Positions 1 to 64,000 of a stretch of 64,000 nt of DNA are shown here, piece after piece. Source of the stretch: Actinomycetota bacterium. Lineage in GTDB: Bacteria; Actinomycetota; Actinomycetes; Streptosporangiales; Streptosporangiaceae. The translations under genes were made by a program, and so were the position numbers. The stretch is from NCBI GenBank assembly GCA_027313705.1, contig DAHVDE010000038.1:1-64000 (forward strand), in the 5' to 3' direction. The notes below the pieces were generated by a model that saw nothing but the letters and a program-made list of their open reading frames with translations, ran no database searches and was not told where the DNA came from. Position 1 is the stretch's first letter. Each line of letters begins with the position of its first letter.

Positions 1-793
<793 letters not shown>

Positions 794-898
794 CGGACCT
801 GGCGGGCGGCCAGCCAAGGCGGCGCCTGCTGACCCGACGTTCGCCGGCCCGCGCGCAACCTGGCCCGCGTGCTCGCACCTGGCTCTACAATGTTGCCG

Positions 899-2950
899 AT
901 GGATACCGCCCTTTCGCCACCTGTCGGCCAGCTTCTCGGCGGCCGCTACCAGGTGGGATCCCGGATCGCGCGCGGTGGCATGGCGACGGTGTACCTGGGC
1001 ACCGACCTCCGGCTTGACCGCGTCGTGGCGCTCAAGATTGCCCACCTTGAGCTGTCAGACGACGCCGAATTCGTCCGCCGGTTCATCGGCGAGGCACGTT
1101 CCGCGGCCCGGTTGTCGCACCCGAACGTGGTCGCTATCTACGACCAGGGTTCAGAAGGGCCGCTGCATTACATCGCGATGGAGTACGTGGCCGGCCATAC
1201 CCTGCGTGACCTGCTTACCGAGCGCGGCCGGCTCGGCCAGGCCGAGGCGCTCGACGTGATGACCGGCGTGCTCTCCGGTCTGGCCGCCGCTCACCAGGCC
1301 GGAGTCGCGCACCGGGATGTCAAGCCGGAGAATGTGCTGCTTTCGCCCAACGGCGAGATCAAGGTCGCCGACTTCGGGCTGGCCAGGTCCATGGCAGGCG
1401 CTGTCCAGACGAGGGGCGGCATGATCATCGGCACGGCCGCTTACCTGGCGCCTGAGCAGGTGATCGGCGGCGCCTCTGACGCGCGTACCGACGTGTACGC
1501 CGCAGGAATCATGCTGTTCGAGCTGCTGACCGGCTATCAGCCGCATACCGGGGAAAGTCCGCTCGCGGTCGCCTACAAGCACGTCAACGAGGTGGTACCG
1601 CCGCCGTCCAGCCTGCTTTACATGCAGGCACAGGCAAATCCCGGCCTGTCGCCTGCGCTCGACGCGCTCGTGGCGATGGCGACGAGCAGGGATCCTGACC
1701 TCAGGCCATCGAACGCGGCCCAGTTCCTGCGCGCCATCGATGAGGTGCGCAAGGGCCAGGGACTTCACCGCGTCGCCCCTTACCACACTGCGCACCGTTA
1801 CACCGCTGAATACCCGGGTGAACTCGAAGGCGGCCAGTACCCACCGCCATATCAGCCACCGCCGCCCGCCTCAGGCCAGGCGATGAACCACACCCTGGTC
1901 GTGCCACCCGGCGCCGGACCAGGTCTTTACGGCCCAGGACCAGACCCTTACGGTGCCGGACCAGACCCTTACGGCACCGGGCAAGCCGGCTTGCGCGGCG
2001 TCGGCTACGACCAGGAACCAGCGTATGAGTCGCTGTACGCGCCGCAAGAACGGGCCGAGCCCTTGCTTGCGCGGGTGCTGTTCGGCAGGCGGTTCTGGTA
2101 CTCGGTGGCCGGCCTCATCGTGGTGCTAGCGGTGGGGGCAGGCACCTGGTGGCTGGTGGCGGGCAGGTACACGAAGGTCCCGTCGATGCGAGGGCTGACC
2201 GCGGCGGCGGCTGCGAGCGACCTGCGGGCCATCGGGCTGACCGCGCGGGCGGGCAATAGCGAGTACTCGTCACTGCCGAGGGGCGAGGTCATCACGACAA
2301 CGCCGGCCTCGGGTACTGACGTGACCGGCGGATCGCCGGTCACGCTGGTGACCTCGCTCGGGCCGCGGATGATCTTGATGCCCAACGTGACGGGAATGTC
2401 GCTGCACGATGCGCGCAAGGCGATCAGGGCGGCGCACCTGACACCTGGCAGGATTCACCTGACTGTGTCTGGCGCCGTGCAAGCCGGCGACGTAATCAGC
2501 ACGTATCCCGCGCCCTTCACCAAGTGGCCGCAGGACAAGCCGATTGAGCTTATCGTCAGCGAGGGCCCTGGCCTGCCCGACTTCTCCGGCCAGACCCTCC
2601 AGTTCGCCCAGGCCGCGGCGGCGGCCGGCGGCTACCGCATCCAGGCGGTACGGGTCAAGAGCGACGCTCCTGCTGGCACGATCACCAGGCAGAGTCCGGT
2701 GCCGAACACTCCGGTCAGGCGCGGCGAAGTGGTAACGGTGCGGGTCTCGCAAGGCCCGCCGACGGCGAGCGTTCCCGACGTGAAGGGCATGCCGCTGCAG
2801 CAGGCGGTCCAGGCGCTGCAGCAAGCCGGGTTCCAGGTGAAGGTGAACCAGCAAGGGCCAGGCAACAAGGTCGGCAGCTACTCGCCTACAGGCACGGCTC
2901 GCAGGGGCAGCACTATCACGGTCAACGTGGGCTTCTTCAGCTTCTTCTAG
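899..2950 (+). CDS. PASTA-domain serine/threonine protein kinase (PknB/StkP type)
   Basis: This is a membrane-bound Hanks-type kinase of the class that senses peptidoglycan fragments and controls growth and division. From the ATG at 899 it has 683 residues. The kinase domain runs from about 15 to 285, with glycine loop ARGGMATVYLG, catalytic lysine in VALKI (K46), HRDVKPEN (D140) and DFGLA (158). A Pro/Gly/Tyr-rich linker contains a doubled GAGPDPYG. One membrane segment lies at about 400-421, followed by four extracellular PASTA repeats to the end. A -10 TACAAT at 886-891 lies seven bases before 899, so a leaderless start is preferred over ATG 890 or GTG 869. The gene ends 4 bp from the convergent neighbour; a small hairpin (2950-2964) covers the stop. 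Which named Pkn it corresponds to is not clear. Confidence 0.93.
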   Translation: MDTALSPPVGQLLGGRYQVGSRIARGGMATVYLGTDLRLDRVVALKIAHLELSDDAEFVRRFIGEARSAARLSHPNVVAIYDQGSEGPLHYIAMEYVAGHTLRDLLTERGRLGQAEALDVMTGVLSGLAAAHQAGVAHRDVKPENVLLSPNGEIKVADFGLARSMAGAVQTRGGMIIGTAAYLAPEQVIGGASDARTDVYAAGIMLFELLTGYQPHTGESPLAVAYKHVNEVVPPPSSLLYMQAQANPGLSPALDALVAMATSRDPDLRPSNAAQFLRAIDEVRKGQGLHRVAPYHTAHRYTAEYPGELEGGQYPPPYQPPPPASGQAMNHTLVVPPGAGPGLYGPGPDPYGAGPDPYGTGQAGLRGVGYDQEPAYESLYAPQERAEPLLARVLFGRRFWYSVAGLIVVLAVGAGTWWLVAGRYTKVPSMRGLTAAAAASDLRAIGLTARAGNSEYSSLPRGEVITTTPASGTDVTGGSPVTLVTSLGPRMILMPNVTGMSLHDARKAIRAAHLTPGRIHLTVSGAVQAGDVISTYPAPFTKWPQDKPIELIVSEGPGLPDFSGQTLQFAQAAAAAGGYRIQAVRVKSDAPAGTITRQSPVPNTPVRRGEVVTVRVSQGPPTASVPDVKGMPLQQAVQALQQAGFQVKVNQQGPGNKVGSYSPTGTARRGSTITVNVGFFSFF

Positions 2951-2954
2951 CCGT

Positions 2955-3656
2955 TTACAACGGCGGCCCTTCGCCGGGCTGCTCGGTGTAGGAGTAGCGC
3001 TGCTCTTTCCAGGGGTCCGCGTTGTTGTGGTAGCCGCGCTCTTCCCAGAAGCCGCGCCGGTCGCTGGTCAGGTACTCGATCGCCCTGACCCACTTCACGC
3101 TTTTCCAGCCGTACCTGGAAGGCACGACGAGTCGCACCGGATAACCCTGCTCGGGCTTGAGTTCACGATCTTCCCTGCGCGTGGCCAGCAAAGTGTCGTC
3201 GGCGCAGAACACGTCAAGCGGGAGATTGGCACCGTAGCCGAAGTCGGCCAGCACCATCACGTGCGTGGCGTCGCCGGCCGGCGGGGCCGCTGCGAGCAAC
3301 TCGGCGGCGAGGACGCCGGTCCAGGTGATGCCGAGAATCGTGAATTTGGTCACGCAATGAAAGTCGGCGATGATCTCCCGCTGCGGCAGTGCGAGGAAGC
3401 CAGCCAGGTCCCACGCGTGCTCACGACCGGACCTGGTAGCTCCGGATACCCGAAGGTCCCAGGTCGCCGGATCGCAAGCAGGCACCGGACCGTAGTGCTG
3501 TACCGGCATAGCCCGCTGCAGATGCTGACCAGGCGGGAGCCTGCACTCGCCAGGCACGGTGCGCGGGGACGGCACGACAGCAGGATCGTACCCACGCGCG
3601 ACCGCGTCGGGCTGCCTCATATCCGGCTGACCTGCCCCTTCCATCATCAAATCCAA
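2955..3656 (-). CDS. Molybdopterin-dependent oxidoreductase (sulfite oxidase/MsrP fold)
   Basis: This 233-residue protein matches the oxidoreductase molybdopterin-binding domain of sulfite oxidase and YedY/MsrP. The molybdenum-ligating cysteine is probably C101 in ADFHCVTKFT. The later motifs FGYGANLP, PVRLVVPSRYGWKSVKWV and the C-terminal FWEERGYHNNADPW are typical of the family. There is no Tat or other signal peptide and no transmembrane segment, so it is probably a soluble cytoplasmic version. The sulfite oxidase dimerisation domain is absent. The substrate is unknown. It converges on the kinase gene and no partner gene is nearby. Confidence 0.85.
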   Translation of the reverse strand: MDLMMEGAGQPDMRQPDAVARGYDPAVVPSPRTVPGECRLPPGQHLQRAMPVQHYGPVPACDPATWDLRVSGATRSGREHAWDLAGFLALPQREIIADFHCVTKFTILGITWTGVLAAELLAAAPPAGDATHVMVLADFGYGANLPLDVFCADDTLLATRREDRELKPEQGYPVRLVVPSRYGWKSVKWVRAIEYLTSDRRGFWEERGYHNNADPWKEQRYSYTEQPGEGPPL

Positions 3657-3732
3657 CGATTACGCTGACCTGAACGATCCCGCGCTCAGGATGTGAGTCA
3701 TCTTGTCACCCGTCAGGTCGCCGTCGATCAGG

Positions 3733-3747
3733 GGTCGGTCACCGACC
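3733..3747. promoter_or_regulatory. Inverted repeat upstream of the aroF promoter, possible operator
   Basis: GGTCGGT-C-ACCGACC is a perfect 7-1-7 inverted repeat. It overlaps the -35 position of a possible promoter with -10 TAAGCT at 3764-3769. A repressor site for aroF is possible, but no cognate regulator is visible nearby. Confidence 0.35.
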
Positions 3748-3769
3748 GGTCAGCCGGATGCGCTAAGCT

Positions 3770-3932
3770 ACCCAGCGTGGCGCTTACGCAGCGATTTTTT
3801 TATGGCTACTCACCCGGTCCGGGGAGCTAGCCCGCTCAGAGCTGCGTAAACGCAGAGGCGGCATGAGACTCCAAGCCCCCGGCCGGAATGGCCGGGGGCT
3901 TTCGTCATTTTACTGACAGGCAGGAGAACGAG
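3770..3932 (+). promoter_or_regulatory. Structured aroF leader with possible leader peptide
   Basis: Assuming the -10 TAAGCT at 3764-3769, about 155 bases are transcribed before aroF. Bases 3780-3792 and 3841-3853 are complementary over 13 positions with one mismatch. They enclose a run of seven T and a 15-codon reading frame (3802-3849, ATG to TAA). The 3' arm overlaps the end of this frame, and a strong terminator hairpin follows at 3873-3901. This arrangement fits transcription attenuation. The short peptide has no run of Phe, Tyr or Trp codons, so classic amino-acid attenuation is not supported; an RNA- or protein-bound signal is possible. Confidence 0.4.
3873..3901 (+). terminator. Intrinsic terminator/attenuator ahead of aroF
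   Basis: AAGCCCCCGGCC pairs with GGCCGGGGGCTT in a perfect 12-bp stem with a 5-base loop. It is followed by TTCGTCATTTT. It lies between the leader and the aroF ribosome binding site, so it must be read through for aroF expression unless a promoter lies between. No promoter is obvious in the 30 bases that follow. Confidence 0.7.
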
Positions 3933-4979
3933 ATGGTGATCGTGATGGCTCCAGAAGCCACCCAAGCCGACATCGACGGCGTCGTAGAACTGGTCAGGTC
4001 GGCGGGCGGCGAGGCCTTCGTGAGCCGGGGCGTGTCGCGAACCATCATCGGGCTGGTTGGAAATGTGGACAACTTCGGGTCGCTTAACCTGCGCAGCCGT
4101 AATGGTGTCGGCGACGTCGTGCGGATCTCTGTTCCTTACAAGCTGGTGAGCCGCGAGCATCACCGCGAGCGGTCGGTGATCAGGGTCGCAGGCGTGCCGA
4201 TTGGCCCGGGCACGATAACTCTTATCGCCGGGCCGTGCAGCGTGGAGACCGCCGATCAGACCCTCGCCTCGGCCAGGCTCGCCAAAAAAGCAGGCGCTTC
4301 GCTGTTGCGCGGCGGCGCCTTCAAGCCACGCACGTCGCCTTACGCGTTCCAAGGGCTTGGCTTGGCTGGCCTTAAGATCCTGGGGCAGGTACGGGCCGAG
4401 GTCGGCCTGCCGGTGGTCACCGAGGTCGTCGACCCTGCCGATGTCGACCTGGTCTGCGAGTACGCCGACATGCTTCAGGTCGGTACCAGGAACATGCAGA
4501 ACTTCGCGTTGCTCCAGGCTGTCGGCTCGGCGGGCAAGCCGGTCATGCTCAAGCGCGGCATGAACGCCACGATCGAGGAATGGCTGATGGCAGCCGAGTA
4601 CATTGCCCAGCGCGGCAACCTCGATATCGTGCTCTGCGAGCGGGGGATCCGCACCTTCGAGACGGCGACCCGCAACACGCTCGACATCAGCGCGGTCCCT
4701 ATTGCCCAGCGCCTCTCGCACCTTCCGGTGATCATCGATCCCTCGCACTCCGGCGGCCGGCGCGACCTGGTGCTGCCACTGAGCCGTGCCGCCATCGCGG
4801 TCGGCGCTGATGGCGTGATCGTGGACGTGCATCCGCAGCCTGCCAAGGCCCTGTGCGACGGCGATCAGGCGCTGACCGGCGACGACATCGCGGGGCTAGC
4901 GGACGTCATGGCAACGATGCCCGGGTTGCTCGGCCGCACGCTTGCTGCCGCTCCCGAGCCCGCCAGCGTGTCAGCGTGA
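3933..4979 (+). CDS. aroF: DAHP synthase, type I beta (3-deoxy-7-phosphoheptulonate synthase)
   Basis: The enzyme joins phosphoenolpyruvate and erythrose 4-phosphate as the first step of the shikimate pathway. The 348-residue product has an N-terminal ferredoxin-like/ACT-like regulatory segment (about 1-75), as in the Thermotoga-type enzymes, and then the DAHP/KDO8P synthase barrel. Barrel motifs are AGPCSVE, LRGGAFKPRTSPYAFQG, QVGTRNMQNF, KRGMNATIEEW, LCERGIRTFE, PVIIDPSHSGG and DVHPQPAKALCDG. The ATG at 3933 follows a GGCAGGAG ribosome site; an earlier in-frame ATG at 3888 lies inside the terminator hairpin and is unlikely. Feedback control through the N-terminal domain is known for the family and is inferred here. 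Confidence 0.95.
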   Translation: MVIVMAPEATQADIDGVVELVRSAGGEAFVSRGVSRTIIGLVGNVDNFGSLNLRSRNGVGDVVRISVPYKLVSREHHRERSVIRVAGVPIGPGTITLIAGPCSVETADQTLASARLAKKAGASLLRGGAFKPRTSPYAFQGLGLAGLKILGQVRAEVGLPVVTEVVDPADVDLVCEYADMLQVGTRNMQNFALLQAVGSAGKPVMLKRGMNATIEEWLMAAEYIAQRGNLDIVLCERGIRTFETATRNTLDISAVPIAQRLSHLPVIIDPSHSGGRRDLVLPLSRAAIAVGADGVIVDVHPQPAKALCDGDQALTGDDIAGLADVMATMPGLLGRTLAAAPEPASVSA

Positions 4980-5004
4980 GGCCCGCCCCCGCTGTTGGTG
5001 CCAG

Positions 5005-6246
5005 TCAGCCCGGCCGGTACTCGGCAGCAGCGGCGGCAAGCTCGCCGGCCAGTTGGTCGATGTCCAGGCGAGCCTCGATCTTGTGCAGGTCGGCGACCTT
5101 GGCCCTAGTCTCGACCTGACGAGGCAACAGCAAAGAGCAGCAGTCCTGATCGGGAAGCTCGGACAGGGCCAGCGTGCTGATCCTCCTGGCCTCAGCCATG
5201 ATCTCGGTCTTGTCCAGCCCGATCAGCGGCCGCAGGATCGGCAGCTTGACCGCCTCGTCAAGCGCCGTGATATTGGCCAGCGTCTGGCTGGCGACCTGGC
5301 CGAGCGAATCGCCGGTTACCAGCGCGGTGGCGCGGACGCGCGCCGCCAGGGCCTCTGCCGCCTTCAGCATCAGCCTCCGCTGGGCCATGACCTGGAGCCT
5401 GCCTGAGCCAGACGAGGCGAGCCGCTGCTGCGCACGGCCGAACGCGATCACGAAGAGCCGCGAGCCGCGCTGGTAGCGATCAAGCTGGCGGACCAGGCCG
5501 TACGCTTTGTATATCGACTCAGGACCGGTCAGCGGCAGGCCGGAGAAGTGCAGGAAAGTACAGTAGAGCCCGCGCCGCATCATCCGGTAGCCAGCCACCG
5601 GGGAGTCGATGCCTCCAGACATCAGCACCAGACCGCGGCCGCTCATCCCGACGGGCAGGCCGCCCTGGCCCGCCTGCCCGTCGGTGTAAAGGAAGACCTC
5701 GGACTGGTCGACTTCCAGGTGGATGGTGAAATCGGGGTTGCGCAGATCGACCGGGTTACCGTAACGGCGCTGGATCGCGCTGCCCGCCGCGATAGCCAGG
5801 TCGGCAGAACTCAGCGGGAACCGCTTGTCCCGCCGCTTGGCGCGGACGGCGAAGGAACCTGACCGGCCGGCGGCCATTCCAGCAGCGGCCTCGATCGCCG
5901 CGTCAGGGTCCTTGGCGACCCGCTGGGCCCGGCAGACCCTGACCACCCCCATGACCGTCAGCATGCGCTCGGCGATCTGGTCGGCGGCCAGAGCCGCCTT
6001 GCTGGCCGCATCCGCACCTGGGTCACTGGTTTCCGGGGTGAGGATGATGACGCCGTCGCGCTGCCAGAGCCTGACTCCGCAGCCAAGCTCGGCGATCGCC
6101 ATCCTGATGTTGTTCTGCAGCAACTTCTCGAAGTGCTGTCTGTTCCCGCCCTTCAGCACGATCTCGCCGAGTTTCAGCAGGACGCAGGGCTGGTCACTAT
6201 GCGTGCCTGTTACATGGGCGAGGGTGGCGGCGGGCAAAGCGGTCAT
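5005..6246 (-). CDS. thiI: tRNA 4-thiouridine/thiazole sulfurtransferase ThiI
   Basis: ThiI adenylates and thiolates U8 of tRNA and can also supply sulfur for thiamine thiazole. The 413-residue product has an N-terminal ferredoxin-like and THUMP region (about 20-185) and a PP-loop ATPase with MSGGIDSPVAGY (209-220). Motifs ALVTGDSLGQVASQT and PLIGLDKTEI follow. There is no C-terminal rhodanese domain, as in Bacillus-type ThiI, so another sulfur donor is needed; a cysteine desulfurase and TusA lie at 34.6-36.1 kb. The ATG at 6246 is chosen because a CAGAAT -10 (6253-6258, minus strand) lies exactly six bases upstream, implying a leaderless mRNA. An upstream start at 6285 would lie outside that transcript. 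Confidence 0.93.
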   Translation of the reverse strand: MTALPAATLAHVTGTHSDQPCVLLKLGEIVLKGGNRQHFEKLLQNNIRMAIAELGCGVRLWQRDGVIILTPETSDPGADAASKAALAADQIAERMLTVMGVVRVCRAQRVAKDPDAAIEAAAGMAAGRSGSFAVRAKRRDKRFPLSSADLAIAAGSAIQRRYGNPVDLRNPDFTIHLEVDQSEVFLYTDGQAGQGGLPVGMSGRGLVLMSGGIDSPVAGYRMMRRGLYCTFLHFSGLPLTGPESIYKAYGLVRQLDRYQRGSRLFVIAFGRAQQRLASSGSGRLQVMAQRRLMLKAAEALAARVRATALVTGDSLGQVASQTLANITALDEAVKLPILRPLIGLDKTEIMAEARRISTLALSELPDQDCCSLLLPRQVETRAKVADLHKIEARLDIDQLAGELAAAAAEYRPG

Positions 6247-6252
6247 GTTCAG

Positions 6253-6292
6253 ATTCTGACAGGTCTTGGCCATGGGGCCGGACACTTAAGAT
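6253..6292. promoter_or_regulatory. Divergent, overlapping leaderless promoters of thiI and the GNAT gene
   Basis: On the minus strand CAGAAT (6258-6253) lies six bases before the thiI ATG. On the plus strand TAAGAT (6287-6292) lies six bases before the ATG at 6299. The two -10 elements are 28 bp apart, so each promoter occupies the other's -35 region. Initiation at one should exclude the other. The -35 hexamers are weak. Confidence 0.55.
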
Positions 6293-6298
6293 GCGAGG

Positions 6299-7144
6299 AT
6301 GGAGGTGCGAGCAGCCGAGGACCGGGATCTGCCGTCGATCATCACCATCGCCACGGCGACCGGGCAGGAGGAGGCCCAGGCGGACGGCTACCCAGCGTAC
6401 GTAAGGCACCTGATGCGCCACGGGCGGTTTCTCGTCGCTTCGGCTGCCAATGAGGTCACCGGTTACGGCGCTACCTTGCGGATCGGCACCGGGCCTGCCG
6501 CGATCTCGATGCTGGCCGACCTGTTCGTGCGTCCGAGCGCGCACGGATCAGGCGTCGGCCGGGCTCTCTTGACAGAGCTCTGGCGGGACCAGCCGCGCCG
6601 GATGACCTTTAGCAGCCTGCACCCCAACGCCCTGCCGCTGTACGCAAGTTTCGGAGTCGACGCCTGGTGGCCGTTGCTGTATTTCAGCGGTCAGGTCCGC
6701 TCACTTGCCAGCCCGGCCGGGTTCGCGGTTGACGTGGCGGCTCCGGCCGAGGTCGCGGCGCTCGAGCGGGACTGGACCGGGCTTGACCGTACTCCAGAAC
6801 ATGAGGCCTGGGCTGCGGATGACGGCGGCTTGAGCATGATCGTGAGCCGGGCCGGAAAGCCAGTCGGCGCCGGCAGCGCCAGCGGTCAGGGTGCTACTTG
6901 CGGACTGATGCACTTCGTAGTAGCCAGGTCAGACAAGGAGCATGCCGCCGATGCCGTGCTCGCGGCACTGGCGTTCCTCGACCCGCCGGGCGGGACTGCC
7001 GAGTTGTGCGTGCCCGCGCCGCATCCGGTGACCAGGGCACTGCTCGGGGCGCGATGGCGGATCAGCGAGTTCGACCTGCACATGGCGTCCGAGGCCGGGC
7101 TGATCGACCCTGCGCTGACTGTGCCTTCTCCCGGCCTGGCCTGA
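6299..7144 (+). CDS. GNAT-family N-acetyltransferase
   Basis: The 281-residue protein opens with a GNAT domain: VRAAEDRDLPSIITIA, the ADLFVRPSAHGSGVGRALL acetyl-CoA loop (about residues 79-97) and LHPNALPLYASFGV. The second half (about 140-281) is a degenerate GNAT-like repeat, giving a tandem layout seen in several actinobacterial acetyltransferases. The substrate is unknown. The ATG at 6299 follows a -10 TAAGAT by six bases and there is no ribosome binding site, so the mRNA is probably leaderless. It is transcribed away from thiI. Confidence 0.85.
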   Translation: MEVRAAEDRDLPSIITIATATGQEEAQADGYPAYVRHLMRHGRFLVASAANEVTGYGATLRIGTGPAAISMLADLFVRPSAHGSGVGRALLTELWRDQPRRMTFSSLHPNALPLYASFGVDAWWPLLYFSGQVRSLASPAGFAVDVAAPAEVAALERDWTGLDRTPEHEAWAADDGGLSMIVSRAGKPVGAGSASGQGATCGLMHFVVARSDKEHAADAVLAALAFLDPPGGTAELCVPAPHPVTRALLGARWRISEFDLHMASEAGLIDPALTVPSPGLA

Positions 7145-7151
7145 CGCTTCC

Positions 7152-8084
7152 TCAGGTAGCCGAGCCGAGTTCCTCGGCGAGCGCTTCTTTCTCCTCGCGT
7201 GACCCGGCCGGTTCCGCCGCCTGGTTCTGCTCTGCGACCCGCAGCAGCCGGTGCCCGGTCGACAGCACCGCGATAGCCAGAGCCACGCTGATGGCACCGA
7301 CGTAGAACGGCACGTGCACATTCCAGCGCTCGACCATCTTGCCGGCGAAGAACGGGGCGAGCCCGCCGCCGATGAACCTGATGAACCCGTAGGATGCGGA
7401 TGCGATGCTGCGCTCGACCGGCGCCACGGTCATGACCGCCTGGGTTGTGATCGTATTGTTGACGCCGATGAAAACACCTGTCGCGATCACCGCAGTGATC
7501 AGCACGGCCTGGTTTTGCACGAACAGCCCGATGATCAGGACGTCGACACCGAACATGGCCAGGTTGACATACAAGGTACGGGCAATGCCGAACCTGGACT
7601 GAAGTCGGGGCGCACCGAACACCGCGAAGATCGCGACCAGCACGCCCCAGGCCGTGAAGGCGATCCCGAGCTTGTGCGTGTCCAGGCGCATGGGGAAGGG
7701 CGCGTACCCGAGCACGGTGAAGAACGCCCAGTTGTAAAGCAGCGCGGTCAGGCCCATCGTGAGCAGCCCGCGATGCCGAACGATCTGCCCGATCGTGTGC
7801 GCGGAACCGGCCAGCGCGCTGAACACGACGATCAGGACGAGTCCAGCGACCAGAGTCCGCTTCGCCCCGATCCGGCTGCCTACCCAGCCGGTCACCAGCA
7901 TGGCAACCGCGGTGACCACGAGATAGCTCGTGAACAGCAGTTCCACCTGGGCTGGCGAGGCATGCAACTTCCCTGCCAGGGAAGGCAGAATAGGATCGAC
8001 CAGACCGATCCCCATGAAAGAAATGACGCACGCGAACGCGACCGCCCAGACTGCTCGCGGTTGCCTGAACGGGCTCCCGGACAA
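7152..8084 (-). pseudogene. MFS drug-type transporter with internal deletion of about three helices
   Basis: Residues 1-102 match the first three helices of an actinobacterial MFS efflux protein (SFMGIGLVDPILPSLA, SYLVVTAVAMLVTGWVGSRIGAKRT). The sequence then jumps from AGSAHTIGQIV directly to RHRGLLTMGLTALLYNW, which in intact homologues is the start of helix 7. About 90-110 residues with helices 4-6 are missing, in frame, at about position 7778. Helices 7-12 are complete. The product has 310 residues and nine predicted helices and is unlikely to transport normally. The start is also odd: the only in-frame option is TTG at 8084, while an ATG at 8133, touching the marR stop, is in another frame. 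Both defects point to a decaying gene, but the rest of the frame is clean, so recent deletion or assembly collapse are possible. Confidence 0.7.
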
Positions 8085-8133
8085 CCCGTGCCCGTGCCTC
8101 GCGGCGGGCTCGGCCCGCTCGCCTCGCGCTCAT

Positions 8134-8583
8134 CTAGTTCCTCTTCTCGCTTTCCTTCGCCCGCATGGCTTCCTTCGCCCGCACCGCGGGCAGCACCGCC
8201 GCCAGCGCCTCGCTCAACGCCTCCACATCGGCGTCAGGCAGGCCGACCAGCAATTGCGCGATCACCTCGGCATTGCGCTTCCGCCGCGCCGCCAGGGCTG
8301 CCTTCCCCTCTTCGGTCAGGCTGACCAGAGCCACTCGCCCATCAGCGGGATCTGAGCCCCGCCGCACCAGCCCACGCTGTTCGAGTCGCTGCACCAGTTG
8401 CGTCATCGACGGCTGCGACACACCCTCGGCGGCGGCCAGCGTCGTAATACGCTGCGGCCCCCAGAGGGCGAGCGAGCCAAGCATTGCCACGGCTGTCAGG
8501 CTCAGATCACGATTTCCCGAAAGTCCGCGGATCACCAGGGACACGAGATCAAGCAATTCATTAGCCGACCGTTCAAGATCCAT
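8134..8583 (-). CDS. MarR-family transcriptional regulator
   Basis: The 149-residue protein has a MarR winged helix: LTAVAMLGSLALWGPQRITTLAAAEGVSQPSMTQLVQRLEQRGLVRR is helix-turn-helix and recognition helix, and DGRVALVSLTEEGKAAL is the wing. It is the first gene of a two-gene unit with the truncated MFS transporter and probably represses it. A -10 TATAAA (minus strand, 8595-8590) lies six bases before the ATG, so the mRNA is probably leaderless. The AT-rich promoter stands out against the GC-rich repeat block beside it. Confidence 0.9.
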   Translation of the reverse strand: MDLERSANELLDLVSLVIRGLSGNRDLSLTAVAMLGSLALWGPQRITTLAAAEGVSQPSMTQLVQRLEQRGLVRRGSDPADGRVALVSLTEEGKAALAARRKRNAEVIAQLLVGLPDADVEALSEALAAVLPAVRAKEAMRAKESEKRN

Positions 8584-8620
8584 GCCCTATTTATATAACA
8601 CCACTATACATCCAGCCAAA

Positions 8621-8955
8621 CTCCCCCCCCAACCAACCCCCACAACCCCGCAACGTGCGCACCCCAGCACCCACAACGCCACAACGTGCGCCCGCCCCCA
8701 CCCCGGCCGGCAACCCCCGGCCGGCGCCCGCAGAACCCGAACTCTTCCGGCGGCAAGCCGCTTCCCCAACCCAAGCGGACGGCCACACTCGGCGCGCGCA
8801 CCCCGCACCAACCCCCACAACCCCGCAACGTCGGCACCAGAGCACCCACAACCCCACAACGTAGGGGCCGGCCCCGGCGGCCAACCCCCCGCAACGCCGG
8901 CGCCCGGCGCCCCCGCACCAACCCCCGCAACCCGGCAACGCGGGGGGCGAGCGGG
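8621..8955. repeat. GC-rich interspersed repeat block, copy 1
   Basis: This gene-free stretch between marR and the methyltransferase is built of imperfect units carrying CAACGT or CAACGC cores within C/A-rich spacers such as CACCCACAACCCCACAACGT. Read on the minus strand, it contains CACGTTGTGGCGTTG, identical to part of the block at 38.8 kb, and a segment of about 37 bases that matches the block at 24.6 kb with about three differences. Long open frames here (for example 8591-8998 on the minus strand) are Gly/Arg/Cys-rich artefacts of base composition. Confidence 0.75.
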
Positions 8956-8979
8956 GGTGGCGGCGGCTATGCGGGACGG

Positions 8980-9738
8980 CTAGGCGAGCACCGCGCACAG
9001 GAGTCGGTTGTCACCCCGTTGCCAAAGAGTGCCTATTTCGGCGAATCCGGCCGCTGTGAGGGCGTCGACGTGAGTGGCGAGCAGGCCTGAAGGCGAGCCG
9101 TGGTGGCCGCCGCCGGTCTGCTTCCGCTCTCGTTCGGCTACCAGGTCCGCCAGCTCCTGGTCAGCCTTGACCGCCGCCCACCAGCCGGACCAGTCCTCTG
9201 CATGCCCAGCAGGAGCGCGGCGGCGCTCTTCCCGCTCGATGATCGCCCTGCCGATCCTGAGGAGCGTCGGAGCGGTCTGGGCTGACTCCCCCAGGTGATC
9301 TCCGTTCAGCAGCAGGCCACCTGGCCGGAGGGTCTTGGCCAGTTCTGCGTACATGGCGGCGAGGGCGGCAGGGCTGAGCCAGTGCAGCGCTGTGGTGCTG
9401 ACCGCTGCGTCAGCTTGGCGATCAAGGCCAAGCTGAGCGGACCAGCCGGGCACGGCGAGGTCGACTTCCACGAATCGGATCGTGTCTCCGTACGCGGCCC
9501 GGCCGAGACCGAGTAGCAGGGGGTCGGCGTCAGCGGCTACTACTATTGCTTCGGGCAATTGCTTCAGCAGGCGTACCGACAGCGAGCCAGGACCACAGCC
9601 GAGATCGAGCACGAGGGGGTCAGGCCGACCGACTCCCTCGGCGACAGCGTCGATCAGGGCGGTGAAGCGCTCCTCCCGGTCAGGAAGGTTGACCTCCTGC
9701 TGTGCGTCCCAGCGGTCGATCCAGGATTGGATGGACAT
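8980..9738 (-). CDS. Class I SAM-dependent methyltransferase
   Basis: The 252-residue protein has a Rossmann methyltransferase fold: LVLDLGCGPGSLSVRLL (motif I, about 42-58), VVAADADPLLL (motif II), ADAAVSTTALHWLSP (motif IV) and LRPGGLLLNGDHLG. The substrate is unknown; the overall pattern is that of trans-aconitate-like methyltransferases. GAGGGAGAG lies just before the ATG. It is divergent from the CGNR gene. Confidence 0.85.
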   Translation of the reverse strand: MSIQSWIDRWDAQQEVNLPDREERFTALIDAVAEGVGRPDPLVLDLGCGPGSLSVRLLKQLPEAIVVAADADPLLLGLGRAAYGDTIRFVEVDLAVPGWSAQLGLDRQADAAVSTTALHWLSPAALAAMYAELAKTLRPGGLLLNGDHLGESAQTAPTLLRIGRAIIEREERRRAPAGHAEDWSGWWAAVKADQELADLVAERERKQTGGGHHGSPSGLLATHVDALTAAGFAEIGTLWQRGDNRLLCAVLA

Positions 9739-9821
9739 GACTCTCCCTCAGGTAACCGTCTATCCTTGATTAGGTAGTCATAACCCTAGGAAGAATAGGG
9801 AGAAAGTGCGTAACTGGTCAA

Positions 9822-10391
9822 GTGAACTTTAGCAGTCACATCGACGCCGTGGTCACGGTCGCAGTCGAGCTGGTGAACTCGCTCACTCCTGGTGAGGCAC
9901 ATGGCCGAGAGTACGTGCCGCCTGACGGCAAGGAACTGGCTGCGCTGGCAACCGGGGCACTCAGGGCAGGCCGGACGGACACCAGGAACGTCTCCCCGGC
10001 CGAGGCGGCCGAACTAGGCGACCTTGCCTGGGCTATGAGGCTTGTCTTCATCGACGTGGTCGCTGGCCGGCTGGACGAGGCGGCCGGCCAGGTCAACGAG
10101 TTGCTGGCCAGGACTGGTGCCAGGCCGCAGCTGGACCGCCACGATGGCGAACCCTGGCACTTGCACTTCCATGGTCCCACCGATGCGCTGGCGACCGGCT
10201 GGGCAGCCGGCTGTGCGACCGGCCTTGCCGTGGTGCTCGGCAGCGAGTTGCACGGTCGGCTCGGCGTCTGCACGGCAGACCGGTGCGACCGGGTATTCGT
10301 GGACACGTCGAAGAACGGCACCCGGCGGTTCTGCTCAACGGCCTGCCGGAACCGGGTCAAGGCGACCGCGTTCCGCGCCAGGCGGGCCTAG
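9822..10391 (+). CDS. CGNR zinc-finger (ABATE) putative regulator
   Basis: The 189-residue protein ends in a CGNR-type zinc finger: CTADRCDRVFVDTSKNGTRRFCSTACRNRVKATAFR (about 150-185), with four cysteines. The N-terminal part (VVTVAVELVNSLTPG, YVPPDGKELAAL) is the ABATE domain found with it. These proteins are thought to be stress-response transcription factors, mostly in actinobacteria. The GTG start at 9822 has no clear ribosome site. A small frame GTG-to-TAG (9806-9832) preceded by GGGAGAAA overlaps it and could couple translation. Confidence 0.8.
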   Translation: MNFSSHIDAVVTVAVELVNSLTPGEAHGREYVPPDGKELAALATGALRAGRTDTRNVSPAEAAELGDLAWAMRLVFIDVVAGRLDEAAGQVNELLARTGARPQLDRHDGEPWHLHFHGPTDALATGWAAGCATGLAVVLGSELHGRLGVCTADRCDRVFVDTSKNGTRRFCSTACRNRVKATAFRARRA

Positions 10392-10542
10392 GGACGCGGG
10401 CAGGGGGTGACCTTGGCTGGCCACGTGGTCGAGTCCTGGCTCGATATCGGGCGAGCCTTCGGCCGGGTTGGCCAGGCGGCGCTAGCGGCGAGCCGCCGGT
10501 GCCTTGCTGGCGGGTTAAGTGGACCTTGCCTGTGCTGATTTG

Positions 10543-11583
10543 CTAACCGAAAAAGATCTCTGCTTCTTCGAAGCGTTCCGTGGGGACCAGCTTGAGCTGG
10601 TTTACGGCTTCCTCGATGGGCACCTTGACGACCTCGGTCCCTCGGAGCGCGACCATGACGCCTGACTCGCCTGCTGCGACCGCCCGGATGGCGTGGACGC
10701 CGAATCTGGTCGCGAGCACCCGGTCGAAGGCGGTAGGGGTTCCGCCGCGCTGGATGTGCCCGAGGACGGTGGCGCGGGCTTCCTTGCCCGTGCGGCGCTC
10801 GATTTCCTCGGCCAGCATCTGCCCTACCCCGCCAAGACGGGCGTGACCGAAGGAGTCCAGTTTCGCGTTGTCCACCTGAGTGGAGGCCTTCGGGTGTGCG
10901 CCTTCCGCGACTACCACGATGGGGGCGTACCTGGTCTCGAAACGATGCTGCACGTAGTCGCAGACTTCTTCGATGTCGAAGGGACGCTCGGGGATCAAGA
11001 TCACGTTCGCACCGCCGGCGATGCCGGCGTGCAGCGCGATCCAGCCCGCGTTGCGGCCCATGACCTCGACGATCAGCGCCCTGTGGTGGCTCTCCGCCGT
11101 CGTGTGCAGGCGGTCTATGGCCTCCATGGCGATGTTGACTGCGGTGTCAAAACCGAAGGTGAAGTCAGTGGCGCCGAGATCGTTGTCGATCGTCTTGGGG
11201 ACGCCGACTACGCGAAGGCCTGAACCGGCGAGCTTGCTGGCGACACCGAGGGTGTCTTCGCCGCCGATGGCGATCAGGGCATCTACCCCGAGAACGGCCA
11301 GGTTCTCAGTGATCCGCTGCAGGCCGGTCCTGCCGTCCGCGGTGGCCTTGTCCGACAGGGGATTGGTTCGCGATGAGCCGAGGATCGTGCCGCCCCTTGG
11401 CAAGATGCCGCGCACGGCCTGGACGTCGAGCGGCTGCGAGTCGGCCTCGAGCGGGCCGCGCCAGCCGTCTTTGAAGCCGACGAACTCAAAACCGTAGTCG
11501 ACTATACCGGTTCGCACGACCGCGCGGATGACGGCGTTCAGTCCAGGGCAGTCTCCCCCGCCGGTGAGGACTCCGACTCGCAT
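10543..11583 (-). CDS. pfp: 6-phosphofructokinase, pyrophosphate-dependent signature
   Basis: The family A phosphofructokinase (346 residues) interconverts fructose 6-phosphate and fructose 1,6-bisphosphate. Motifs are LTGGGDCPGLNAVIR, GTILGSSRTNP, AIGGEDTLG, VPKTIDNDL, EVMGRNAGWIAL and GHIQRGGTPTAFDR. The two residues that decide the phosphoryl donor are D110 in GGED and K130 in PKTIDND, the pair that marks pyrophosphate-dependent enzymes (glycine at both in ATP enzymes). I therefore call it PPi-dependent, as in Amycolatopsis methanolica. The ATG at 11583 follows GAGAGAGAAACCGG; the longer frame to 11700 overlaps the divergent glpK promoter and is rejected. Confidence 0.88.
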   Translation of the reverse strand: MRVGVLTGGGDCPGLNAVIRAVVRTGIVDYGFEFVGFKDGWRGPLEADSQPLDVQAVRGILPRGGTILGSSRTNPLSDKATADGRTGLQRITENLAVLGVDALIAIGGEDTLGVASKLAGSGLRVVGVPKTIDNDLGATDFTFGFDTAVNIAMEAIDRLHTTAESHHRALIVEVMGRNAGWIALHAGIAGGANVILIPERPFDIEEVCDYVQHRFETRYAPIVVVAEGAHPKASTQVDNAKLDSFGHARLGGVGQMLAEEIERRTGKEARATVLGHIQRGGTPTAFDRVLATRFGVHAIRAVAAGESGVMVALRGTEVVKVPIEEAVNQLKLVPTERFEEAEIFFG

Positions 11584-11647
11584 CCGGTTTCTCTCTCTCG
11601 TGCCAGTTCCATCGCTGACTATCGGTTCGCCCGCCACACTAGTCGCT

Positions 11648-13159
11648 ATGAGCGTGCTCGCGATCGACGCCGGGACAACCGGCGTCACAGCGCTAATCAT
11701 TACTGCGGACGGGCAGGTGGCTGGCCGGGGTTACGCCGAGTTCAGTCAGTATTTTCCCGAGCCTGGCTGGGTGGAACAGGAGCCAGCTGAGATCTGGGAT
11801 GCCACGCTCGCGGCTGGCCGGCTCGCGCTTGCAGCGGACGCTGGTGCCGAGCCGGTGACCTGCGTCGGGATCACCAACCAGCGGGAGACCGCCGTGCTGT
11901 GGGACCGGCGGACGCTAGCCGCGCCGTGCCGTGCGATCGTGTGGCAGGACCGGCGGACGGCACGGATTTGCACCGAATTGCGGGAGGCCGGGCACGAAGA
12001 GCGGGTAGCCGAGCTTACCGGACTGCGGATCGACCCGTATTTCACAGGGACTAAGCTCACCTGGCTCTCGCGGCAGGCTTCGGCCACTTCGGCGTGGGAG
12101 GGGGTGCTTTCCGGCGACGTCGCCGTGGGCACGGTGGACTCCTACCTGATCGCACGGCTTACCGCCGGGCGCAAGCAGGTGACTGATGCGTCCAACGCCA
12201 GCCGTACGCTGCTTTTCGACATTCATGCCGGGATGTGGTCGGCCGAGCTTTGCTCGCTGTTCGGCGTGCCTGCCGAGGCACTGCCCGAAGTAGTGCCTTC
12301 CTGGGGCGTGCTTGGATCGACCGATCCGGCTGAGTTTCTCGGGCTGTCCTTGCCGATCGCGGGGGTTGCCGGTGACCAGCAAGCGGCACTTTTCGGGCAA
12401 GCTTGCTATGCGACGGGTAACTCGAAGTGCACCTACGGCACCGGCTCTTTCGTGCTCGCTAACACCGGCGCGCGGATCGTCCGGTCATCGGCCGGGTTGT
12501 TGTCAACGGTGGCGTGGATGTCGCCTGAGCGGGAACTTACCTATGCGCTTGAGGGGTCGGTGTTCGTTACCGGTGCCGCCGTGCAGTGGCTGCGCGACGG
12601 ACTCGGGTTGATCCGCAGTGCTGCAGAAAGTGAGGCCCTGGCACGCTCGGTCGCTGACGCAGGCGGTGTGGTTTTCGTGCCGGCGCTCACCGGACTCGGC
12701 GCACCCGACTGGGACCCTGACGCGCGGGGAGCCATCTTCGGGCTGACTCGCGGAGTAACGGCCGGGCATCTGGCCAGGGCGACGCTCGAGGCCATCGCGT
12801 TTGAAGTGCGGGACGTGGTCGAGGTGATGGCGTCGGAGATGGGGGCGGTAGAGGACACGTCCGCAGCCGGGGCCGGGGTGCTGCGGGTGGATGGCGGCGC
12901 CGCAGCTAACGACCTGCTGATGCAGGTACAGGCTGACCAGCTTCAGGTTCCAATCGAGCGGCCGGTCGTGGCGGAAACCACCGCGCTCGGCGCGGCATGC
13001 CTCGCCGGGCTGGGTACCGGCGTGTGGTCCTCGACCGCTGAACTGGCGGCGACCTGGATGCTCGACCGCCGGTTCGAGCCTGGCGAACGTGACGACGCGG
13101 CATACCTGCGCTGGCGCGAGGCCGTACGGCGGTCCATGCACTGGGCCGACTTCGCCTGA
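11648..13159 (+). CDS. glpK: Glycerol kinase (FGGY family)
   Basis: The 503-residue FGGY kinase phosphorylates glycerol to sn-glycerol 3-phosphate. Diagnostic segments are AIDAGTTGVTALI, FPEPGWVEQEPAEIWDA, GITNQRETAVLWDR, IVWQDRRT, TKLTWL, GTVDSYLIARLT, GDQQAALFGQACY, YGTGSFVLANTG and LRVDGGAAANDLLMQ. The ATG at 11648 lacks a ribosome site; CACACT lies seven bases upstream, so a leaderless mRNA is likely. It is divergent from the phosphofructokinase. Its product could feed the acyltransferase gene that follows on the opposite strand. Confidence 0.93.
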   Translation: MSVLAIDAGTTGVTALIITADGQVAGRGYAEFSQYFPEPGWVEQEPAEIWDATLAAGRLALAADAGAEPVTCVGITNQRETAVLWDRRTLAAPCRAIVWQDRRTARICTELREAGHEERVAELTGLRIDPYFTGTKLTWLSRQASATSAWEGVLSGDVAVGTVDSYLIARLTAGRKQVTDASNASRTLLFDIHAGMWSAELCSLFGVPAEALPEVVPSWGVLGSTDPAEFLGLSLPIAGVAGDQQAALFGQACYATGNSKCTYGTGSFVLANTGARIVRSSAGLLSTVAWMSPERELTYALEGSVFVTGAAVQWLRDGLGLIRSAAESEALARSVADAGGVVFVPALTGLGAPDWDPDARGAIFGLTRGVTAGHLARATLEAIAFEVRDVVEVMASEMGAVEDTSAAGAGVLRVDGGAAANDLLMQVQADQLQVPIERPVVAETTALGAACLAGLGTGVWSSTAELAATWMLDRRFEPGERDDAAYLRWREAVRRSMHWADFA

Positions 13160-13169
13160 TCCGCTGCCC

Positions 13170-14087
13170 CTAGCCCGCCGCCCGGGCGCCGGGCGAGGGC
13201 GGTAAGTCGGAGGCCGCATTCCTTCTGGCCGGTGCCGAACTGGTGGCCGGCGGGGCGGCAGGGTCGGGGATCTTGACCGGCGTTGCCTCGCTACCGGTGC
13301 CGCCGACGCCGGCGCCGGCGCCGGTGCCGGTGCCCGAAGTCCCGGCAGCGACGCCGCTCGCGGATGCGGCTCTCCTGGAACCGGCGCTACCGGCGCTACC
13401 GGCGCTGCCGGCGGCGAGGCGGGTCTTATGGCCCTGGGCGTACTCGTCCACGTACTCTTGGCCGGACAGTTTCATGATGTTGTAGATGACCTCGTCGGTG
13501 ACGGCACGCAACACGATGCGGTCGTTCTCGAGGCCGTAGTACCTGGAGAAGTCGAGCGGCGGACCGAACATCACCCCTGGCCTGATCGCCAGCCTCGGCG
13601 TGATCCGTCCAGGCGGCTGGAACTCGAAGCCTCCGATCATGGCGCAGGGAATGACCGGCACCCTGGCCTCAAGCGCCAGCCTGGCGACGCCGGTCTTGCC
13701 GCGGAAAAGCCTGCCGTCCGGAGTACGGGTGCCCTCGGGATAGATGCCGAGGAGGTGCCCGCCGGCCAGGACTCGCAGGCCGGTGGCCAGGGCACGTTCG
13801 CTCGCCTCACCGCCAGACCTGTCCACGGGAATCTGACCGACGCTGCTGAAGAAGGCCCGGCTGAACAGGCCTTTCAGGCCGCGCCCGGTGAAATATTCAG
13901 ACTTAGCGAGGAAGACGACCTTGCGCGGCAGTGGCAGCGGCGCGAAGAAGTGATCGGAGAACGAGAGATGGTTGCTTGCGATGATCGCCGGGCCGGTCCT
14001 CGGCACGTACTGAGTACCCTTGGCCCATGGCCGGAACACCAGCCGAAGCATGGGTGCCAGGATCGCCTTGACCAGCCAGTAGAACAC
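13170..14087 (-). CDS. 1-acyl-sn-glycerol-3-phosphate acyltransferase (PlsC family)
   Basis: This is a membrane-associated lysophosphatidate-type acyltransferase. The catalytic motif is NHLSFSD (HX4D, about residues 39-45), followed by VFLAKSEYFTG, GQIPVDRSGG and GIYPEGTRTPDG. The core ends near residue 220. The last 80 or so residues are low-complexity: runs of AGS, then Gly/Thr/Ala/Val repeats and a Pro/Ala tail. That tail is not part of the family and varies between homologues. The GTG start at 14087 has no ribosome site; AATCAT six bases upstream could be a leaderless -10. Confidence 0.9.
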   Translation of the reverse strand: MFYWLVKAILAPMLRLVFRPWAKGTQYVPRTGPAIIASNHLSFSDHFFAPLPLPRKVVFLAKSEYFTGRGLKGLFSRAFFSSVGQIPVDRSGGEASERALATGLRVLAGGHLLGIYPEGTRTPDGRLFRGKTGVARLALEARVPVIPCAMIGGFEFQPPGRITPRLAIRPGVMFGPPLDFSRYYGLENDRIVLRAVTDEVIYNIMKLSGQEYVDEYAQGHKTRLAAGSAGSAGSAGSRRAASASGVAAGTSGTGTGAGAGVGGTGSEATPVKIPDPAAPPATSSAPARRNAASDLPPSPGARAAG

Positions 14088-14282
14088 CTAACCATGATTC
14101 CACGCCGGCCGCGACATGCGAACCGTCGCAGCCAGGAATCGGGCCATCTTCTGAGACCTGGCTGTGAGGTGACTAAGAACCTCGCATCTAGCACCTGCGG
14201 AATATGCCGCGACATGCGACGATTCGGGAATACTCCAGTTCAGGAGCTGCCGGGACGCTAGCGCGCCAGGGAGGATCACGAC

Positions 14283-15041
14283 ATGCCAGTGCTGCCAGGT
14301 GCCGAGGCCTTTCACCACGATGGCGACAGGACAGGCGTCCTGCTATGCCACGGGTTCACCGGATCGCCGCAGTCGTTGCGTCCCTGGGCCGAGTTCCTGG
14401 CGGACGCCGGGCTGGCCGTGAGCCTGCCCAGGCTGCCCGGACACGGAACGACCTGGCAGGATATGGCGACCACGCGATGGGAAGATTGGTACGCCGAGGC
14501 CGATCGCGCCCTAGGTGAACTGCGCGCGAACGCCGACGAGATCTTCGTGATGGGCCTGTCGATGGGAGCGTGCCTGGCGCTGCGACTGGCCGAATTGCAC
14601 GGCCCAGCCGTAGGCGGACTGGTGCTCGTCAATCCTTCGCTGACGGCCGAGACTAAGTTGTTCCTGCTGGCACCCGTGATGAAACTGGTCGTGCCCTCGC
14701 TCAAGGGGATCGCGAGCGACATCAAGAAGCCAGGAGTCACTGAACTCGCCTACGACCGGGTTCCAGTGAAGGCGGCCGCGACCCTGCCAGGCCTATGGAA
14801 AGTTACCACCAAGCACCTGGATCAGGTCAGCCAGCCGGTTCTGGTCTTCCAGAGCACGGTCGATCACGTCTGCGGCAAGGCCAACGTCGAGATACTGCGC
14901 CGGGCATTGCCGCACAATCAGCTTGAGGTCAGGAAATGCCCTGACAGCTATCACGTCGCAACGCTGGACAACGATGCGGACGCGATCTTCACAGGAAGCC
15001 TGGATTTCGTTCGTTCACACAGTCATGCGGGAAAGGAATGA
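14283..15041 (+). CDS. Alpha/beta hydrolase, carboxylesterase/monoacylglycerol lipase type
   Basis: The 252-residue protein resembles Geobacillus Est30 carboxylesterase. GVLLCHGFTGSPQSLRPWAEFLA carries the oxyanion loop, GLSMGACLALRLAE the nucleophile elbow (serine near 98), VFQSTVDHVC the acid and SYHVATLDND the histidine. GGGAGGATCACGAC precedes the ATG. It overlaps no gene and is followed after 4 bp by the next gene, so the two form an operon. Confidence 0.9.
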   Translation: MPVLPGAEAFHHDGDRTGVLLCHGFTGSPQSLRPWAEFLADAGLAVSLPRLPGHGTTWQDMATTRWEDWYAEADRALGELRANADEIFVMGLSMGACLALRLAELHGPAVGGLVLVNPSLTAETKLFLLAPVMKLVVPSLKGIASDIKKPGVTELAYDRVPVKAAATLPGLWKVTTKHLDQVSQPVLVFQSTVDHVCGKANVEILRRALPHNQLEVRKCPDSYHVATLDNDADAIFTGSLDFVRSHSHAGKE

Positions 15042-15045
15042 CAGG

Positions 15046-15900
15046 ATGGACGACGAAGGAATTCCACCGCAAGCTGGTGAGAGACGATCGGGCGAGGATG
15101 CGGGGGGCACCGTGGAGCGCGACGTGGGCGAAGACGAGGGCCGCGACCAGGCGGCCTGGCGCGATCTGGTGGCCCGGCTTGAATTGCCGACGCCGGTAGA
15201 TCTGGCTGACGCGCCCTGGCCAGACCGGGAAAATCTCGGCCAGAAGCCAGCCCGGAACCAGACGAGCACGGGCCCTGACCACGTGACTACCCAGGAGAAA
15301 GACGCGACCGCGTCGCCCGCAGGTGATCGCGGCACCTCATCAAGCACAAAACACGACAAGGGCCCGCCAGACCGCACCAGGGTCATCAGGCCCGCCGGGT
15401 TCACGAAGTTCTGCGGCCCGGCAGGCGGGCAGGCGGGCACGCAGGCACCAGGCAGTGCATCTGGTCCGGCCTGGCCTGCTGGCGAGGTAATCGGTCCAGC
15501 TAAGGGGCAAGCGATCAGGCCATCCGGCCAGGCCTTCGGGCCGACGCCCTGGCCTGCGTTCGGGTCGGCGGATTCAGGCATCGATGGCGTGCTCGGCAGC
15601 CCGCGCGACTATCAGGTCGCCGACGAGGATGACTTCCCTGACGGGTACGAGGACGAGCGCTACATTCCCCCGCCGCTGCCCCCGTTGCCTAAGCTCGACC
15701 CGATAGCTAAGGGTGCCTGGATCGCCCTCTTCGGCGGGCCAGGCTACCTGCTGCTTGCCACGTTGCTCGGCTGGCAGCTGGCTGGCTGGTCAGAACTCGC
15801 GGCGGTGATCGCGTTCGTCGCAGGATTCGTGGTACTGGTGTTCCGCCTCGGCGATGGCCCGTCCAAGAAGGACGGCCCCGACCAGGGAGCCGTCGTCTAG
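15046..15900 (+). CDS. Conserved actinobacterial membrane protein, disordered N-terminus and two helices
   Basis: The 284-residue protein has no recognised enzyme domain. Residues 1-205 are polar and rich in Gly, Pro, Ala and Gln, with acidic patches, and are probably disordered. A conserved DFPDGYEDERYIPPPLPPLPKLDP segment (about 203-226) precedes two membrane helices (GAWIALFGGPGYLLLATLLGWQ and AAVIAFVAGFVVLVFRL). The ATG at 15046 follows GAAAGG and starts four bases after the hydrolase stop. Function unknown; the pairing with the lipase gene suggests joint expression. Confidence 0.75.
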   Translation: MDDEGIPPQAGERRSGEDAGGTVERDVGEDEGRDQAAWRDLVARLELPTPVDLADAPWPDRENLGQKPARNQTSTGPDHVTTQEKDATASPAGDRGTSSSTKHDKGPPDRTRVIRPAGFTKFCGPAGGQAGTQAPGSASGPAWPAGEVIGPAKGQAIRPSGQAFGPTPWPAFGSADSGIDGVLGSPRDYQVADEDDFPDGYEDERYIPPPLPPLPKLDPIAKGAWIALFGGPGYLLLATLLGWQLAGWSELAAVIAFVAGFVVLVFRLGDGPSKKDGPDQGAVV

Positions 15901-15907
15901 CGGTCGA

Positions 15908-16852
15908 TCACCGGCTCCTGGCCAGGTCGGCCGCGCCGATCAGCCCGGCCTCAGGGCCTAGCTCGGCCAGGACGATCTCGGCATGCTGCCTGAACTGGCG
16001 CCCGGTCAACTCGTGATCGAACGCAGCCCTGACCTTCGCCAGGAACAGGTCACCGGCATCCGATACACCACCGCCGAGCACGAAGCAGCCAGGATCGAGT
16101 ATGGCCGCCAGGTCAGCCAGCCCGGCTCCGAGCCAGCCACCGATGATTTCGAAGCACCGCAGCGCGGCGGCGTCGCCCTCACGGGCCGCGGTCATGACTT
16201 CAGGCCCGGTTATTCCCTCCGGCTTGCCACCGGCCAGTTGCAGTAGCCTGACCGCCGCGCCAGGCGACCGCCTGGCGAACTCCTGCGCCTCGGCGACCAG
16301 GGCACTGCCGCTGGCGTACTGCTCCCAGCAGCCGCGGTTGCCGCAACCGCAAAGACGGCCATCGGGCACCACGCGATAGTGCCCTGGCTCGCCGGCCATG
16401 CCCCATCGTCCTCGGTAAAGCTGGCCGCCGAGCACGATTCCCGCCCCGATCCCCGTGCCGATGGTGATCAGGATGACGTGCTCGTGGCCCCGGCCCGCCC
16501 CGAGCTTGGTCTCCGCCCAGGCAGCCGCGTTGGCGTCGTTCTCGACGAAAACCGGCTTGCCCACCCGGTCTTCGACCTGCCTGGCCACGGGCTCTTCCCG
16601 CCAGGCCAGGTTGGGCGCGAACATGACCGCGGACCTGCTTTCTTCTACGAAGCCAGCAGCCCCGATACCGATCACCTCGACGTCGTGCCTGCGCAGCAGG
16701 TCACGGATGGCGTCGCTGATCTCGTCGATCGTCGCGTGCGGATCGGCGGCCGGGGTCGGCCGCTTCACCATCTCGATTATCGAACCCTTCGCATCGACTA
16801 CGCCGGCGGCGATCTTCGTACCGCCGACGTCAACCCCGATGGCCAGGCTCAT
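15908..16852 (-). CDS. glkA: ROK-family glucokinase
   Basis: The 314-residue protein phosphorylates glucose, and in actinomycetes this enzyme also takes part in glucose repression. Features are the phosphate loop GVDVGGTKIAAGVVD, FVENDANAAAWAE, GTGIGAGIVLGG, the ROK substrate motif EPGHYRVV and the zinc site CGCGNRGCWEQYASG. The start overlaps the end of the upstream gene by 23 bases, so it is part of a co-directional unit with the SRPBCC and DUF-type genes. Confidence 0.95.
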   Translation of the reverse strand: MSLAIGVDVGGTKIAAGVVDAKGSIIEMVKRPTPAADPHATIDEISDAIRDLLRRHDVEVIGIGAAGFVEESRSAVMFAPNLAWREEPVARQVEDRVGKPVFVENDANAAAWAETKLGAGRGHEHVILITIGTGIGAGIVLGGQLYRGRWGMAGEPGHYRVVPDGRLCGCGNRGCWEQYASGSALVAEAQEFARRSPGAAVRLLQLAGGKPEGITGPEVMTAAREGDAAALRCFEIIGGWLGAGLADLAAILDPGCFVLGGGVSDAGDLFLAKVRAAFDHELTGRQFRQHAEIVLAELGPEAGLIGAADLARSR

Positions 16853-17471
16853 GCTGTCTCTTTTCGCTTACGTCGGCCTCGCCGGCCTCCGCGTGGTCAC
16901 TGTCCTTCGAGCCCGCCTCAGGCGGGCGGTAGGCCAGTATCGCGTCCAGGCCGGAAAGCGCATCGCGGGCGGCACCGGCCAGCGCGTCCGCGGCACCGTA
17001 CCAGGCCGGCACTCCAGATCCCCTCTCGCTGCGGTGACCTGCGCCGCCGCCAGCGGAGCGGCCTGACGCCGGCTTGGCTGCCGAACTCGTAGCTGACCTC
17101 GTGGATGCCTGCGCGGCCGCCTGGGCCTGCGCCTGCGCCATTCGCCGCGCGGCCCGGCAAATCGGGCACCAAGCGCACTCTGGCGCCTGGTCGAGCGCAT
17201 CAGGTGGTTCGGTCGTCGCGGTGGCCCAGACATCCTCGTTACCAGCACGGGATCCGCGGATCGCCCGCTTGACCTGATCGCCTAGGTCGTCCCTGACGTT
17301 GCGCGCACTCGTCTTGATCAGCCAGCGCTGAAAGTCGCCGCTCAGTTCGGAGACCCGACGCTCCCACGGTGTAGGCGACTCGGCCTGCCCGTCGCCGCGC
17401 TGCCCGTCGCCGCGCTGCCCGCCTGACGGCGGCGGCCCGCCTCGGTCTGTCCCGTCTGACCGCTCACTCAC
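16830..17471 (-). CDS. Conserved actinobacterial protein of unknown function (DUF5304-like)
   Basis: The 213-residue protein sits between an SRPBCC gene and glucokinase, the position of a DUF5304-type protein in streptomycetes. The N-terminus is hydrophilic with a duplicated RGDGQ. The recognisable core is WERRVSELSGDFQRWLIKTSARNVRDDLGDQVKRAIRG (about 37-74) and ECAWCPICRAARRM (about 98-111), whose three cysteines could bind metal. The rest is Ala/Gln-rich. It overlaps the SRPBCC gene by four bases (ATGA) and glkA by 23, so all three are coupled. No function is assigned. Confidence 0.7.
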   Translation of the reverse strand: MSERSDGTDRGGPPPSGGQRGDGQRGDGQAESPTPWERRVSELSGDFQRWLIKTSARNVRDDLGDQVKRAIRGSRAGNEDVWATATTEPPDALDQAPECAWCPICRAARRMAQAQAQAAAQASTRSATSSAAKPASGRSAGGGAGHRSERGSGVPAWYGAADALAGAARDALSGLDAILAYRPPEAGSKDSDHAEAGEADVSEKRQHEPGHRG

Positions 17472-17932
17472 TGGCCATCACCACTTCCGCCAGCGACCTG
17501 CACGGCGCGGCTACGCAACCCTTTAAGCGCTGTATCGATGATTGTCTTCTCGGCTCGTCGCTTCAGCATGCCAGGCATCGGCACAGCAAGGCCGACGGCT
17601 AGCTCGTATGTCACTGTAGTGCGGTCAGCCGACTCCTCAGACAACAGATATGCACCAGACATGTCGGATATCATGCTGCCTCGTTCGGCAAGGTCCCACC
17701 TGACCTCGTCGTTGCCCTGCCATCGGTACTCAAGCACATAGCGATCCTTGACGACTCCGGCATCCAGCACGAACCGGACCCGTTCCGGGCGCCCGTCAGT
17801 GTCTGACCCTTCCACCTCGGCCGCTTTGACCCCTGAAGCCCATTGTGGATAAGCACCGAAATCGGCGATAACAGCCATGATGACCGACTTAGGCGCGTCG
17901 ATCTTCATCATCGAGGAAGTCTTGTCGGCCAT
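17468..17932 (-). CDS. SRPBCC (START/polyketide-cyclase-like) protein
   Basis: This 154-residue protein has the helix-grip pattern of SRPBCC ligand-binding proteins: SSMMKIDAPKSVIMAVIADFGAYPQWASGVKAAEVEG at the start, then DGRPERVRFVLDAG and DRYVLEYRW strands. A small hydrophobic ligand is likely but unknown. A -10 TACGCT (minus strand, 17945-17940) lies seven bases before the ATG, so this gene may begin a leaderless transcript that continues into the next gene and glkA. Confidence 0.85.
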   Translation of the reverse strand: MADKTSSMMKIDAPKSVIMAVIADFGAYPQWASGVKAAEVEGSDTDGRPERVRFVLDAGVVKDRYVLEYRWQGNDEVRWDLAERGSMISDMSGAYLLSEESADRTTVTYELAVGLAVPMPGMLKRRAEKTIIDTALKGLRSRAVQVAGGSGDGQ

Positions 17933-17969
17933 GTGGCTGAGCGTACCTCGCGGTATCGCCGACAGCCGG

Positions 17970-18737
17970 TCACCACTCGAGCGCGTAGGGCATTCCGCTG
18001 GCCCTGAAGTGCCCGACGTTCACGCAACGGGTGCGCCCGATGGTCAAGCCGGTTACCAGCGGCTGGTGCACATGCCCGAACAGCAAGTAGCGAGGCTGGG
18101 TGCGGCGTACCGCATCAAGCAGCGCCTGACTGCCGCGCTCCAACCGCTCCGCGACCGTGTCGTATAGCAGTTCCGGCAGGTCGGGCGGGATATGGGCGCA
18201 GAGCACGTCGACCGCGCCAACCGCGTCGACCTTGGCGGCGAAGGCCTCGTCGTCGATCTCGTTGGGCGTTCGGTAGACGGTGCGCAACCCGCCGCCGACG
18301 AAGCCGAACACCAAGCCGCCGATCTCGGCGCGTTCGCCGTCGAGGACCTGGTGCCCGTCCCGCAGGTGAGCTGACCACAGCCGGGGGATGTCGACATTCC
18401 CGTAGGTCAGGAAGGCCGGTGTCGGCATGGCGTCGAACAACTCGGCGTACTGCGCCGCCACGGCCGCGTTGATCATGGTGGCCGGGTCGGCGGGCAGCGA
18501 AGCCCAGAGTCTGGCCGAGAACTCGCGTGCCGCGTCGAACCGCTGCGCGGTGCGCAACTCGATGAACTCGGCAGCTGCCTGTGAACCGAACAAGTCAGCG
18601 AAAATGCCCTTGGAGTGGTCAACATAGTCAAGGAAGAGCAACAGGTCGCCCAGACAGACCAGCGCGTCGGCACCGTCACCTGCCCGCCTCAGTGCGTCGC
18701 TCCTGCCGTGCACATCGCTTACCACATGGACCCGCAT
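17970..18737 (-). CDS. Metallophosphoesterase
   Basis: The 255-residue calcineurin-like phosphoesterase has metal motifs VSDVHGRSD (about 5-13), GDLLLFLDYVDH (GDxxD-like), GNVD, CAHIPPD and FGHVHQP. Substrate unknown; homologues lie near glkA in other actinomycetes. The -10 GATACT (minus strand, 18749-18744) lies six bases before the ATG, suggesting a leaderless transcript. The histidine in the usual GNH(D/E) motif is replaced (TYGNVDIPRL), as in a subset of the family. Confidence 0.85.
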   Translation of the reverse strand: MRVHVVSDVHGRSDALRRAGDGADALVCLGDLLLFLDYVDHSKGIFADLFGSQAAAEFIELRTAQRFDAAREFSARLWASLPADPATMINAAVAAQYAELFDAMPTPAFLTYGNVDIPRLWSAHLRDGHQVLDGERAEIGGLVFGFVGGGLRTVYRTPNEIDDEAFAAKVDAVGAVDVLCAHIPPDLPELLYDTVAERLERGSQALLDAVRRTQPRYLLFGHVHQPLVTGLTIGRTRCVNVGHFRASGMPYALEW

Positions 18738-18918
18738 TCACTCAGTATCCTGGGGCGGCAGCGGCCCTGGAGCCAGCAGGCCAGACCACCCGCACCACCC
18801 GCTATGTCGCGGCGTGCTCACCTGGGCAGGCAAGCCTGATCCCCGAGTGCCGCAGGTCACGCCCGCTGGATACGGGGTAACGTCAGTTTCAGCGCTTCTA
18901 TCGAAGGAGGCAGGCTAG

Positions 18919-20721
18919 TTGCGCGAGTTCAGCGTCCCGGCTCTGGTGGAAATCCCGGCCAGGGCCACGCTCACCGACGTTGTCTTCGATACGGCAGCCA
19001 GGACGCCAGACCGGGTGCTGCTGCGCCGCCGTTCTGAGTCTGGTAACTGGGCCGACGTGACCGCGGCGCAGTTCAGCGACGAGGTCACCGCACTGGCCAA
19101 GGGCCTTATCGCGAGCGGCGCAGCGGCCGGCGACCGGGTCGGGCTGATGTCGCGCACCAGCTACTACTGGACCCTCGCCGATTACGCGATCTGGTCAATC
19201 GGCGCGGTCACCGTGCCCGTCTACGAGACCTCGTCGCCCGAGCAGGTCGAGTGGATCTTGTCAGACTCAGGTGCCGTCGCGGTCTTCGCCGAGACGCCCG
19301 CCATGATCGAGTCGGTGCGGGAGAGCTTGCCTGGCCTGGTGAACCTGTGGCTGCTCGCGGACGGCGCGGGGATGGCCGGCCTGGCTGCCGCAGGCGCAGA
19401 AGTCAGCGACGAGGAGTTCGCACGGCGCCGTTCTGAGCGGTCGGCGGACGATCTGGCCACGATCATCTACACCTCAGGCACGACCGGACGGCCCAAGGGC
19501 TGCGAGCTCTTGCACAGCAACCTCCTGTCAGGCGCCCGCAACGCGGTCGAAGGTGCACTCGCCGACCTGTTCGATTTCACCGGAAGCTCGACTCTGCTCT
19601 TCCTGCCGCTGGCGCACTCATTTGCCAGGATTATCCAGGTCGGCTGCATGGAATCCGACGCGATTTTGATGCACTGGCCGGACTCCTCGACGGTGGCGCA
19701 CGGTTTGCCAGAAGCGACCCCCACCTTCCTGCTCGCCGTGCCCAGGGTTTTCGAGAAGATATTCAACTCCGCTCAGCAGCAGGCATCGGAAAGCACAATC
19801 AAAAGCAGCATCTTCAAGAAAGCAGCGGACACAGCCATCGCCTTCAGCGTGGCAGCCTCGGAAGGCGAGAGGAAGGCGGGTCCGTGGCTGCGGCTGCGGC
19901 ACCTGGTCTTCGACCGCCTGGTCTACGCCAAGCTCAGGGCGGCGGTCGGCGGCCAGGTCAGGTACGCCGTGTCGGGCGGTGCACCGCTTGGCACCCGACT
20001 GGGGCATTTCTTCAGGGGCACCGGCATCACGGTGCTCGAAGGTTATGGCCTGACCGAAACTTCGGCGGCTGCGGTGGTGAACCGTCCGAGCCGCAACAAG
20101 GTCGGCACCGTCGGTCAGCCGCTACCCGGAACCAGTGTCAAGATCGCCGACGATGGCGAGATCCTGATCAAGGGCCCAGTCGTCTTCCGTGGTTACTGGC
20201 GGAATCCGGCGGCGACCGCCGAGATCTTCGACGCTGACGGCTGGCTGCACACCGGCGACCTCGGGGCGCTCGACGAGGAAGGGTTCTTGAGCGTCACCGG
20301 TCGTAAGAAGGAACTCATCGTGACCGCTGGCGGAAAGAACGTGGCTCCTGCCGTGCTCGAGGACAGGCTTCGCGCGCATCCGCTGGTCAGCCAGACCATG
20401 GTGGTAGGCGACAACCGTCCGTTCATCGCCTGCCTTGTCACGCTCGACGCGGAAGCCCTGGAGTACTGGAAGCGGCAGCACGGCAAGCCGGACAGCGCGA
20501 GCGTGGCCGAGCTGGCCGCTGACCCAGAGTTGATCGCCGAGATGCAGACAGCGGTCGACGACGCCAACAAGGCTGTATCGCGGGCAGAGTCGATCAGGAA
20601 GTTCAAGATCCTGGCGACCGATTTCACCGAGGCGAACGGTCACCTGACGCCATCGCTGAAGGTCAAGCGCAGCGTCGTGGCCAAGGACTACGCCGCCGAG
20701 ATCGAGGCCTTGTACCGCTGA
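18919..20721 (+). CDS. Long-chain fatty acid-CoA ligase (FadD15-like)
   Basis: The 600-residue AMP-forming ligase activates long-chain fatty acids to acyl-CoA. The AMP-binding motif is TIIYTSGTTGRPKGCELLH (near 185-203). Others are LFLPLAHSFARIIQ, GYGLTETSAAAVVN and TGDLGALDEEGFLSVTGRKKELIVTAGGKNVAP. The catalytic lysine is in the C-terminal TPSLKVKRSVV. The TTG start at 18919 is fixed by GAAGGAGG at 18903-18910. The neighbours pimB and ripA place it in an envelope-lipid neighbourhood. Confidence 0.93.
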   Translation: MREFSVPALVEIPARATLTDVVFDTAARTPDRVLLRRRSESGNWADVTAAQFSDEVTALAKGLIASGAAAGDRVGLMSRTSYYWTLADYAIWSIGAVTVPVYETSSPEQVEWILSDSGAVAVFAETPAMIESVRESLPGLVNLWLLADGAGMAGLAAAGAEVSDEEFARRRSERSADDLATIIYTSGTTGRPKGCELLHSNLLSGARNAVEGALADLFDFTGSSTLLFLPLAHSFARIIQVGCMESDAILMHWPDSSTVAHGLPEATPTFLLAVPRVFEKIFNSAQQQASESTIKSSIFKKAADTAIAFSVAASEGERKAGPWLRLRHLVFDRLVYAKLRAAVGGQVRYAVSGGAPLGTRLGHFFRGTGITVLEGYGLTETSAAAVVNRPSRNKVGTVGQPLPGTSVKIADDGEILIKGPVVFRGYWRNPAATAEIFDADGWLHTGDLGALDEEGFLSVTGRKKELIVTAGGKNVAPAVLEDRLRAHPLVSQTMVVGDNRPFIACLVTLDAEALEYWKRQHGKPDSASVAELAADPELIAEMQTAVDDANKAVSRAESIRKFKILATDFTEANGHLTPSLKVKRSVVAKDYAAEIEALYR

Positions 20722-20736
20722 GCTTGGTCGCTGCCG

Positions 20737-21873
20737 CTAGCCGAGGATTCCGGCTAGTCTGGCGGAGACTAGGTCCCAGCGCCATTCCTGGTCGACCCAG
20801 GCGAGGCCTTTCTCCCCCATTGTCGCCGCGGCGCCGGGGTCGCTGAGCAACTCCACGATCCGGCCGGCCAGTTCGCCAGCATCGCCACCCGCGACCACGT
20901 AACCGGTCTCCCCCGGCAAGATCGCGTCAGGCGCTCCGCCAGAGTCGCCGCCGATGACCGGCAGCCCGGTCGCCGACGCTTCCAGGTACACGATGCCAAG
21001 GCCCTCGACGTCGAGGCCGCCTCGCCTGGTACGGCAAGGCATCGAGAAAACGTTGCCTGCGTCGTAGTAAGCGGGCAGTTCAGCCAGGGGCACAGAGCCA
21101 GTGAAGATCACGGAGTCGGCGACTCCGTGCCGCCGCGCCAGCCGGTGCAAACCGGGCGCATAGGGCCCGTCGCCGACTATGAGCAGCACGGGGCGCGCCT
21201 TTCCTGACAGCGCGGCTAGCACCTGTGGCCACGCCTCGATCAGAGTGTCCTGGCCTTTACGCGGCACTAGGCGCGAGACGCAGAGCACGACAGGTATGTC
21301 AGCGCCGATCCCGAGCCTCGCCCTGACCGCAGCACCGCCAGCGCCCGGGTGGAACTGCTGATTGTCAACCCCGGGCGCGAGCCTGGTCAGCTTGGCGACG
21401 GCCGTCGGCGAGATCGCCCTGGCCAGCCGGACCCTGAAGTAACCTCCCAGGTAAGTCAGGACGTCGACCTCGTCGCCGATCTTGCGAAGCAGCGATCTAG
21501 CCCCTGGCAGCGCCGCCCAGCCGGCCTCATGCCCGTGCGTGATGGCCACGACCCGCCGCGCGCCTGCCCTGCGCAAGCCAGGCGCGAGCAGTCCAAGCGG
21601 CGCGGCGGCACCGAACAGCACCGTGTCACAGCCATGCTCAGCCAAGATTTCCCTGGCCCGCCTGGCAACGCCAGGCAACGGAAGCATCAGCGAGGTCCGG
21701 TGCCTGACCACGGGAAAAGGCAGTTCGGCGTCGAATTCCTGCGCCCCGGGCCAGGCAGGCGCATACACGACGACGCCATCGCAAGGCAGTCCAAGGGCCA
21801 GCGAATGCAGGAACGACTGAATACCGCCCCGTCGCGGCGGAAAGTCATTGGTGACGATCAGGACCTTAGGCAT
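20737..21873 (-). CDS. pimB: GDP-mannose-dependent PIM mannosyltransferase PimB'
   Basis: A GT4-family glycosyltransferase of 378 residues that adds the second mannose to phosphatidylinositol mannoside at the inner face of the membrane. Evidence: VTNDFPPRRGGIQSFLHSLA at the N-terminus, ITHGHEAGWAALPG, LAPGVDNQQFHP, CVSRLVPRKGQDTLIEAWP, the membrane-binding PCRTRRGGLDVEGLGIVYLEASATGLPVIGGDSGGAPDAI with the donor-binding glutamates. The mycobacterial and corynebacterial enzymes share all of these. It ends 15 bp from the convergent fadD stop. Confidence 0.92.
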   Translation of the reverse strand: MPKVLIVTNDFPPRRGGIQSFLHSLALGLPCDGVVVYAPAWPGAQEFDAELPFPVVRHRTSLMLPLPGVARRAREILAEHGCDTVLFGAAAPLGLLAPGLRRAGARRVVAITHGHEAGWAALPGARSLLRKIGDEVDVLTYLGGYFRVRLARAISPTAVAKLTRLAPGVDNQQFHPGAGGAAVRARLGIGADIPVVLCVSRLVPRKGQDTLIEAWPQVLAALSGKARPVLLIVGDGPYAPGLHRLARRHGVADSVIFTGSVPLAELPAYYDAGNVFSMPCRTRRGGLDVEGLGIVYLEASATGLPVIGGDSGGAPDAILPGETGYVVAGGDAGELAGRIVELLSDPGAAATMGEKGLAWVDQEWRWDLVSARLAGILG

Positions 21874-21962
21874 GACGACCGCTACCCTACCCAGCCACCG
21901 CCAGCCTGCGGCGCCGTCCGGCCAGACAAGCGGATTTCACGAGAAAGGAAGACGAACCTCAG

Positions 21963-21985
21963 CACAGGGCCACCCCGGCCCTGTG
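21963..21985. terminator. Hairpin between ripA-like gene and pimB
   Basis: CACAGGGCC and GGCCCTGTG form a perfect 9-bp stem with a 5-base loop, 27 bases beyond the stop of the NlpC/P60 gene and upstream of pimB. There is no U-run on either side, so termination strength is uncertain. Confidence 0.45.
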
Positions 21986-22011
21986 GGGGCGCCGGGGTCG
22001 TCCCCGGACTA

Positions 22012-23109
22012 TCACGGCCGTACGGCGCCGTCGAGTTCTTGGAGGTACCAGCCAGACAGCGGGACTTTCTCCACATATTCGCCTGGCACAGGAGCGTCGA
22101 TGAGGTAGCCGCCACCTACGTACATGCCTACATGGGAGTTGCCGGCGAAACCGAGGATGTCACCGGGTTGCAGGTACTGGGTCGTGAAGGCGCCCGATGA
22201 GGTGTGCAGCGACACCGGCGGCAGGTTAGCCATCTGGTCGTAGCTCACTCTTGGAATCGAAACTCCGGCTGCGTTCCATGCCATCATCATCAGCCCCGAG
22301 CAGTCGAACCCGGGATTGCGGCACGGACCAGTGCCACCGTAGTAGTAGGGGCATCCGATCTGGTCATAGGCGAACTGAACGGCCTTGTCTGCCTGGCTGC
22401 TCGTCGGACCCGTGTACCTGCCGCCGCCTGAGCCGCCACTGCCTGAGCCGCCGCCCGGCGCCACCTTTGTCCGCTGAACCGGGGTCAGGCTGGCGAGCAG
22501 GCTCTCTTCTTGAGCCTGCAGGGTCTTCAGGTGATTCAGGCGCTTGCTGAGCGTGCGCTTGATCTGCAGTATCCCCGCCTTGGTCCTGGCTGCCTGCTCT
22601 TGCGCGGCAAGCAACTGCCTGCTGGCCGCGAGGTACTGAGCGATCTGCGCGCTGTCCACGCTGGACAGTTCGCCGAGTATCGAGGACTGGTTGAGCACCT
22701 CTTGCGGTGTGCTTGAAGTAAGCAGCGTGAGCGGCGACTCGACGGCACCCTGCTCATAGGCGACGGTAGCGATCCTGTCCACCTCAAGCTGCATCGCATC
22801 GAAGGTGGCGCGGTAGCGCCTGGTTTCGCGATTGAGCAGGCTAAGCCGCTGATTGGCCAGATTGAGCTGTTGCAGAACCTCGTCATATTGATTGCCGAGC
22901 GTGCTCACCTTGCTGTTGAGCACGCTGAGTTCGTGCTCGACTTGGGCGATCGACGGCTGAGGGAAGGCTCCGGCCGGAGCGCCGCTGCCGATCAGCAGCG
23001 CACCGCTGATGCCAAGGCTGGCGGCGACAAGTCCGCACTTGGCGATGCCGCTCTTTGCCTGGCGAATTCTGTTAATGCTCACACTGCAAACTGATCGCGA
23101 GCCGTGCAC
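22012..23109 (-). CDS. Secreted NlpC/P60 peptidoglycan hydrolase with coiled coil (RipA-like)
   Basis: This exported endopeptidase should cleave peptidoglycan stem peptides. From GTG 23109 it has 365 residues. The signal region ends with AASLGISGALLIGSGAPAGAFP. A long coiled coil follows (about 50-200, starting SIAQVEHELSVLNSKVSTLGNQYDEVLQQL), then a Gly/Ser linker, then the NlpC/P60 domain with NPGFDCSGLMMMAWNAAGV (catalytic cysteine) and GNSHVGMYVGG (histidine). GAAGGAG lies 11 bases before GTG 23109; GTG 23139 and GTG 23082 are alternatives. The coiled coil probably autoinhibits or docks to FtsX-like partners, as in RipA/RipC homologues. Confidence 0.9.
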   Translation of the reverse strand: MHGSRSVCSVSINRIRQAKSGIAKCGLVAASLGISGALLIGSGAPAGAFPQPSIAQVEHELSVLNSKVSTLGNQYDEVLQQLNLANQRLSLLNRETRRYRATFDAMQLEVDRIATVAYEQGAVESPLTLLTSSTPQEVLNQSSILGELSSVDSAQIAQYLAASRQLLAAQEQAARTKAGILQIKRTLSKRLNHLKTLQAQEESLLASLTPVQRTKVAPGGGSGSGGSGGGRYTGPTSSQADKAVQFAYDQIGCPYYYGGTGPCRNPGFDCSGLMMMAWNAAGVSIPRVSYDQMANLPPVSLHTSSGAFTTQYLQPGDILGFAGNSHVGMYVGGGYLIDAPVPGEYVEKVPLSGWYLQELDGAVRP

Positions 23110-23340
23110 GCGCCTGACAGCTCCTTCAACCGCGCTCACCTGTCGAGCCGGTGGCAGCGGAACCCGACTACGCCGACCTGCACCTTGCCGCGGTCACGGC
23201 CTTCTCGGGTTGGCTGTTCACCTGATGGCCCAGGATCGGACCACGAACTCGACAGTGACCAATCGCCGCCGCCAACGAAAGCGGCTGCCGAGCGATCGGC
23301 TCGATCCTAGACATTAGTAAAGCCCGGGCGTTGCATTCAA
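23110..23340 (-). promoter_or_regulatory. Promoter and long leader of the NlpC/P60 gene
   Basis: The gap of about 330 bases between this gene and the divergent exonuclease holds a promoter reading leftward. TTGAAT (23340-23335) and TAATGT (23316-23311) are separated by 18 bases. Initiation near 23304 would leave a leader of about 195 bases to GTG 23109. The leader can form AACCCGA/TCGGGTT pairing. Long leaders with c-di-AMP riboswitches are known before such hydrolases in actinobacteria, but I could not confirm that consensus. Confidence 0.4.
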
Positions 23341-23467
23341 CCGCTTCGCGAACTCTCGCATCATCCTGTGGCCGATCGGCCGTTCCCGGGTGCGCTGCCG
23401 ACGGCACGGGCACGGCACCTGGCGAACTCCCCGCCGGGTGTCAGTATGTGGCCGTAGCGTGAACGCC

Positions 23468-24511
23468 GTGGGTCTTCTCGTTCGCCTGAGCAAGCCGAAA
23501 CCAACTGAGCAGAGGGAGTCGTGGCACGCCAAGCTAGTCAGCCGCCTGCGAGGGCGGCGGTCAGGGCGCTCAAGGCCGGGTCTCGTCATCGGAGCGGACG
23601 TGGTTGTAGTCGACGTGGAAACCACGGGCTGGCTGGCCGACGCGGCAACGATCACCGAGATCGGCGCGGTCAGGCTCACCGAGGGGCGACCGGTGGCCGA
23701 GTTCTCTGCTCTCGTGAACCCTCGCGCGCCGATCCCGCCCGCCATCACCGAACTGACCGGCATCAGCGACAAAATGGTGGCCAGCGCTCCGGGCATTGAG
23801 GAGGTGCTGCCGCGCTTCCTGGAATTCGCCTGCGGCAGCGTCATCGCCGCGCACAACGCGCCGTTCGACCTTGGCTTCCTGAGGGCGGCATGTGCGGCCT
23901 GCGACGTCGCCTGGCCGCCGTGCGCCGTGCTCGATACCGCTGTGCTCGCCAGGCTCGTGCTCAGGCCCGGTGAAGTCGCCGATCACAAGCTAGCTACATT
24001 GGCCAAGCACTTCGGCAGCCGGTCGAACCCGAGGCACCGGGCACTTGCTGACGCCAGGGCGACGGCCGACGTCCTGGCTGGCCTGCTGGCGCTGGTCAGT
24101 GAGAACGCCGGCTCTTGCGGGCCGCGCTCGCCCGGCCGAGGCGGGGTAGCCGACGCTGAGAGGCCGCCGAGCCGCTACGATGTCGCCGCAGCGGGGGCAA
24201 GGGCTCCCATGGCACAGGAGGCGGCTATGGTCACCGCGATTGTCCTGATCAAAGCTGACGTCGCGCGAATTCCTGAGACGGCGGAAGCGATCAACCAGAT
24301 CAAGGAGGTCAGCGAGGTCTACTCGGTGACCGGCGAATTCGACTTGGTCGCCATGGTCAGGGTCCGCAGCCACGATGAGCTAGGCGATGTCATCCCCGGT
24401 CGCCTGAACCGGGTACCTGGAGTAACCCACACCGAGACCCACATAGCTTTCCGTACCTACTCCCGCCATGACCTAGACGCCGCGTTCTCTCTCGGGTACC
24501 CGGAGTCCTAG
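23468..24511 (+). CDS. DEDDh 3'-5' exonuclease continuous with an Lrp/AsnC ligand-binding (RAM) domain
   Basis: The N-terminal half (about 40-215) is a DnaQ-type exonuclease: VVVDVETTGWLADAATITEIGAV (D, E), AAHNAPFDLGFLRAAC (D) and RHRALADARATADVL (H, D). After a linker of about 40 residues without a stop, residues 254-347 are a complete RAM domain (IVLIKADVARIPETAEAI, VYSVTGEFDLVAMVRV, GVTHTETHIAFRTY). In relatives these are usually two genes. Here there is no stop codon between them, so a fusion protein is possible. GTG 23468 is chosen because TAGCGT (23455-23460) lies seven bases upstream; GTG 23459 and an ATG at 23390 are alternatives. Confidence 0.8.
   Translation: MGLLVRLSKPKPTEQRESWHAKLVSRLRGRRSGRSRPGLVIGADVVVVDVETTGWLADAATITEIGAVRLTEGRPVAEFSALVNPRAPIPPAITELTGISDKMVASAPGIEEVLPRFLEFACGSVIAAHNAPFDLGFLRAACAACDVAWPPCAVLDTAVLARLVLRPGEVADHKLATLAKHFGSRSNPRHRALADARATADVLAGLLALVSENAGSCGPRSPGRGGVADAERPPSRYDVAAAGARAPMAQEAAMVTAIVLIKADVARIPETAEAINQIKEVSEVYSVTGEFDLVAMVRVRSHDELGDVIPGRLNRVPGVTHTETHIAFRTYSRHDLDAAFSLGYPES
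24227..24511 (+). CDS. Lrp/AsnC ligand-binding domain protein, internal start
   Basis: The ATG at 24227 is preceded by CAGGAGG at 24215-24221 and by a -10-like TACGAT at 24176-24181. The 94-residue product is a stand-alone RAM (regulation of amino acid metabolism) domain with no DNA-binding part, a common actinobacterial gene that in other genomes begins at this methionine. So this part can probably also be made as a separate protein, in the same frame as the exonuclease upstream. Confidence 0.65.
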   Translation: MVTAIVLIKADVARIPETAEAINQIKEVSEVYSVTGEFDLVAMVRVRSHDELGDVIPGRLNRVPGVTHTETHIAFRTYSRHDLDAAFSLGYPES

Positions 24512-24551
24512 AACCCGGACCTACCCCCAACTATCTCCTCAACCCCACACC

Positions 24552-24585
24552 CTTATTGCTGGCCCCGGCTTATTGCTGGCCCCGG
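24552..24585. repeat. 17-bp perfect tandem duplication
   Basis: CTTATTGCTGGCCCCGG occurs twice head to tail at 24552-24568 and 24569-24585, in the 182-bp gap between the exonuclease/RAM gene and trpD. It directly borders the second copy of the GC-rich interspersed repeat. Confidence 0.8.
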
Positions 24586-24599
24586 CGGCGGGCCCGCAC

Positions 24600-24690
24600 G
24601 CTGCGGCGGCGTGGGTGCTCTGGTCCCGACGTTGCGGGATCGTGGGGGCTGCGGGGGGCTGGGGGCCGCGCGTTGCGGGCCGTGCGGCGG
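24600..24690. repeat. GC-rich interspersed repeat, copy 2
   Basis: From about 24611 the plus strand reads GTGGGTGCTCTGGTCCCGA and then CGTTGCGGGATCGTGGGGG. This matches the minus strand of the block at about 8815-8851 over roughly 37 bases with about three differences. A second CGTTGCGGG core follows near 24673. It lies between two gene ends, downstream of trpD (minus strand). Confidence 0.7.
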
Positions 24691-24693
24691 GGG

Positions 24694-25746
24694 TCAGGCG
24701 GCCTTTAGGCGCTGGCTTGCTTCGACCCACCGCTCGAGCAGCCCGGCGGCCGCTCCCGAGTCGATCGCTTCGGCGGCGCGCGCGTACCAGGAGGCAAGCG
24801 CCGCCCCGAGTCCGTCCGCTTCTGGTGTCCCTGCCTCGGCAACCGCAGCTGCCGCCGCGTTGAGCAGCACGGTCTCCCTGACCGGCCCGCCCGCGCCGGC
24901 CAGCACCGACCTGACGACCCCGGCGTTGTGCGCCGGGTCTCCTCCGCGCAGGTCTTCTGGCTGGCAGGCGGGAATCCCGATCTCGGCGGGAGAGAAGCGT
25001 GTCTGCGAGACGGCGCCCTGCCGGACGATCCATACCGTGGATGGCCCTGTGGTGGTCAGTTCGTCGAGCCCGTCGTCCCCGTGGAACACCAGCGCCGAGC
25101 ACTCCCGCCTGGCCAGCACCCCGGCGAGCACCGGTCCCATCCGCGCATCAGCTACGCCGACTGCCTGCGCCTGCGGCCGGGCCGGGTTCGCCACGGGGCC
25201 GAGCAAGTTGAACACGGTCGGCACGCCAAGCTCGCTCCTTGGCACTGAGGTGTGCCGCAGCGCAGGGTGATAGAGCGGCGCGAACAAGAACACCACGCCC
25301 GTCTCCTGCGCCAGCTTTTCCGTCGCGGCCGGGGGCAGGTCGATCGCTACGCCGAGCGCCTCGAGCACGTCCGCGGTGCCGCAAGCCGACGACGCGGCGC
25401 GGTTGCCGTGCTTGACCATCCGCACGCCGGCGGCGGCGGCAACGATCGTGCCCATCGTGGAGATGTTCACGGTCCTGGCCCGGTCACCGCCAGTGCCCAC
25501 CAGGTCGGTCAGCCGGCCAGGGATGCTGAGCGGCGTGGCGTGGTCAAGCATCGCGCCTGCCATCCCGTCCACCTCAGCGGGCGTCTCGCCCTTGATCCGC
25601 ATCGCGACGCCGAAGCCGGCGATCTGGGCCGGGGTCGCCGCCCCTTCCATGATCTCGTTCATCGCCCACGCCGCCGACTGCGGCGACAGCGACTCGCCCG
25701 CGATCAGCCGGCTAATGAGACCTGGCCAGGTGTCCGTTGTCTCCAT
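24694..25746 (-). CDS. trpD: Anthranilate phosphoribosyltransferase TrpD
   Basis: The enzyme transfers phosphoribose from PRPP to anthranilate in tryptophan synthesis. The 350-residue product has DLVGTGGDRARTVNISTMG (PRPP loop, about 82-100), KHGNRAASSACGTADVLEALG, LFAPLYHPALRHTSVPRSELGVPTVFNLLGPVANPA and the late VFHGDDGLDELTTTGPS. It is isolated from other trp genes, as is usual for one trpD copy beside the cytochrome genes in streptomycetes. Confidence 0.95.
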   Translation of the reverse strand: METTDTWPGLISRLIAGESLSPQSAAWAMNEIMEGAATPAQIAGFGVAMRIKGETPAEVDGMAGAMLDHATPLSIPGRLTDLVGTGGDRARTVNISTMGTIVAAAAGVRMVKHGNRAASSACGTADVLEALGVAIDLPPAATEKLAQETGVVFLFAPLYHPALRHTSVPRSELGVPTVFNLLGPVANPARPQAQAVGVADARMGPVLAGVLARRECSALVFHGDDGLDELTTTGPSTVWIVRQGAVSQTRFSPAEIGIPACQPEDLRGGDPAHNAGVVRSVLAGAGGPVRETVLLNAAAAAVAEAGTPEADGLGAALASWYARAAEAIDSGAAAGLLERWVEASQRLKAA

Positions 25747-25777
25747 GTCAAAACCTCAGCCTCTAGTAAAGCGCAGG

Positions 25778-26206
25778 TCAGGCCGGCCGGGTGGCGGACT
25801 GGGGACGCAGCGTGGCCGCGTGGCCTTCGCCTGCCCGCTGCCGCATGAGTCCGGCCAGGGCCTGGGCCAGCGCCGAAGGCTCGATCGGGTGCGAGATGAC
25901 GGCATCGGCTCTAGACCAGGTAGCGAGCCAGCCGTCGTCGCGCCGCCCGATGATCAGCAGCACGGGCGGGCAGTCGAAGACTTCGTCCTTCGCCTGGCGG
26001 CACACTCCCATGCCGCCAGAGGGCTGCGCTTCTCCGTCAAGCACCATGACGTCGACACCGCCCGCGTCGAGCAGCCTGATCAGCGCCGGATGGGTCGCGA
26101 CTTCGATGATCTCAGCTTCCGGCACATCGGGCGCCGGGCGCTTGCCGACGGCCAGCCGAACCTGCGCGCGGGTATCCGCGTCATGGCTATACACGACAAC
26201 TTTCAT
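25778..26206 (-). CDS. Response-regulator receiver-like protein, no output domain
   Basis: The 142-residue protein looks like a stand-alone receiver fold: KVVVYSHDADTRAQVRLAVG, DVMVLDGEAQPSGGMGVCRQ (candidate phospho-acceptor D57) and PPVLLIIGRRDDGWLATWSRADAVISHPIEPSALAQAL. The acidic pair after the first strand is reduced (SHDAD) and the usual late lysine is replaced by histidine (SHP), so phosphorylation is doubtful. It is divergent from ctaE, a position conserved in actinobacteria, and its role there is unknown. Confidence 0.7.
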   Translation of the reverse strand: MKVVVYSHDADTRAQVRLAVGKRPAPDVPEAEIIEVATHPALIRLLDAGGVDVMVLDGEAQPSGGMGVCRQAKDEVFDCPPVLLIIGRRDDGWLATWSRADAVISHPIEPSALAQALAGLMRQRAGEGHAATLRPQSATRPA

Positions 26207-26272
26207 AACTGGATGCTACCGACCTAGGGGGTCGCGGCGCGTACGCCTACCGAGTGTCGTAATAATGGGCGC

Positions 26273-26926
26273 GTGACGACAGCACAAGATGCGAGCGTGA
26301 TTCCGCGCACGCCCGCGAGCAGGCCCAACTTGGTGAGCGTCGGGACGATCGTCTGGTTGTCCTCGGAACTGATGTTCTTTGCCGCCCTGTTCGCCATGTA
26401 CTTCACCATCAAGTCAGTGGATACCGGGCTCGGGTTGCCCTGGCCAGACGCGCATCTGGACTATCCCCTGGCTACCACGAACACAATCGTGCTGATTCTG
26501 TCCAGCGTCACCTGCCAGCTCGGAGTCTTCGCCGTGGAACGCGGCCAGGTCAGGCGGACCGGGTCGATCTTCAACGTGCGCTCCTGGGGCCTGCGCGAGT
26601 GGTACGTGCTCTCCTTCCTGATGGGCTTGTACTTCGTCTGCGGCCAGGGTTACGAGTACCTCGACCTGATCTTCAAGCAGCACCTGACGCTGTCGTCCAG
26701 CGCGTACGGCTCCGTGTTCTTCCTTACTACCGGCTTCCACGGGCTCCACGTGAGCGGCGGCCTCGTGGCCTTCTTGTTCCTGCTCGGCCGTACTTACGCG
26801 GCCAAGCGGTTCACTCATGAGCAGCAGGTCAGCGCCATCGTTGTGTCGTATTACTGGCACTTCGTCGACGTGGTGTGGATCGGTCTGTTCACGACCATCT
26901 ACTTGCTACCGCTGACCGGGAAATAG
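26273..26926 (+). CDS. ctaE: Cytochrome c oxidase subunit III
   Basis: Subunit III of the aa3 oxidase, 217 residues with five membrane helices, the short actinobacterial form lacking the first two helices. Motifs include [64 protein letters not shown] and the C-terminal [20 protein letters not shown]. The GTG at 26273 lies six bases after AATAAT (26261-26266), so a leaderless transcript is expected. It starts the ctaE-qcrC-qcrA-qcrB operon. Confidence 0.96.
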
Positions 26927-26934
26927 GTGCCGCA

Positions 26935-27747
26935 GTGACATCGATGAGTTCGAGACGACGGCACCCGCTTGCTCCTTACGCCGTCGTCGTCGGCGGGCTG
27001 CTACTGACCGGGATCGGCTACGCCGCCGTTACCGCGGCTGGTGACGCCTCGGCCTCACCAGCCAGGATCACTCAGTCAGCCCAGATAGCGCAGGGTCATG
27101 CCATCTTCCTCGAAGAGTGCGCGACCTGCCATGGCCAATTCGCTCAGGGGACGCCTGGCGTGGCGCCGAGCCTGATCGGCGTGGGTGCGGCCGCAGTCGA
27201 CTTCCAGACGAGCACCGGCCGGATGCCGGCCAAGGAGCCCAGCGCCGAGAACGACCGCAAGCCGCCTGAGCTTAACCCGCAGGAGATCGCGGCGGTCGCG
27301 GCCTACATCGAGTCGCTTGGCGGCGGCCCGACCATCCCGACCTCTGCCCAGGTTAGCCAGCGAGGCGCGAATCCAGGCTTCGGCCAGCAACTGTTCGTGG
27401 CCGACTGCGCGCAGTGCCACAACTTCGACGGGGCCGGCGGTGCCCTTACCTACGGTAAGTTCGCGCCGCCGCTGACCAAGTCGACGCCGACGCAGATCTT
27501 CGAGGCCATGCTCACCGGGCCAGAAGCCATGCCGGTGTTCAACAACACCACGATCACGCCGCAGGAAAAGCGCGACATCATCGCGTACATCGTCCAGACC
27601 CGCCAAGAGCCGAACCCTGGCGGCTTCAGCCTTGGCCGGATCGGACCGGTCACCGAAGGTCTCGTCGCTTTCCTCGGTTTGCTGCTGGCCATGGTGTTCG
27701 CAGCCATGTGGATCACCGCGAAGCACAGGAAGATTCCCAATGAGTGA
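26935..27747 (+). CDS. qcrC: Cytochrome bc1 complex diheme cytochrome c subunit QcrC
   Basis: This membrane-anchored cytochrome passes electrons from the Rieske protein to the CuA centre inside the bcc-aa3 supercomplex. From GTG 26935 it has 270 residues. There is an N-terminal signal/anchor (APYAVVVGGLLLTGIGYAAV) and two class I heme sites, CATCH (near 63) and CAQCH (near 160). A C-terminal helix (TEGLVAFLGLLLAMVFAAMWITAKH) anchors it. The start follows the ctaE stop by eight bases; the stop overlaps the qcrA start. Confidence 0.95.
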   Translation: MTSMSSRRRHPLAPYAVVVGGLLLTGIGYAAVTAAGDASASPARITQSAQIAQGHAIFLEECATCHGQFAQGTPGVAPSLIGVGAAAVDFQTSTGRMPAKEPSAENDRKPPELNPQEIAAVAAYIESLGGGPTIPTSAQVSQRGANPGFGQQLFVADCAQCHNFDGAGGALTYGKFAPPLTKSTPTQIFEAMLTGPEAMPVFNNTTITPQEKRDIIAYIVQTRQEPNPGGFSLGRIGPVTEGLVAFLGLLLAMVFAAMWITAKHRKIPNE

Positions 27748-28885
27748 CTCAACGCATGGCCAGGGGCCAGGCGAACCAGAAGAAGGCTCGCTGCCTGGCG
27801 CTCAGGGCGAGACCGGGGAGGAATCGCAAGGCCGGCACCGGGTGATCGGCACGCCCTCACCAGCCGAGTCGAGATTGCTGCTTGCCGAGACGGCAGGCGG
27901 TTCAGCGCCCGGACTGCCTGCGGCGAAGCCGAGGACCCTGCCCGCCGATCCACAGGACATGGCGGGCGCCAAGCGCGCAGAAAAGATCGTCGCCGCCTGC
28001 TTCATTCTCGCGATGCTGGCCGGCTTCGGCTTTATCGCCAGCTACGTCATCTTCCAGGTGCACTCGGTCACCAACGTCCTGCATTCCAACCTGGCGCTCG
28101 GCACCTGCATGGGCCTGGCCTTCTTGCTGCTCGGCGTCGGCGCCACGATCTGGGTCAGGCGGCTGATGCCGTATGTGGAACTCACCGAGATGCGGCACCC
28201 GATGCGCTCGGAGCCGGAGAACCGCGAGGCCTTCGCCGACACGTTCAAGGAAGGCGCCGACACCAGCCAGTTCGTCAAGCGGCCGATCCTGCGGCGCACG
28301 CTGATCGCCGCGACCGTGCCGGTCGCCGTCGCCCCGATCGTGCTCCTGCGCGACCTTGGACCGCTGCCGCGTGAAAGCCTTGACCACACCGTCTGGCGCA
28401 AGGGCATGCGGTTGCTGAACTACGGTGCGAACACGCCGATCAGGCCCGGTGACTTCAGTTCGCCTGGCGGCATGATCACGGTGGTGCCCGACGGTTTCCA
28501 GAACGACTTCAACGCCCTGGCCAAGGCGGCGTGCATCATCATCAAGTTCGCACCAGGGCAGGTCGTCTACACCGACCACGACTACCCGGTCCCCAACCTC
28601 ACGGTGAAGAACTGGACCGTAGACAACATCGTCTGCTACTCCAAGATCTGCACTCACGTCGGCTGCCCGGCGGCACTGTACGAGGAAACCACCCACCACA
28701 TCCTCTGCCCGTGCCACCAGTCGACGTTCGACGCCACCCGCGGCGCCAAGGTGATCTTCGGGCCGGCCACCAGGCCGCTGCCGCAACTTCCGATGACCGT
28801 GGACGCGGAAGGTTACCTGGTCGCCAGGAGCGACTTCACCGAGCCGGTGGGCCCGAGCTTCTGGGAGCGGGGAAATTCGTCATGA
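27740..28885 (+). CDS. qcrA: Rieske iron-sulfur subunit QcrA
   Basis: The Rieske subunit oxidises menaquinol at the Qo site. The 381-residue product has a polar N-terminus of about 70 residues, two membrane helices in the front half (IVAACFILAMLAGFGFIASYVIF and ALGTCMGLAFLLLGVGATIWV), a third near 190 (IAATVPVAVAPIVLL) and then the cluster motifs CTHVGC and CPCHQS. The three-helix layout is the actinobacterial type. The ATG at 27740 overlaps the qcrC stop. Confidence 0.96.
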   Translation: MSDSTHGQGPGEPEEGSLPGAQGETGEESQGRHRVIGTPSPAESRLLLAETAGGSAPGLPAAKPRTLPADPQDMAGAKRAEKIVAACFILAMLAGFGFIASYVIFQVHSVTNVLHSNLALGTCMGLAFLLLGVGATIWVRRLMPYVELTEMRHPMRSEPENREAFADTFKEGADTSQFVKRPILRRTLIAATVPVAVAPIVLLRDLGPLPRESLDHTVWRKGMRLLNYGANTPIRPGDFSSPGGMITVVPDGFQNDFNALAKAACIIIKFAPGQVVYTDHDYPVPNLTVKNWTVDNIVCYSKICTHVGCPAALYEETTHHILCPCHQSTFDATRGAKVIFGPATRPLPQLPMTVDAEGYLVARSDFTEPVGPSFWERGNSS

Positions 28886-30558
28886 GCATCGACAAGGCGC
28901 TGTCTGGCACGGGTAGCTGGCTGGACGACAGACTCCACGGTGCCAAAGGCTTGCGGACCTTCTTCCGCAAGATCTTCCCCGACCACTGGACGTTCCTGCT
29001 CGGCGAGATCGCGCTTTACAGCTTCATCATCTTGCTGCTTACTGGCACGTTCCTGGCCTTGTTCTTCAAGCCGAGCATGACGGAGGTCGTCTATCACGGC
29101 TCCTACATCAAGCTCGATGGCGTCCATATGAGTGAGGCGTACGCCTCCACCCTCAACATCAGCTTTGATGTGCGCGGTGGCCTGCTGATGAGGCAGATTC
29201 ACCACTGGGCGGCCGATCTGTTCGTCGCCGCGATCCTCGCCCACATGCTGCGGATCTTCTTTACCGGCGCGTACCGCAAGCCGAGGGAGATCAACTGGCT
29301 GATCGGCCTGGTGCTTTTCACGCTTTCGCTGCTTGAGGGACTGTTCGGGTACTCGCTGCCTGACGACCTGCTCTCCGGCGCCGGCCTGCGCATCACCCAG
29401 GGCGTGCTCCAGTCAATACCGATCGTCGGCACCTACCTGTCGTTCTTCCTGTTCGGCGGTCAGTATCCGGGCACCGACATCATTCCCAGGCTCTACATAC
29501 TCCACGTGCTGCTGATACCAGGGCTGTTCATGGCGCTGATCGGCGCGCACTTGTTCATCATGTTCCATCAGAAGCACACCCAGATGCCAGGCAAGGGCCG
29601 TACCAACCAGAACGTGGTCGGCGCGCCGATGTATCCGTACTTCATGGCAAAGACCGGGGCTTTCTTCTTCTTCACCTTCGCGGTGCTCGCCCTCGCGGCC
29701 ACGTTCGCGCAGATCAACCCGGTGTGGCTGTACGGGCCCTACAATCCGCTGGCGATCTCGGCCGGCTCCCAGCCTGACTTCTACATGGGCTTCCTCGAGG
29801 GCGCGCTGCGCATCATGCCACCCTGGCAATGGGTGGTGTTCGGGCACACGTTCGCGTTCAACGTGTTCATTCCTGCCCTGCTGCCGCTCGGCGGCATCAT
29901 GACCGCGGCGGCGCTCTGGCCATTCCTCGAGCAGTGGATCACCGGCGACAAGAACGAGCATCACGTCAACGACCGGCCGCGTAACGCACCGACCAGGACG
30001 GCGCTAGGAATGGCGGCGGTCAGCTTCTACGGCGTGCTGTGGGCGGAAGGCGCCAATGACGTGCTCGCGCAGCACTTCAATGTCCCGCTCTACACAATCA
30101 CCTGGATCGCCAGGTTCGCCGTCTTCCTGGTGCCGATCTTCACTTACATCATCACCAAGCGGATCTGCCTCGGCTTGCAGCGCAAGGACCTGCACCTGAT
30201 CCAGCACGGAGTGGAAACCGGCATCGTCAGGCAGCTGCCTTCCGGCGGGTTCATCGAGGAAACCAGGCCGCTCGACGAAGAGGAGCTCGCCGCGCTCGGC
30301 AGGCCGGTGGCGCTGGCCCTGCCGTCGGGTGAAGGCGGTGCAGAAGCCGAAGTTCCCGCACCCGACATGCGCGGCGGACTCGGCCGGGTCAAGGCCAGGC
30401 TCAACAAGATCGTCAACGAGAGCGTGCCGATAGACGAGCACGGCGCCAACGGGCACGGCGCTAACGGGCACGGCGCTAACGGGCACGGCGCTAACGGGCA
30501 CAGTGCGACGGCAGAAGATCACGCCGCCGTAAGTTCTGGCTCCGACGACGAAGGATAG
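28882..30558 (+). CDS. qcrB: Cytochrome b subunit QcrB
   Basis: The 558-residue cytochrome b carries the two b hemes and the quinone sites of complex III, and is the target of Q203-type drugs in mycobacteria. Segments seen include LLTGTFLALFFKPSM, MRQIHHWAADLFVAAILAHMLRIFFTGAYRKPREINW, LLEGLFGYSLPDDLLSGAGLRI, PLYILHVLLIP-like RLYILHVLLIPG and PDFYMGFLEGALRIMPPW. The start overlaps qcrA by four bases (ATGA). The cytoplasmic C-terminal tail ends in four HGANG repeats, unusual for the family. A strong hairpin follows the stop. Confidence 0.96.
   Translation: MSIDKALSGTGSWLDDRLHGAKGLRTFFRKIFPDHWTFLLGEIALYSFIILLLTGTFLALFFKPSMTEVVYHGSYIKLDGVHMSEAYASTLNISFDVRGGLLMRQIHHWAADLFVAAILAHMLRIFFTGAYRKPREINWLIGLVLFTLSLLEGLFGYSLPDDLLSGAGLRITQGVLQSIPIVGTYLSFFLFGGQYPGTDIIPRLYILHVLLIPGLFMALIGAHLFIMFHQKHTQMPGKGRTNQNVVGAPMYPYFMAKTGAFFFFTFAVLALAATFAQINPVWLYGPYNPLAISAGSQPDFYMGFLEGALRIMPPWQWVVFGHTFAFNVFIPALLPLGGIMTAAALWPFLEQWITGDKNEHHVNDRPRNAPTRTALGMAAVSFYGVLWAEGANDVLAQHFNVPLYTITWIARFAVFLVPIFTYIITKRICLGLQRKDLHLIQHGVETGIVRQLPSGGFIEETRPLDEEELAALGRPVALALPSGEGGAEAEVPAPDMRGGLGRVKARLNKIVNESVPIDEHGANGHGANGHGANGHGANGHSATAEDHAAVSSGSDDEG
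30439..30498 (+). repeat. Four 15-bp tandem repeats in the qcrB tail
   Basis: The unit CACGGCGCTAACGGG is repeated four times (the first has GCC for GCT), coding for HGANG x4. The near-identical codons show recent slippage expansion. The repeated histidines could bind metal, but this is a guess. Confidence 0.9.
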
Positions 30559-30572
30559 CCCTGTGCGAGCCT

Positions 30573-30612
30573 GAGAAGGCCCGAGACCATCGTTCCGGTC
30601 TCGGGCCTTCTC
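30573..30612. terminator. Strong bidirectional terminator hairpin after qcrB
   Basis: GAGAAGGCCCGAGACC and GGTCTCGGGCCTTCTC form a perfect 16-bp stem with an 8-base loop. It sits between the convergent ends of the ctaE-qcrCAB operon and the ctaC-ctaD-ctaF-nitroreductase operon. A U-run is lacking on the plus strand. Confidence 0.8.
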
Positions 30613-30623
30613 CCGTACAGGCG

Positions 30624-31289
30624 TCAGGTCGCTGACGGCCAGAGCGGCTCGCTGATCTCATATCCCAGGTCGCCGCCCCAGGAGTTCCGGTAGGCCACCT
30701 CGTGCACCGGGTGCCTGGCGGCTATACCCCACTTGCCCGTCGGATAGCCGAAGGACACGCAACAGGCCATGTCCCAGCCGCGGTCGGCGGGTACGCCAAG
30801 GATCTCGAAGGTCGCCGACTTATGGAAGGTGCCCAAGATCGTCGTCAGGGCGCTGCCGACGCCTTCTGCGCGGGCCGCGAGCTGGGCACTCCAGATGGCG
30901 GGAAAGATCGAGCCGCCGCTTGAGTCATTCCTGGTGAAGGCGCAGAGGAACAGGGGGATCTGCTCGAAGTGGTCAGCTAGATGCTGCGCCGACTTGACGA
31001 TCCGCACTAGCGACACGCTGGCCGGGTCACCGGGACTGGCCTGTGCGGCGGCGATCCTTTCCGCGTAAGCAGTGGCCCAGAGCCGCCTCATCGCATCACG
31101 GTAGAGCGGGCCGAGCCTCGCCTTCACCGCCGCGTCGTCGACGAGCAGGAAGCGCCAGTTCTGGGTATTGCCGCCGCTAGGGGCGCGAATCGCCGCGTCG
31201 AGTATCTTCGCCTGAACCTCATCAGGTATCGGCTCAGGCCGAACCCTGCGCATCGCCCTGGTCGTGTACAGCGCCTCATAGACGTCCAC
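30624..31289 (-). CDS. Nitroreductase-family flavoprotein
   Basis: The 221-residue protein is an FMN-dependent NAD(P)H oxidoreductase-like protein. Motifs: YEALYTTRAMRRVRPEPIPDEV at the start, AAIRAPSGGNTQNWRFLLVDD (FMN and phosphate site), SIFPAIWSAQLAARAEGVGSALTTI and the C-terminal FGYPTGKWGIAARHPVHEVAY. The GTG at 31289 follows GAAGGG; longer frames to 31457 run into ctaF. It is the last gene of the oxidase operon, 20 bases after ctaF. The substrate is unknown. Confidence 0.88.
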   Translation of the reverse strand: MDVYEALYTTRAMRRVRPEPIPDEVQAKILDAAIRAPSGGNTQNWRFLLVDDAAVKARLGPLYRDAMRRLWATAYAERIAAAQASPGDPASVSLVRIVKSAQHLADHFEQIPLFLCAFTRNDSSGGSIFPAIWSAQLAARAEGVGSALTTILGTFHKSATFEILGVPADRGWDMACCVSFGYPTGKWGIAARHPVHEVAYRNSWGGDLGYEISEPLWPSAT

Positions 31290-31309
31290 GACGACCGCCC
31301 TTCGGGAGC

Positions 31310-31705
31310 TTAGTGCGCGAAATGACCCCGATAGTACTCGAAGACGAAACCGATGACACTTAGTACCACGGCAAGCAGTCCGATCAGGAACAGCCACCAG
31401 CCGACCGCCACGCCAATGGCAGCGAGCGCGCCGGACAGCCCGACGAACAGCGGCCACCAGCTATGCGGGCTGAAGAACCCGAGTTCGCCCGTGCCATGCT
31501 CGATCTCGCCATCGGGGTCATCTTCTGGCCGTTGCGGCAGCCGCCGGCCGGTGAACAGCACGTAGAAGCCGATAAGGAACGCCAGGCCGACCGCTAGCGC
31601 TAGCGCGGTCGCGCCGGTCGGCTCGTGCGACAGGTACCAGTAGAAGATGTCAGCCACGCCGAAGAAGATCGCGCAGCCGAGGAAAAGCCAGCCTTCGACC
31701 CTCAT
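31310..31705 (-). CDS. ctaF: Cytochrome c oxidase subunit IV (actinobacterial CtaF)
   Basis: The 131-residue protein has four membrane helices, in two pairs: WLFLGCAIFFGVADIFYWYL, GATALALAVGLAFLIGFYVLF, FVGLSGALAAIGVAVGWWLFLIG and LLAVVLSVIGFVFEYYRG. The loop GELGFFSPHSWWPLFVG is the marker of the actinobacterial subunit IV. It lies 92 bp after ctaD in the same direction. Confidence 0.94.
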   Translation of the reverse strand: MRVEGWLFLGCAIFFGVADIFYWYLSHEPTGATALALAVGLAFLIGFYVLFTGRRLPQRPEDDPDGEIEHGTGELGFFSPHSWWPLFVGLSGALAAIGVAVGWWLFLIGLLAVVLSVIGFVFEYYRGHFAH

Positions 31706-31797
31706 GTTCCTGCCCCTGCCATTGTCAGCCTTCTTGTCAGCTCGGTTAGCGGCTCAGCCGCGGAAGTCAGGTATTCGTACGTCGACAGCCGCCGCGG

Positions 31798-33510
31798 TCA
31801 GTGACCGCCGCCTACGCCGATCGCTTGCTTGCGGTCTTCAGGATCACGTCCGGCCCTGATCTGCGGGTAGTGCAAGTCAAACGCAGGGCGCTCGGACCTG
31901 ATCCGCGGAATGGAAGTGAAGTTGTGCCTCGGCGGCGGGCATGAGGTAGCCCATTCAAGCGAATTGCTGTAACCCCAAGGGTCGTCTTCCGTGACACGCT
32001 CGCCGTGCTTCCAGGTGATGTACACGTTGTAAAGGAAGAGCAGCGTCGAGGCACCGAGAATGAAAGCGCCGATTGAGGAGATCTGGTTGAGAGTTGTCGC
32101 CAGGTGCGGCAGGTAGGCGTAGTTCGCTGTCCGCCTTGGCTGCCCCATCAGGCCCAGCCAGTGCTGCACGAGGAAAGTCATGTTGAAGCCGATGAAAACC
32201 GACCAGAAGTGCCAGACGCCCAGCTTGTTATTGAGCATCTTGCCTGTCCACTTGGGCCACCAGAAATAGAACCCGCCGAACATGCAGAACACCACCGTGC
32301 CGAAGAGCACGTAGTGGAAGTGGGCGACCACGAAATACGTGTCGCTGACCGCGAAGTCGAGCGGCGGCGAGGCCAGGATAACGCCGGTCAGGCCGCCGAA
32401 CAGGAAAACGACCATGAAGCCGAGAATGAACAGCATCGGCGCTTCAAGCGTGATCTGGCCGCGCCAGATCGTACCTAGCCAGTTGAAGAACTTCACACCG
32501 GTAGGAATGGCGATGAGGTAGGTCATGAACGAGAAGAACGGCAGCAGGACGGCACCGGTCGTGAACATGTGATGCGCCCAGACCGTCATGGACAGGCCGG
32601 CGATGGCGATTGTCGCGGCGACGAGGCCCTTGTAGCCAAACAGTGGCTTGCGGCTGAACACTGGCAGGATCTCGGTGGCGATGCCGAAGAACGGCAACGC
32701 CACAATATAGACCTCAGGATGGCCAAAAAACCAGAACAAGTGTTGCCAGAGAATGGCGCCGCCGCTCGTCGAGTTGAACACCTGGGCACGGAACTTGCGG
32801 TCGATCTCGAGCACGAGCAGCGCCGCAGCGAGCACAGGAAACGCGAGCAGCACGAGGATCGACGTGAGCAGGATGTTCCAGGTGAAGATGGGCATGCGGA
32901 ACATCGTCATGCCCGGCGCCCGCATGCAGAAGATCGTGGTGACGAAGTTGACGCCGGAAAGGATCGTGCCAAGGCCGGAGAGGACCAGGCCCATGATCCA
33001 CATGTCACCGCCGAGCCCCGGCGAGTAGATCGGGTTGGTGAGCGGCGAGTAGGCATACCAGCCGAATGCGGCCGCGCCGCCGGGGGTCAGGAAGCTGAGC
33101 AGCAAGATGATGCCGCCGAAGGCGAACATGTAGTAGCTCAGCAGGTTCAGCCTGGGGAACGCCACATCGGGCGAGCCGATCTGAAGCGGCATGATCTCGT
33201 TAGCGAAGCCGACGAACAGCGGGGTCGCGAACAGCAGCAGCATGATCGTGCCGTGCATGGTGAACAGTTCGTTGTACTGCTGGTCACTGAGCAGATGATT
33301 GTCAGGCTCGAACAACTGTGCCCTGATGAACATGGCCATCAGGCCGCCGATCATGAAGAACGCGAACGACGTAATCAGGTACAGGTGACCGATGATCTTG
33401 TGGTCCGTCGAGGAAAGCCAGTCGGCGAGCAAGGACCCCTTGCGATAGCCAGCCGGGGCCGTCATGGCCTGCACGGCGCCATGCGGTTCCGAGAAGCGCA
33501 CTTCGGTCAC
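31798..33510 (-). CDS. ctaD: Cytochrome c oxidase subunit I
   Basis: The catalytic subunit of the aa3 oxidase, 570 residues and twelve helices. It contains [38 protein letters not shown], the heme-copper [17 protein letters not shown] (with the His-Tyr pair), WAHHMFTTG and [11 protein letters not shown]. The start overlaps the ctaC stop by four bases, so the two are translationally coupled. Confidence 0.97.
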
Positions 33511-34460
33511 GAAACACCCCCGGAAGAACTCTGCAGCGCCTGTTGGCTATGGATCCACTGGTTAAATTGCGACTTGGTCACGATCTTGACCTGGAACAGC
33601 ATTCGGCTGTGATACACGCCGCAAAGCTCCGTGCAGCGGCCGATGAAGGTACCTGTCTTGATCGGTGTCACCGCGAAGTGGTTGGCGAAGCCAGGGATCA
33701 CGTCGCGCTTGAACTCGAACGGCACGATCCAGAACGCGTGGATGACGTCGATCGAGGTGAGGTTGAACTGCACCGTCTCGTTGATCGGAATCTCGAGCAC
33801 CGGCAGGTGCTGGACCGAGGAGTCAGGGTTCCACATGGCTCCGGTCTCAGTGACCATGGACTGCGCGCCGGCCGGGCTCGTCACCTTGTACTGCGGATAC
33901 TGGAACTCCCAGCTCCACTGGAACCCGGTCACGTTCACCACGACGTTCGGGTGCTTGGGCAGCCTGTCGATGTAATTCTCGTCCCGCGCGGTGAAGTAGA
34001 ACAGCACGCCCACCATGATGAACGGCAGCACGGTGTACATGATCTCGATCGGCAGGTTGTAGCGCACCTGGGCGGGCAGTGCGTTCTGGCCGCGCCGCTT
34101 GCGGTGGAAGATGACGGCCCACAAGATGCCGCCCCAGACGACAACGCCGACGGCCCAGGCTGCGATCCACGATCCTTGCCACATGTGCAGGGTGACCAGG
34201 CCCTGCTTGGTCACCGGCGGCAGAAAGCCTTGCCTGGTGAACGCATTGGACGTGCAGCCAGACGTCACGATGGCCAGCCCAAGCACGAGCGCGGCGGCGG
34301 GCGCCAAGCGCCTGCGCCCTCGCGCGGCGCCGCGCTTCCGCGACGCTCCGCTCTCCCGCCCGCGCGGGGTACTGCGACTGGAACTCGCAGTGTCTTCTGC
34401 GGACGCTTGCCCGCAGAACCCACTGCCGGTGTTTGCGAACACAGATTGCCTTCCCAGCAT
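33507..34460 (-). CDS. ctaC: Cytochrome c oxidase subunit II, CuA-bearing lipoprotein
   Basis: Subunit II accepts electrons from QcrC. From the ATG at 34460 it has 317 residues. An unusually long basic, Ser/Arg/Gly-rich N-terminus of about 50 residues precedes the signal segment [18 protein letters not shown] with a lipobox. Two membrane helices follow (about 90-150), then the cupredoxin domain with [12 protein letters not shown] as the CuA site. The region upstream in frame overlaps the divergent desulfurase and is not used. It begins the ctaC-ctaD-ctaF unit. Confidence 0.93.
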
Positions 34461-34620
34461 GCTCCGGCGACTTCCGAGCAGGTTCTCTGCCTGTACCGCC
34501 GGCTTGTCCGCCAGTCCTACAGGCTGTCGTGCAAACAGTACAACGTCACGGTCCCCCGCCGCCCATGACCCCCGCCAGAATTGGCATCCTGGCAGACCGC
34601 CCCGCCGTAAGGTCGTGACC

Positions 34621-35766
34621 ATGGTGTACTTCGATGCGGCCTCGGCCGAACCGATCGTACCCGCGGCGCGGGCGGCGCTGCTCGCGGCACTGGATGACGG
34701 CTGGGCCGATCCGATCAGGCTGCACCGCGAAGGACGCCGGGCCGCACTCCTGCTCGAGCAGGCACGGGAGCGGGCCGCCTCGGTGCTCGCTTGCAGAGCC
34801 GACGAAGTTTCTTTCACCAACTCCGGAACCACCGCCTGCCACCTGGCTGTGCTCGGCGCCGTGCTCGCCAGGCAGAGCCAGGCCCGCGGCCCTGGCCATG
34901 TGGTCGCGAGTGCCGTCGAGCATTCGAGCGTGCTGAACGCGGTCGCCAGGCTCGAGGACGAAGGCAGCCGGGTCACGCTGGTCGGAGTCGACCGTGACGG
35001 ACGGGTGAACTCGGCCGAGTTCGCCGCCGCGATCAGCGAGGAACGCACGGTACTCGCCTGTCTGCAGTCGGCCAATCATGAGACAGGCACCATTCAGCCA
35101 GCGGCCCGCGCAGCCAGGGCATGCCAGGCTGCGCGAGTCCCCTTGTTCGTCGATGCAGCGGCGTCGGCAGGACGGCTGCCCCTGCCTGAAGGGTGGTCGT
35201 TGCTGGCGGCCAGCGGGCACAAGTTCGGCGGCCCTCCTGGTGTCGGCTTGCTTGCGGTCAGGAAAGGGGTGCGCTGGAAATCGCCGCTGCCGCCGGACAG
35301 CAGGGAAGGAAGACGGGTACCAGGCTTCCCTGACTTGCCCGCGATCGTCGCGGCGGCGGCCGCGCTCGAGGATGCCAGTGCCGGTCGGGCCGACGCGGAC
35401 GCCGAACTGCGGGAACTCACCGACCTGATCAGGGACCGCCTGCCCGTGCTGCTTGCCGACTGCGTGGTGCACGGCAATCGCGCATTCTCGCTGCCGCACA
35501 TCGTGACGTTCTCCTGCCTGTACGTGGACGGCGAAGCCCTCGTGACCGAACTTGACAAGGCGGGCTTTTCGGTGTCCTCTGGCAGCGCGTGCGCGTCAGA
35601 AGCGGCACAGCCCAGCCATGTGCTCGCCGCGATGGGCGCGCTGACGCACGGGAACGTGCGAATTTCGCTGCCTGCGGGCACGACACGCGAGTCGGTCGAG
35701 ACATTCCTCGCGGTGCTACCGGATATCGTGAACAGACTGCGCGAAGCGGTCAGCCGCTGGGTATGA
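34621..35766 (+). CDS. Cysteine desulfurase (NifS/IscS class V aminotransferase)
   Basis: The 381-residue PLP enzyme releases sulfur from cysteine as an enzyme persulfide. It has TNSGTTACHLAV (cofactor phosphate), AVEHSSVLNA, QSANHETGTIQP, the Schiff-base lysine in AASGHKFGGPPGVG (K201) and the persulfide cysteine in SSGSACASEA (C324). The gene starts ATG 34621 with TAAGGT seven bases before it, so probably leaderless. The next gene is TusA; in several actinobacteria the two are fused, which supports a dedicated sulfur relay. ThiI, lacking a rhodanese domain, is a plausible client. Confidence 0.93.
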   Translation: MVYFDAASAEPIVPAARAALLAALDDGWADPIRLHREGRRAALLLEQARERAASVLACRADEVSFTNSGTTACHLAVLGAVLARQSQARGPGHVVASAVEHSSVLNAVARLEDEGSRVTLVGVDRDGRVNSAEFAAAISEERTVLACLQSANHETGTIQPAARAARACQAARVPLFVDAAASAGRLPLPEGWSLLAASGHKFGGPPGVGLLAVRKGVRWKSPLPPDSREGRRVPGFPDLPAIVAAAAALEDASAGRADADAELRELTDLIRDRLPVLLADCVVHGNRAFSLPHIVTFSCLYVDGEALVTELDKAGFSVSSGSACASEAAQPSHVLAAMGALTHGNVRISLPAGTTRESVETFLAVLPDIVNRLREAVSRWV

Positions 35767-35807
35767 CGTCTGGGGGCGGATACGTGGAGCGGCATCTGGG
35801 AGGGGTC

Positions 35808-36071
35808 ATGGCTTACCCGCAAGATGCGGCCGTGCAGCCGCCTGCGCTCAGGATCGACGCGCTCGGCAAGAAGTGCCCGCTGCCCATCATCATGCTTGCC
35901 CAGCGTATCGGCGAGGTGCCGATTGGTAACGTCATCGAAGTGCTCGCCGACGACCCGGCCACCAAGACCGACGTGCCCGCGTGGTGCGGGCTCAAGTCAC
36001 ACGAGTTCGTAGGTGCCGGCGAGCTGGCACCGGCGCCCGGCTGGGCCTTCCGTATCCGCCGCAGCTACTGA
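35808..36071 (+). CDS. tusA: TusA/SirA-type sulfurtransferase
   Basis: The 87-residue protein carries persulfide sulfur on the cysteine of the CPxP motif (ALGKKCPLPIIML, C23). The core continues through VIEVLADDPATKTDVPAWC. GGGAGG precedes the ATG at 35808. It lies 41 bases after the desulfurase stop and its own stop overlaps the convergent ctaG end by seven bases. Sulfur is probably passed from the desulfurase to tRNA thiolation or molybdopterin enzymes. Confidence 0.92.
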   Translation: MAYPQDAAVQPPALRIDALGKKCPLPIIMLAQRIGEVPIGNVIEVLADDPATKTDVPAWCGLKSHEFVGAGELAPAPGWAFRIRRSY

Positions 36072-37129
36072 GGCTCTGGCGTACCCTCGCTGGGCTGCGG
36101 GTCGACCGCGGCGAACCGCTGGGCGAACCTGGGGTCGTTCTCCCACCAGAGCCGATGACTCGCTTCCTGCCGCACCTGACCGGCCTCCTTCGCGGCGACG
36201 GTCGTCGCCGCCGCGTCCTGCGCCGCCGCTTCGGCGTCGAGATGAGCGTCGATCGCCCTGGCTTCTCCCTCGTCCTCCTTGATCATCGCAATGAGGAGGG
36301 CGGCAAGGAAAGGCAGCCCGATAATGTCGCCGAACACCCAGAGCGCACCGCCGCCGATCACCTGGTCGGTGGTCAGCGAAGGACCCCAGGGCCAGCCAAC
36401 CGAGTGGTAGTAGCTCCCGGCGATAAGCGAGCGGTCCGCGATCACCGCGAGGCCGAGCACGGCGTCACCGACGACCTCGGCGGCAGTCACCCAGACCGCC
36501 ACCATGTACGGGTACTGCCTCGGCACCGGATCGACCCTTAGCAGGGTCCAGAAGAACAGCAGCCCTGGAGCGATCAGCGCCAGGTATGTCAGTTCCCTGA
36601 CGCCGGCGCTGTGAAAACCCGCAGCGTACCAAGGCGAAAAGTAGAGCAGGAAAGGCGTCACCACCAGCACGAACCCGGTGACCAGCGGAAAGGTGATCAA
36701 GCGTGCGACCCGCCCGGTCACGGCCCGCTCCAGCCGCGCACCCAGACTCGGCAGCGTCGCGATCGCCAGCGTGAGCGGCCGCCCGAGCATGATGAACAAC
36801 GGCACCCCGAGCAGCAGCAATACCGTCTGGAACGACCTGACGTAGAAGAGCACCTTTGCGTAGACGGCAAGGAAAGAGCATGTCGCGATGAAGGCCAGGC
36901 CGAGCCCGCCGCCGCAGAACGCGAATACCCGGCCAGCCGGCCAGTCTTCTCCCGAGCGCCGCACCCGGCGGACGCCGACCAGGTAAACCGCCGCCACAAG
37001 GAGGAGCACGACCAGCGCGAACGGGTCGATCGACCACTCGGTGAATCCCCTGGACGGCGTAAGCCGCGGCGGCCCGTGATACCCGGACGGCAAGGAGGCA
37101 AGGTGAGCCAGACTCAGCGCAACAGTCAC
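36065..37129 (-). CDS. ctaG: Cytochrome c oxidase assembly factor CtaG
   Basis: The membrane protein of 354 residues matches the caa3_CtaG family, needed for copper insertion into the oxidase. About eight helices are present; conserved pieces are FLAVYAKVLFYVRSFQTVLLLLGVPLFIMLGRPL, FTLLYFS-like FLLYFSPWY, LFFWTLLRVDP and PFLAALLIAMIKEDE. The C-terminal 80 residues are polar. The GTG at 37129 is chosen because TAGTTT (minus strand, 37142-37137) lies seven bases before it; the TTG at 37138 lies too close to that element. Confidence 0.88.
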   Translation of the reverse strand: MTVALSLAHLASLPSGYHGPPRLTPSRGFTEWSIDPFALVVLLLVAAVYLVGVRRVRRSGEDWPAGRVFAFCGGGLGLAFIATCSFLAVYAKVLFYVRSFQTVLLLLGVPLFIMLGRPLTLAIATLPSLGARLERAVTGRVARLITFPLVTGFVLVVTPFLLYFSPWYAAGFHSAGVRELTYLALIAPGLLFFWTLLRVDPVPRQYPYMVAVWVTAAEVVGDAVLGLAVIADRSLIAGSYYHSVGWPWGPSLTTDQVIGGGALWVFGDIIGLPFLAALLIAMIKEDEGEARAIDAHLDAEAAAQDAAATTVAAKEAGQVRQEASHRLWWENDPRFAQRFAAVDPQPSEGTPEPQ

Positions 37130-37174
37130 GCAGACCAAACTACCCCTCGCCGGCGCTATCCGGCTCAGCTGGTC

Positions 37175-38143
37175 CTACGGCTTGTAGTATTCGGCGATCT
37201 CGGCGGCGGCTTCTTCGCCATAAGCGACGGCGACTCTGGCGGTCAGCGCATCAGGCCTGAGCTCATATTCCTGCGGGCCCGTGCTCTCCAGCGCGTGCAC
37301 CGCGACGATGTTGCCGAGCTGAGCGGCGCGCTCCAGGCTCAGCCCCCAGGAAACCGCCGCGAGGAAACCCGATCTGAACGCGTCGCCCGCACCGGTAGGC
37401 TCCGCCGGCTCCACGCCTGGCACAGCGGGAATGAAGATCGGCTCCTGTCCGGCCTGGTCGATCCGTGCTCCCTTGCCGCCAAGGGTTGTGACCTGCACGC
37501 CCACCTGCTCGGTCAGCTCGGCCGGGTTCCAGCCGCTCTTGTGCTGAGTAAGCGTGGCCTCGTATTCGTTGCAGAACAAGTAGTCCGCGCCAGCCATCAA
37601 CGTGCGCACCTGATCGCCGTCGAGCCTGGCTAGCTGCCAGGACGTGTCGGCGGCAAAAGGTATCTGATTGGCGACACACTGCTTGGTGAAAGCCAGCATC
37701 GCATCAGGATCGCTCGCGCCGATCAGCACCAGGTCGACCCGCCCGCGCAGATCACTGAGGTCGATGTTCCTGTCTTCTGACATGGCGCCCGGGTAGAAGG
37801 ACGCGATCTGATTCATGTCAGTGTCCGTCGTTCCGACGAACCTCGCCGTGTGCTGACGCACGGACTCTCTGACCTCGCTTGTGTCCACTCCGTGCCGCTC
37901 GAGCCAGTCACGGTACTCGGCGAAGTCGCTGCCCGCCGTCCCGACAAGCAGCGGGCGCAGTCCGAGGCAACCGAGTCCGAAGGCGATGTTGGCCGCGACT
38001 CCGCCGCGCTTGATCTCAAGCGTGTCGACCAGGAACGACAACGCGATCTTGTCGAGCTTGTCCGGCATGAGCTGATCGACAAATCTGCCGGGAAAAGTCA
38101 TCAGATGGTCGGTCGCGATCGAACCAGTTATCGCAAGGCGCAC
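37175..38143 (-). CDS. adoK: PfkB-family kinase, adenosine kinase type
   Basis: The 322-residue sugar/nucleoside kinase has GSIATDHLMTFPGRF, RGGVAANIAFGLGCLG, SASDPDAM-like LIGASDPDAMLAF, FCNEYEA and EPTGAGDAFRSGFL with the catalytic aspartate. The closest known type is mycobacterial adenosine kinase, whose gene also neighbours erpA and ctaC. Ribokinase activity cannot be excluded. GAAGGA precedes the GTG start. Confidence 0.85.
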   Translation of the reverse strand: MRLAITGSIATDHLMTFPGRFVDQLMPDKLDKIALSFLVDTLEIKRGGVAANIAFGLGCLGLRPLLVGTAGSDFAEYRDWLERHGVDTSEVRESVRQHTARFVGTTDTDMNQIASFYPGAMSEDRNIDLSDLRGRVDLVLIGASDPDAMLAFTKQCVANQIPFAADTSWQLARLDGDQVRTLMAGADYLFCNEYEATLTQHKSGWNPAELTEQVGVQVTTLGGKGARIDQAGQEPIFIPAVPGVEPAEPTGAGDAFRSGFLAAVSWGLSLERAAQLGNIVAVHALESTGPQEYELRPDALTARVAVAYGEEAAAEIAEYYKP

Positions 38144-38303
38144 GGCGGTCCTTCTGAAGAGGCGGAACCGCTACTTACCGTACGCATGAAAGCGAACGGT
38201 CTGCCCGGCGGCACGGGAGCAAACGCACACGACATCCCAACATTACAGCGCCACCAACCCGGCCGCCAGGCGGCCGGCGCCCGGCACGCCCGGCCAGATC
38301 CTC

Positions 38304-38654
38304 CTAGTGGAAGGAGTCTCCGCACGCGCAGGAACCCGTCGCGTTGGGGTTGTCGATGGTGAAGCCCTGCTTTTGGATCGTGTCCACGAAGTCGATAGTG
38401 GCACCGGTCAGGTAAGGCCCACTCATCTTGTCGGTGACGACATCAACACCGTTGAACGAGCTGACGATGTCCCCGTCCATCTGGCGCTCGTCGAAGTAAA
38501 GCTGATAGCGGAGGCCAGAACAGCCGCCGGGCTGCACAGCGATCCGCAGCCGGAGGTCGTCACGCCCCTCCTGGGCCAGCAAGTCGCCGACCTTGGCAGC
38601 AGCCACCTCGGTGAGGATGACGCCCTGCGCCGTCACATCGTTCTGAACTGTCAT
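38304..38654 (-). CDS. erpA: Iron-sulfur cluster insertion protein ErpA
   Basis: An A-type carrier of 116 residues that delivers Fe-S clusters to apo-proteins. The three cluster cysteines are in PGGCSGLRYQLYF and the C-terminal GSCACGDSFH. GGGAGCTAACCAG precedes the ATG at 38654, so the longer frame to 38705 is rejected. Possible clients nearby are the NadA cluster and QcrA. Confidence 0.94.
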   Translation of the reverse strand: MTVQNDVTAQGVILTEVAAAKVGDLLAQEGRDDLRLRIAVQPGGCSGLRYQLYFDERQMDGDIVSSFNGVDVVTDKMSGPYLTGATIDFVDTIQKQGFTIDNPNATGSCACGDSFH

Positions 38655-38751
38655 CTGGTTAGCTCCCGCTGATAACGACCGCGCGCCGCGCGGCATCTCC
38701 ACCACATCAACGATAACCCCCTCCCCAACATTCCACCCCCACCCCCCAGGC

Positions 38752-38919
38752 GCCAGCGCCCACGTTGTGCCGTTGCAGGTGCCCGGAGCGGTGGCTCCGC
38801 CCCCGCCCCCCCCAAGTGCCAGCGCCCACGTTGTGGCGTTGCAGGTGCCCAGGCGCCCACGTTGGGGCGTTATGGGGGTCCGGAAGGGCGGCTGGGTGCC
38901 CGCGTTGTGACAACGCGGG
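38752..38919. repeat. GC-rich interspersed repeat, copy 3
   Basis: Between erpA and nadA two nearly identical 35-base units (about 38752 and 38816), each with GCGCCCACGTTGTGGCGTTG or a one-base variant followed by CAGGTGCCC, are spaced 64 bp apart. A shorter third unit starts near 38853. The block ends in a perfect 9-bp hairpin, CCCGCGTTG-TGA-CAACGCGGG (38899-38919). Its core is identical to 15 bases of the block at 8.6-8.95 kb. Confidence 0.75.
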
Positions 38920-38952
38920 GGGCGGGGGGGGCGGGGGGGCGGGGGGGCGGGG
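38917..38952 (+). other. G-run tract with quadruplex potential
   Basis: Five runs of 6, 8, 7, 7 and 4 guanines are separated by single cytosines. This is an ideal G-quadruplex sequence on the plus strand, about 90 bases before the nadA operators. It may reflect slippage of the adjoining repeat. Confidence 0.8.
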
Positions 38953-39037
38953 AGTAGGGAGTAGGGGCGGGCGGGGGAAGGTGAACGAGGGGGTCAGACC
39001 TCGTGAACTGGTTACGAACGGGCCGCGTATCCTTGGG

Positions 39038-39095
39038 TATCGTCATACCGACGATAAGTTGGTATCGTCAAAGTGACGAGAACACAATACCGCCT
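39038..39095 (+). promoter_or_regulatory. nadA promoter with two repressor-type operators
   Basis: TATCGTC-ATACC-GACGATA (39038-39056) is a perfect 19-bp inverted repeat. A second site, TATCGTC-AAAGT-GACGAGA (39063-39081), has one mismatch and lies 25 bp downstream. A promoter TTGGTA (39059-39064), 18 bp, CACAAT (39083-39088) is covered by the second site. The arrangement fits repression of NAD synthesis by an NrtR/NiaR-like factor; the regulator is not in the window. Confidence 0.65.
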
Positions 39096-39120
39096 AGACA
39101 CGGGGGAACAGGGGATCACC

Positions 39121-40344
39121 ATGCCGACGACGGCAACGAGCCAGCTCATCACCTCAGTGCCAGCCACGGGACCAGCCACGGGACCAGCCGCGGGACCAGC
39201 GGACCGGGAACTCCCGTTGCTGCGGCTCGGCCGCGGCGCCGACCCGCAGGCGGAGCGTGGTGTCTCCTGCCCTGGCGAACTACCGCCCCAGTCAGATCCG
39301 GCACTCGTCCGCCGCGCCGAGGAGGCGCGGGCCAGGCTGGGTGACCGCGCGTTCGTGCTCGGGCATCATTACCAGCGCGACGAGGTCATCAGGTTCGCCG
39401 ATGTGACCGGCGATTCGTTCAAGCTGGCCAGGGACGCGGCAGCGATGCCAGGGGCAGAGTATGTCATCTTCTGCGGCGTCCATTTCATGGCTGAATCAGC
39501 CGATATTTTGACTTCTGATGCACAACGTGTCATCCTGCCGGACCTCGCCGCCGGGTGCTCGATGGCCGACATGGCCGGCTACGACCAGGTCGAGGAGTGC
39601 TGGGAGACGCTCGGGGATCTCGGCATTGCCGAGACGGTGGTCCCGGTTACCTACATGAACTCCTCGGCCGACATCAAGGCGTTCACCGGCCGCAATGGCG
39701 GCACGGTCTGCACCTCGTCGAACGCCAGGCGCGCCTTGACCTGGGCGCTGGAGCAGGGCACCAAGATCCTCTTCCTTCCCGACCAGCACCTTGGCCGTAA
39801 TACGGCCGTGCTCGAACTCGGGATGAGCCTGGATGACTGCGTGGTCTGGGACCCGCGCCGGCCATACGGCGGCAACGATCCGCAGGCACTCCGCCGGGCC
39901 ACCATGATTCTCTGGAAGGGGCACTGCTCGGTCCACGGCAGGTTCACTGCCGAAGGGGTGACGCAGGTGCGGCGCAGCATCCCTGGGGTCAATGTCATCG
40001 TCCACCCGGAATGCGTACACGACGTCGTGCTCGCCGCCGACCAGATCGGCTCGACCGAGAAGATCATCGCCACGATCGAGCGGGCGCCCTCGGGATCGGC
40101 GTGGGCGGTCGGCACTGAACTGAACCTGGTGCAGCGTCTCGCGAACGACAATCCTGATAAGAGGATCGTCTTCCTCGACAAGACCGTCTGCTACTGCTCG
40201 ACGATGAACAGGATCGATCTGCCGCATCTGGTCTGGGCCATGGAGTCACTCGCCGACGGGCGGGTGGTTAATCAGATCACGGTTGACCCGGCTACGGCCG
40301 CGCAGGCCAAAACCGCGCTCGACCAGATGCTCGCCTTGCCCTAG
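39121..40344 (+). CDS. nadA: Quinolinate synthase NadA
   Basis: NadA condenses iminoaspartate with dihydroxyacetone phosphate to quinolinate, a de novo NAD precursor, using a [4Fe-4S] cluster. The 407-residue product has LGHHYQRDEVIRFADVTGDS, FCGVHFMAESADIL, LPDLAAGCSMADMA, YMNSSADIKAF, LPDQHLGRNTA, WKGHCSVHGRF, VHPECVHDVV and DKTVCYCSTMNRI, so the three cluster cysteines are present. The ATG at 39121 is preferred to the GTG at 39073, which lies within an operator. The first 60 residues are a variable extension. nadB and nadC are not adjacent. Confidence 0.95.
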   Translation: MPTTATSQLITSVPATGPATGPAAGPADRELPLLRLGRGADPQAERGVSCPGELPPQSDPALVRRAEEARARLGDRAFVLGHHYQRDEVIRFADVTGDSFKLARDAAAMPGAEYVIFCGVHFMAESADILTSDAQRVILPDLAAGCSMADMAGYDQVEECWETLGDLGIAETVVPVTYMNSSADIKAFTGRNGGTVCTSSNARRALTWALEQGTKILFLPDQHLGRNTAVLELGMSLDDCVVWDPRRPYGGNDPQALRRATMILWKGHCSVHGRFTAEGVTQVRRSIPGVNVIVHPECVHDVVLAADQIGSTEKIIATIERAPSGSAWAVGTELNLVQRLANDNPDKRIVFLDKTVCYCSTMNRIDLPHLVWAMESLADGRVVNQITVDPATAAQAKTALDQMLALP

Positions 40345-40910
40345 AGCCCGGGCGCGCCCCACACCGGGAACCAGCGTCCGAGGTCAGGCTCGATCTTCAG
40401 GTCGTCGCTGAGCACCCCGCGGACACGGAGTTCCGTCGCATTGTCTCGCCGCTGCCCGGCTCGCGGCGCGAACGGGTAGAAGGTGCCGCGCTTGTACAAG
40501 TAGACCAGTCCGAGCGGCCCAGAGGCGTCCTTGAAGCCCAGGATCGTGCACAGCAGTTGCGGCCCGAACCCGCCGGCTTCCAGCGAGGAGTTCACGGCGT
40601 GCAGGTCGGTCACCAGCCCTTCGCTGTCTTCAGGGTCGTGGGTGACCACTACCCAGGTGAATCCGAACGAGTCCGCGGTCACCTTGGCAGGCGCCTTGCT
40701 CTCCCCCATCGCCAGCAGCTCGGTCACGTCCTTCTCGATATCGGAAAAGGCCCTGCCCTCGACGGCGCGGAAGCAGACAGAACCGACACCGGTCGGCATG
40801 AAGTCGGTCGCCGCCTCGAGCGTGATCGCGGCGGAGGGCAACGCGAACAACTGGTCAAGGTTCGGCGGAACCGGCTTTGACCGGCCAAGCAGCACGTCCA
40901 TCAGTCCCAC
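40341..40910 (-). CDS. pspAB: PspA-associated protein PspAB
   Basis: The 189-residue protein starts MGLMDVLLGRSKPVPPNLDQLFALPSAA and ends EPDLGRWFPVWGAPGL, the pattern of the actinobacterial PspAB family found with PspA and HtpX. The molecular role is unknown; association with membrane stress is inferred from gene context. It follows htpX by ten bases and overlaps the convergent nadA stop by four. Confidence 0.88.
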   Translation of the reverse strand: MGLMDVLLGRSKPVPPNLDQLFALPSAAITLEAATDFMPTGVGSVCFRAVEGRAFSDIEKDVTELLAMGESKAPAKVTADSFGFTWVVVTHDPEDSEGLVTDLHAVNSSLEAGGFGPQLLCTILGFKDASGPLGLVYLYKRGTFYPFAPRAGQRRDNATELRVRGVLSDDLKIEPDLGRWFPVWGAPGL

Positions 40911-40920
40911 GGCGAGACTC

Positions 40921-41898
40921 CTACCGGCTTAGTTCCTTGGAGATCTTGTCAAGTTGCGCCAGGCGCTTTTCGAGCGTGGGGTGCGTCGAGAAGATGTTCG
41001 ACAGGCTCATCCCCGCGCTCTTCGAAGAAAGCGCTGGCGCGAAGTAGAACGCGTTGAGCGGCTCCGCCGCCCGCAAGTCCCTGGTCGGAATCCGGGACAT
41101 GTCACCTGTGACCTTCACCAATGCGCTTGCCAGCGCGGAAGGCTGCCCGGTGAGCAGCGCACCCGAGCGGTCGGCCGACAGCTCACGATACCTGGAAAGC
41201 AGCCTGATCAGCAGGAAGCTGACCGCGTAGACCACGATCCCGACGACCATCACGGCCAGCACGATAGGGAACGTGTTCTGGTCACCACCACCGGCACCGC
41301 CGCGACCGCGGCCGCGGCCGCCACCGCCGCCGCCGCCGCCGAAAAGCTCAGAGTAGAATGCGAACCTCACGAGCAGCCCTGCCACGATGCCGAGGAACGA
41401 TGCGATCGTCATGACCGCCACGTCCTTGTGCGCGACGTGCGACATCTCGTGCGCGAGCACGCCTTCCAGTTCATTGGTGTCGAGCCGGTTAAGCAGTCCC
41501 TGAGTCACGCAAACAACCGCGACCTTGCTGCTCCGCCCGGTCGCGAACGCGTTAGGCATATCGGTAGGCGCGATCGCGACCCTCGGCTTGGGCATGTCGG
41601 CGAGCGCGCAAATCCGGTCGATTACCCCGTGCAACTCAGGCGCCTGCTGCGGGCTGACCTCGCGCGCTCCCGCGGTGGCCAGCGCGATCTTGTCCGACCA
41701 GTAGAACGAGGCGAACGAGACCCCGACCGCGATGAGGACGGCGAGGAAGATGATGCCGCTACTGCCAACGTTCGTGTAGTTGGCAAGCAACAGCACGATG
41801 ACGAGTATGAACGCGGTGAACACCAGGCCGATCAGGAACATGGTCGCGCCCATCCGCGCGATCAGGCCCTTGTCCGTCGCATACCGGGTCCCAGCCAT
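40921..41898 (-). CDS. htpX: Membrane zinc metalloprotease HtpX
   Basis: An M48 protease of 325 residues that degrades damaged membrane proteins. Two N-terminal helices (MGATMFLIGLVFTAFILVIVLLLANY and GIIFLAVLIAVGVSFASFYWS) precede the zinc motif HEMSHVAHKDV. Two further helices and the ELSADRSG glutamate follow. A loop of eleven glycines and arginines (FGGGGGGGGRGRG) interrupts the region between helices 3 and 4. GGAGGCGGCGCCG precedes the ATG. Confidence 0.94.
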   Translation of the reverse strand: MAGTRYATDKGLIARMGATMFLIGLVFTAFILVIVLLLANYTNVGSSGIIFLAVLIAVGVSFASFYWSDKIALATAGAREVSPQQAPELHGVIDRICALADMPKPRVAIAPTDMPNAFATGRSSKVAVVCVTQGLLNRLDTNELEGVLAHEMSHVAHKDVAVMTIASFLGIVAGLLVRFAFYSELFGGGGGGGGRGRGRGGAGGGDQNTFPIVLAVMVVGIVVYAVSFLLIRLLSRYRELSADRSGALLTGQPSALASALVKVTGDMSRIPTRDLRAAEPLNAFYFAPALSSKSAGMSLSNIFSTHPTLEKRLAQLDKISKELSR

Positions 41899-42033
41899 CG
41901 GCGCCGCCTCCGTTTCTTCCAGCAGCCGCGAGAACCTACTTACTTCATTACATCCGACCCGAGCTGATGCTCTGGTAACTGATCAACGGGCATCGGTGTT
42001 CCCGCCTGGCCCAGGCGACTAGCGGGCGCCACT

Positions 42034-42071
42034 GCGGGCAGGCCGCATCACCCCGGCTGCGACCTGCCCGC
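42034..42071 (-). terminator. Hairpin downstream of pspAA
   Basis: GCGGGCAGG and CCTGCCCGC form a 9-bp stem around a 20-base loop, just beyond the pspAA stop. It probably separates pspA-pspAA from htpX-pspAB. Confidence 0.45.
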
Positions 42072-42082
42072 GTTGAGCCAGG

Positions 42083-42361
42083 TCAACCAGGAATCAGTCC
42101 GCCGTCGGCGAGCAGATCGCGTACTTCCTCGATCGTCGCGCCCTCGCCGGGAAGGATCAGGTCTGACGGCTCGATGGCATCGGGCGGCAACACCTCGCCA
42201 AGGTCCCTCGCCCGGTCGAGAAGTTTGCGAAGCGCGGTGTGGAAGGCGTCCTCGTCGTGCCGCTCCACCGCCGATTCGAGGTCGGTGTCGAGGTGGTTAA
42301 GCTCCTCCACCGCTCCTTCAGGCAGCCGGAACTGGCCTTCGCCCATGATCCTGATGATCAT
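42083..42361 (-). CDS. pspAA: PspA-associated protein PspAA
   Basis: The 92-residue acidic protein (MIIRIMGEGQFRLPEGAVEEL, LLDRARDLGEVLPPDAIEPSDLILPG) is the PspAA family, encoded directly after pspA in actinobacteria and archaea. Its start overlaps the pspA stop by four bases, which indicates coupled translation and probably a complex. Role in regulating PspA is inferred. Confidence 0.9.
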   Translation of the reverse strand: MIIRIMGEGQFRLPEGAVEELNHLDTDLESAVERHDEDAFHTALRKLLDRARDLGEVLPPDAIEPSDLILPGEGATIEEVRDLLADGGLIPG

Positions 42362-43164
42362 TGAGCACCTCCGGAATTCGGCTGCTGCGACGGGTAGCCA
42401 GGCTGCTGGCCAGGCCTCACGTCCTGTCCGGCACCGCCGCCCGCAAGCTCCTTGGGCGCGCCGCCGGCCAGTTCGGCCTTCATCCTGGCCAGTTCGTTGT
42501 CGACGCTGCCACTTGCGCCCATCCGGTCGAGCTCGGCCTGAATGTCGTCGGCCGGCGTGCCGCCGAGCGCATCGGTAAGCGCGCCTGAGGCCATCAGCTC
42601 GTCGATCGCCCCGGCCCTGGCCTTCATCTGCTCGGTCTTGTCCTCGGCCCGCTGGATGGCGAGGCCGACATCGCTCATCTCTTCCGAGATGCCGGTGAAG
42701 ACCTCGTTGATCCTGGTCGTGGCTTCCGCAGCGGTATAGGTGGCCTTGATGGTCTCCTTCTTGACCCTGAAGGCGTCAACCTTGGCCTGAAGCCGCTGAC
42801 TGGCAGCCGTCAGCTTCTCCTCTTCCGCCTGCAGGGATGCGAACTGCGCCTGCAAATCGGTTAGCTGACTCTGCACGCCCGCTTTCCTGGTCAGCGCCTC
42901 CCTGGCCAGGTCCTCCCGGCCGGCCGCGAGCGCGTCGCGCGCTTGCCTGTCCAGCTTGTCCGACGTCTGCTGTACCTGGTTCATCTGCAACTCAATCCGC
43001 TTGCGCGAGGTTGCGACGTCGGCTACGCCGCGCCGCACCTTCTGCAGCAGCTCGAGCTGGGTCGTGTAGGAATAATCCAGGGTCTCCCTTGGATCCTCAT
43101 ACTTGTCAAGCGCCTTATTGGCCTTAGCCCTGAAGATCGTAGAAACCCGCTTCATCACGCCCAT
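42358..43164 (-). CDS. pspA: Phage shock protein A (PspA/IM30 family)
   Basis: PspA binds damaged membrane as ESCRT-III-like oligomers. The 268-residue product begins MGVMKRVSTIFRAKANKALD and is a long coiled coil to about 220 (QLELLQKVRRGVADVATSRKRIELQMNQVQ, MSDVGLAIQRAEDKTEQM), followed by a Gly/Pro/Gln tail. The start ATG at 43164 has a ribosome site GAGGGGATGGG at some distance; the longer frame to 43443 overlaps the divergent promoter. In mycobacteria this gene is under SigE; a loose SigE-like GGGAAT...GTT pair can be seen upstream (about 43247-43270). Confidence 0.92.
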   Translation of the reverse strand: MGVMKRVSTIFRAKANKALDKYEDPRETLDYSYTTQLELLQKVRRGVADVATSRKRIELQMNQVQQTSDKLDRQARDALAAGREDLAREALTRKAGVQSQLTDLQAQFASLQAEEEKLTAASQRLQAKVDAFRVKKETIKATYTAAEATTRINEVFTGISEEMSDVGLAIQRAEDKTEQMKARAGAIDELMASGALTDALGGTPADDIQAELDRMGASGSVDNELARMKAELAGGAPKELAGGGAGQDVRPGQQPGYPSQQPNSGGAQ

Positions 43165-43408
43165 AAGCGCGGCCCATCCCCTCATCCTGTCTTCCGCCGC
43201 AGCACCGGGGCTGGCGCCGTCAGCGACCGTTTGCGCAGCAGCGGAGAACTTCCGCAGATGCCGGATTCCCAGCCTATGGCCTGCCGGGAGTTGCGTCATC
43301 ATTACAGCCTGACAATGCACGCTACCTGGCTGCATTGCACCCCTCACGGCGACGCGACAGAACGGATGTTCTGAGTGATTCGTCCAGCCGGACCGGTAGG
43401 CTGTGATG

Positions 43409-44023
43409 GTGTTGCGACGACGGTCAGGTGGCGCTACGGCCACGCAGGAAAATGATCAGGCTAGCCAGCCACTAGAACTTGGCAGGCAGGCAGGCAAGGG
43501 CAAGCCCACGCCCAAGCGGAGCGAGGTGGAGCGGGCCAGGCGCCAGCCTTATGCCGCGCCGCCCAAAGATGCCAAGGACCGCAAGGCGGCCGCGGCCCAC
43601 GACCGTGAACGCAGGCGACTCGAGCGGGAACGTCAGACCGCGGCCATGAAACGCGGCGAGGAGTGGGCGATCCCGGCGAAGGACAGGGGCGCGGTAAAAG
43701 CGCTCGCCAGGGACTACGTCGACTCGCGCAGGCTGCTGGTCAGCGAGTACATACTGTTCGCCGTCTTCATCCTGATCTTCATCATTTTCGCGCTCGGCTC
43801 GCACAAGGCCTACTCGAACACCATCTTGTACCTTGAGCTCTTCATCGTCTTGGTGATCGCGGTGGAGGGCATCTACCACGGCGCCATGGTGGCGCGCCTG
43901 GCCAAGCAGCGCCTGCCGGCCGAGAGCACCCGCGGCATCACCTGGTACGTCGTCAAGCGCAGCCTGCGGCTGCGCGCGTCGCGGATTCCGCCGGCCAGGG
44001 TCAAGCGAGGAGACCGCATCTGA
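43409..44023 (+). CDS. DUF3043 membrane protein
   Basis: The 204-residue protein has a highly charged N-terminal half (TPKRSEVERARRQPYAAPPKDAKDRKAAAAHDRERRRLER is the DUF3043 signature), then AKDRGAVKALARDYVDSRRL. Two membrane helices (YILFAVFILIFIIFALG, ILYLELFIVLVIAVEGIYHG) precede a basic tail. The TAGGCT (43397-43402) six bases before GTG 43409 supports this leaderless start; ATG 43406 and GTG 43403 are in-frame alternatives. Function unknown but conserved in actinobacteria. Its stop overlaps the next start by one base. Confidence 0.85.
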   Translation: MLRRRSGGATATQENDQASQPLELGRQAGKGKPTPKRSEVERARRQPYAAPPKDAKDRKAAAAHDRERRRLERERQTAAMKRGEEWAIPAKDRGAVKALARDYVDSRRLLVSEYILFAVFILIFIIFALGSHKAYSNTILYLELFIVLVIAVEGIYHGAMVARLAKQRLPAESTRGITWYVVKRSLRLRASRIPPARVKRGDRI

Positions 44024-45012
44024 TGGAGTTCCGCAATCTTGGCCGGAGTGGCCTGGTCGTAAGCGAGATCGCCTTCGGCAACTGGCTGACGCACGGCTCC
44101 CAGATCGCGGAGGAGGCCGCAAAAGACTGCGTGCACGCGGCCCTCGACGAAGGCATCACGACCTTCGACACCGCCGACGTCTACGCGAACACCGCCGCCG
44201 AGTCGGTGCTCGGCCGGGCGCTGCACGGCATCAGGCGGGAGTCGCTGGAGATCTGCACGAAGGTGTTCTGGCCAACCGGGCCAGGTCGCAACGACCGCGG
44301 CCTGTCACGCAAGCACATCATGGAGTCTGCGCACGCATCGCTGCGGCGACTCGGCGTTGACTACATCGACTTGTACCAGGCGCACAGGTTCGACCACGGC
44401 ACGCCACTCGAAGAGACCATGCGGGCCTTCGACGACCTGGTACGCCAGGGCAAGATCCTCTATGTAGGCGTGTCTGAGTGGCGGGCAGAGGAGATCGCGG
44501 CCGCGTTGCGCATCGCCGGCCAGCTCGGCCTTGACCGCATTGTCTCCAACCAGCCGCAGTACAACATGATCTGGCGGGTCATCGAGGCAGAAGTGGTCCC
44601 GCTGTCGCTCGAGGAGGGCATCGGGCAGATCGTCTGGTCACCGATCGCCCAGGGCGTGCTGACAGGCAAGTACCTGCCAGGTGCGGCGCCGCCGGCCGGA
44701 TCGCGCGCCGCGGACCAGCGCGGGTCCAGGGTCATCAGCGAACTGCTGACCGGCGAGGTGCTGAATGCCGTGCAGGAACTGCGTCAGGTGGCGCAGGAGG
44801 CCGGCCTGCTCCTGTCGCAGCTAGCGGTCGCCTGGACGCTGCAAAATCCGGCCGTAAGCGCCGCGATCATCGGCGCGAGCAGGCCAGAGCATGTTCGCGA
44901 GAACGTGAAGGCGGCAGGCGTGCGACTCGAACCTGAGCTGATGGCCAGGATCGACGAGATCATGCGCCCTGTGATCGTCAGCGACCCGGAGCGCACTCAG
45001 AGCCCGCAGTAA
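44023..45012 (+). CDS. Aldo/keto reductase (potassium-channel beta-subunit type)
   Basis: The 329-residue NADPH-dependent reductase begins MEFRNLGRSGLVVSEIAFGNW. The catalytic tetrad is represented by FDTADVYANTAAES (D, Y), CTKVF (K) and the histidine of YQAHRFD. QYNMIWRVIEAEVVP and IIGASRPEHVRENV form the cofactor part. Substrate unknown. Start ATG overlaps the DUF3043 stop (TGATG), so the two are coupled. Confidence 0.9.
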   Translation: MEFRNLGRSGLVVSEIAFGNWLTHGSQIAEEAAKDCVHAALDEGITTFDTADVYANTAAESVLGRALHGIRRESLEICTKVFWPTGPGRNDRGLSRKHIMESAHASLRRLGVDYIDLYQAHRFDHGTPLEETMRAFDDLVRQGKILYVGVSEWRAEEIAAALRIAGQLGLDRIVSNQPQYNMIWRVIEAEVVPLSLEEGIGQIVWSPIAQGVLTGKYLPGAAPPAGSRAADQRGSRVISELLTGEVLNAVQELRQVAQEAGLLLSQLAVAWTLQNPAVSAAIIGASRPEHVRENVKAAGVRLEPELMARIDEIMRPVIVSDPERTQSPQ

Positions 45013-45049
45013 CGGTCCCTAGGCGGCACCCATGACCTGCCGCAGCGCG

Positions 45050-45259
45050 TCAGTCCTGCGGGTGCAGGCTCATCGGACCGTACTCGATCCTGCCATCTTC
45101 AAGCAGGCTGACCTGGTCAACGCCCGACTCGAGCAGGCTGCGCCAGTGCTCGCCCAGCCAGGTCTCCGCGTCCCCTTGACTACCGAAAGTCTCCCTGGGC
45201 AGCCCGCGCGCGGTAGCCGCCGTCCCGTCCGCCTTCTGGTACTGCCAGGTCCAGGTCAT
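45050..45259 (-). CDS. Small conserved actinobacterial protein
   Basis: The 69-residue protein (start MTWTWQYQKADGTA, middle ETFGSQGDAETWLGEHW, end EDGRIEYGPMSLHPQD) is acidic, without Cys or membrane segments. I recognise it as a widespread actinobacterial hypothetical family but not its function. It is convergent with the aldo/keto reductase. Confidence 0.7.
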   Translation of the reverse strand: MTWTWQYQKADGTAATARGLPRETFGSQGDAETWLGEHWRSLLESGVDQVSLLEDGRIEYGPMSLHPQD

Positions 45260-45418
45260 GGCTGACAGCGTATGACCGCGGCCCGCGCGGACCGGCGCCG
45301 GCTCCCCTGCGGCGCACCGCGGTTCTGGCGTGCCGCAAGCAGGCTGGCGAGGCGTGACTTGACCGCAATTAACGTCGATCGCGGATTCCGCGAGTGAACA
45401 TGGCCAGGTAGCACGCGG

Positions 45419-45432
45419 GAACTGTTAAGTTC
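45419..45432. promoter_or_regulatory. Short inverted repeat upstream of the PfkB gene
   Basis: GAACT-GTTA-AGTTC is a perfect 5-4-5 inverted repeat about 95 bases before the PfkB-family start, in a comparatively AT-rich stretch that probably holds the promoter. Operator function is a guess. Confidence 0.25.
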
Positions 45433-45525
45433 TAAAGCCTAGGACGCCGCAGGCAAATGCCTGACGTCGGTCAGCAGGCAAGACCAGCAACAGGCAAGAC
45501 CAGCAGATCAAGGTGGTGGACGGCA

Positions 45526-46419
45526 TTGGCGCGCGTTGTCGTCGTTGGTGACCTCATGACCGACACCGTCGCACATGCGATGCTGCCGCTGGCCAAGGCC
45601 AGCGATACGCCCGCGACGGTAACCATGCATGGCGGCGGTTCTGGCGCCAACATCGCCGCCTGGCTGGCGGTGGACGGCACCGAAGTGGCCTTCGTCGGGC
45701 GGCGCGGCGCCGACATCGCGGGCAGGAACAGGGACATGGAACTCATGGGCTACGGCGTTGACGCCAGGCTCGTGATGGACCCGGAGCGGCCGACGGGTAC
45801 CTGCGTGGTCATGGTCACCCATAAGGGCGATCAGACCATGATGTCTGACCCGGGCGCCAACGCCGCCCTGTCGCCTGATGACCTGCCCAAGGACCTGTTC
45901 ACTCCTGGCTGTCACTTGCACGTGTCCGGTTACACCCTACTTAACGCCAGCTCCAGGCAAGCTACCCTGGCCGCGATCGCGATGGCCAGGCGCGCGGGCA
46001 TGACGATTTCGGTGGACGGCGCCTCTTCCGCTCCGCTCGAGCGGGCAGGTGCCGAGCCCTTCCTGCAGATGACCAACGGCGCCGTGCTGTTGTTCGTGAA
46101 CGCCGACCAGGGCCGGGTGCTTACCGGCAGGTCCGAGCCTGAGCAGGCCGCCAGGGTACTCAATGCCTGGTACCCGCACGTTGTCATGAAGCTTGCCGAC
46201 CAGGGCGCGCTCTTCTACGCCAACGGCAGGCCAGATCCGGTCAGAGTGCCCGCGCCTCCCGTCGAGCGCATCGTGGACCGCACCGGCGCCGGAGACGCGT
46301 TCTGCGCGGGCTTCCTGCCCGCCTGGCTGGACAAGAAGCCACCGCACGAGGCACTGACCAGCGGCTGTCGGCTGGCCGCCATGGCACTTGGCCTCGTCGG
46401 CGCCAGGCCGCTCCTTTAG
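45526..46419 (+). CDS. PfkB-family carbohydrate kinase
   Basis: The 297-residue kinase starts at TTG 45526 after AAGGTGGTGG. Motifs: VVVVGDLMTDTVAHAM, HGGGSGANIAAWLAVDGTEVAFVGRRGAD (substrate lid), NADQGRVLTGRSEP and the anion hole DRTGAGDAFCAGFLPAWL. Sugar substrate unknown; ribokinase or 2-keto-3-deoxygluconate type both fit. It is monocistronic. The stop lies within a 17-bp tandem duplication. Confidence 0.85.
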   Translation: MARVVVVGDLMTDTVAHAMLPLAKASDTPATVTMHGGGSGANIAAWLAVDGTEVAFVGRRGADIAGRNRDMELMGYGVDARLVMDPERPTGTCVVMVTHKGDQTMMSDPGANAALSPDDLPKDLFTPGCHLHVSGYTLLNASSRQATLAAIAMARRAGMTISVDGASSAPLERAGAEPFLQMTNGAVLLFVNADQGRVLTGRSEPEQAARVLNAWYPHVVMKLADQGALFYANGRPDPVRVPAPPVERIVDRTGAGDAFCAGFLPAWLDKKPPHEALTSGCRLAAMALGLVGARPLL

Positions 46420-46435
46420 CCAGGCCGCTCCTTTA
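46402..46435 (+). repeat. 17-bp tandem duplication across a stop codon
   Basis: GCCAGGCCGCTCCTTTA is duplicated head to tail (46402-46418 and 46419-46435). The first copy supplies the last residues and, with the next G, the TAG stop of the PfkB-type gene. The second copy is noncoding. Confidence 0.85.
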
Positions 46436-46511
46436 GCCAGCCGCCTGACCCGGCCGGTCCGGCCGAGCGCGCCGGGTCCTGGCTGTCGCCAGCGCACGGC
46501 AGAATATCGGC

Positions 46512-49076
46512 ATGGCACGCAGCAGTAGGACAACCCCGCCTCCAGAAGACTTCGAGGAAAACATCGTCGACATCGACGTCACCGACGAGATGCGCGGCAG
46601 CTACCTCGAGTACGCGTACTCGGTGATCTACCAGCGGGCACTGCCCGACGCGCGCGATGGCCTCAAGCCGGTGCAACGCCGGATCTTGTACCAGATGGCG
46701 GAGATGGGCCTGCGACCTGACCGGCCGCATGTCAAGTGCGCCCGTGTCGTCGGCGAGGTGATGGGCCGTCTGCACCCGCACGGCGACGGCGCGATCTACG
46801 ACGCGCTTGTCCGCCTGGCGCAGCCGTTCGCGATGCGGCTGCCGATGGTCGACGGCCACGGGAATTTCGGCTCGCAGGGCAACGACGATCCGCCCGCTGC
46901 CATGCGGTACACCGAGGCACGCCCGGCCGTCGCCGCTGTCGAGATGACCGCTTCACTCGACGAGGACACGGTCGACTTCATACCGAACTACGACGGCACA
47001 GAGACCCAGCCGGAAGTCCTGCCATCTGGCCTGCCGAACCTCCTGGTCAACGGTGCGGCCGGGATCGCGGTCGGGATGGCGACGAACATGGCGCCGCATA
47101 ATCTCGCCGAGGTCATCGCGGCCGCCAGGCACCTGATTGCCAACCCTGACGCTGCCCTCGACGAGCTCATGCGGTTCGTGCCAGGCCCGGACCTGCCCAC
47201 CGGCGGCAAGATCGTCGGACTTGACGGCATCAGGGATGCGTACGAGACCGGGCGAGGCATCTTCAAGACCCGCGCCGTGGCCAAGGTAGAGCAGATCACT
47301 GCACGCCGGTCAGGCATCGTGATCACCGAACTGCCTTACGGCGTCGGCCCCGAGAAGATCAGGGAGCGCATCAAGGACCTGGTGCAGGCCAAGAAGCTGC
47401 AAGGCGTGGCCGATGTCGTCGACCTGACCGACCGCACCAAGGGCCTGCGGCTGGTGATCGAGATCCGCAGCGGATTTCACCCTGAAGCGGTGCTCGAGAA
47501 GCTGTACCAGCTCACCCCGCTAGAAGACACGTTCGGAATCAACAACGTCGCGCTGGTCGGCGGCCAGCCTCGGGTGCTCGGCCTGCGTGAACTGCTCGAG
47601 ATCTACGTCGAGCACCGGCTTGAGGTAGTGCGCCGCCGCACCGATTTCCGTCGCAGGAAGCGTACCGACAGGCTTCACCTGGTCGACGGCATCATCATCG
47701 CCCTGCTGAACATCGACGAAGTAATCCAGATCATCAGGACCAGTGACGACGCTGCTGACGCCAAGCAACGCCTGATATCCGTCTTCGACCTGTCAGATAT
47801 CCAGGCGCAGTACATTCTCGACACTCCGTTGCGCCGCCTGACCAGGTACGACAAGCTCGAACTCGAACGCGAGCAGGAGACGCTGCGCACCGAGATCGCC
47901 GACCTGACCGCGATACTCGACTCCGACGAGAAGCTGCGCGAACTGGTTTCCGCTGAGCTAGCCGCCGTCGCGGAGAAGTTCGGTACCCCGCGCCGCACCG
48001 TGCTTCTCGAAGCCAGCGGGGTGACCAGGACAGCAGCGGTGCCGCTCGAGGTCGCCGACGACCCCTGCACCGTGCTGCTGTCCTCGGCCGGCCTGCTGGC
48101 CAGGACCGCCGCGGTAAAGCCGGCCACCGCGCAGCAGGAGCTACCGGAAGAAATTCTTCAGCCGCCAGCGAGCACCGGCGAGTCGCCGGGCAGGAAGCCT
48201 TCAGGCACGACGGGCAAGCAGGCAGAACCACGCAGCGCCCACGATGTGATCGTGTCTGCCGTCCACTCGACGGCCCGCGGCTCTATCGGCGCGCTGACCT
48301 CGCATGGCAGGCTCATCAGGCTTGGCGTGCTCGAACTGCCTGCCTTGCCGCCGACCGCGCACTCCCCTGGCCTGTCAGGCGGCGCCCCGATCACCGAGTT
48401 CGTGTCGACCGAGCGCGGGGAGACCGTGGTGGCGATCGTGGCAGCCGACGCGGCGGGCGCAGGTCTTGCAATCGGCACCGCCCATGGCGTAGTCAAGCGG
48501 GTAGCCCCCGACTATCCGCAGAACCTGACCGATTTCGAGGTGATCGCGCTCAAGGATGGCGACCGGGTCGTCGGCGCCGTTCAACTCGGTGAAGAAGGTG
48601 AGGAAGAACAGGACCTGGTGTTCATCACCAGCGATGCTCAGCTGCTCAGGTTCGCCGCCAGTTCAGTACGCCCGCAGGGTCGTGCGGCCGCTGGCATGGC
48701 CGGGATCAGGCTCGCTCCGCGAGCGACCGTGATCTGGTTCGGTGCCGTGGAACCCGAGGAAGGTCCGTACGAGCCTGTCGTGGTCACTGTGGCTGGCGCC
48801 GCTGGCGCGCTGCCTGGCACTACCGCGGCGAGCGTCAAGGTCATGCCCTACACCGAGTACCCGCCCAAGGGACGGGCCACCGGCGGGGTCCGCTGCCACA
48901 GGTTCCTGAAAGGCGAGGACACCCTGGTCCTGGCCTGGGCCGGACCAGGCCAGGCCAGAGCGGCCACGGCGGCTGGTACCCCGGTGCAACTCCCGTCGCC
49001 TGAAGGTCGCAGGGACGGCTCAGGTGAACGAGTACGCGAGCCGATCGCCGCCGTAGGCGGCTCCGCCCCAGCTTGA
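46512..49076 (+). CDS. parC: DNA topoisomerase IV/gyrase subunit A (ParC-like)
   Basis: The 854-residue type II topoisomerase A subunit breaks and rejoins DNA. It has ARDGLKPVQRRILYQM, RLHPHGDGAIYDAL (quinolone region), the active tyrosine in AAMRYTEARPA (Y133), LLVNGAAGIAVGMATNMAPHNL and GVADVVDLTDRTKGLRLVIEIR. The C-terminal beta-pinwheel is present but the GyrA box QRRGGRG is missing, so it is the ParC-like second A subunit known in streptomycetes. The residue matching GyrA Ser83 is glycine (G93). CAGAAT lies six bases before the ATG, so the mRNA may be leaderless. The B subunit is not adjacent in the window. Confidence 0.92.
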   Translation: MARSSRTTPPPEDFEENIVDIDVTDEMRGSYLEYAYSVIYQRALPDARDGLKPVQRRILYQMAEMGLRPDRPHVKCARVVGEVMGRLHPHGDGAIYDALVRLAQPFAMRLPMVDGHGNFGSQGNDDPPAAMRYTEARPAVAAVEMTASLDEDTVDFIPNYDGTETQPEVLPSGLPNLLVNGAAGIAVGMATNMAPHNLAEVIAAARHLIANPDAALDELMRFVPGPDLPTGGKIVGLDGIRDAYETGRGIFKTRAVAKVEQITARRSGIVITELPYGVGPEKIRERIKDLVQAKKLQGVADVVDLTDRTKGLRLVIEIRSGFHPEAVLEKLYQLTPLEDTFGINNVALVGGQPRVLGLRELLEIYVEHRLEVVRRRTDFRRRKRTDRLHLVDGIIIALLNIDEVIQIIRTSDDAADAKQRLISVFDLSDIQAQYILDTPLRRLTRYDKLELEREQETLRTEIADLTAILDSDEKLRELVSAELAAVAEKFGTPRRTVLLEASGVTRTAAVPLEVADDPCTVLLSSAGLLARTAAVKPATAQQELPEEILQPPASTGESPGRKPSGTTGKQAEPRSAHDVIVSAVHSTARGSIGALTSHGRLIRLGVLELPALPPTAHSPGLSGGAPITEFVSTERGETVVAIVAADAAGAGLAIGTAHGVVKRVAPDYPQNLTDFEVIALKDGDRVVGAVQLGEEGEEEQDLVFITSDAQLLRFAASSVRPQGRAAAGMAGIRLAPRATVIWFGAVEPEEGPYEPVVVTVAGAAGALPGTTAASVKVMPYTEYPPKGRATGGVRCHRFLKGEDTLVLAWAGPGQARAATAAGTPVQLPSPEGRRDGSGERVREPIAAVGGSAPA

Positions 49077-49144
49077 GCGAGTTCTAGCAGTTCATTAGCT
49101 TAGTTTCGGCTGATCTACAGCTTGGCGGGCCATTGTTCTTAGAT

Positions 49145-49166
49145 GGCGGGCCCGGCCGGGCCCGCC
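49145..49166. terminator. 22-bp perfect GC palindrome after parC
   Basis: GGCGGGCCCGGCCGGGCCCGCC is fully self-complementary and lies about 70 bases beyond the parC stop. It is likely to be the parC terminator, without U-run. Confidence 0.5.
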
Positions 49167-49195
49167 GCCAACGTCCACCAAGCAGGAGCGAACCC

Positions 49196-49438
49196 GTGGC
49201 TACAGTGGCAGCAACCAGGGCACGGCGCCTGATTTCGGCCGTCGCTCCTCCCTTCGGCCAGGACGCGACCGCCGCAGTGCTCACTGAGCAGGCTCACCAG
49301 GCGGCAGGCACCGCCGATCCGGTGTCCGACGCTGATAAAGGCGCAGCGCTCGTTGCCGATCGCCGCCACCAGGAAGCAACGGATTCGCGCTTCAGTCCGT
49401 CTAATGCAGAAAGCACGTCACGTCACTGGACCCATTAG
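49196..49438 (+). CDS. Possible small protein, unrecognised
   Basis: In the 518-bp gap between parC and the aminotransferase, a GTG frame of 80 residues (start VATVAATRARRLISAVAPPFG) follows AGGAG at a suitable distance. It is Ala-rich with a polar C-terminus and resembles no family I know. It may be noncoding. Confidence 0.22.
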   Translation: MATVAATRARRLISAVAPPFGQDATAAVLTEQAHQAAGTADPVSDADKGAALVADRRHQEATDSRFSPSNAESTSRHWTH

Positions 49439-49483
49439 TAGCCGCCAGCGGGCGACTACCACACCACATACCGCATACCCGGT

Positions 49484-49552
49484 GGCCCGGGTAGCGACGA
49501 ACCCGGGCCTAGGCGGGGGGCGACCAGCGGGCACGTAATGGTCACCCCCCGC
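49484..49552 (-). terminator. Two consecutive hairpins after the aminotransferase gene
   Basis: GGCCCGGGT/ACCCGGGCC (49484-49509) is a 9-bp stem with an 8-base loop. GCGGGGGG-C-GACC pairs with GGTC-A-CCCCCCGC (49513-49552), a 12-bp stem with one mismatch. Both lie downstream of the minus-strand aminotransferase stop and also face parC, so they may insulate the gene cluster from the core genome. Confidence 0.6.
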
Positions 49553-49594
49553 AGAAAGGCCCTTCAGTCCGGCGCCGTCGACCCCAGCGTCCGG

Positions 49595-50923
49595 CTAGCT
49601 CAGCCGGTCAGCGACGAGGGCGGCGAACCGGTCGAGGCCTTCCTCAAGCGCCTGCGGCGTCATCTGGCTGCACGCGAGCCTGGCCTGGTGCGACCCTCCT
49701 GCTCCGGCATAGAAGTGGCTCATCGGTGTCCAGAGCACGCCGTGCGCCCGAGCCGAGTACTCCATCAGTTCGTCATCAGCGACGAACGGCAGCGTCACTA
49801 CCGCGAAGAACCCGCCGGTCGGCGTGTTCCAGGTGACCGGCGACCCAGCCGGGAACCTGCGGTGCAGGCCGTCAAGCAAACGGCGCATGTTGGCCAGGTA
49901 ATGCGCGGTCTCACGCTCGTTGGCCTTGGCCAGGGAAAAATCGTTGAGCAGCAGCTTTCCCCCGATCACGGCCTGGGCCACGGCGGGCGTGTTGACAGTG
50001 ATCATGCTCTTGATCCGGCCCAGGTAGTCGGCAAGCAGGCTGACATGGCCTGAATCGGCAGCGACCCGCTGGTCGGCCACGGTGAACCCGACTCGTGCTC
50101 CGGGGAATCCCACCTTGGCGAAAGACCCGATATAGATGACCTGCCTGCGGGTGTCGAGTGCCTTGAGCGTGGGCAGGTGCTCGCCCGAGTGGAACGTGCC
50201 GTACGGGTTGTCTTCGATCAGCAAGATCTCCTCGGCGGCCGCCACCTCGAGCAGGCGCCGCCTGGTGGCCAGGCTCATGCTTACCCCAGATGGGTTCGCG
50301 AAGTCCGGCATCAGATAGCACGCACGGACCCTGAGCCCGGCGCTCCTGGCGCGGCGGACCGTGGTCACCAGGTCGTCGAGGTCAATGCCGTCATCGCCGC
50401 CGCGCACGGGCCAGACCGGCAGATCGGCCAGCCGGGCGGCACCGGTCAGCCCGACATAGCTCGGCGACACGGAAAGCAGCACGTCGCTCTGATCGGCGCG
50501 AAGCGCCCGCAGCACGGCGAACATGCCTTCCTGGAAACCGACGGTCACCACGATCGCGGCAGGATCAGCCGCGATGCCCTCGTCGGTCTCCAGGTACCTG
50601 GCCACAAGTTCGCCGATCATGCCGTTGGTGCGGCCGTACTGGAATAGTGCCTGGTTCAGCCTGACCGTACTGAAGCCGCGCTCTGTGGTCAGGTACTCGC
50701 AGTAGGCGTCGAGGTACCTGTGGATCAAGCCGACGTCGAAGAACTGCTCGCAAGGTCGCCCGGAGGCGAACGAGATCGCGTCCGGGTACCGGCCGGCAAT
50801 CTCGTTCAGGAAGTTCATCGACTCGAGTGCCGGGTCGACCAGCGAGCCGTGCAACGTGGCCGCGGCAAGGTCCGCTCCCTGAGCGACCTCGGCGAAGACA
50901 CCGGCCTGGGTGCCGCTTGTCAT
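49595..50923 (-). CDS. PLP aminotransferase, hydroxyphenylglycine-transaminase-like
   Basis: The 442-residue fold type I aminotransferase starts with SMNFLNEIAGRYPDAISFASGRPCEQFFD, which I associate with HpgT-type transaminases of phenylglycine biosynthesis. There is no MocR helix-turn-helix. PLP motifs: VTVGFQEGMFAVL, YLMPDFANPSGVSMS, IEDNPYGTF and the lysine in YIGSFAKVGFPGARVGF. The substrate is unknown; amino acid transaminases of the Aro8 type are an alternative. AAGGGATC precedes the ATG. It borders the precursor peptides and is the first gene of the putative cluster. Confidence 0.82.
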   Translation of the reverse strand: MTSGTQAGVFAEVAQGADLAAATLHGSLVDPALESMNFLNEIAGRYPDAISFASGRPCEQFFDVGLIHRYLDAYCEYLTTERGFSTVRLNQALFQYGRTNGMIGELVARYLETDEGIAADPAAIVVTVGFQEGMFAVLRALRADQSDVLLSVSPSYVGLTGAARLADLPVWPVRGGDDGIDLDDLVTTVRRARSAGLRVRACYLMPDFANPSGVSMSLATRRRLLEVAAAEEILLIEDNPYGTFHSGEHLPTLKALDTRRQVIYIGSFAKVGFPGARVGFTVADQRVAADSGHVSLLADYLGRIKSMITVNTPAVAQAVIGGKLLLNDFSLAKANERETAHYLANMRRLLDGLHRRFPAGSPVTWNTPTGGFFAVVTLPFVADDELMEYSARAHGVLWTPMSHFYAGAGGSHQARLACSQMTPQALEEGLDRFAALVADRLS

Positions 50924-51105
50924 AGCTGTTGATCCCTTCGCGTCTGATTCCCATCTTTTCGGCTAACGACCCGTTCCGCAAGGAGGCCGGCAACGCCACC
51001 CTGGCGGCCTGATGCGGCGAGTGACGGCGGACCGTAAGAGCGGCCTGACGCTGAGCAGCGAAGGGTACCCTAAGCTTCGCGGATACTTTCCGAAAAGGTA
51101 GGCGA

Positions 51106-51246
51106 ATGTCACCGTCAGGGAAGAAGCGGAATGACCGGCTCCCTATCGCCGCAGGACAACAGCATGTTCGCAGGGCTTCGGAGCTGCCAATCCGGATAAC
51201 GCGACGATGCGTACGGGACTGTCCAATCGGAAGTGACGTGGGATGA
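51106..51246 (+). CDS. Possible small protein upstream of the peptide genes
   Basis: A 46-residue frame (start MSPSGKKRNDRLPIAAGQQH) follows AAGGTAGG by four bases. It ends 12 bases before the TTGACA promoter of the peptide genes. No similarity is recognised; it contains two cysteines and many arginines. Of the 500-base gap from 50924 to 51426, the remainder holds the divergent promoter region and the peptide leader. Confidence 0.3.
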   Translation: MSPSGKKRNDRLPIAAGQQHVRRASELPIRITRRCVRDCPIGSDVG

Positions 51247-51258
51247 AGACTCCGATGC

Positions 51259-51293
51259 TTGACATATCGACCGCCCGATACCAATCTAGCCGG
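51259..51293 (+). promoter_or_regulatory. Promoter of the small peptide genes
   Basis: A perfect -35 TTGACA (51259-51264) and a -10-like CAATCT (51282-51287) are 17 bp apart. Transcription would begin near 51294, which is exactly where the duplicated unit begins. This is the best -35 hexamer noticed in the window. Confidence 0.55.
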
Positions 51294-51426
51294 TAGGTGA
51301 TCTGATCCGGGTTTGCCGGCTGGTCACTTGCGGTTCCGTGCCACGCGGTTGTTAGCCGCGACGTTAGCCGCGACCGCAGCCCGTGCCCGACGCCCATGTG
51401 GCCAGGAAACCGGAGGGAGGCGCACA

Positions 51427-51501
51427 ATGAGGGACGATCTCAAGGTTGAGAAGGACGACACCATCAAGCTCGAGAAGGACGACACCATCGTCAAGGACTA
51501 G
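51427..51501 (+). CDS. Small Lys/Asp-rich peptide A, putative ribosomal precursor
   Basis: A 24-residue peptide starting MRDDLKVEKDD, then TIKLEKDD, then TIVKD and stop. GGAGGGAGG at 51412-51420 lies six bases before the ATG. The 18-bp string GAGAAGGACGACACCATC occurs twice, 24 bp apart (51448, 51472), so the peptide holds two cores of an 8-residue unit. No Cys, no hydrophobic signal. It resembles a multi-core precursor cut out and modified by the neighbouring enzymes. A longer frame from 51313 covers the leader and is not preferred, since unit B breaks it. Confidence 0.7.
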   Translation: MRDDLKVEKDDTIKLEKDDTIVKD

Positions 51502-51639
51502 GCAGTAGGTGACCTGATCCGGGTCACCCGGCTGGTCACTTGCGGTTCCGTGCCACGCGGTTGTTAGCCGCGACATAAGCCGCGACCGCAGCCCGTGCCC
51601 GACGCCCATGTGGCCAGGAAACCGGAGGGAGGCGCACAA

Positions 51640-51732
51640 ATGAGGGATGATCTCAAGGTCGAGAAGGACGATGTAGTCGTCAAGGACCGCGACGATCTTA
51701 TCGTCAAGGACGACGTCGTAGTGAAGGACTAG
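51640..51732 (+). CDS. Small Lys/Asp-rich peptide B, putative ribosomal precursor
   Basis: A 30-residue peptide starting MRDDLKVEKDD, identical to peptide A for 11 residues, then VVVKDRDD, LIVKDD and VVVKD before the stop. It thus has three [aliphatic]-V-K-D units. GGAGGGAGG lies seven bases before the ATG. The identical start and variable repeats suggest a recognition region followed by cores. Translation of both units in one mRNA is likely, as a single promoter and a single terminator flank them. Confidence 0.7.
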   Translation: MRDDLKVEKDDVVVKDRDDLIVKDDVVVKD

Positions 51733-51752
51733 CTCTAAGCCAGCTCTTTAAC

Positions 51753-51802
51753 GATCTCCCGGGCCCGGTCCGCATCGGATCGCGACCCGGGAGATCTGTT
51801 TT
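51753..51802 (+). terminator. Intrinsic terminator after the peptide genes
   Basis: GATCTCCCGGG pairs with CCCGGGAGATC in a perfect 11-bp stem around a 22-base loop, followed by TGTTTT. It lies 20 bases after the stop of peptide B and just beyond the end of the convergent CoA ligase gene. Confidence 0.85.
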
Positions 51803-51806
51803 CCGG

Positions 51807-53417
51807 TCAGCTTGCGCCGCGCGCCTCGCGGTACCGCCGGCGAAGTTCCTTCTTGTCCACCTTGCCCTGACCGGTCAGCGGAAGTCCGGTCACGAACTCG
51901 ATGGTCCTGGGCGTGTAGAGCGCGTTGAGCGTGCTCCTGGTCAGTTCGCGCAGTTCCTCGGCGTCAACTTCCGCGCCGGCCTCGGGAACCACGATCGCGT
52001 GCACCAGTTCCTCGTCCTCGTCGCCAGGTACGCCGATCACCGCTGCCGAGCGCACCTTGGGATGGCTGGTCAGCACATCCTCGATCGGCTTAGCGTAGAC
52101 ATTGGCCGCCGCGCCGCTGGTCACGATCATGTCGCTGATCCGGTCGATCAGATAGAGGAACCCGTCCTCGTCCTTGTACCCGATGTCGCCGGTGCGCACC
52201 CAGCCGGCCTTCATGGTCTGCCTGGTCAGCTCGGGCTGCTGCCAGTATCCGGCCATGGCGAGCGAGCCTTTCACCCACACCTCGCCTGACTCGCCGACGC
52301 CTGCTTCCTTGCCTTCCTCGTCACGAAGCTCGATGACCGAGTCGGCGAACGGCTGCCCGCACGACTTCAGCCGGTCCGGATGCTCCGGGTCGTGATCAAG
52401 GAAAGGCAGGTCGGTGATCAGCGGCAGTTCGCTCGAGCCATAGACGATCCGCACCACCGGCCCGAGCTTGTCGATAGCCTCGGCCAGCCGTGCCGGGTTC
52501 GCCGCCGCACCGCCAACGTTCAGGTAACGCAGCGAACTCGTGTCCGTCGAGGGCAGCGCTTCGTGTGCCAGCACGGCGTAAAGCAACTGCGGGGTGAGGA
52601 ACGCGCTGGAGATCTGCTCCTTCTGGATCGTGCCAAGCCAGTCCGCCGGATCCCAGCGCTCGCTGGTAAAGAAGGTGCCGCCCTGGAAGAGAGTGAGGAA
52701 CGCGGGCGTCTGACCGCTCACGTAGCTGTAAGACGAGCCGGAGAGGAACCGCATCGGCGGTTCCTTGATCGACCGGTAATAGGCGGAGATGAACTGAAGC
52801 ACCTTGTAAAAGCCCTGCCAGTGATGCACTAGCTTGGGCTGCCCCGTGGTACCGCCGGTATAAAACAGCGAAGACGGCTGACTGCCGACGTAGGCGAGCG
52901 GCAGGTCGGGAGCGTGCGGATCGATGTCGGCGAGCAGGTTACGGTGGCTGCCGTCTGCAGCGCCCATGGTGAGCACCTTGAGGTCGGGCATCCGCTCGAT
53001 CAGCTCGGCCGCAAGCTCGGCCCGCTGCATCACCGCCGGACTGTAGATCAGGACGTCCGGCCTGGCCATCTCCAGGTAGGCGATCTGGTCGCGGCGCGGC
53101 GCATAAGGCACGATCCACACCGTGCGGCAGCCAAGCAGGTGCAGTGCCAGTTGCAGCGACGCCGACTCAGGGCAGTCCCGCACTAGCACCGCGACGCCCA
53201 TGCCGTCCTCGACCCCGGCATCATGGAGCGTCGCCGCCAGGCTCCTGGTGAGATTGGCGACCTCGCGATAGGTGAGCCTGACCTCACCCTGCACGATCGC
53301 TTCCCGGTCGCCGTACTCGGCGAACAACTCGAACGCATCGAGCACGTAGTTGTCCGGCTCGAGTTCGATGCTGTCATCTGCGGCCAGATCCTGCCCAGAT
53401 GCCAGGTTCCCTGTCAT
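51807..53417 (-). CDS. AMP-dependent acyl/aryl-CoA ligase-like adenylating enzyme
   Basis: A 536-residue ANL-superfamily enzyme that adenylates a carboxylic acid. Motifs: SSLFYTGGTTGQPKLVHH (near 185), SGSSYSYVSGQTPAFLTLFQGG, YGSSELPLITDLP, TGDIGYKDEDGFLYLIDRISDMIVTSG and the catalytic lysine of TGQGKVDKKELRR. The loop IVYGSSELP replaces the usual GxTE. No carrier protein or condensation domain is attached. Its start overlaps the ATP-grasp stop by four bases, so the two are produced together, perhaps acting on the same acid. Confidence 0.88.
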   Translation of the reverse strand: MTGNLASGQDLAADDSIELEPDNYVLDAFELFAEYGDREAIVQGEVRLTYREVANLTRSLAATLHDAGVEDGMGVAVLVRDCPESASLQLALHLLGCRTVWIVPYAPRRDQIAYLEMARPDVLIYSPAVMQRAELAAELIERMPDLKVLTMGAADGSHRNLLADIDPHAPDLPLAYVGSQPSSLFYTGGTTGQPKLVHHWQGFYKVLQFISAYYRSIKEPPMRFLSGSSYSYVSGQTPAFLTLFQGGTFFTSERWDPADWLGTIQKEQISSAFLTPQLLYAVLAHEALPSTDTSSLRYLNVGGAAANPARLAEAIDKLGPVVRIVYGSSELPLITDLPFLDHDPEHPDRLKSCGQPFADSVIELRDEEGKEAGVGESGEVWVKGSLAMAGYWQQPELTRQTMKAGWVRTGDIGYKDEDGFLYLIDRISDMIVTSGAAANVYAKPIEDVLTSHPKVRSAAVIGVPGDEDEELVHAIVVPEAGAEVDAEELRELTRSTLNALYTPRTIEFVTGLPLTGQGKVDKKELRRRYREARGAS

Positions 53418-54790
53418 GAGCCCTCCTCGAAGCCAGAATCGTCAGGTACGAACATCTCTTCGTCGCCGACCCGCGAGGCCGGCCAGGTGCGCTGCTGCCA
53501 GGACCGTAGCGTCGCGTGCGTTACCTGCTGGGGCGCGACGATCAGTTGCCCGGCGAACCAGGCCTGGATCGCCGCGAAGCGGGCGATCAGCTCACCGGGT
53601 TCGGCTGCGGTGACAAGAACCTGCCCGAGCCTGCTGGCCGCGTCGGAGATCTGGTCCGCGATCACCGCGCCGACCGGCATCTCGATCCTGGCGAAGGCCG
53701 CACCCGGCTGGCGCACTATCTCGGTGACCGGCGGAACGGAGAGCAGCACGCCTGGCGGCGCGTTCAGGTTCGTGGTGCCCACGAAACCTGGCCTCACCCG
53801 CACGTCCAGCCGCGGCGGCCAGCCAAGCTGCGCGAGCAGCATCTCCTCGGCGAGGTCGACGTTGAACTTCCACAGGACTTCTTCGAAGATCATGGCCGCG
53901 CCCCGTCTGGCCGCGCACTCGCCGAACATCAGCGGCCCGCCGTCAGCCGGCCTGAACAGCTCCATGTGGAAGACGCCATCGGTCATGCCGAGCGCCCCGA
54001 TGGCACGCCTGGCCAGCGCTCCGCCTTCTTCGAAGATGTCTTTGTCCGCTACCGGATCGAACCGGCAGTAAGTCATCGATGCCTGCCGTTCGACGACCGC
54101 CAGGCACGGTTCCGGGTAATAGCCCATGGAGCAGAACGCAAGCTCGCCGTCGCGCATGACTCCGTCGACGATCAGTTCGTCGTTGGGTATGTACTTCTCG
54201 AGCATGAAGGTGCGCAGGTCTGTATGCGCTGCGGCGTACTTCGCCGCTGCCTCGAGCTCGCCTGCGTCCCTGACCAGCTTCGTGAGCCTGGTGCCGACCC
54301 CGGCAACCGGCTTGAGCACCATCGGGCTGTACGGCAGCGGCGGCAACTGGCCAAGCTCGCGAATGTCGTCGATGACGACGAAATCGGCGGCAGGCACGCC
54401 GGCCGCGCGGACCGCGCGCTTTTGAAGTGACTTGTCGCGGAACCTGATGGCCACGTCGACCGGCAGCCCGCGGCACCCGTAATGGCCAGCCAGCAGCGCG
54501 GCGAGCGGAACCGTGTACTCATTGGAGGAAATCACCGCGTCGAAGTGCCGGTCGGCGAGGCCCGCACGGGACAATGCCCCGAGCACGACGGCGACATCCT
54601 TATGATTCTCAACAAAAACGCTGGTCATGCCGGGTGGCACCCGTGCGACTCCGGCGTCGGTGATGCCGGCACCGCAGATGACAACCGCATCGACCCCGTT
54701 GCGCTGGCAAGCCCGGAGCAGATAGCGGTCCGGAGCGATGATCAGCACAGTTGGCGCCGAACTACCCTCAGTAGCGCCAGAATCACCCAT
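53414..54790 (-). CDS. ATP-grasp carboxylate-amine ligase, putative peptide ligase
   Basis: The 458-residue protein has a Rossmann-like N-domain (PTVLIIAPDRYLLRACQRNGVDAVV) and an ATP-grasp domain: FRDKSLQKRAVRAAGVPAADF, PMVLKPVAGVGTRLTKLV, MLEKYIPNDELIVDGV and the metal-binding GECAARRGAAMIFEE. This class joins a carboxylate to an amine through an acylphosphate. The C-terminal 120 residues resemble the lid of amino-acid ligases. The ATG at 54790 follows GAGGGG; the frame could begin at 54847. Adjacent to two repeat-core peptides, it is a candidate for attaching an amino acid to their termini, as PGM1 does for pheganomycin. It does not look like graspetide MvdC/MvdD enzymes. Confidence 0.8.
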   Translation of the reverse strand: MGDSGATEGSSAPTVLIIAPDRYLLRACQRNGVDAVVICGAGITDAGVARVPPGMTSVFVENHKDVAVVLGALSRAGLADRHFDAVISSNEYTVPLAALLAGHYGCRGLPVDVAIRFRDKSLQKRAVRAAGVPAADFVVIDDIRELGQLPPLPYSPMVLKPVAGVGTRLTKLVRDAGELEAAAKYAAAHTDLRTFMLEKYIPNDELIVDGVMRDGELAFCSMGYYPEPCLAVVERQASMTYCRFDPVADKDIFEEGGALARRAIGALGMTDGVFHMELFRPADGGPLMFGECAARRGAAMIFEEVLWKFNVDLAEEMLLAQLGWPPRLDVRVRPGFVGTTNLNAPPGVLLSVPPVTEIVRQPGAAFARIEMPVGAVIADQISDAASRLGQVLVTAAEPGELIARFAAIQAWFAGQLIVAPQQVTHATLRSWQQRTWPASRVGDEEMFVPDDSGFEEGS

Positions 54791-55036
54791 TACATCCCCT
54801 CGCTGCGATGTGTCAGGTTTGCCGCCGGTTTCATGATCTGAGACCAACCGTAGCGGAAGCGGGCCTTTACGTCAGTCCTGCGGTGAGCGCACTTTCTGTA
54901 TTGGCCAGGTGCCATAGGCCCTCGACTACCGGATGCCGTTGAGGCAAGCTAATGATGCGGTCGCCCCAGCCCCCTGGTGCCGCGCCACTGGCCAGTTCCT
55001 CGCACTGCCGCCTCGGCAGGGATAAGGATCGGGAGA

Positions 55037-56299
55037 ATGGATGACGTTCAGGAGTCAGCCACGTCGCTGACGGCCGACGCTGAGCGACTGCTCCACGAAC
55101 TCGTGGCGCCGGAAGGCCGCGCCAATCCTTATCCGGTCTACGCGAAGCTGCGCGAAGTCGCTCCGGTCTTCCTAACCGGCGACGCCGCCTACCTGACCAG
55201 GTACGACGACTGTCAGGCCATTATCAGGAACCCGTCGCTCGGAGCGCAGAGCCCGGCCTGGATGGACGTGGTGCGGCCAGGCTGGCGGGACCATCCTGGC
55301 CTGCGGGTCACCCACGAGTCCTTCGTGTTCCGCGATCCGCCGGACCACACCAGGCTGCGGCGTCATGTCAGCAGCGACTTCAGCCAGAGCAAGGTCAGGA
55401 AATGGCACGGCTATATCGCCGCCGCCACCGCGGACGTCATCGACCAGATCGCGTCGGCGGGTGCCGACGGCGGTACCGTCGACCTGCACGAGGTGCTCGC
55501 CACCACGCTGCCGATCAAGGTGATCGGCAAGATACTCGGCGTTCCTGAATCGGACTTTCCCGCGCTTAGAGTCCCGCTCGAAGGACTGCGCCTGGCAGCG
55601 GACGGATCGCCTGCTGACAAGCTGCCCGTCATCGACAAGGCGGGCGAGGATCTGCTCAGCTATTTCGCCGACCTAGTCGCGCTGCGCCGCCGCCAGCCAG
55701 AAGGTGACCTGGTGACGTCCCTGGCGAAGGTGAGGGACACCGGCGGAGGTGCCGGGCAGCCCGACGACGCGGTGCTCAGCGAGGAAGAACTACTCCAGAC
55801 GCTGACCCTGATCTTCAGCGCGGCCATCGAGAGCATGGCTGACCTGCTGCTCAACGGTGCCGCGGCCCTGATCGACTTTCCCGCCCAAGCGGCCGCGCTG
55901 CGGGCCGATCCCGGACTCACCACCGGTGCCGTGGAAGAAGCCCTCCGCTACGACGCCCCCGTGCAGGCCGTCGGCCGGATCGCGAGAGGCGACTGCGAAG
56001 TAGGCGGTGTCGCCATTCCCGACGGCACCTACCTGCTCGGGTTCATCGGCGCGGGAAACCGCGACCCTGAACGCTTCCCGGAACCTGACGTCTTCGACAT
56101 CACCAGGGAGGGCCCGGCACCGCTGTCCCTGAGCGGCGGCGCGCACTTCTGCCTGGGCGCGGCGCTGGCCAGGCTGGAAGCGGCGGTGTTCTTCCCTGCT
56201 CTGGCCGGGCGATTCCCGCGCCTGGCCTATGCGGCGGCACCAGTACGCCGTGGCTTCGCGCTGCGCGGCTTCGCCAGTTTCCCCGTTACCGTGCGCTGA
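55037..56299 (+). CDS. Cytochrome P450, first of two related
   Basis: A 420-residue bacterial class I P450 that needs separate ferredoxin. Pattern: RDPPDHTRLRRHVSSDFS, EEALRYDAPVQAVGRIA (ExxR), FIGAGNRDPERFPEPDVFDI and the heme thiolate loop LSGGAHFCLGAALARLE. The I-helix motif is SAAIESMADLL, so the usual acid-threonine pair (D/E-T) is E-S. The ATG at 55037 follows AAGGATCGGGAG. It is divergent from the ATP-grasp gene and is similar to the P450 at 61.7 kb. No ferredoxin is encoded here. Confidence 0.93.
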   Translation: MDDVQESATSLTADAERLLHELVAPEGRANPYPVYAKLREVAPVFLTGDAAYLTRYDDCQAIIRNPSLGAQSPAWMDVVRPGWRDHPGLRVTHESFVFRDPPDHTRLRRHVSSDFSQSKVRKWHGYIAAATADVIDQIASAGADGGTVDLHEVLATTLPIKVIGKILGVPESDFPALRVPLEGLRLAADGSPADKLPVIDKAGEDLLSYFADLVALRRRQPEGDLVTSLAKVRDTGGGAGQPDDAVLSEEELLQTLTLIFSAAIESMADLLLNGAAALIDFPAQAAALRADPGLTTGAVEEALRYDAPVQAVGRIARGDCEVGGVAIPDGTYLLGFIGAGNRDPERFPEPDVFDITREGPAPLSLSGGAHFCLGAALARLEAAVFFPALAGRFPRLAYAAAPVRRGFALRGFASFPVTVR

Positions 56300-57230
56300 C
56301 CGCGAAGGCGGCGGCCAGTCGCTCCGCCGCTGTCGCGACCGCCTCCCTGGCCAGGTCGAGTATGCCGACCATAGTGAAGAAACCGTGCATCATGCCGTCG
56401 TAGCGGATCACCTCTGCGGGCACGCCGTGCTCGGCGAGTTTCCTCGCATAGCATTCGGCCTCGTCGCGCAGCGGGTCAAGCTCGGCCGTGATCACGGTGG
56501 CGGCAGGCAGGCCTGACAGGTCGGCGGCCCGCAGCGGCGAGGCAAGCGGATCGTCGCCGTCCTGCGGCGAGGCGAGATACATGCCCCAGTACCACCTGAT
56601 CGCGTTCGAGTTGAAGAAGTGCTTATCGGCGATCTCTCGCATCGAGGCGGTGTCCGCGGCGGCATCGGTATTCGGATACACGAGCAGCTGATGCACGAAC
56701 CGCGGCCCGCCACGCTCTCTGGCCAGCAGGGTGACCGCAGCGGCCAGGTTCCCGCCCGAGCTGTCGCCGCCGACGGCCAGCCTGGTCGCATCGATACCCA
56801 GCTCGTCATGGTGCGCGGCCACCCAGGCGGCGCCGGCGTAGCAGTCGTGCACCGCGGCCGGGAACTTGTTCTCGGGCGCCAGCCGGTAGCTCACCGCTAT
56901 GCTGGCGCAGCCCGCCCGGTTGGTGATCCTGCGGCACACCGCATCTGAGGTGTCAAGCGTGCCGAGGCTCCAGCCGCCGCCGAAGTAGTAGATGAGCGCG
57001 GGCGGCCGCTCGACGCCTTCAGGCAGGTAAATCCTGGCCGCGAGGTCTCCGGCCTCGCCGTCGATCACGAAATCACGCACCTCCCCCACCGGCTCAGGCG
57101 CTCCCGCCGTGGTGATCGCGCCCTTCACGTCCTGAGCCCGCGCCTCCTCGATCGGGAGCGTGTAAAGGTTGGGCACCTGCTCGGCCTCGAGCCGGTCCCT
57201 GATCGCCTGCACCTGCGGATGAAACGGCAT
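56286..57230 (-). CDS. Alpha/beta hydrolase, HSL/GDXG family
   Basis: A 314-residue hydrolase of the hormone-sensitive lipase group. The nucleophile is in GGDSSGGNLAAAV, the acid near ITAELDPLRDE and the histidine in MMHGFF. The oxyanion motif HGGG has become FGGG (YYFGGGWSLG), as occurs in some members. AGGAGAATCAG precedes the ATG at 57230. It is last of the SGNH-methyltransferase-hydrolase unit and overlaps the convergent P450 stop by 14 bases. Substrate unknown. Confidence 0.9.
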   Translation of the reverse strand: MPFHPQVQAIRDRLEAEQVPNLYTLPIEEARAQDVKGAITTAGAPEPVGEVRDFVIDGEAGDLAARIYLPEGVERPPALIYYFGGGWSLGTLDTSDAVCRRITNRAGCASIAVSYRLAPENKFPAAVHDCYAGAAWVAAHHDELGIDATRLAVGGDSSGGNLAAAVTLLARERGGPRFVHQLLVYPNTDAAADTASMREIADKHFFNSNAIRWYWGMYLASPQDGDDPLASPLRAADLSGLPAATVITAELDPLRDEAECYARKLAEHGVPAEVIRYDGMMHGFFTMVGILDLAREAVATAAERLAAAFAVSAR

Positions 57231-57283
57231 CTGATTCTCCTGTCTGCCCGGGCACCACGGCGGCTGGCCGGATCTGGCGATCA

Positions 57284-58381
57284 CTACCTGGGAACGGCCT
57301 CTATGACGCTTTCCGCCTGGCGAGCGCGGATCGGCGCTGACCGCACGGCGGTTACCTCAAAGCCTGCCTGCCCGAGCAGGCCGGCGTACTCACCGGAAGT
57401 ACGGTCGCTTCCCGGCAGCATGAGCAGGATAAGCAAATCGATGAGCTGCGCGGACTGCACCTGCCTGCCAGGCTGCGCGGCGCCGGAGTCAGCGGCCGCT
57501 TCTGGCTCGAGCAAGCTCTCGAACACCAGCAGCCTGCCACCTTCCCCGGCCGCCGCGCGCACCTGGCGGAGCAGCCTCACCGCGTCAGCGTCTGACCAGT
57601 TATGCAGCACGCGGGACAGGATGTAGACGTCGCCGCCTGCGGGCACCTGGTCGAAGAAGCTGCCGGCCACGAACTCGACCCGGCCGGCCAGGCCGGCCGC
57701 AGTCAGCCGGTCCCTGGCCTGGGCGATCGCTGGAGGCAGGTCGACAAGCACGCCGGCCGCCCGCGGCTGTGCCCGCAAGATGCTGGCAAGCAAGCCGCCG
57801 TTGCCGCCGCCGACGTCCACGATCCGGCCGGCGCCGGTCAGGTCGCAGGTGGCAAGCGCGGCGGGCACCGGGCCGTCGCCCATGGCGCTGGCGAAGGTGC
57901 GCGCGGCGTCCTGGTTGTCCGCCAGGTAGTCGTAGAACGGCTTGCCGTATACCTTCTCGAAGGCAGGCTTTCCGGTACGGAGCGTGTAGCCGATCTCGGC
58001 GAAGGAAGAGAAGACCTCGTCGCCGAACATCACCGCGGCGTCATGACTCGACCTGGGCACGCCGGCCCGCAGCAGCTGACCGAGCGGCGTCAGGGCAAAG
58101 CCGCCGTCCTCGGCCAGGCTCAGCACGCCGGCCGAGCAAAGCGAGCGCAGCACCCGCCCGAGTGCCCGCTCGTTGGTTTCTGTCTGCCTGGCTAGCTCGG
58201 CAAGCGGGCGCGGCCCCTGCGCGAGCAGGTCAGGGATGCCGAGCTTGGCGATGGCCGAGCAGGACTGGGCGATCCAGGTTGCCGAGAGCAGTTCGAACAT
58301 CCGCACCCGGTCGGCGATGCCTGGCCTGGCCGCAGCGTCGGCGCCGCGGCCTGATCCAGGCTCTCCGCCTGCCGCCATCAC
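57284..58381 (-). CDS. SAM-dependent O-methyltransferase with dimerisation domain
   Basis: A 365-residue small-molecule O-methyltransferase. The N-terminal winged-helix dimerisation part (residues 30-150, ELARQTETNERALGRVLRSLCSAGVL) is followed by motif I VDVGGGNGGLLASIL, the acidic DLPP loop, VLHNWSDADAVRLLRQ with the catalytic histidine, and a C-terminal GFEVTAV. Phenolic or other hydroxyl groups are typical targets. It overlaps the upstream SGNH gene by four bases. Confidence 0.92.
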   Translation of the reverse strand: MMAAGGEPGSGRGADAAARPGIADRVRMFELLSATWIAQSCSAIAKLGIPDLLAQGPRPLAELARQTETNERALGRVLRSLCSAGVLSLAEDGGFALTPLGQLLRAGVPRSSHDAAVMFGDEVFSSFAEIGYTLRTGKPAFEKVYGKPFYDYLADNQDAARTFASAMGDGPVPAALATCDLTGAGRIVDVGGGNGGLLASILRAQPRAAGVLVDLPPAIAQARDRLTAAGLAGRVEFVAGSFFDQVPAGGDVYILSRVLHNWSDADAVRLLRQVRAAAGEGGRLLVFESLLEPEAAADSGAAQPGRQVQSAQLIDLLILLMLPGSDRTSGEYAGLLGQAGFEVTAVRSAPIRARQAESVIEAVPR

Positions 58382-59106
58382 CGCGCGGCTCTGGCACGGA
58401 CCGTGGCCGGCCTGCCGATCTCACCGAGATGGCGGCCAAGCCGCCTGACCGCCTCGGCGGCCGAGATCGCGTGCCCGCGCATCGAGCCGTGCCTCGGGTC
58501 CTCGCTGTAGGCATCGGCATCGCCAGAGGCGGGATGGGCGCTCAGCGAGACGTGCAGTCCGCCGTACTCCTCGGAGACGGCCCTGGTCAGTGCGGATAGC
58601 CCTTGCAGGCGGCGGCGCAGCACAGTCTTGAACTCGACCGGCATCGTCGGCGACTTCGAGCCGTCGAACAAGCCGACCGTGATCACGTCGGCGCCCGCGC
58701 CTGCGAAGGCCGACACGATCGTGCGCAGCGCAGACTCGACGGCCCTGGGGTCGTAGAAGACCCGCAAGATGTCGTATCCGCCGCATGCGACCAGCGCCAG
58801 GTCCGGCTTGAAGCTCAGCGCATCAGCCAGTTGAGTGCCGGCGACGTCAACCGCCTGCGTCTCGCGCACCCCGAGGTTCAGGTACTCGAAACCTGGCGCC
58901 TGCCTGGCAAGCTCAGCCGCGATCCGATCGCACCATGGCTGGTCAGGGTATCCGGGGCAAGGGTCACCAAGCCCTTCGGCGATGCTGTCACCGACGACGA
59001 CGAAACGCCGCCACGGGTGCCAGGCGAGCAGTCGTTCCGCCTCACCGTCGTCGAGGCAGTAGGGGTCGGCTGCTTCCGCCGGGTGCAAGCGCTGGCTGGT
59101 CATCAC
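58378..59106 (-). CDS. SGNH/GDSL-family hydrolase
   Basis: A 242-residue SGNH hydrolase, without signal peptide. Block I is VVVGDSIAEGLGD (serine nucleophile) and block II LNLGVRE (glycine). In block III GGYD the usual asparagine of GxND is tyrosine. Block V is DPRHGSMRGHAIS with Asp and His. Loss of the Asn would weaken the oxyanion hole, so it may be an acyltransferase or need another substrate. It is the first gene of a three-gene unit with the methyltransferase and the lipase-like hydrolase. Confidence 0.85.
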   Translation of the reverse strand: MMTSQRLHPAEAADPYCLDDGEAERLLAWHPWRRFVVVGDSIAEGLGDPCPGYPDQPWCDRIAAELARQAPGFEYLNLGVRETQAVDVAGTQLADALSFKPDLALVACGGYDILRVFYDPRAVESALRTIVSAFAGAGADVITVGLFDGSKSPTMPVEFKTVLRRRLQGLSALTRAVSEEYGGLHVSLSAHPASGDADAYSEDPRHGSMRGHAISAAEAVRRLGRHLGEIGRPATVRARAAR

Positions 59107-59184
59107 CGAAGATTACGACGCGGCGAAATGGCAATCAACAACCAATCCCTAGACTTAGCGCCTGTAACTGGCACACTAGTACCG

Positions 59185-59256
59185 ATGCGCAGATCCGACT
59201 GGCCCTCCTTCGTCATGTGCCCGCGAGTCGCACCCGTTCCGATGGCGGCGCGATGA
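59185..59256 (+). CDS. Short leader reading frame coupled to the MFS gene
   Basis: A 23-codon frame (starts MRRSDWPSFV, ends PVPMAAR) ends with TGA that overlaps the MFS start (ATGA). CACACT lies seven bases before its ATG, the same CACACTAGT element as before glpK, so transcripts may start here. Because the MFS gene has no ribosome site, translation may enter it by termination-reinitiation from this frame. Confidence 0.4.
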   Translation: MRRSDWPSFVMCPRVAPVPMAAR

Positions 59257-60560
59257 CGGCGGTAGAAGGGCAGGCAGGCACCGCCAGCGATCAGCCGGCC
59301 AGCACCGTCCAGCCGCCGCCATTAAGGCGCAACCGGGACTTTAACTTGCTCTGGTCAGGGCAGGCGCTGTCCGACATGGGCACGCAGATGTCCACCATCG
59401 CCTACCCGCTGCTGATCCTCATGATCACCGGGTCGGCCGCCAAGGCAGGCATCGTGGGCAGCGCCACCATCGCGGGCACGCTGGTGTTCCTGCTGCCCGC
59501 CGGGGTCGCGGCCGACCGCTGGCCGCGCAAGAAGATTCTGGTCGCTACCTCGGTCGTACAGCTGATCGTCGGCGCATCCGTGGTGCCAGCCATCGTCACC
59601 CAGCACGTCTACCTGGTCCACCTGGCCGCTGTCGGCTTCATTCAAGGGACGGCCCTGGCGTTCTATACCGGCGCCAGCCGCGGTGCGCTGCGCCGGATCG
59701 TGCCGCTCGAGCAGCTACCTGATGCGTTCGCGCGGACGCAGGCCAGGGACCGCGCCGCCGTCATGCTCGGTCCTCCTGCCGGGTCTGCGCTATTCGGCGT
59801 CGCGCCCTACCTGCCGTTCGCCGCTGACTCGCTGTCGTTCGGCGCGATCACCCTGGCCGCGTCCTTGCTGCGCAAGTCGCTCGACCCTGAGCAGCAGCCG
59901 GTACCTGCCGAGCAGCTGCCGCTTTGGCAACGTGTCATGACCGGCTTGCGTTACGTCTTCGCCACGCCGTACCTGCGTATGGTCACCGTCTGGGCGACTG
60001 TGGTCAACGGCGTGATCGCGGGTGTCAGGCTCACCTCGATCGTGCTCGCCGAGCACATGGGTGCTCCCCCGGCCCAGATCGGCCTGCTGTTCTCGATCAG
60101 TGCGGCGATCGGGCTGGTCGGCGCCATCTTCGCCAAGCGGATCATCGCCTACCTTGGCGAGCGCCTGCTCGTGCAGCTGGTGTCGTGGACGTTCCCGGTT
60201 TGCGCGGCTGTCATGGCCGTCACCCCCTGGGTCTGGCTGATCGGGATCATGGCCGGACTCACCGGGTTCTTGCTGATGCCGATCAACGTCGTGCTGATGT
60301 CGCGCGCCGCGCAGCTCGCCCCCGATCATCTCCAGGCGCAGATGAGCAATGCCATGCAGCTGTGCTGGACCAGCCTCATGGCAGTGAGCCCGGCCCTGTT
60401 CGGGTTCATCACCGACCAGATCGGGCCGCGCGCCATGATCCTTATCACTGCCGGGGTCTACCTGCTCATCGCGATCTGGACGCTGACCCGCCGCGGAATG
60501 GAGTTGCTGGAAAGACGCGCGCGCGCCGGCGCGCCGCGCGAAAGCGATTCACCTGCCTGA
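59253..60560 (+). CDS. MFS exporter (EntS-like MFS_3 family)
   Basis: A 435-residue, twelve-helix MFS protein, of the MFS_3/enterobactin-exporter group: NRDFNLLWSGQALSDMGTQMSTIAYPLLILMITGSAAKAG at the start, AGVAADRWPRKK in loop 2-3, FARTQARDRAAVMLGPPAG, LRYVFATPYLRMVT and SLMAVSPALFGFITDQIGPR. It probably exports the product of the cluster. It leads a plus-strand unit with sulfotransferase, P450 and second sulfotransferase. The ATG at 59253 overlaps the leader frame stop. Confidence 0.92.
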   Translation: MTAVEGQAGTASDQPASTVQPPPLRRNRDFNLLWSGQALSDMGTQMSTIAYPLLILMITGSAAKAGIVGSATIAGTLVFLLPAGVAADRWPRKKILVATSVVQLIVGASVVPAIVTQHVYLVHLAAVGFIQGTALAFYTGASRGALRRIVPLEQLPDAFARTQARDRAAVMLGPPAGSALFGVAPYLPFAADSLSFGAITLAASLLRKSLDPEQQPVPAEQLPLWQRVMTGLRYVFATPYLRMVTVWATVVNGVIAGVRLTSIVLAEHMGAPPAQIGLLFSISAAIGLVGAIFAKRIIAYLGERLLVQLVSWTFPVCAAVMAVTPWVWLIGIMAGLTGFLLMPINVVLMSRAAQLAPDHLQAQMSNAMQLCWTSLMAVSPALFGFITDQIGPRAMILITAGVYLLIAIWTLTRRGMELLERRARAGAPRESDSPA

Positions 60561-60580
60561 GCGACCTGCCGGAGGAAGTC

Positions 60581-61648
60581 ATGCCGATCACATTTGTCGT
60601 AAGCACCGGCCGAGCCGGTTCGACCCTGCTGTCCCGCATGCTCGCCCTGCATCCGCAGATACTCAGCATCAGCGAGTTCTTCGCCGTTTTAATGGGCATC
60701 CTGCGCCGCGATCCTTACCCGTCCGAGCCCATGGACGGCGCGGAACTGTGGCGGATCGCGTCGGCACCCGATCCGCTCGCCGACGCGATGGTGCGCTGCG
60801 GCCAGCAGGTGCCCGAGATGTTCTACCCGTACGATTCCGGCCGTTTCACCGCGTCGAGCGGGATCCCGATCATCAGCCACAGCACACTGCCGCTGCTCAG
60901 CGACGACCCTGACGGCCTGTACGACCAGCTAGCCGCGGAAGTTCCCAGCTGGCCGGTGCGCCCGGCGGCGGAACAGTACCGCGCTCTGTTCGCATTGCTC
61001 GCCCGGCTGCTCGGACGGCCGGTCGTCGTGGAACGGTCGGGCGGGTCGCTGCCGCTCATCAGCTTGCTCAGGCGGGAGTTCCCTGACGCCAGGTTCTTGT
61101 TCATGCACAGGGACGGCCCCGATACCGCGGTGTCCATGAGCCGGTTCCCGATGTTCAAGCTCGGGGTCATGGCGACTGAGGCCGCGCAGGAGGCCGGCCT
61201 GCCGCTCAATGCCACCATGGACGAGATCACGGCCAGCCTGCCAGAACGCTACCTTGGCATCTTGTCGCCGCCATACAACTTGCGAGGCCTGTCTGACGTG
61301 CGGATCTCGCCGGTCTGGTTCGGCGAGTTGTGGTCCAGGATGATCTGCTCAGGCACGACGATGCTCGCCCAGGTACCTGAGCAGGACAGGAGCGAGATTA
61401 GCTATGCGGACCTGCTGAGCGACACCGAAGGCACACTGACCAGACTGGCCGGGTTCCTCGGCGTCACCGCCTCAGGGCAATGGTGCCAGGCGGCCGCCGG
61501 GCTGTGCGACCGTAGCCGGCCGGGCGCGGCGGGCACGCTCGAACCCGACTTGAGTGCGCGCCTGGAAGCCGCGTGCCAGCCAGGCCGCGAAGCGCTCGCG
61601 GCATTTCTCGGCGCCACTTCTCACGACGAAATCGCCACCCTACGATGA
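60581..61648 (+). CDS. PAPS-dependent sulfotransferase, first copy
   Basis: A 355-residue sulfotransferase-fold protein. The PAPS 5'-phosphosulfate loop is VVSTGRAGSTLLSRML (residues 6-21). The 3'-phosphate site is probably FPDARFLFMHRDGPDTAVSMSRFP. Its acidic-hydrophobic core includes DELxLYxP-like MFYPYDSGRF. GGAGGAAG precedes the ATG at 60581. It is a close paralogue of the protein at 63.0 kb. The acceptor is unknown, and some members of this fold do other chemistry. Confidence 0.85.
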   Translation: MPITFVVSTGRAGSTLLSRMLALHPQILSISEFFAVLMGILRRDPYPSEPMDGAELWRIASAPDPLADAMVRCGQQVPEMFYPYDSGRFTASSGIPIISHSTLPLLSDDPDGLYDQLAAEVPSWPVRPAAEQYRALFALLARLLGRPVVVERSGGSLPLISLLRREFPDARFLFMHRDGPDTAVSMSRFPMFKLGVMATEAAQEAGLPLNATMDEITASLPERYLGILSPPYNLRGLSDVRISPVWFGELWSRMICSGTTMLAQVPEQDRSEISYADLLSDTEGTLTRLAGFLGVTASGQWCQAAAGLCDRSRPGAAGTLEPDLSARLEAACQPGREALAAFLGATSHDEIATLR

Positions 61649-61692
61649 CGGAAGCGGCATAACCGCCGCGACCAGCGGGAAGGACAAGAAAA

Positions 61693-62949
61693 ATGGCGGT
61701 AGCGGAGCAGGCAGCAATGGCGCAGTCGGCGGCCGACCTGCTGCTTGGCAGCCTGCTCTCCGCCGCGGCCAGCGCCGACCCTTACCAGGTATACGCGCGG
61801 CTGCGCGAACTCGGTCCGGTCAGGTGGAGCACGGCGGGCGGCGTGCCTGTGCTCACCAGTTACGAAGACTGCGCTGCGCTGGTACGTGACCAGAAGTTCG
61901 GGTCGCAGAGCCCGGCCTGGTGCGATCAGGTGACACCTGGCTGGCGTGACCATCCGGCCAGGGTCACCACGTTCGAGGCCATGCTCTTTCGCGACCCCCC
62001 CGATCACACCAGGCTGCGCCGCCTGGTAAGCGCCGCCTTCACGCCGCGCCAGGCGGAGCGGATGCGGGCCGGCGTCGCCGCGCTCAGCGCCAAGTCGCTT
62101 GACCAGCTCGCCGACGCAGGCGCCGAAGGCGGCACGATCGACCTGCACGAGTTCCTGGCGGCCAGACTGCCGATCGCCGTGATCGGCTCGCTAGTCGGCG
62201 TGCCTGAGTCCGACTGGCCGATGCTGCGCGAGCCCATGTCGGCCCTGCTCAGGCTAGTCGAGCTTGGCATCACCACGGACGACGTCGCCAAGGCCGACGC
62301 CGCGGCGGTTATCCTGGCCGATTATTTCACCGCGCTGGCCGGCGATCGCCGCAGCCATCCCGGCGGCACCGATCTGGCATCGGCCGTGGTCGCGGCCAAG
62401 CAAGCCGCCGCAGGGACGGCAGGCTTCACAGATACCGAGGTCGTCCAGACACTGACCTTCCTGTTCATGGCAGGCGTCGACACGATGGGCAACCTGCTCT
62501 GCAACGGTACTTTCGCGCTCCTGGCCAATCCGGCGCAGGCCGGCCTGGTGCGAGCAGGCCTGGTGCCGACAGATGACCTGGTCGACGAGGTACTCAGATA
62601 TGACGCACCGGTGCAGCTTGTCGGCCGGGTAGCTGCTGCCGGGCACATGTTCGGCAGCCTGCAGGTACGTCCAGGCGAGCTGGTGCTTGCCCTGATCGGA
62701 GCGGGCAACCGCGACCCGGCCAAGTTCGCCGCACCCGAGGTGTTCGACGTCACCAGGAAGGGCACGGCGCCGCTGTCATTCGGGGGCGGCATTCACCGCT
62801 GCCTCGGCGCCCCGTTGGCCAGGGTAGAGGCAGGCGAGTTCCTCACCGGCTTGCTCAGCCGGTTCCCCGCGATCAGCCTGGCCGGCGAGCCGGTCAGGCA
62901 GGGTACGGTCTTCCGAGGGTTCAGCTATCTTCCGGTAGCCATTCGCTAG
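61693..62949 (+). CDS. Cytochrome P450, second copy
   Basis: A 418-residue P450 with VSAAFT-type LRRLVSAAFTPRQAERM, the I-helix LFMAGVDTMGNLLCNG with the normal acid-threonine pair, EVLRYDAP (ExxR), LIGAGNRDPAKFAAPEVFDV and the heme loop FGGGIHRCLGAPLARVE. It is paralogous to the P450 at 55.0 kb (shared SQSPAW and GWRDHP segments). GGAAGG precedes the ATG. Directly between the two sulfotransferases, it may make the hydroxyl that they sulfate. Confidence 0.94.
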   Translation: MAVAEQAAMAQSAADLLLGSLLSAAASADPYQVYARLRELGPVRWSTAGGVPVLTSYEDCAALVRDQKFGSQSPAWCDQVTPGWRDHPARVTTFEAMLFRDPPDHTRLRRLVSAAFTPRQAERMRAGVAALSAKSLDQLADAGAEGGTIDLHEFLAARLPIAVIGSLVGVPESDWPMLREPMSALLRLVELGITTDDVAKADAAAVILADYFTALAGDRRSHPGGTDLASAVVAAKQAAAGTAGFTDTEVVQTLTFLFMAGVDTMGNLLCNGTFALLANPAQAGLVRAGLVPTDDLVDEVLRYDAPVQLVGRVAAAGHMFGSLQVRPGELVLALIGAGNRDPAKFAAPEVFDVTRKGTAPLSFGGGIHRCLGAPLARVEAGEFLTGLLSRFPAISLAGEPVRQGTVFRGFSYLPVAIR

Positions 62950-63036
62950 TCACCCTCCTTTGCCGGCGCGCTGAGTAGGACTAAGCGGTCTCAGTTGCGC
63001 CATGATGGCTAAAGTGGTCACAGGGAGGGAAAGTTC

Positions 63037-64000
63037 ATGTCTGTTACTTTCGTGGTGAGTACCGGCCGTTCCGGCTCGACTATGCTGTCGAAGATCTTGC
63101 ATCAGCACCGGGACATCCTGAGCATGAGCGAGTTCTTCGTCACCCTGCAGCGGGTGCCGCTCGGCTGGGAACTGCCGCTGCGCGACATGGACGGCGCGGA
63201 ACTGTGGGAACTGCTTTCCGGCGCCGATCCCGTCGTCGACGCCATGATCGCGGGCGGGCTGAAGAACGACGAGATGTTCTACCCGTACGACGCGGGCAGG
63301 TTCACGCTGGCCGCGGGAATACCCAATATCTGCCATAACACGCTGCCGATACTCACCGACGATCCAGACTCGCTGTTTGACCAGCTAGCGGCCAGGGTGC
63401 CAACCTGGCCAAGACGACCGGCCGCGGCTCAGTACCGTGCATTCTTCGCCCTGCTCGGCGAGTTGCTCGGCCGCCGGGTCGTCGTGGAGCGTTCAGGCAG
63501 TTCGCTGGCGCTGATCAGCGAACTGCGAGCCGAGTTTCCCGATGCCAGGTTCGTGCACATGTACCGGGACGGGGTCGATTGCGCCCTGTCGATGGTCAGG
63601 CACCCGATGTTCAGGCTGGCCGCCTTGCAGTACCTGCTTGCCCTCGAGGCGGGTCTGCCGACATCGGCGTCCTTCGAGGATATCGCCGCGGTCATCCCGG
63701 AGAAGGCAACCGGGCTGATCGTGCCGCCATTCGACGCCGAGCGATTCATGGCCTGCGACATCCCGCCCGCGATCTTCGCAAGGACCTGGTCAATCATGGT
63801 CGCCGGCGGCGTCGAAGCGCTGACCGCGCTCGGACCGCAGTCGTGGACCCAGCTCAGCTACGAGCAGCTACTTGCCGATCCAGCCAGCGAACTTACCAGG
63901 CTGGCCGGCTTCCTCGGCGTGCCAGCCGAGCCCGACTGGCTGCGCTCGGCGGCTGAGCTGATCGACCCGCTGCGCACCGGCGCCGCGACCAGGATAGACA
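63037..64000 (+). CDS. PAPS-dependent sulfotransferase, second copy, cut by window end
   Basis: The frame is open from ATG 63037 (after GGGAGGGAAAG) to the window end, 321 codons. It aligns along its whole length with the first sulfotransferase: FVVSTGRSGSTMLSK, MSEFFVTL, DMDGAELW, EMFYPYDAGRF, NTLPILTDDPDS, VVVERSGSSLALI and FPDARFVHMYRDG. Roughly 20-35 residues are missing at the C-terminus judging from the paralogue. Confidence 0.85.
   Translation, partial: MSVTFVVSTGRSGSTMLSKILHQHRDILSMSEFFVTLQRVPLGWELPLRDMDGAELWELLSGADPVVDAMIAGGLKNDEMFYPYDAGRFTLAAGIPNICHNTLPILTDDPDSLFDQLAARVPTWPRRPAAAQYRAFFALLGELLGRRVVVERSGSSLALISELRAEFPDARFVHMYRDGVDCALSMVRHPMFRLAALQYLLALEAGLPTSASFEDIAAVIPEKATGLIVPPFDAERFMACDIPPAIFARTWSIMVAGGVEALTALGPQSWTQLSYEQLLADPASELTRLAGFLGVPAEPDWLRSAAELIDPLRTGAATRID

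Follow-up and report, generated by a model that had tools for sequence, protein, structure and literature searches.

Tandem Lys-Asp repeat micropeptides beside an ATP-grasp ligase gene are candidate multi-core precursors in an actinobacterial biosynthetic island

Two short tandem genes in a Streptosporangiaceae genome encode peptides with repeated Lys-Asp blocks (A and B) and lie inside a biosynthetic island of 28,068 bp between parC- and parE-type genes. By the window we mean the whole stretch of DNA analysed, which is 64,000 nucleotides long. We consider it rather probable that A and B are multi-core ribosomal precursors and that their cores are joined by an ATP-grasp enzyme to an acid of the pathway, much as in pheganomycin. 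A first-pass annotation of this DNA had proposed multi-core RiPP precursors, and comparative genomics supports the proposal, since repeat micropeptides were found at conserved places in related clusters. On this comparison, A and B are strong RiPP candidates. The decisive context is given by the adjacent ATP-grasp and AMP-ligase genes together with the 28-kb island.

Peptide A (MRDDLKVEKDDTIKLEKDDTIVKD, 24 amino acids) is encoded at 51427..51501 and peptide B (MRDDLKVEKDDVVVKDRDDLIVKDDVVVKD, 30 amino acids) at 51640..51732, both on the plus strand, as read from the sequence and the list of open reading frames. A stretch of 142 nt is present in two copies (51286-51427 and 51498-51639) with 94% identity and 8 differences, the starts of the copies being 212 nt apart. 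The duplicated 212-bp unit that had been described holds as a spacing, but it is not exact across the variable 3′ part of the reading frames. The 5′ leader of unit A (51286..51426, plus strand) ends in the ribosome-binding site GGAGGGAGG and is 94% identical to the leader of unit B (51498..51639, plus strand), which was delimited by comparison of the copies and also carries a ribosome-binding site. Other details of the first-pass annotation were confirmed: the lengths of 24 and 30 residues, the strong ribosome-binding site GGAGGGAGG before each ATG, the identity of the first 11 residues (MRDDLKVEKDD), the ending of both peptides in VKD and the 18-bp repeat in the first gene. This direct repeat (GAGAAGGACGACACCATC; 51448..51489, plus strand, with copies at 51448-51465 and 51472-51489) points to core expansion in A. 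The 33 nt coding for residues 1-11 contain 3 DNA differences between A and B, all in third positions and silent, and VVVKD occurs twice in B with silent changes (GTA GTC GTC AAG GAC and GTC GTA GTG AAG GAC); both observations argue for the peptide-coding reading. Each gene therefore shows what is expected of a multi-core RiPP precursor, namely a short reading frame with ribosome-binding site in which variable cores are repeated behind an amino part that stays constant. Their occurrence goes beyond what chance would give: open reading frames of 15-42 codons with at least three KD dipeptides number three in the part of the window from 49077 to 64000, which by reading are A, B and one earlier start of B, and 0 were found in the remaining window and in the other loci (165 loci, 1.51 Mb, a count from which L007, L023 and L024 were excluded as re-coverage of the peptide stretch).

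The region had also been described as a self-contained expression unit, of which the right border could be substantiated and the left one could not. A stem-loop at 51753-51796 (-36.5 kcal/mol, z -4.8 against shuffles) followed by TTTT at 51799-51802 forms a strong terminator-like element (51753..51802, plus strand) and agrees with the intrinsic terminator proposed on this side; a simple terminator scan did not list this stem-loop. On the other side, the TTGACA hexamer is present at 51259..51264 (plus strand) and may serve as a -35 element, but it has no -10 partner and a scan returned 0 promoter-like sites. The leader hairpins did not hold up, as the folds of the 142-nt leaders do not stand out from those of shuffled sequences (z +0.38 and -0.70) and Rfam gave no match at gathering and four matches far under the cut-off.

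The gyrA/parC-type gene ends at 49076 and the gyrB/parE-type gene begins at contig position 77145. In three of the four congeners the convergent parC and parE genes are separated in tblastn by much smaller gaps (1,346 bp in G001, 1,456 bp in G002 and 477 bp in G004), while in G003 parC runs off the contig. As the first ~90 bp of the stretch from 49077 still match the gap of G001, the insertion begins slightly after this position. A gene at 49595..50923 (minus strand) is divergent from the peptide genes and encodes a PLP-dependent aminotransferase according to profile searches and homologues, HpgT-like by context. Behind the peptides follow an AMP-dependent acyl ligase (51807..53417, minus strand; profile searches) and an ATP-grasp ligase of the L-amino-acid-ligase type (53414..54847, minus strand; Pfam, PDB match and model), which is the candidate peptide ligase. 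Further on lie genes for a cytochrome P450 (54977..56299, plus strand), an alpha/beta hydrolase of the Abhydrolase_3 type (56286..57284, minus strand; profile searches), which is conserved beside the ATP-grasp gene in the Micromonosporaceae relatives, an O-methyltransferase (57284..58381, minus strand), a GDSL hydrolase (58378..59106, minus strand), a second cytochrome P450 (61693..62949, plus strand) and a sulfotransferase (63037..63999, plus strand), where not stated otherwise all assigned by Pfam. The island continues to contig position ~77144 and encodes beyond 64000 AMP ligases, FabF- and AmcF-like ketosynthases, an AvaA6-like ligase, PhyH and E1 alpha/beta, with the AmcF-like and AvaA6-like labels resting on matches below the NCBIfam cut-offs. 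MFS and further sulfotransferase gene(s) of the island were assigned by Pfam. The scans of the island proteins brought up no dedicated peptidase, and there was no amidinotransferase among those scanned with Pfam, the last gene (L015:12367-13104) having been covered by NCBIfam only.

An HPPD-family enzyme of the island carries the NCBIfam label 4-HPPD and has its best PDB match in 2r5v (PCZA361.1), a hydroxymandelate synthase, on which the label HMS rests. Here and below, we use HMS, Hmo and HpgT as putative names, suggested by the context, for island and cluster genes. The island may contain phenylglycine-type genes, with an HMS/HPPD-like and an aminotransferase gene present and Hmo absent. 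Pieces with 40-48% identity to Hmo are located on other contigs of the same genome and might or might not act as stand-ins.

In the chemistry of ATP-grasp enzymes, a carboxylate is activated and then linked to an amine. The enzyme of the window matches the Pfam ATP-grasp model, with LAL_C2 and ATP-grasp_4 below cut-off, and its best PDB sequence matches are the L-amino-acid ligases RizA and BL00235 (4wd3, 3vot), which are dipeptide ligases. An AlphaFold2 model built from 21 sequences (mean pLDDT 84.8, pTM 0.81) has its closest folds in the same two proteins, with TM 0.64-0.71 by query length. A PGM1_C match is missing in Pfam, and no graspetide model of NCBIfam or Pfam was found for it, so that the ligase resembles L-amino-acid ligases and not the PGM1 family. 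In trees it is placed on a long branch, and they neither establish nor reject a grouping with the EVAK-type ligases described below (p-AU 0.104). PGM1_C itself was found in 39 of 394 genomes of the class, and the 30 loci scanned contain no VKD-type peptide within ±1.5 kb of it. The single PGM1_C match (PF18105) of the window's own genome is located outside the window at G000:C40:91055-91204.

The search of the short frames and their neighbours which the first-pass annotation had called for delivered no clear sequence homologue of the peptides in the genomes covered, but it did reveal other repeat micropeptides in related clusters. The exact leader MRDDLKVEKDD had 0 matches in genome_contigs (84,980 species, with records near the window's genome possibly omitted), and a search of 338 family genomes with peptide B returned only the two places in the window. 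The DNA unit is present in none of the four congeners among the five genomes of the genus searched, own included. One 46-bp DNA match of 80% in the own genome (L008) was judged to be chance because it lies within a longer frame of a different character. A literature search with the peptide strings of the window and of the EVAK and DIGWP types, and a second one by topic, both with subscription papers mostly outside their scope, returned nothing relevant and no report of these clusters, respectively.

Relatives of the ATP-grasp enzyme were collected from genome_contigs by a two-pattern scan (alignment A1) at 38 loci, nine of which share a core cluster (seven Catellatospora, Rhizocola and Allorhizocola). 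In these genomes, a short peptide made of repeats, its gene preceded by a strong ribosome-binding site, is encoded beside an FMN oxidase (Hmo) and an aminotransferase; examples of these EVAK-type peptides are MEVAKKEVAKREVAKREVAQREVDGVIA, MEVGKEVGKEVGKREVDGIVAN and MSEVAKEVAKEVAREVATSLE. A search anchored on Hmo matched 32 of 354 genomes of the Micromonosporaceae, and among the 30 loci listed, 14 carry a micropeptide of EV[A/G/S/E][K/R/Q] repeats within 1.5 kb of Hmo and divergent from it. These are the nine core-cluster genomes together with G703, G779, G786, G787 and G788. The aminotransferase accompanies the peptide in all 14 loci, and across 165 loci (1.51 Mb) the EVAK repeat pattern is confined to the place divergent from Hmo. 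Thirteen of the 14 genomes have a related ATP-grasp gene inside the cluster. One of them is Allorhizocola, whose cluster is divided between two contigs (L089 and L117), with the ATP-grasp gene on the contig that lacks the peptide. The exception is L154 of G779, with an EVAK-type peptide and no ATP-grasp gene of this kind in cluster or genome (1e-40). Its peptide (L154:18223-18318) is degenerate in the second half and is possibly a relic. Two Catellatospora loci (L093 and L095) contain a second, more distant ATP-grasp (31-34% identity to that of the window) in genomes also possessing the EVAK cluster, and no repeat peptide stood out near it in quick scans. The EVAK peptides are no clear homologues of those of the window, with 16-33% identity to A in a short low-complexity alignment, and the 5′ leaders of the window and of the Micromonosporaceae peptides share no similarity in blastn.

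Another peptide type was detected among the 16 Hmo loci without EVAK peptide, six of which (L155-L160) were inspected over 20 kb. L156 encodes the repeat peptide MTRREVDPSTSDAKFEVEVREVAFEVEVREVAL and L157 the repeat peptides MARREVTPGSFELNFEVNPGTFDVNFEVSGSVALNFEVEPQAAL and MARFEVDPSGALTKFSEVDPSGALTKFSEVDPSGALTKFSEVSPGRTLSL. Downstream of the peptide genes of L156 and L157, another ATP-grasp gene follows after 36 and 83 bp, respectively. The ATP-grasp enzymes of the two loci are 61% identical to each other, and in L156 a third, LAL_C2-type ATP-grasp gene lies beside. The two peptide genes of L157 (4727-5354) stand in tandem, with FEV-type and exact SEVDPSGALTKF repeats, and each has a strong stem-loop behind it, with z of -2.6 and -3.2, an arrangement much like that of the window. 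Neither repeat peptide nor ATP-grasp was found within the 20 kb of L155, a partial cluster, and of L158-L160. ATP-grasp genes of the first kind occur elsewhere in the genomes of G838 (L157) and G704 (L119) too. The L156 and L157 peptides rule out the idea that repeat peptides accompany only the Catellatospora-type ATP-grasp, and a Fisher test (p 1.3e-4) was discarded because its counts predate them. Repeat frames rich in arginine or proline were regarded as noise, among them a QETRSR-repeat frame over a ketosynthase gene in L190.

In the 25 clusters of the aminotransferase tree, which leaves out L084 and L086 (both with both features), ATP-grasp and repeat peptide are present together in 14 clusters, the peptide alone in one (L154), neither in ten and the ATP-grasp alone in 0. 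Some of the ten are weak comparisons, among them the partial L155 as well as L200, which has matches only to HMS, Hmo, aminotransferase and P450 and might represent a different type of cluster. The pattern lacks phylogenetic independence, and the supported branches yield just three independent contrasts, of which on average 2.8 agree and 0 oppose; with so small a number a sign test cannot reach 0.05. A candidate modifying enzyme is thus encoded next to the peptides and co-occurs with such peptides in related clusters, although L154 is an exception and the independent contrasts are few.

Closest to the window by its aminotransferase are G190, G035 and G336, with which it forms a clade at 100/100 and shares 68% identity, the identity to the Rhizocola homologue being 54%. 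A search anchored on HMS matched 45 of 338 family genomes, own included, and the stretches of nine others were compared. ATP-grasp queries at 1e-8 gave no match in these nine fetched stretches, and a repeat-ORF scan of those from G190, G035, G336, G085 and G227 gave nothing convincing. Ten further proteins encoded around the aminotransferase of G190, G035 and G336 were searched; seven of them match families other than ligases and three match nothing. In G190 and G035 an Hmo gene lies beside the aminotransferase, whereas the window has none there. Most simply, the lineage of the window would have acquired both the peptide and the ATP-grasp, possibly in one step, but several losses in the other lineages could also produce this distribution.

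A third peptide type, with DIGWP repeats, is encoded upstream of the ATP-grasp at seven loci (L067, L069-L072, L075 and L096) out of the 27 scanned of the 38, six in Streptomyces and one in another actinobacterium, starting ~1.6 kb before the matched ATP-grasp domain. A stricter scan over all loci returned a DIGWP peptide in four. In L070, L072 and L075 the peptide ends 30-64 bp before an ATP-grasp reading frame of 870-876 codons; L072 and L075, both scanned with Pfam, show two ATP-grasp regions in tandem, in L072 followed by NRPS-like and PKS genes. By eye, the amino ends of the DIGWP peptides are signal-peptide-like. No repeat peptide stood out at the other loci of the 27, for example L068, L073, L074, L077-L082 and L091, so a peptide does not accompany every member of the ATP-grasp family. 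We infer that the three pairings, EVAK with the window, L156/L157 and DIGWP, are ligase-substrate pairs.

If A and B are precursors in this sense, the constant part MRDDLKVEKDD would be followed by acidic-hydrophobic-lysine blocks DDTIVK, DDVVVK and DDLIVK, or, in another register, by the cores TIVKD, VVVKD and LIVKD. Proteolysis, possibly by a housekeeping protease, would then release several short cores from each precursor. In the EVAK peptides and the window alike, the blocks have an acidic residue first and a basic residue last, which suits such a release, and the variation of repeat number and block length among species speaks for cores rather than a folded domain. The adjacent ATP-grasp enzyme would join each core by an amide bond to an acid that the island itself supplies. 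Plausible acids are a hydroxyphenylglycine-type amino acid, as the HMS-like and aminotransferase genes suggest, or an acyl unit of the ketosynthase and acyl-ligase genes. Hydrolase, O-methyltransferase, P450s and sulfotransferases may finish the product. Translation and proteolysis of the peptides, the bond made, the partner joined and the function of the product are all predicted from the genes.

The main rival explanation, which we regard as unlikely and still worth serious attention, is a peptide decorated or cross-linked at its side chains: the ATP-grasp enzyme would activate Asp or Glu, at least one in every repeat, and link a pathway amine, such as a hydroxyphenylglycine-type unit, or close bridges between Lys and Asp/Glu, as in graspetides. 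In all repeat families seen, each repeat indeed carries an acidic residue (DD, the E of EVAK, the E of EV/FEV and the D of DIGWP), and lysine is offered by the window and EVAK repeats as well. However, the DIGWP repeats contain little lysine and the first L157 peptide none, so a lysine bridge is not general, and the ligase of the window is closest in sequence and fold to L-amino-acid ligases, with no graspetide model matching in NCBIfam or Pfam. Less probable again is a scaffold on which a small molecule is built and released, the peptide being no part of the product. LysW-type amino-group carriers and PEARL scaffolds are known examples, and charged peptides of small size whose amino end stays constant, encoded beside amide ligases, would fit. 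Yet the changing repeat number and block sequence suggest cores, and no single fold seems to be indicated by helix-prone EVAKR on the one hand and beta-branched TIVK and VVVK blocks on the other. Furthermore, A and B end in VKD and not in an EDWGE-like motif, the C-terminal hallmark of LysW, and the scanned island proteins comprise no LanB-type enzyme.

Small reading frames with strong ribosome-binding sites, many of them in divergent intergenic regions, and the signal-peptide-like appearance of the DIGWP amino ends would also be compatible with a peptide that controls the cluster by regulation or signalling, be it as a leader peptide, an attenuator or a pheromone. We hold this to be very improbable, as in the window and in Rhizocola a convergent gene follows and the peptide therefore leads no operon, its presence tracks the ATP-grasp gene in the clusters compared, and the leaders of the window have no special fold. 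That the frames arose by chance in a repetitive non-coding stretch is hardly credible: between the two copies the conservation of the non-coding leaders equals that of the coding part, which would fit a recent duplication, but the silent-only differences, the ribosome-binding sites and the 16 other related clusters with repeat micropeptides speak against it.

For the preferred reading of A and B as multi-core precursors, pheganomycin is the nearest model, being a known case in which the ribosome and a stand-alone ligase make one compound. Its cores may contain NVKD, and the bond is made by PGM1 at the amino end of the core. As reported, the pathway comprises the ATP-grasp ligase PGM1 and the precursor PGM2 (PMC8939145, PMC13417212, PMC9484694), and PGM1 joins core peptides with a nonproteinogenic amino acid (PMC8939145, PMC13417212). 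The window resembles this system in combining an ATP-grasp gene with a putative ribosomal precursor of several cores, here read from sequence repeats, and possibly a phenylglycine-type unit. It differs in a ligase without PGM1_C that resembles L-amino-acid ligases and is not assigned to the PGM1 family, in the lack of an amidinotransferase among the scanned island proteins and in the presence of ketosynthase and acyl-ligase genes. By analogy, the same kind of ligation as by PGM1 would be the most economical reading. With the highly reducing type II PKS clusters ava and cma (avenalumic and p-coumaric acid; PMC10777205), the island shares AvaA6-like, acyl-ligase and KS/CLF-like genes; the 3,4-AHBA synthases AvaH and AvaI were not seen among the scanned island proteins, and HMS-like and aminotransferase genes, peptide and ATP-grasp set the island apart. 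Compared with RizA and BL00235, the ligase is proposed here to have a ribosomal peptide as partner. Graspetides likewise involve an ATP-grasp enzyme acting on ribosomal peptides, sometimes multi-core, but without a matching synthetase model and with differing cores we do not assign A and B to them.

As to the wider class, we tentatively put forward, at slightly less than an even chance, that a new class of hybrid natural product has been assembled repeatedly: on several occasions a module of repeat micropeptide and ATP-grasp would have entered clusters with HMS/HpgT-like and ketosynthase/acyl-ligase genes, coupling unrelated ribosomal cores (DDVVVK, EVAK and SEVDPSGALTKF) to the acid of the respective cluster; the DIGWP cores with tandem ATP-grasp beside NRPS/PKS-type genes are part of this same joint proposal. 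Hybrids of ligase and RiPP are an active topic, as PMC13417212 reports 47 clusters in which Pgm1 homologues occur together with biarylitide precursors. If our reading is true, the logic of pheganomycin has arisen on another branch of the ATP-grasp enzymes and with several core peptides that are not related to each other, and the combination of ribosome and ligase operates inside clusters with type II PKS-like and phenylglycine-type genes. Since micropeptides of 21-50 residues are easily overlooked by gene finders, such pairs might then become a handle for the mining of hybrid products and of peptide ligases with new specificities.
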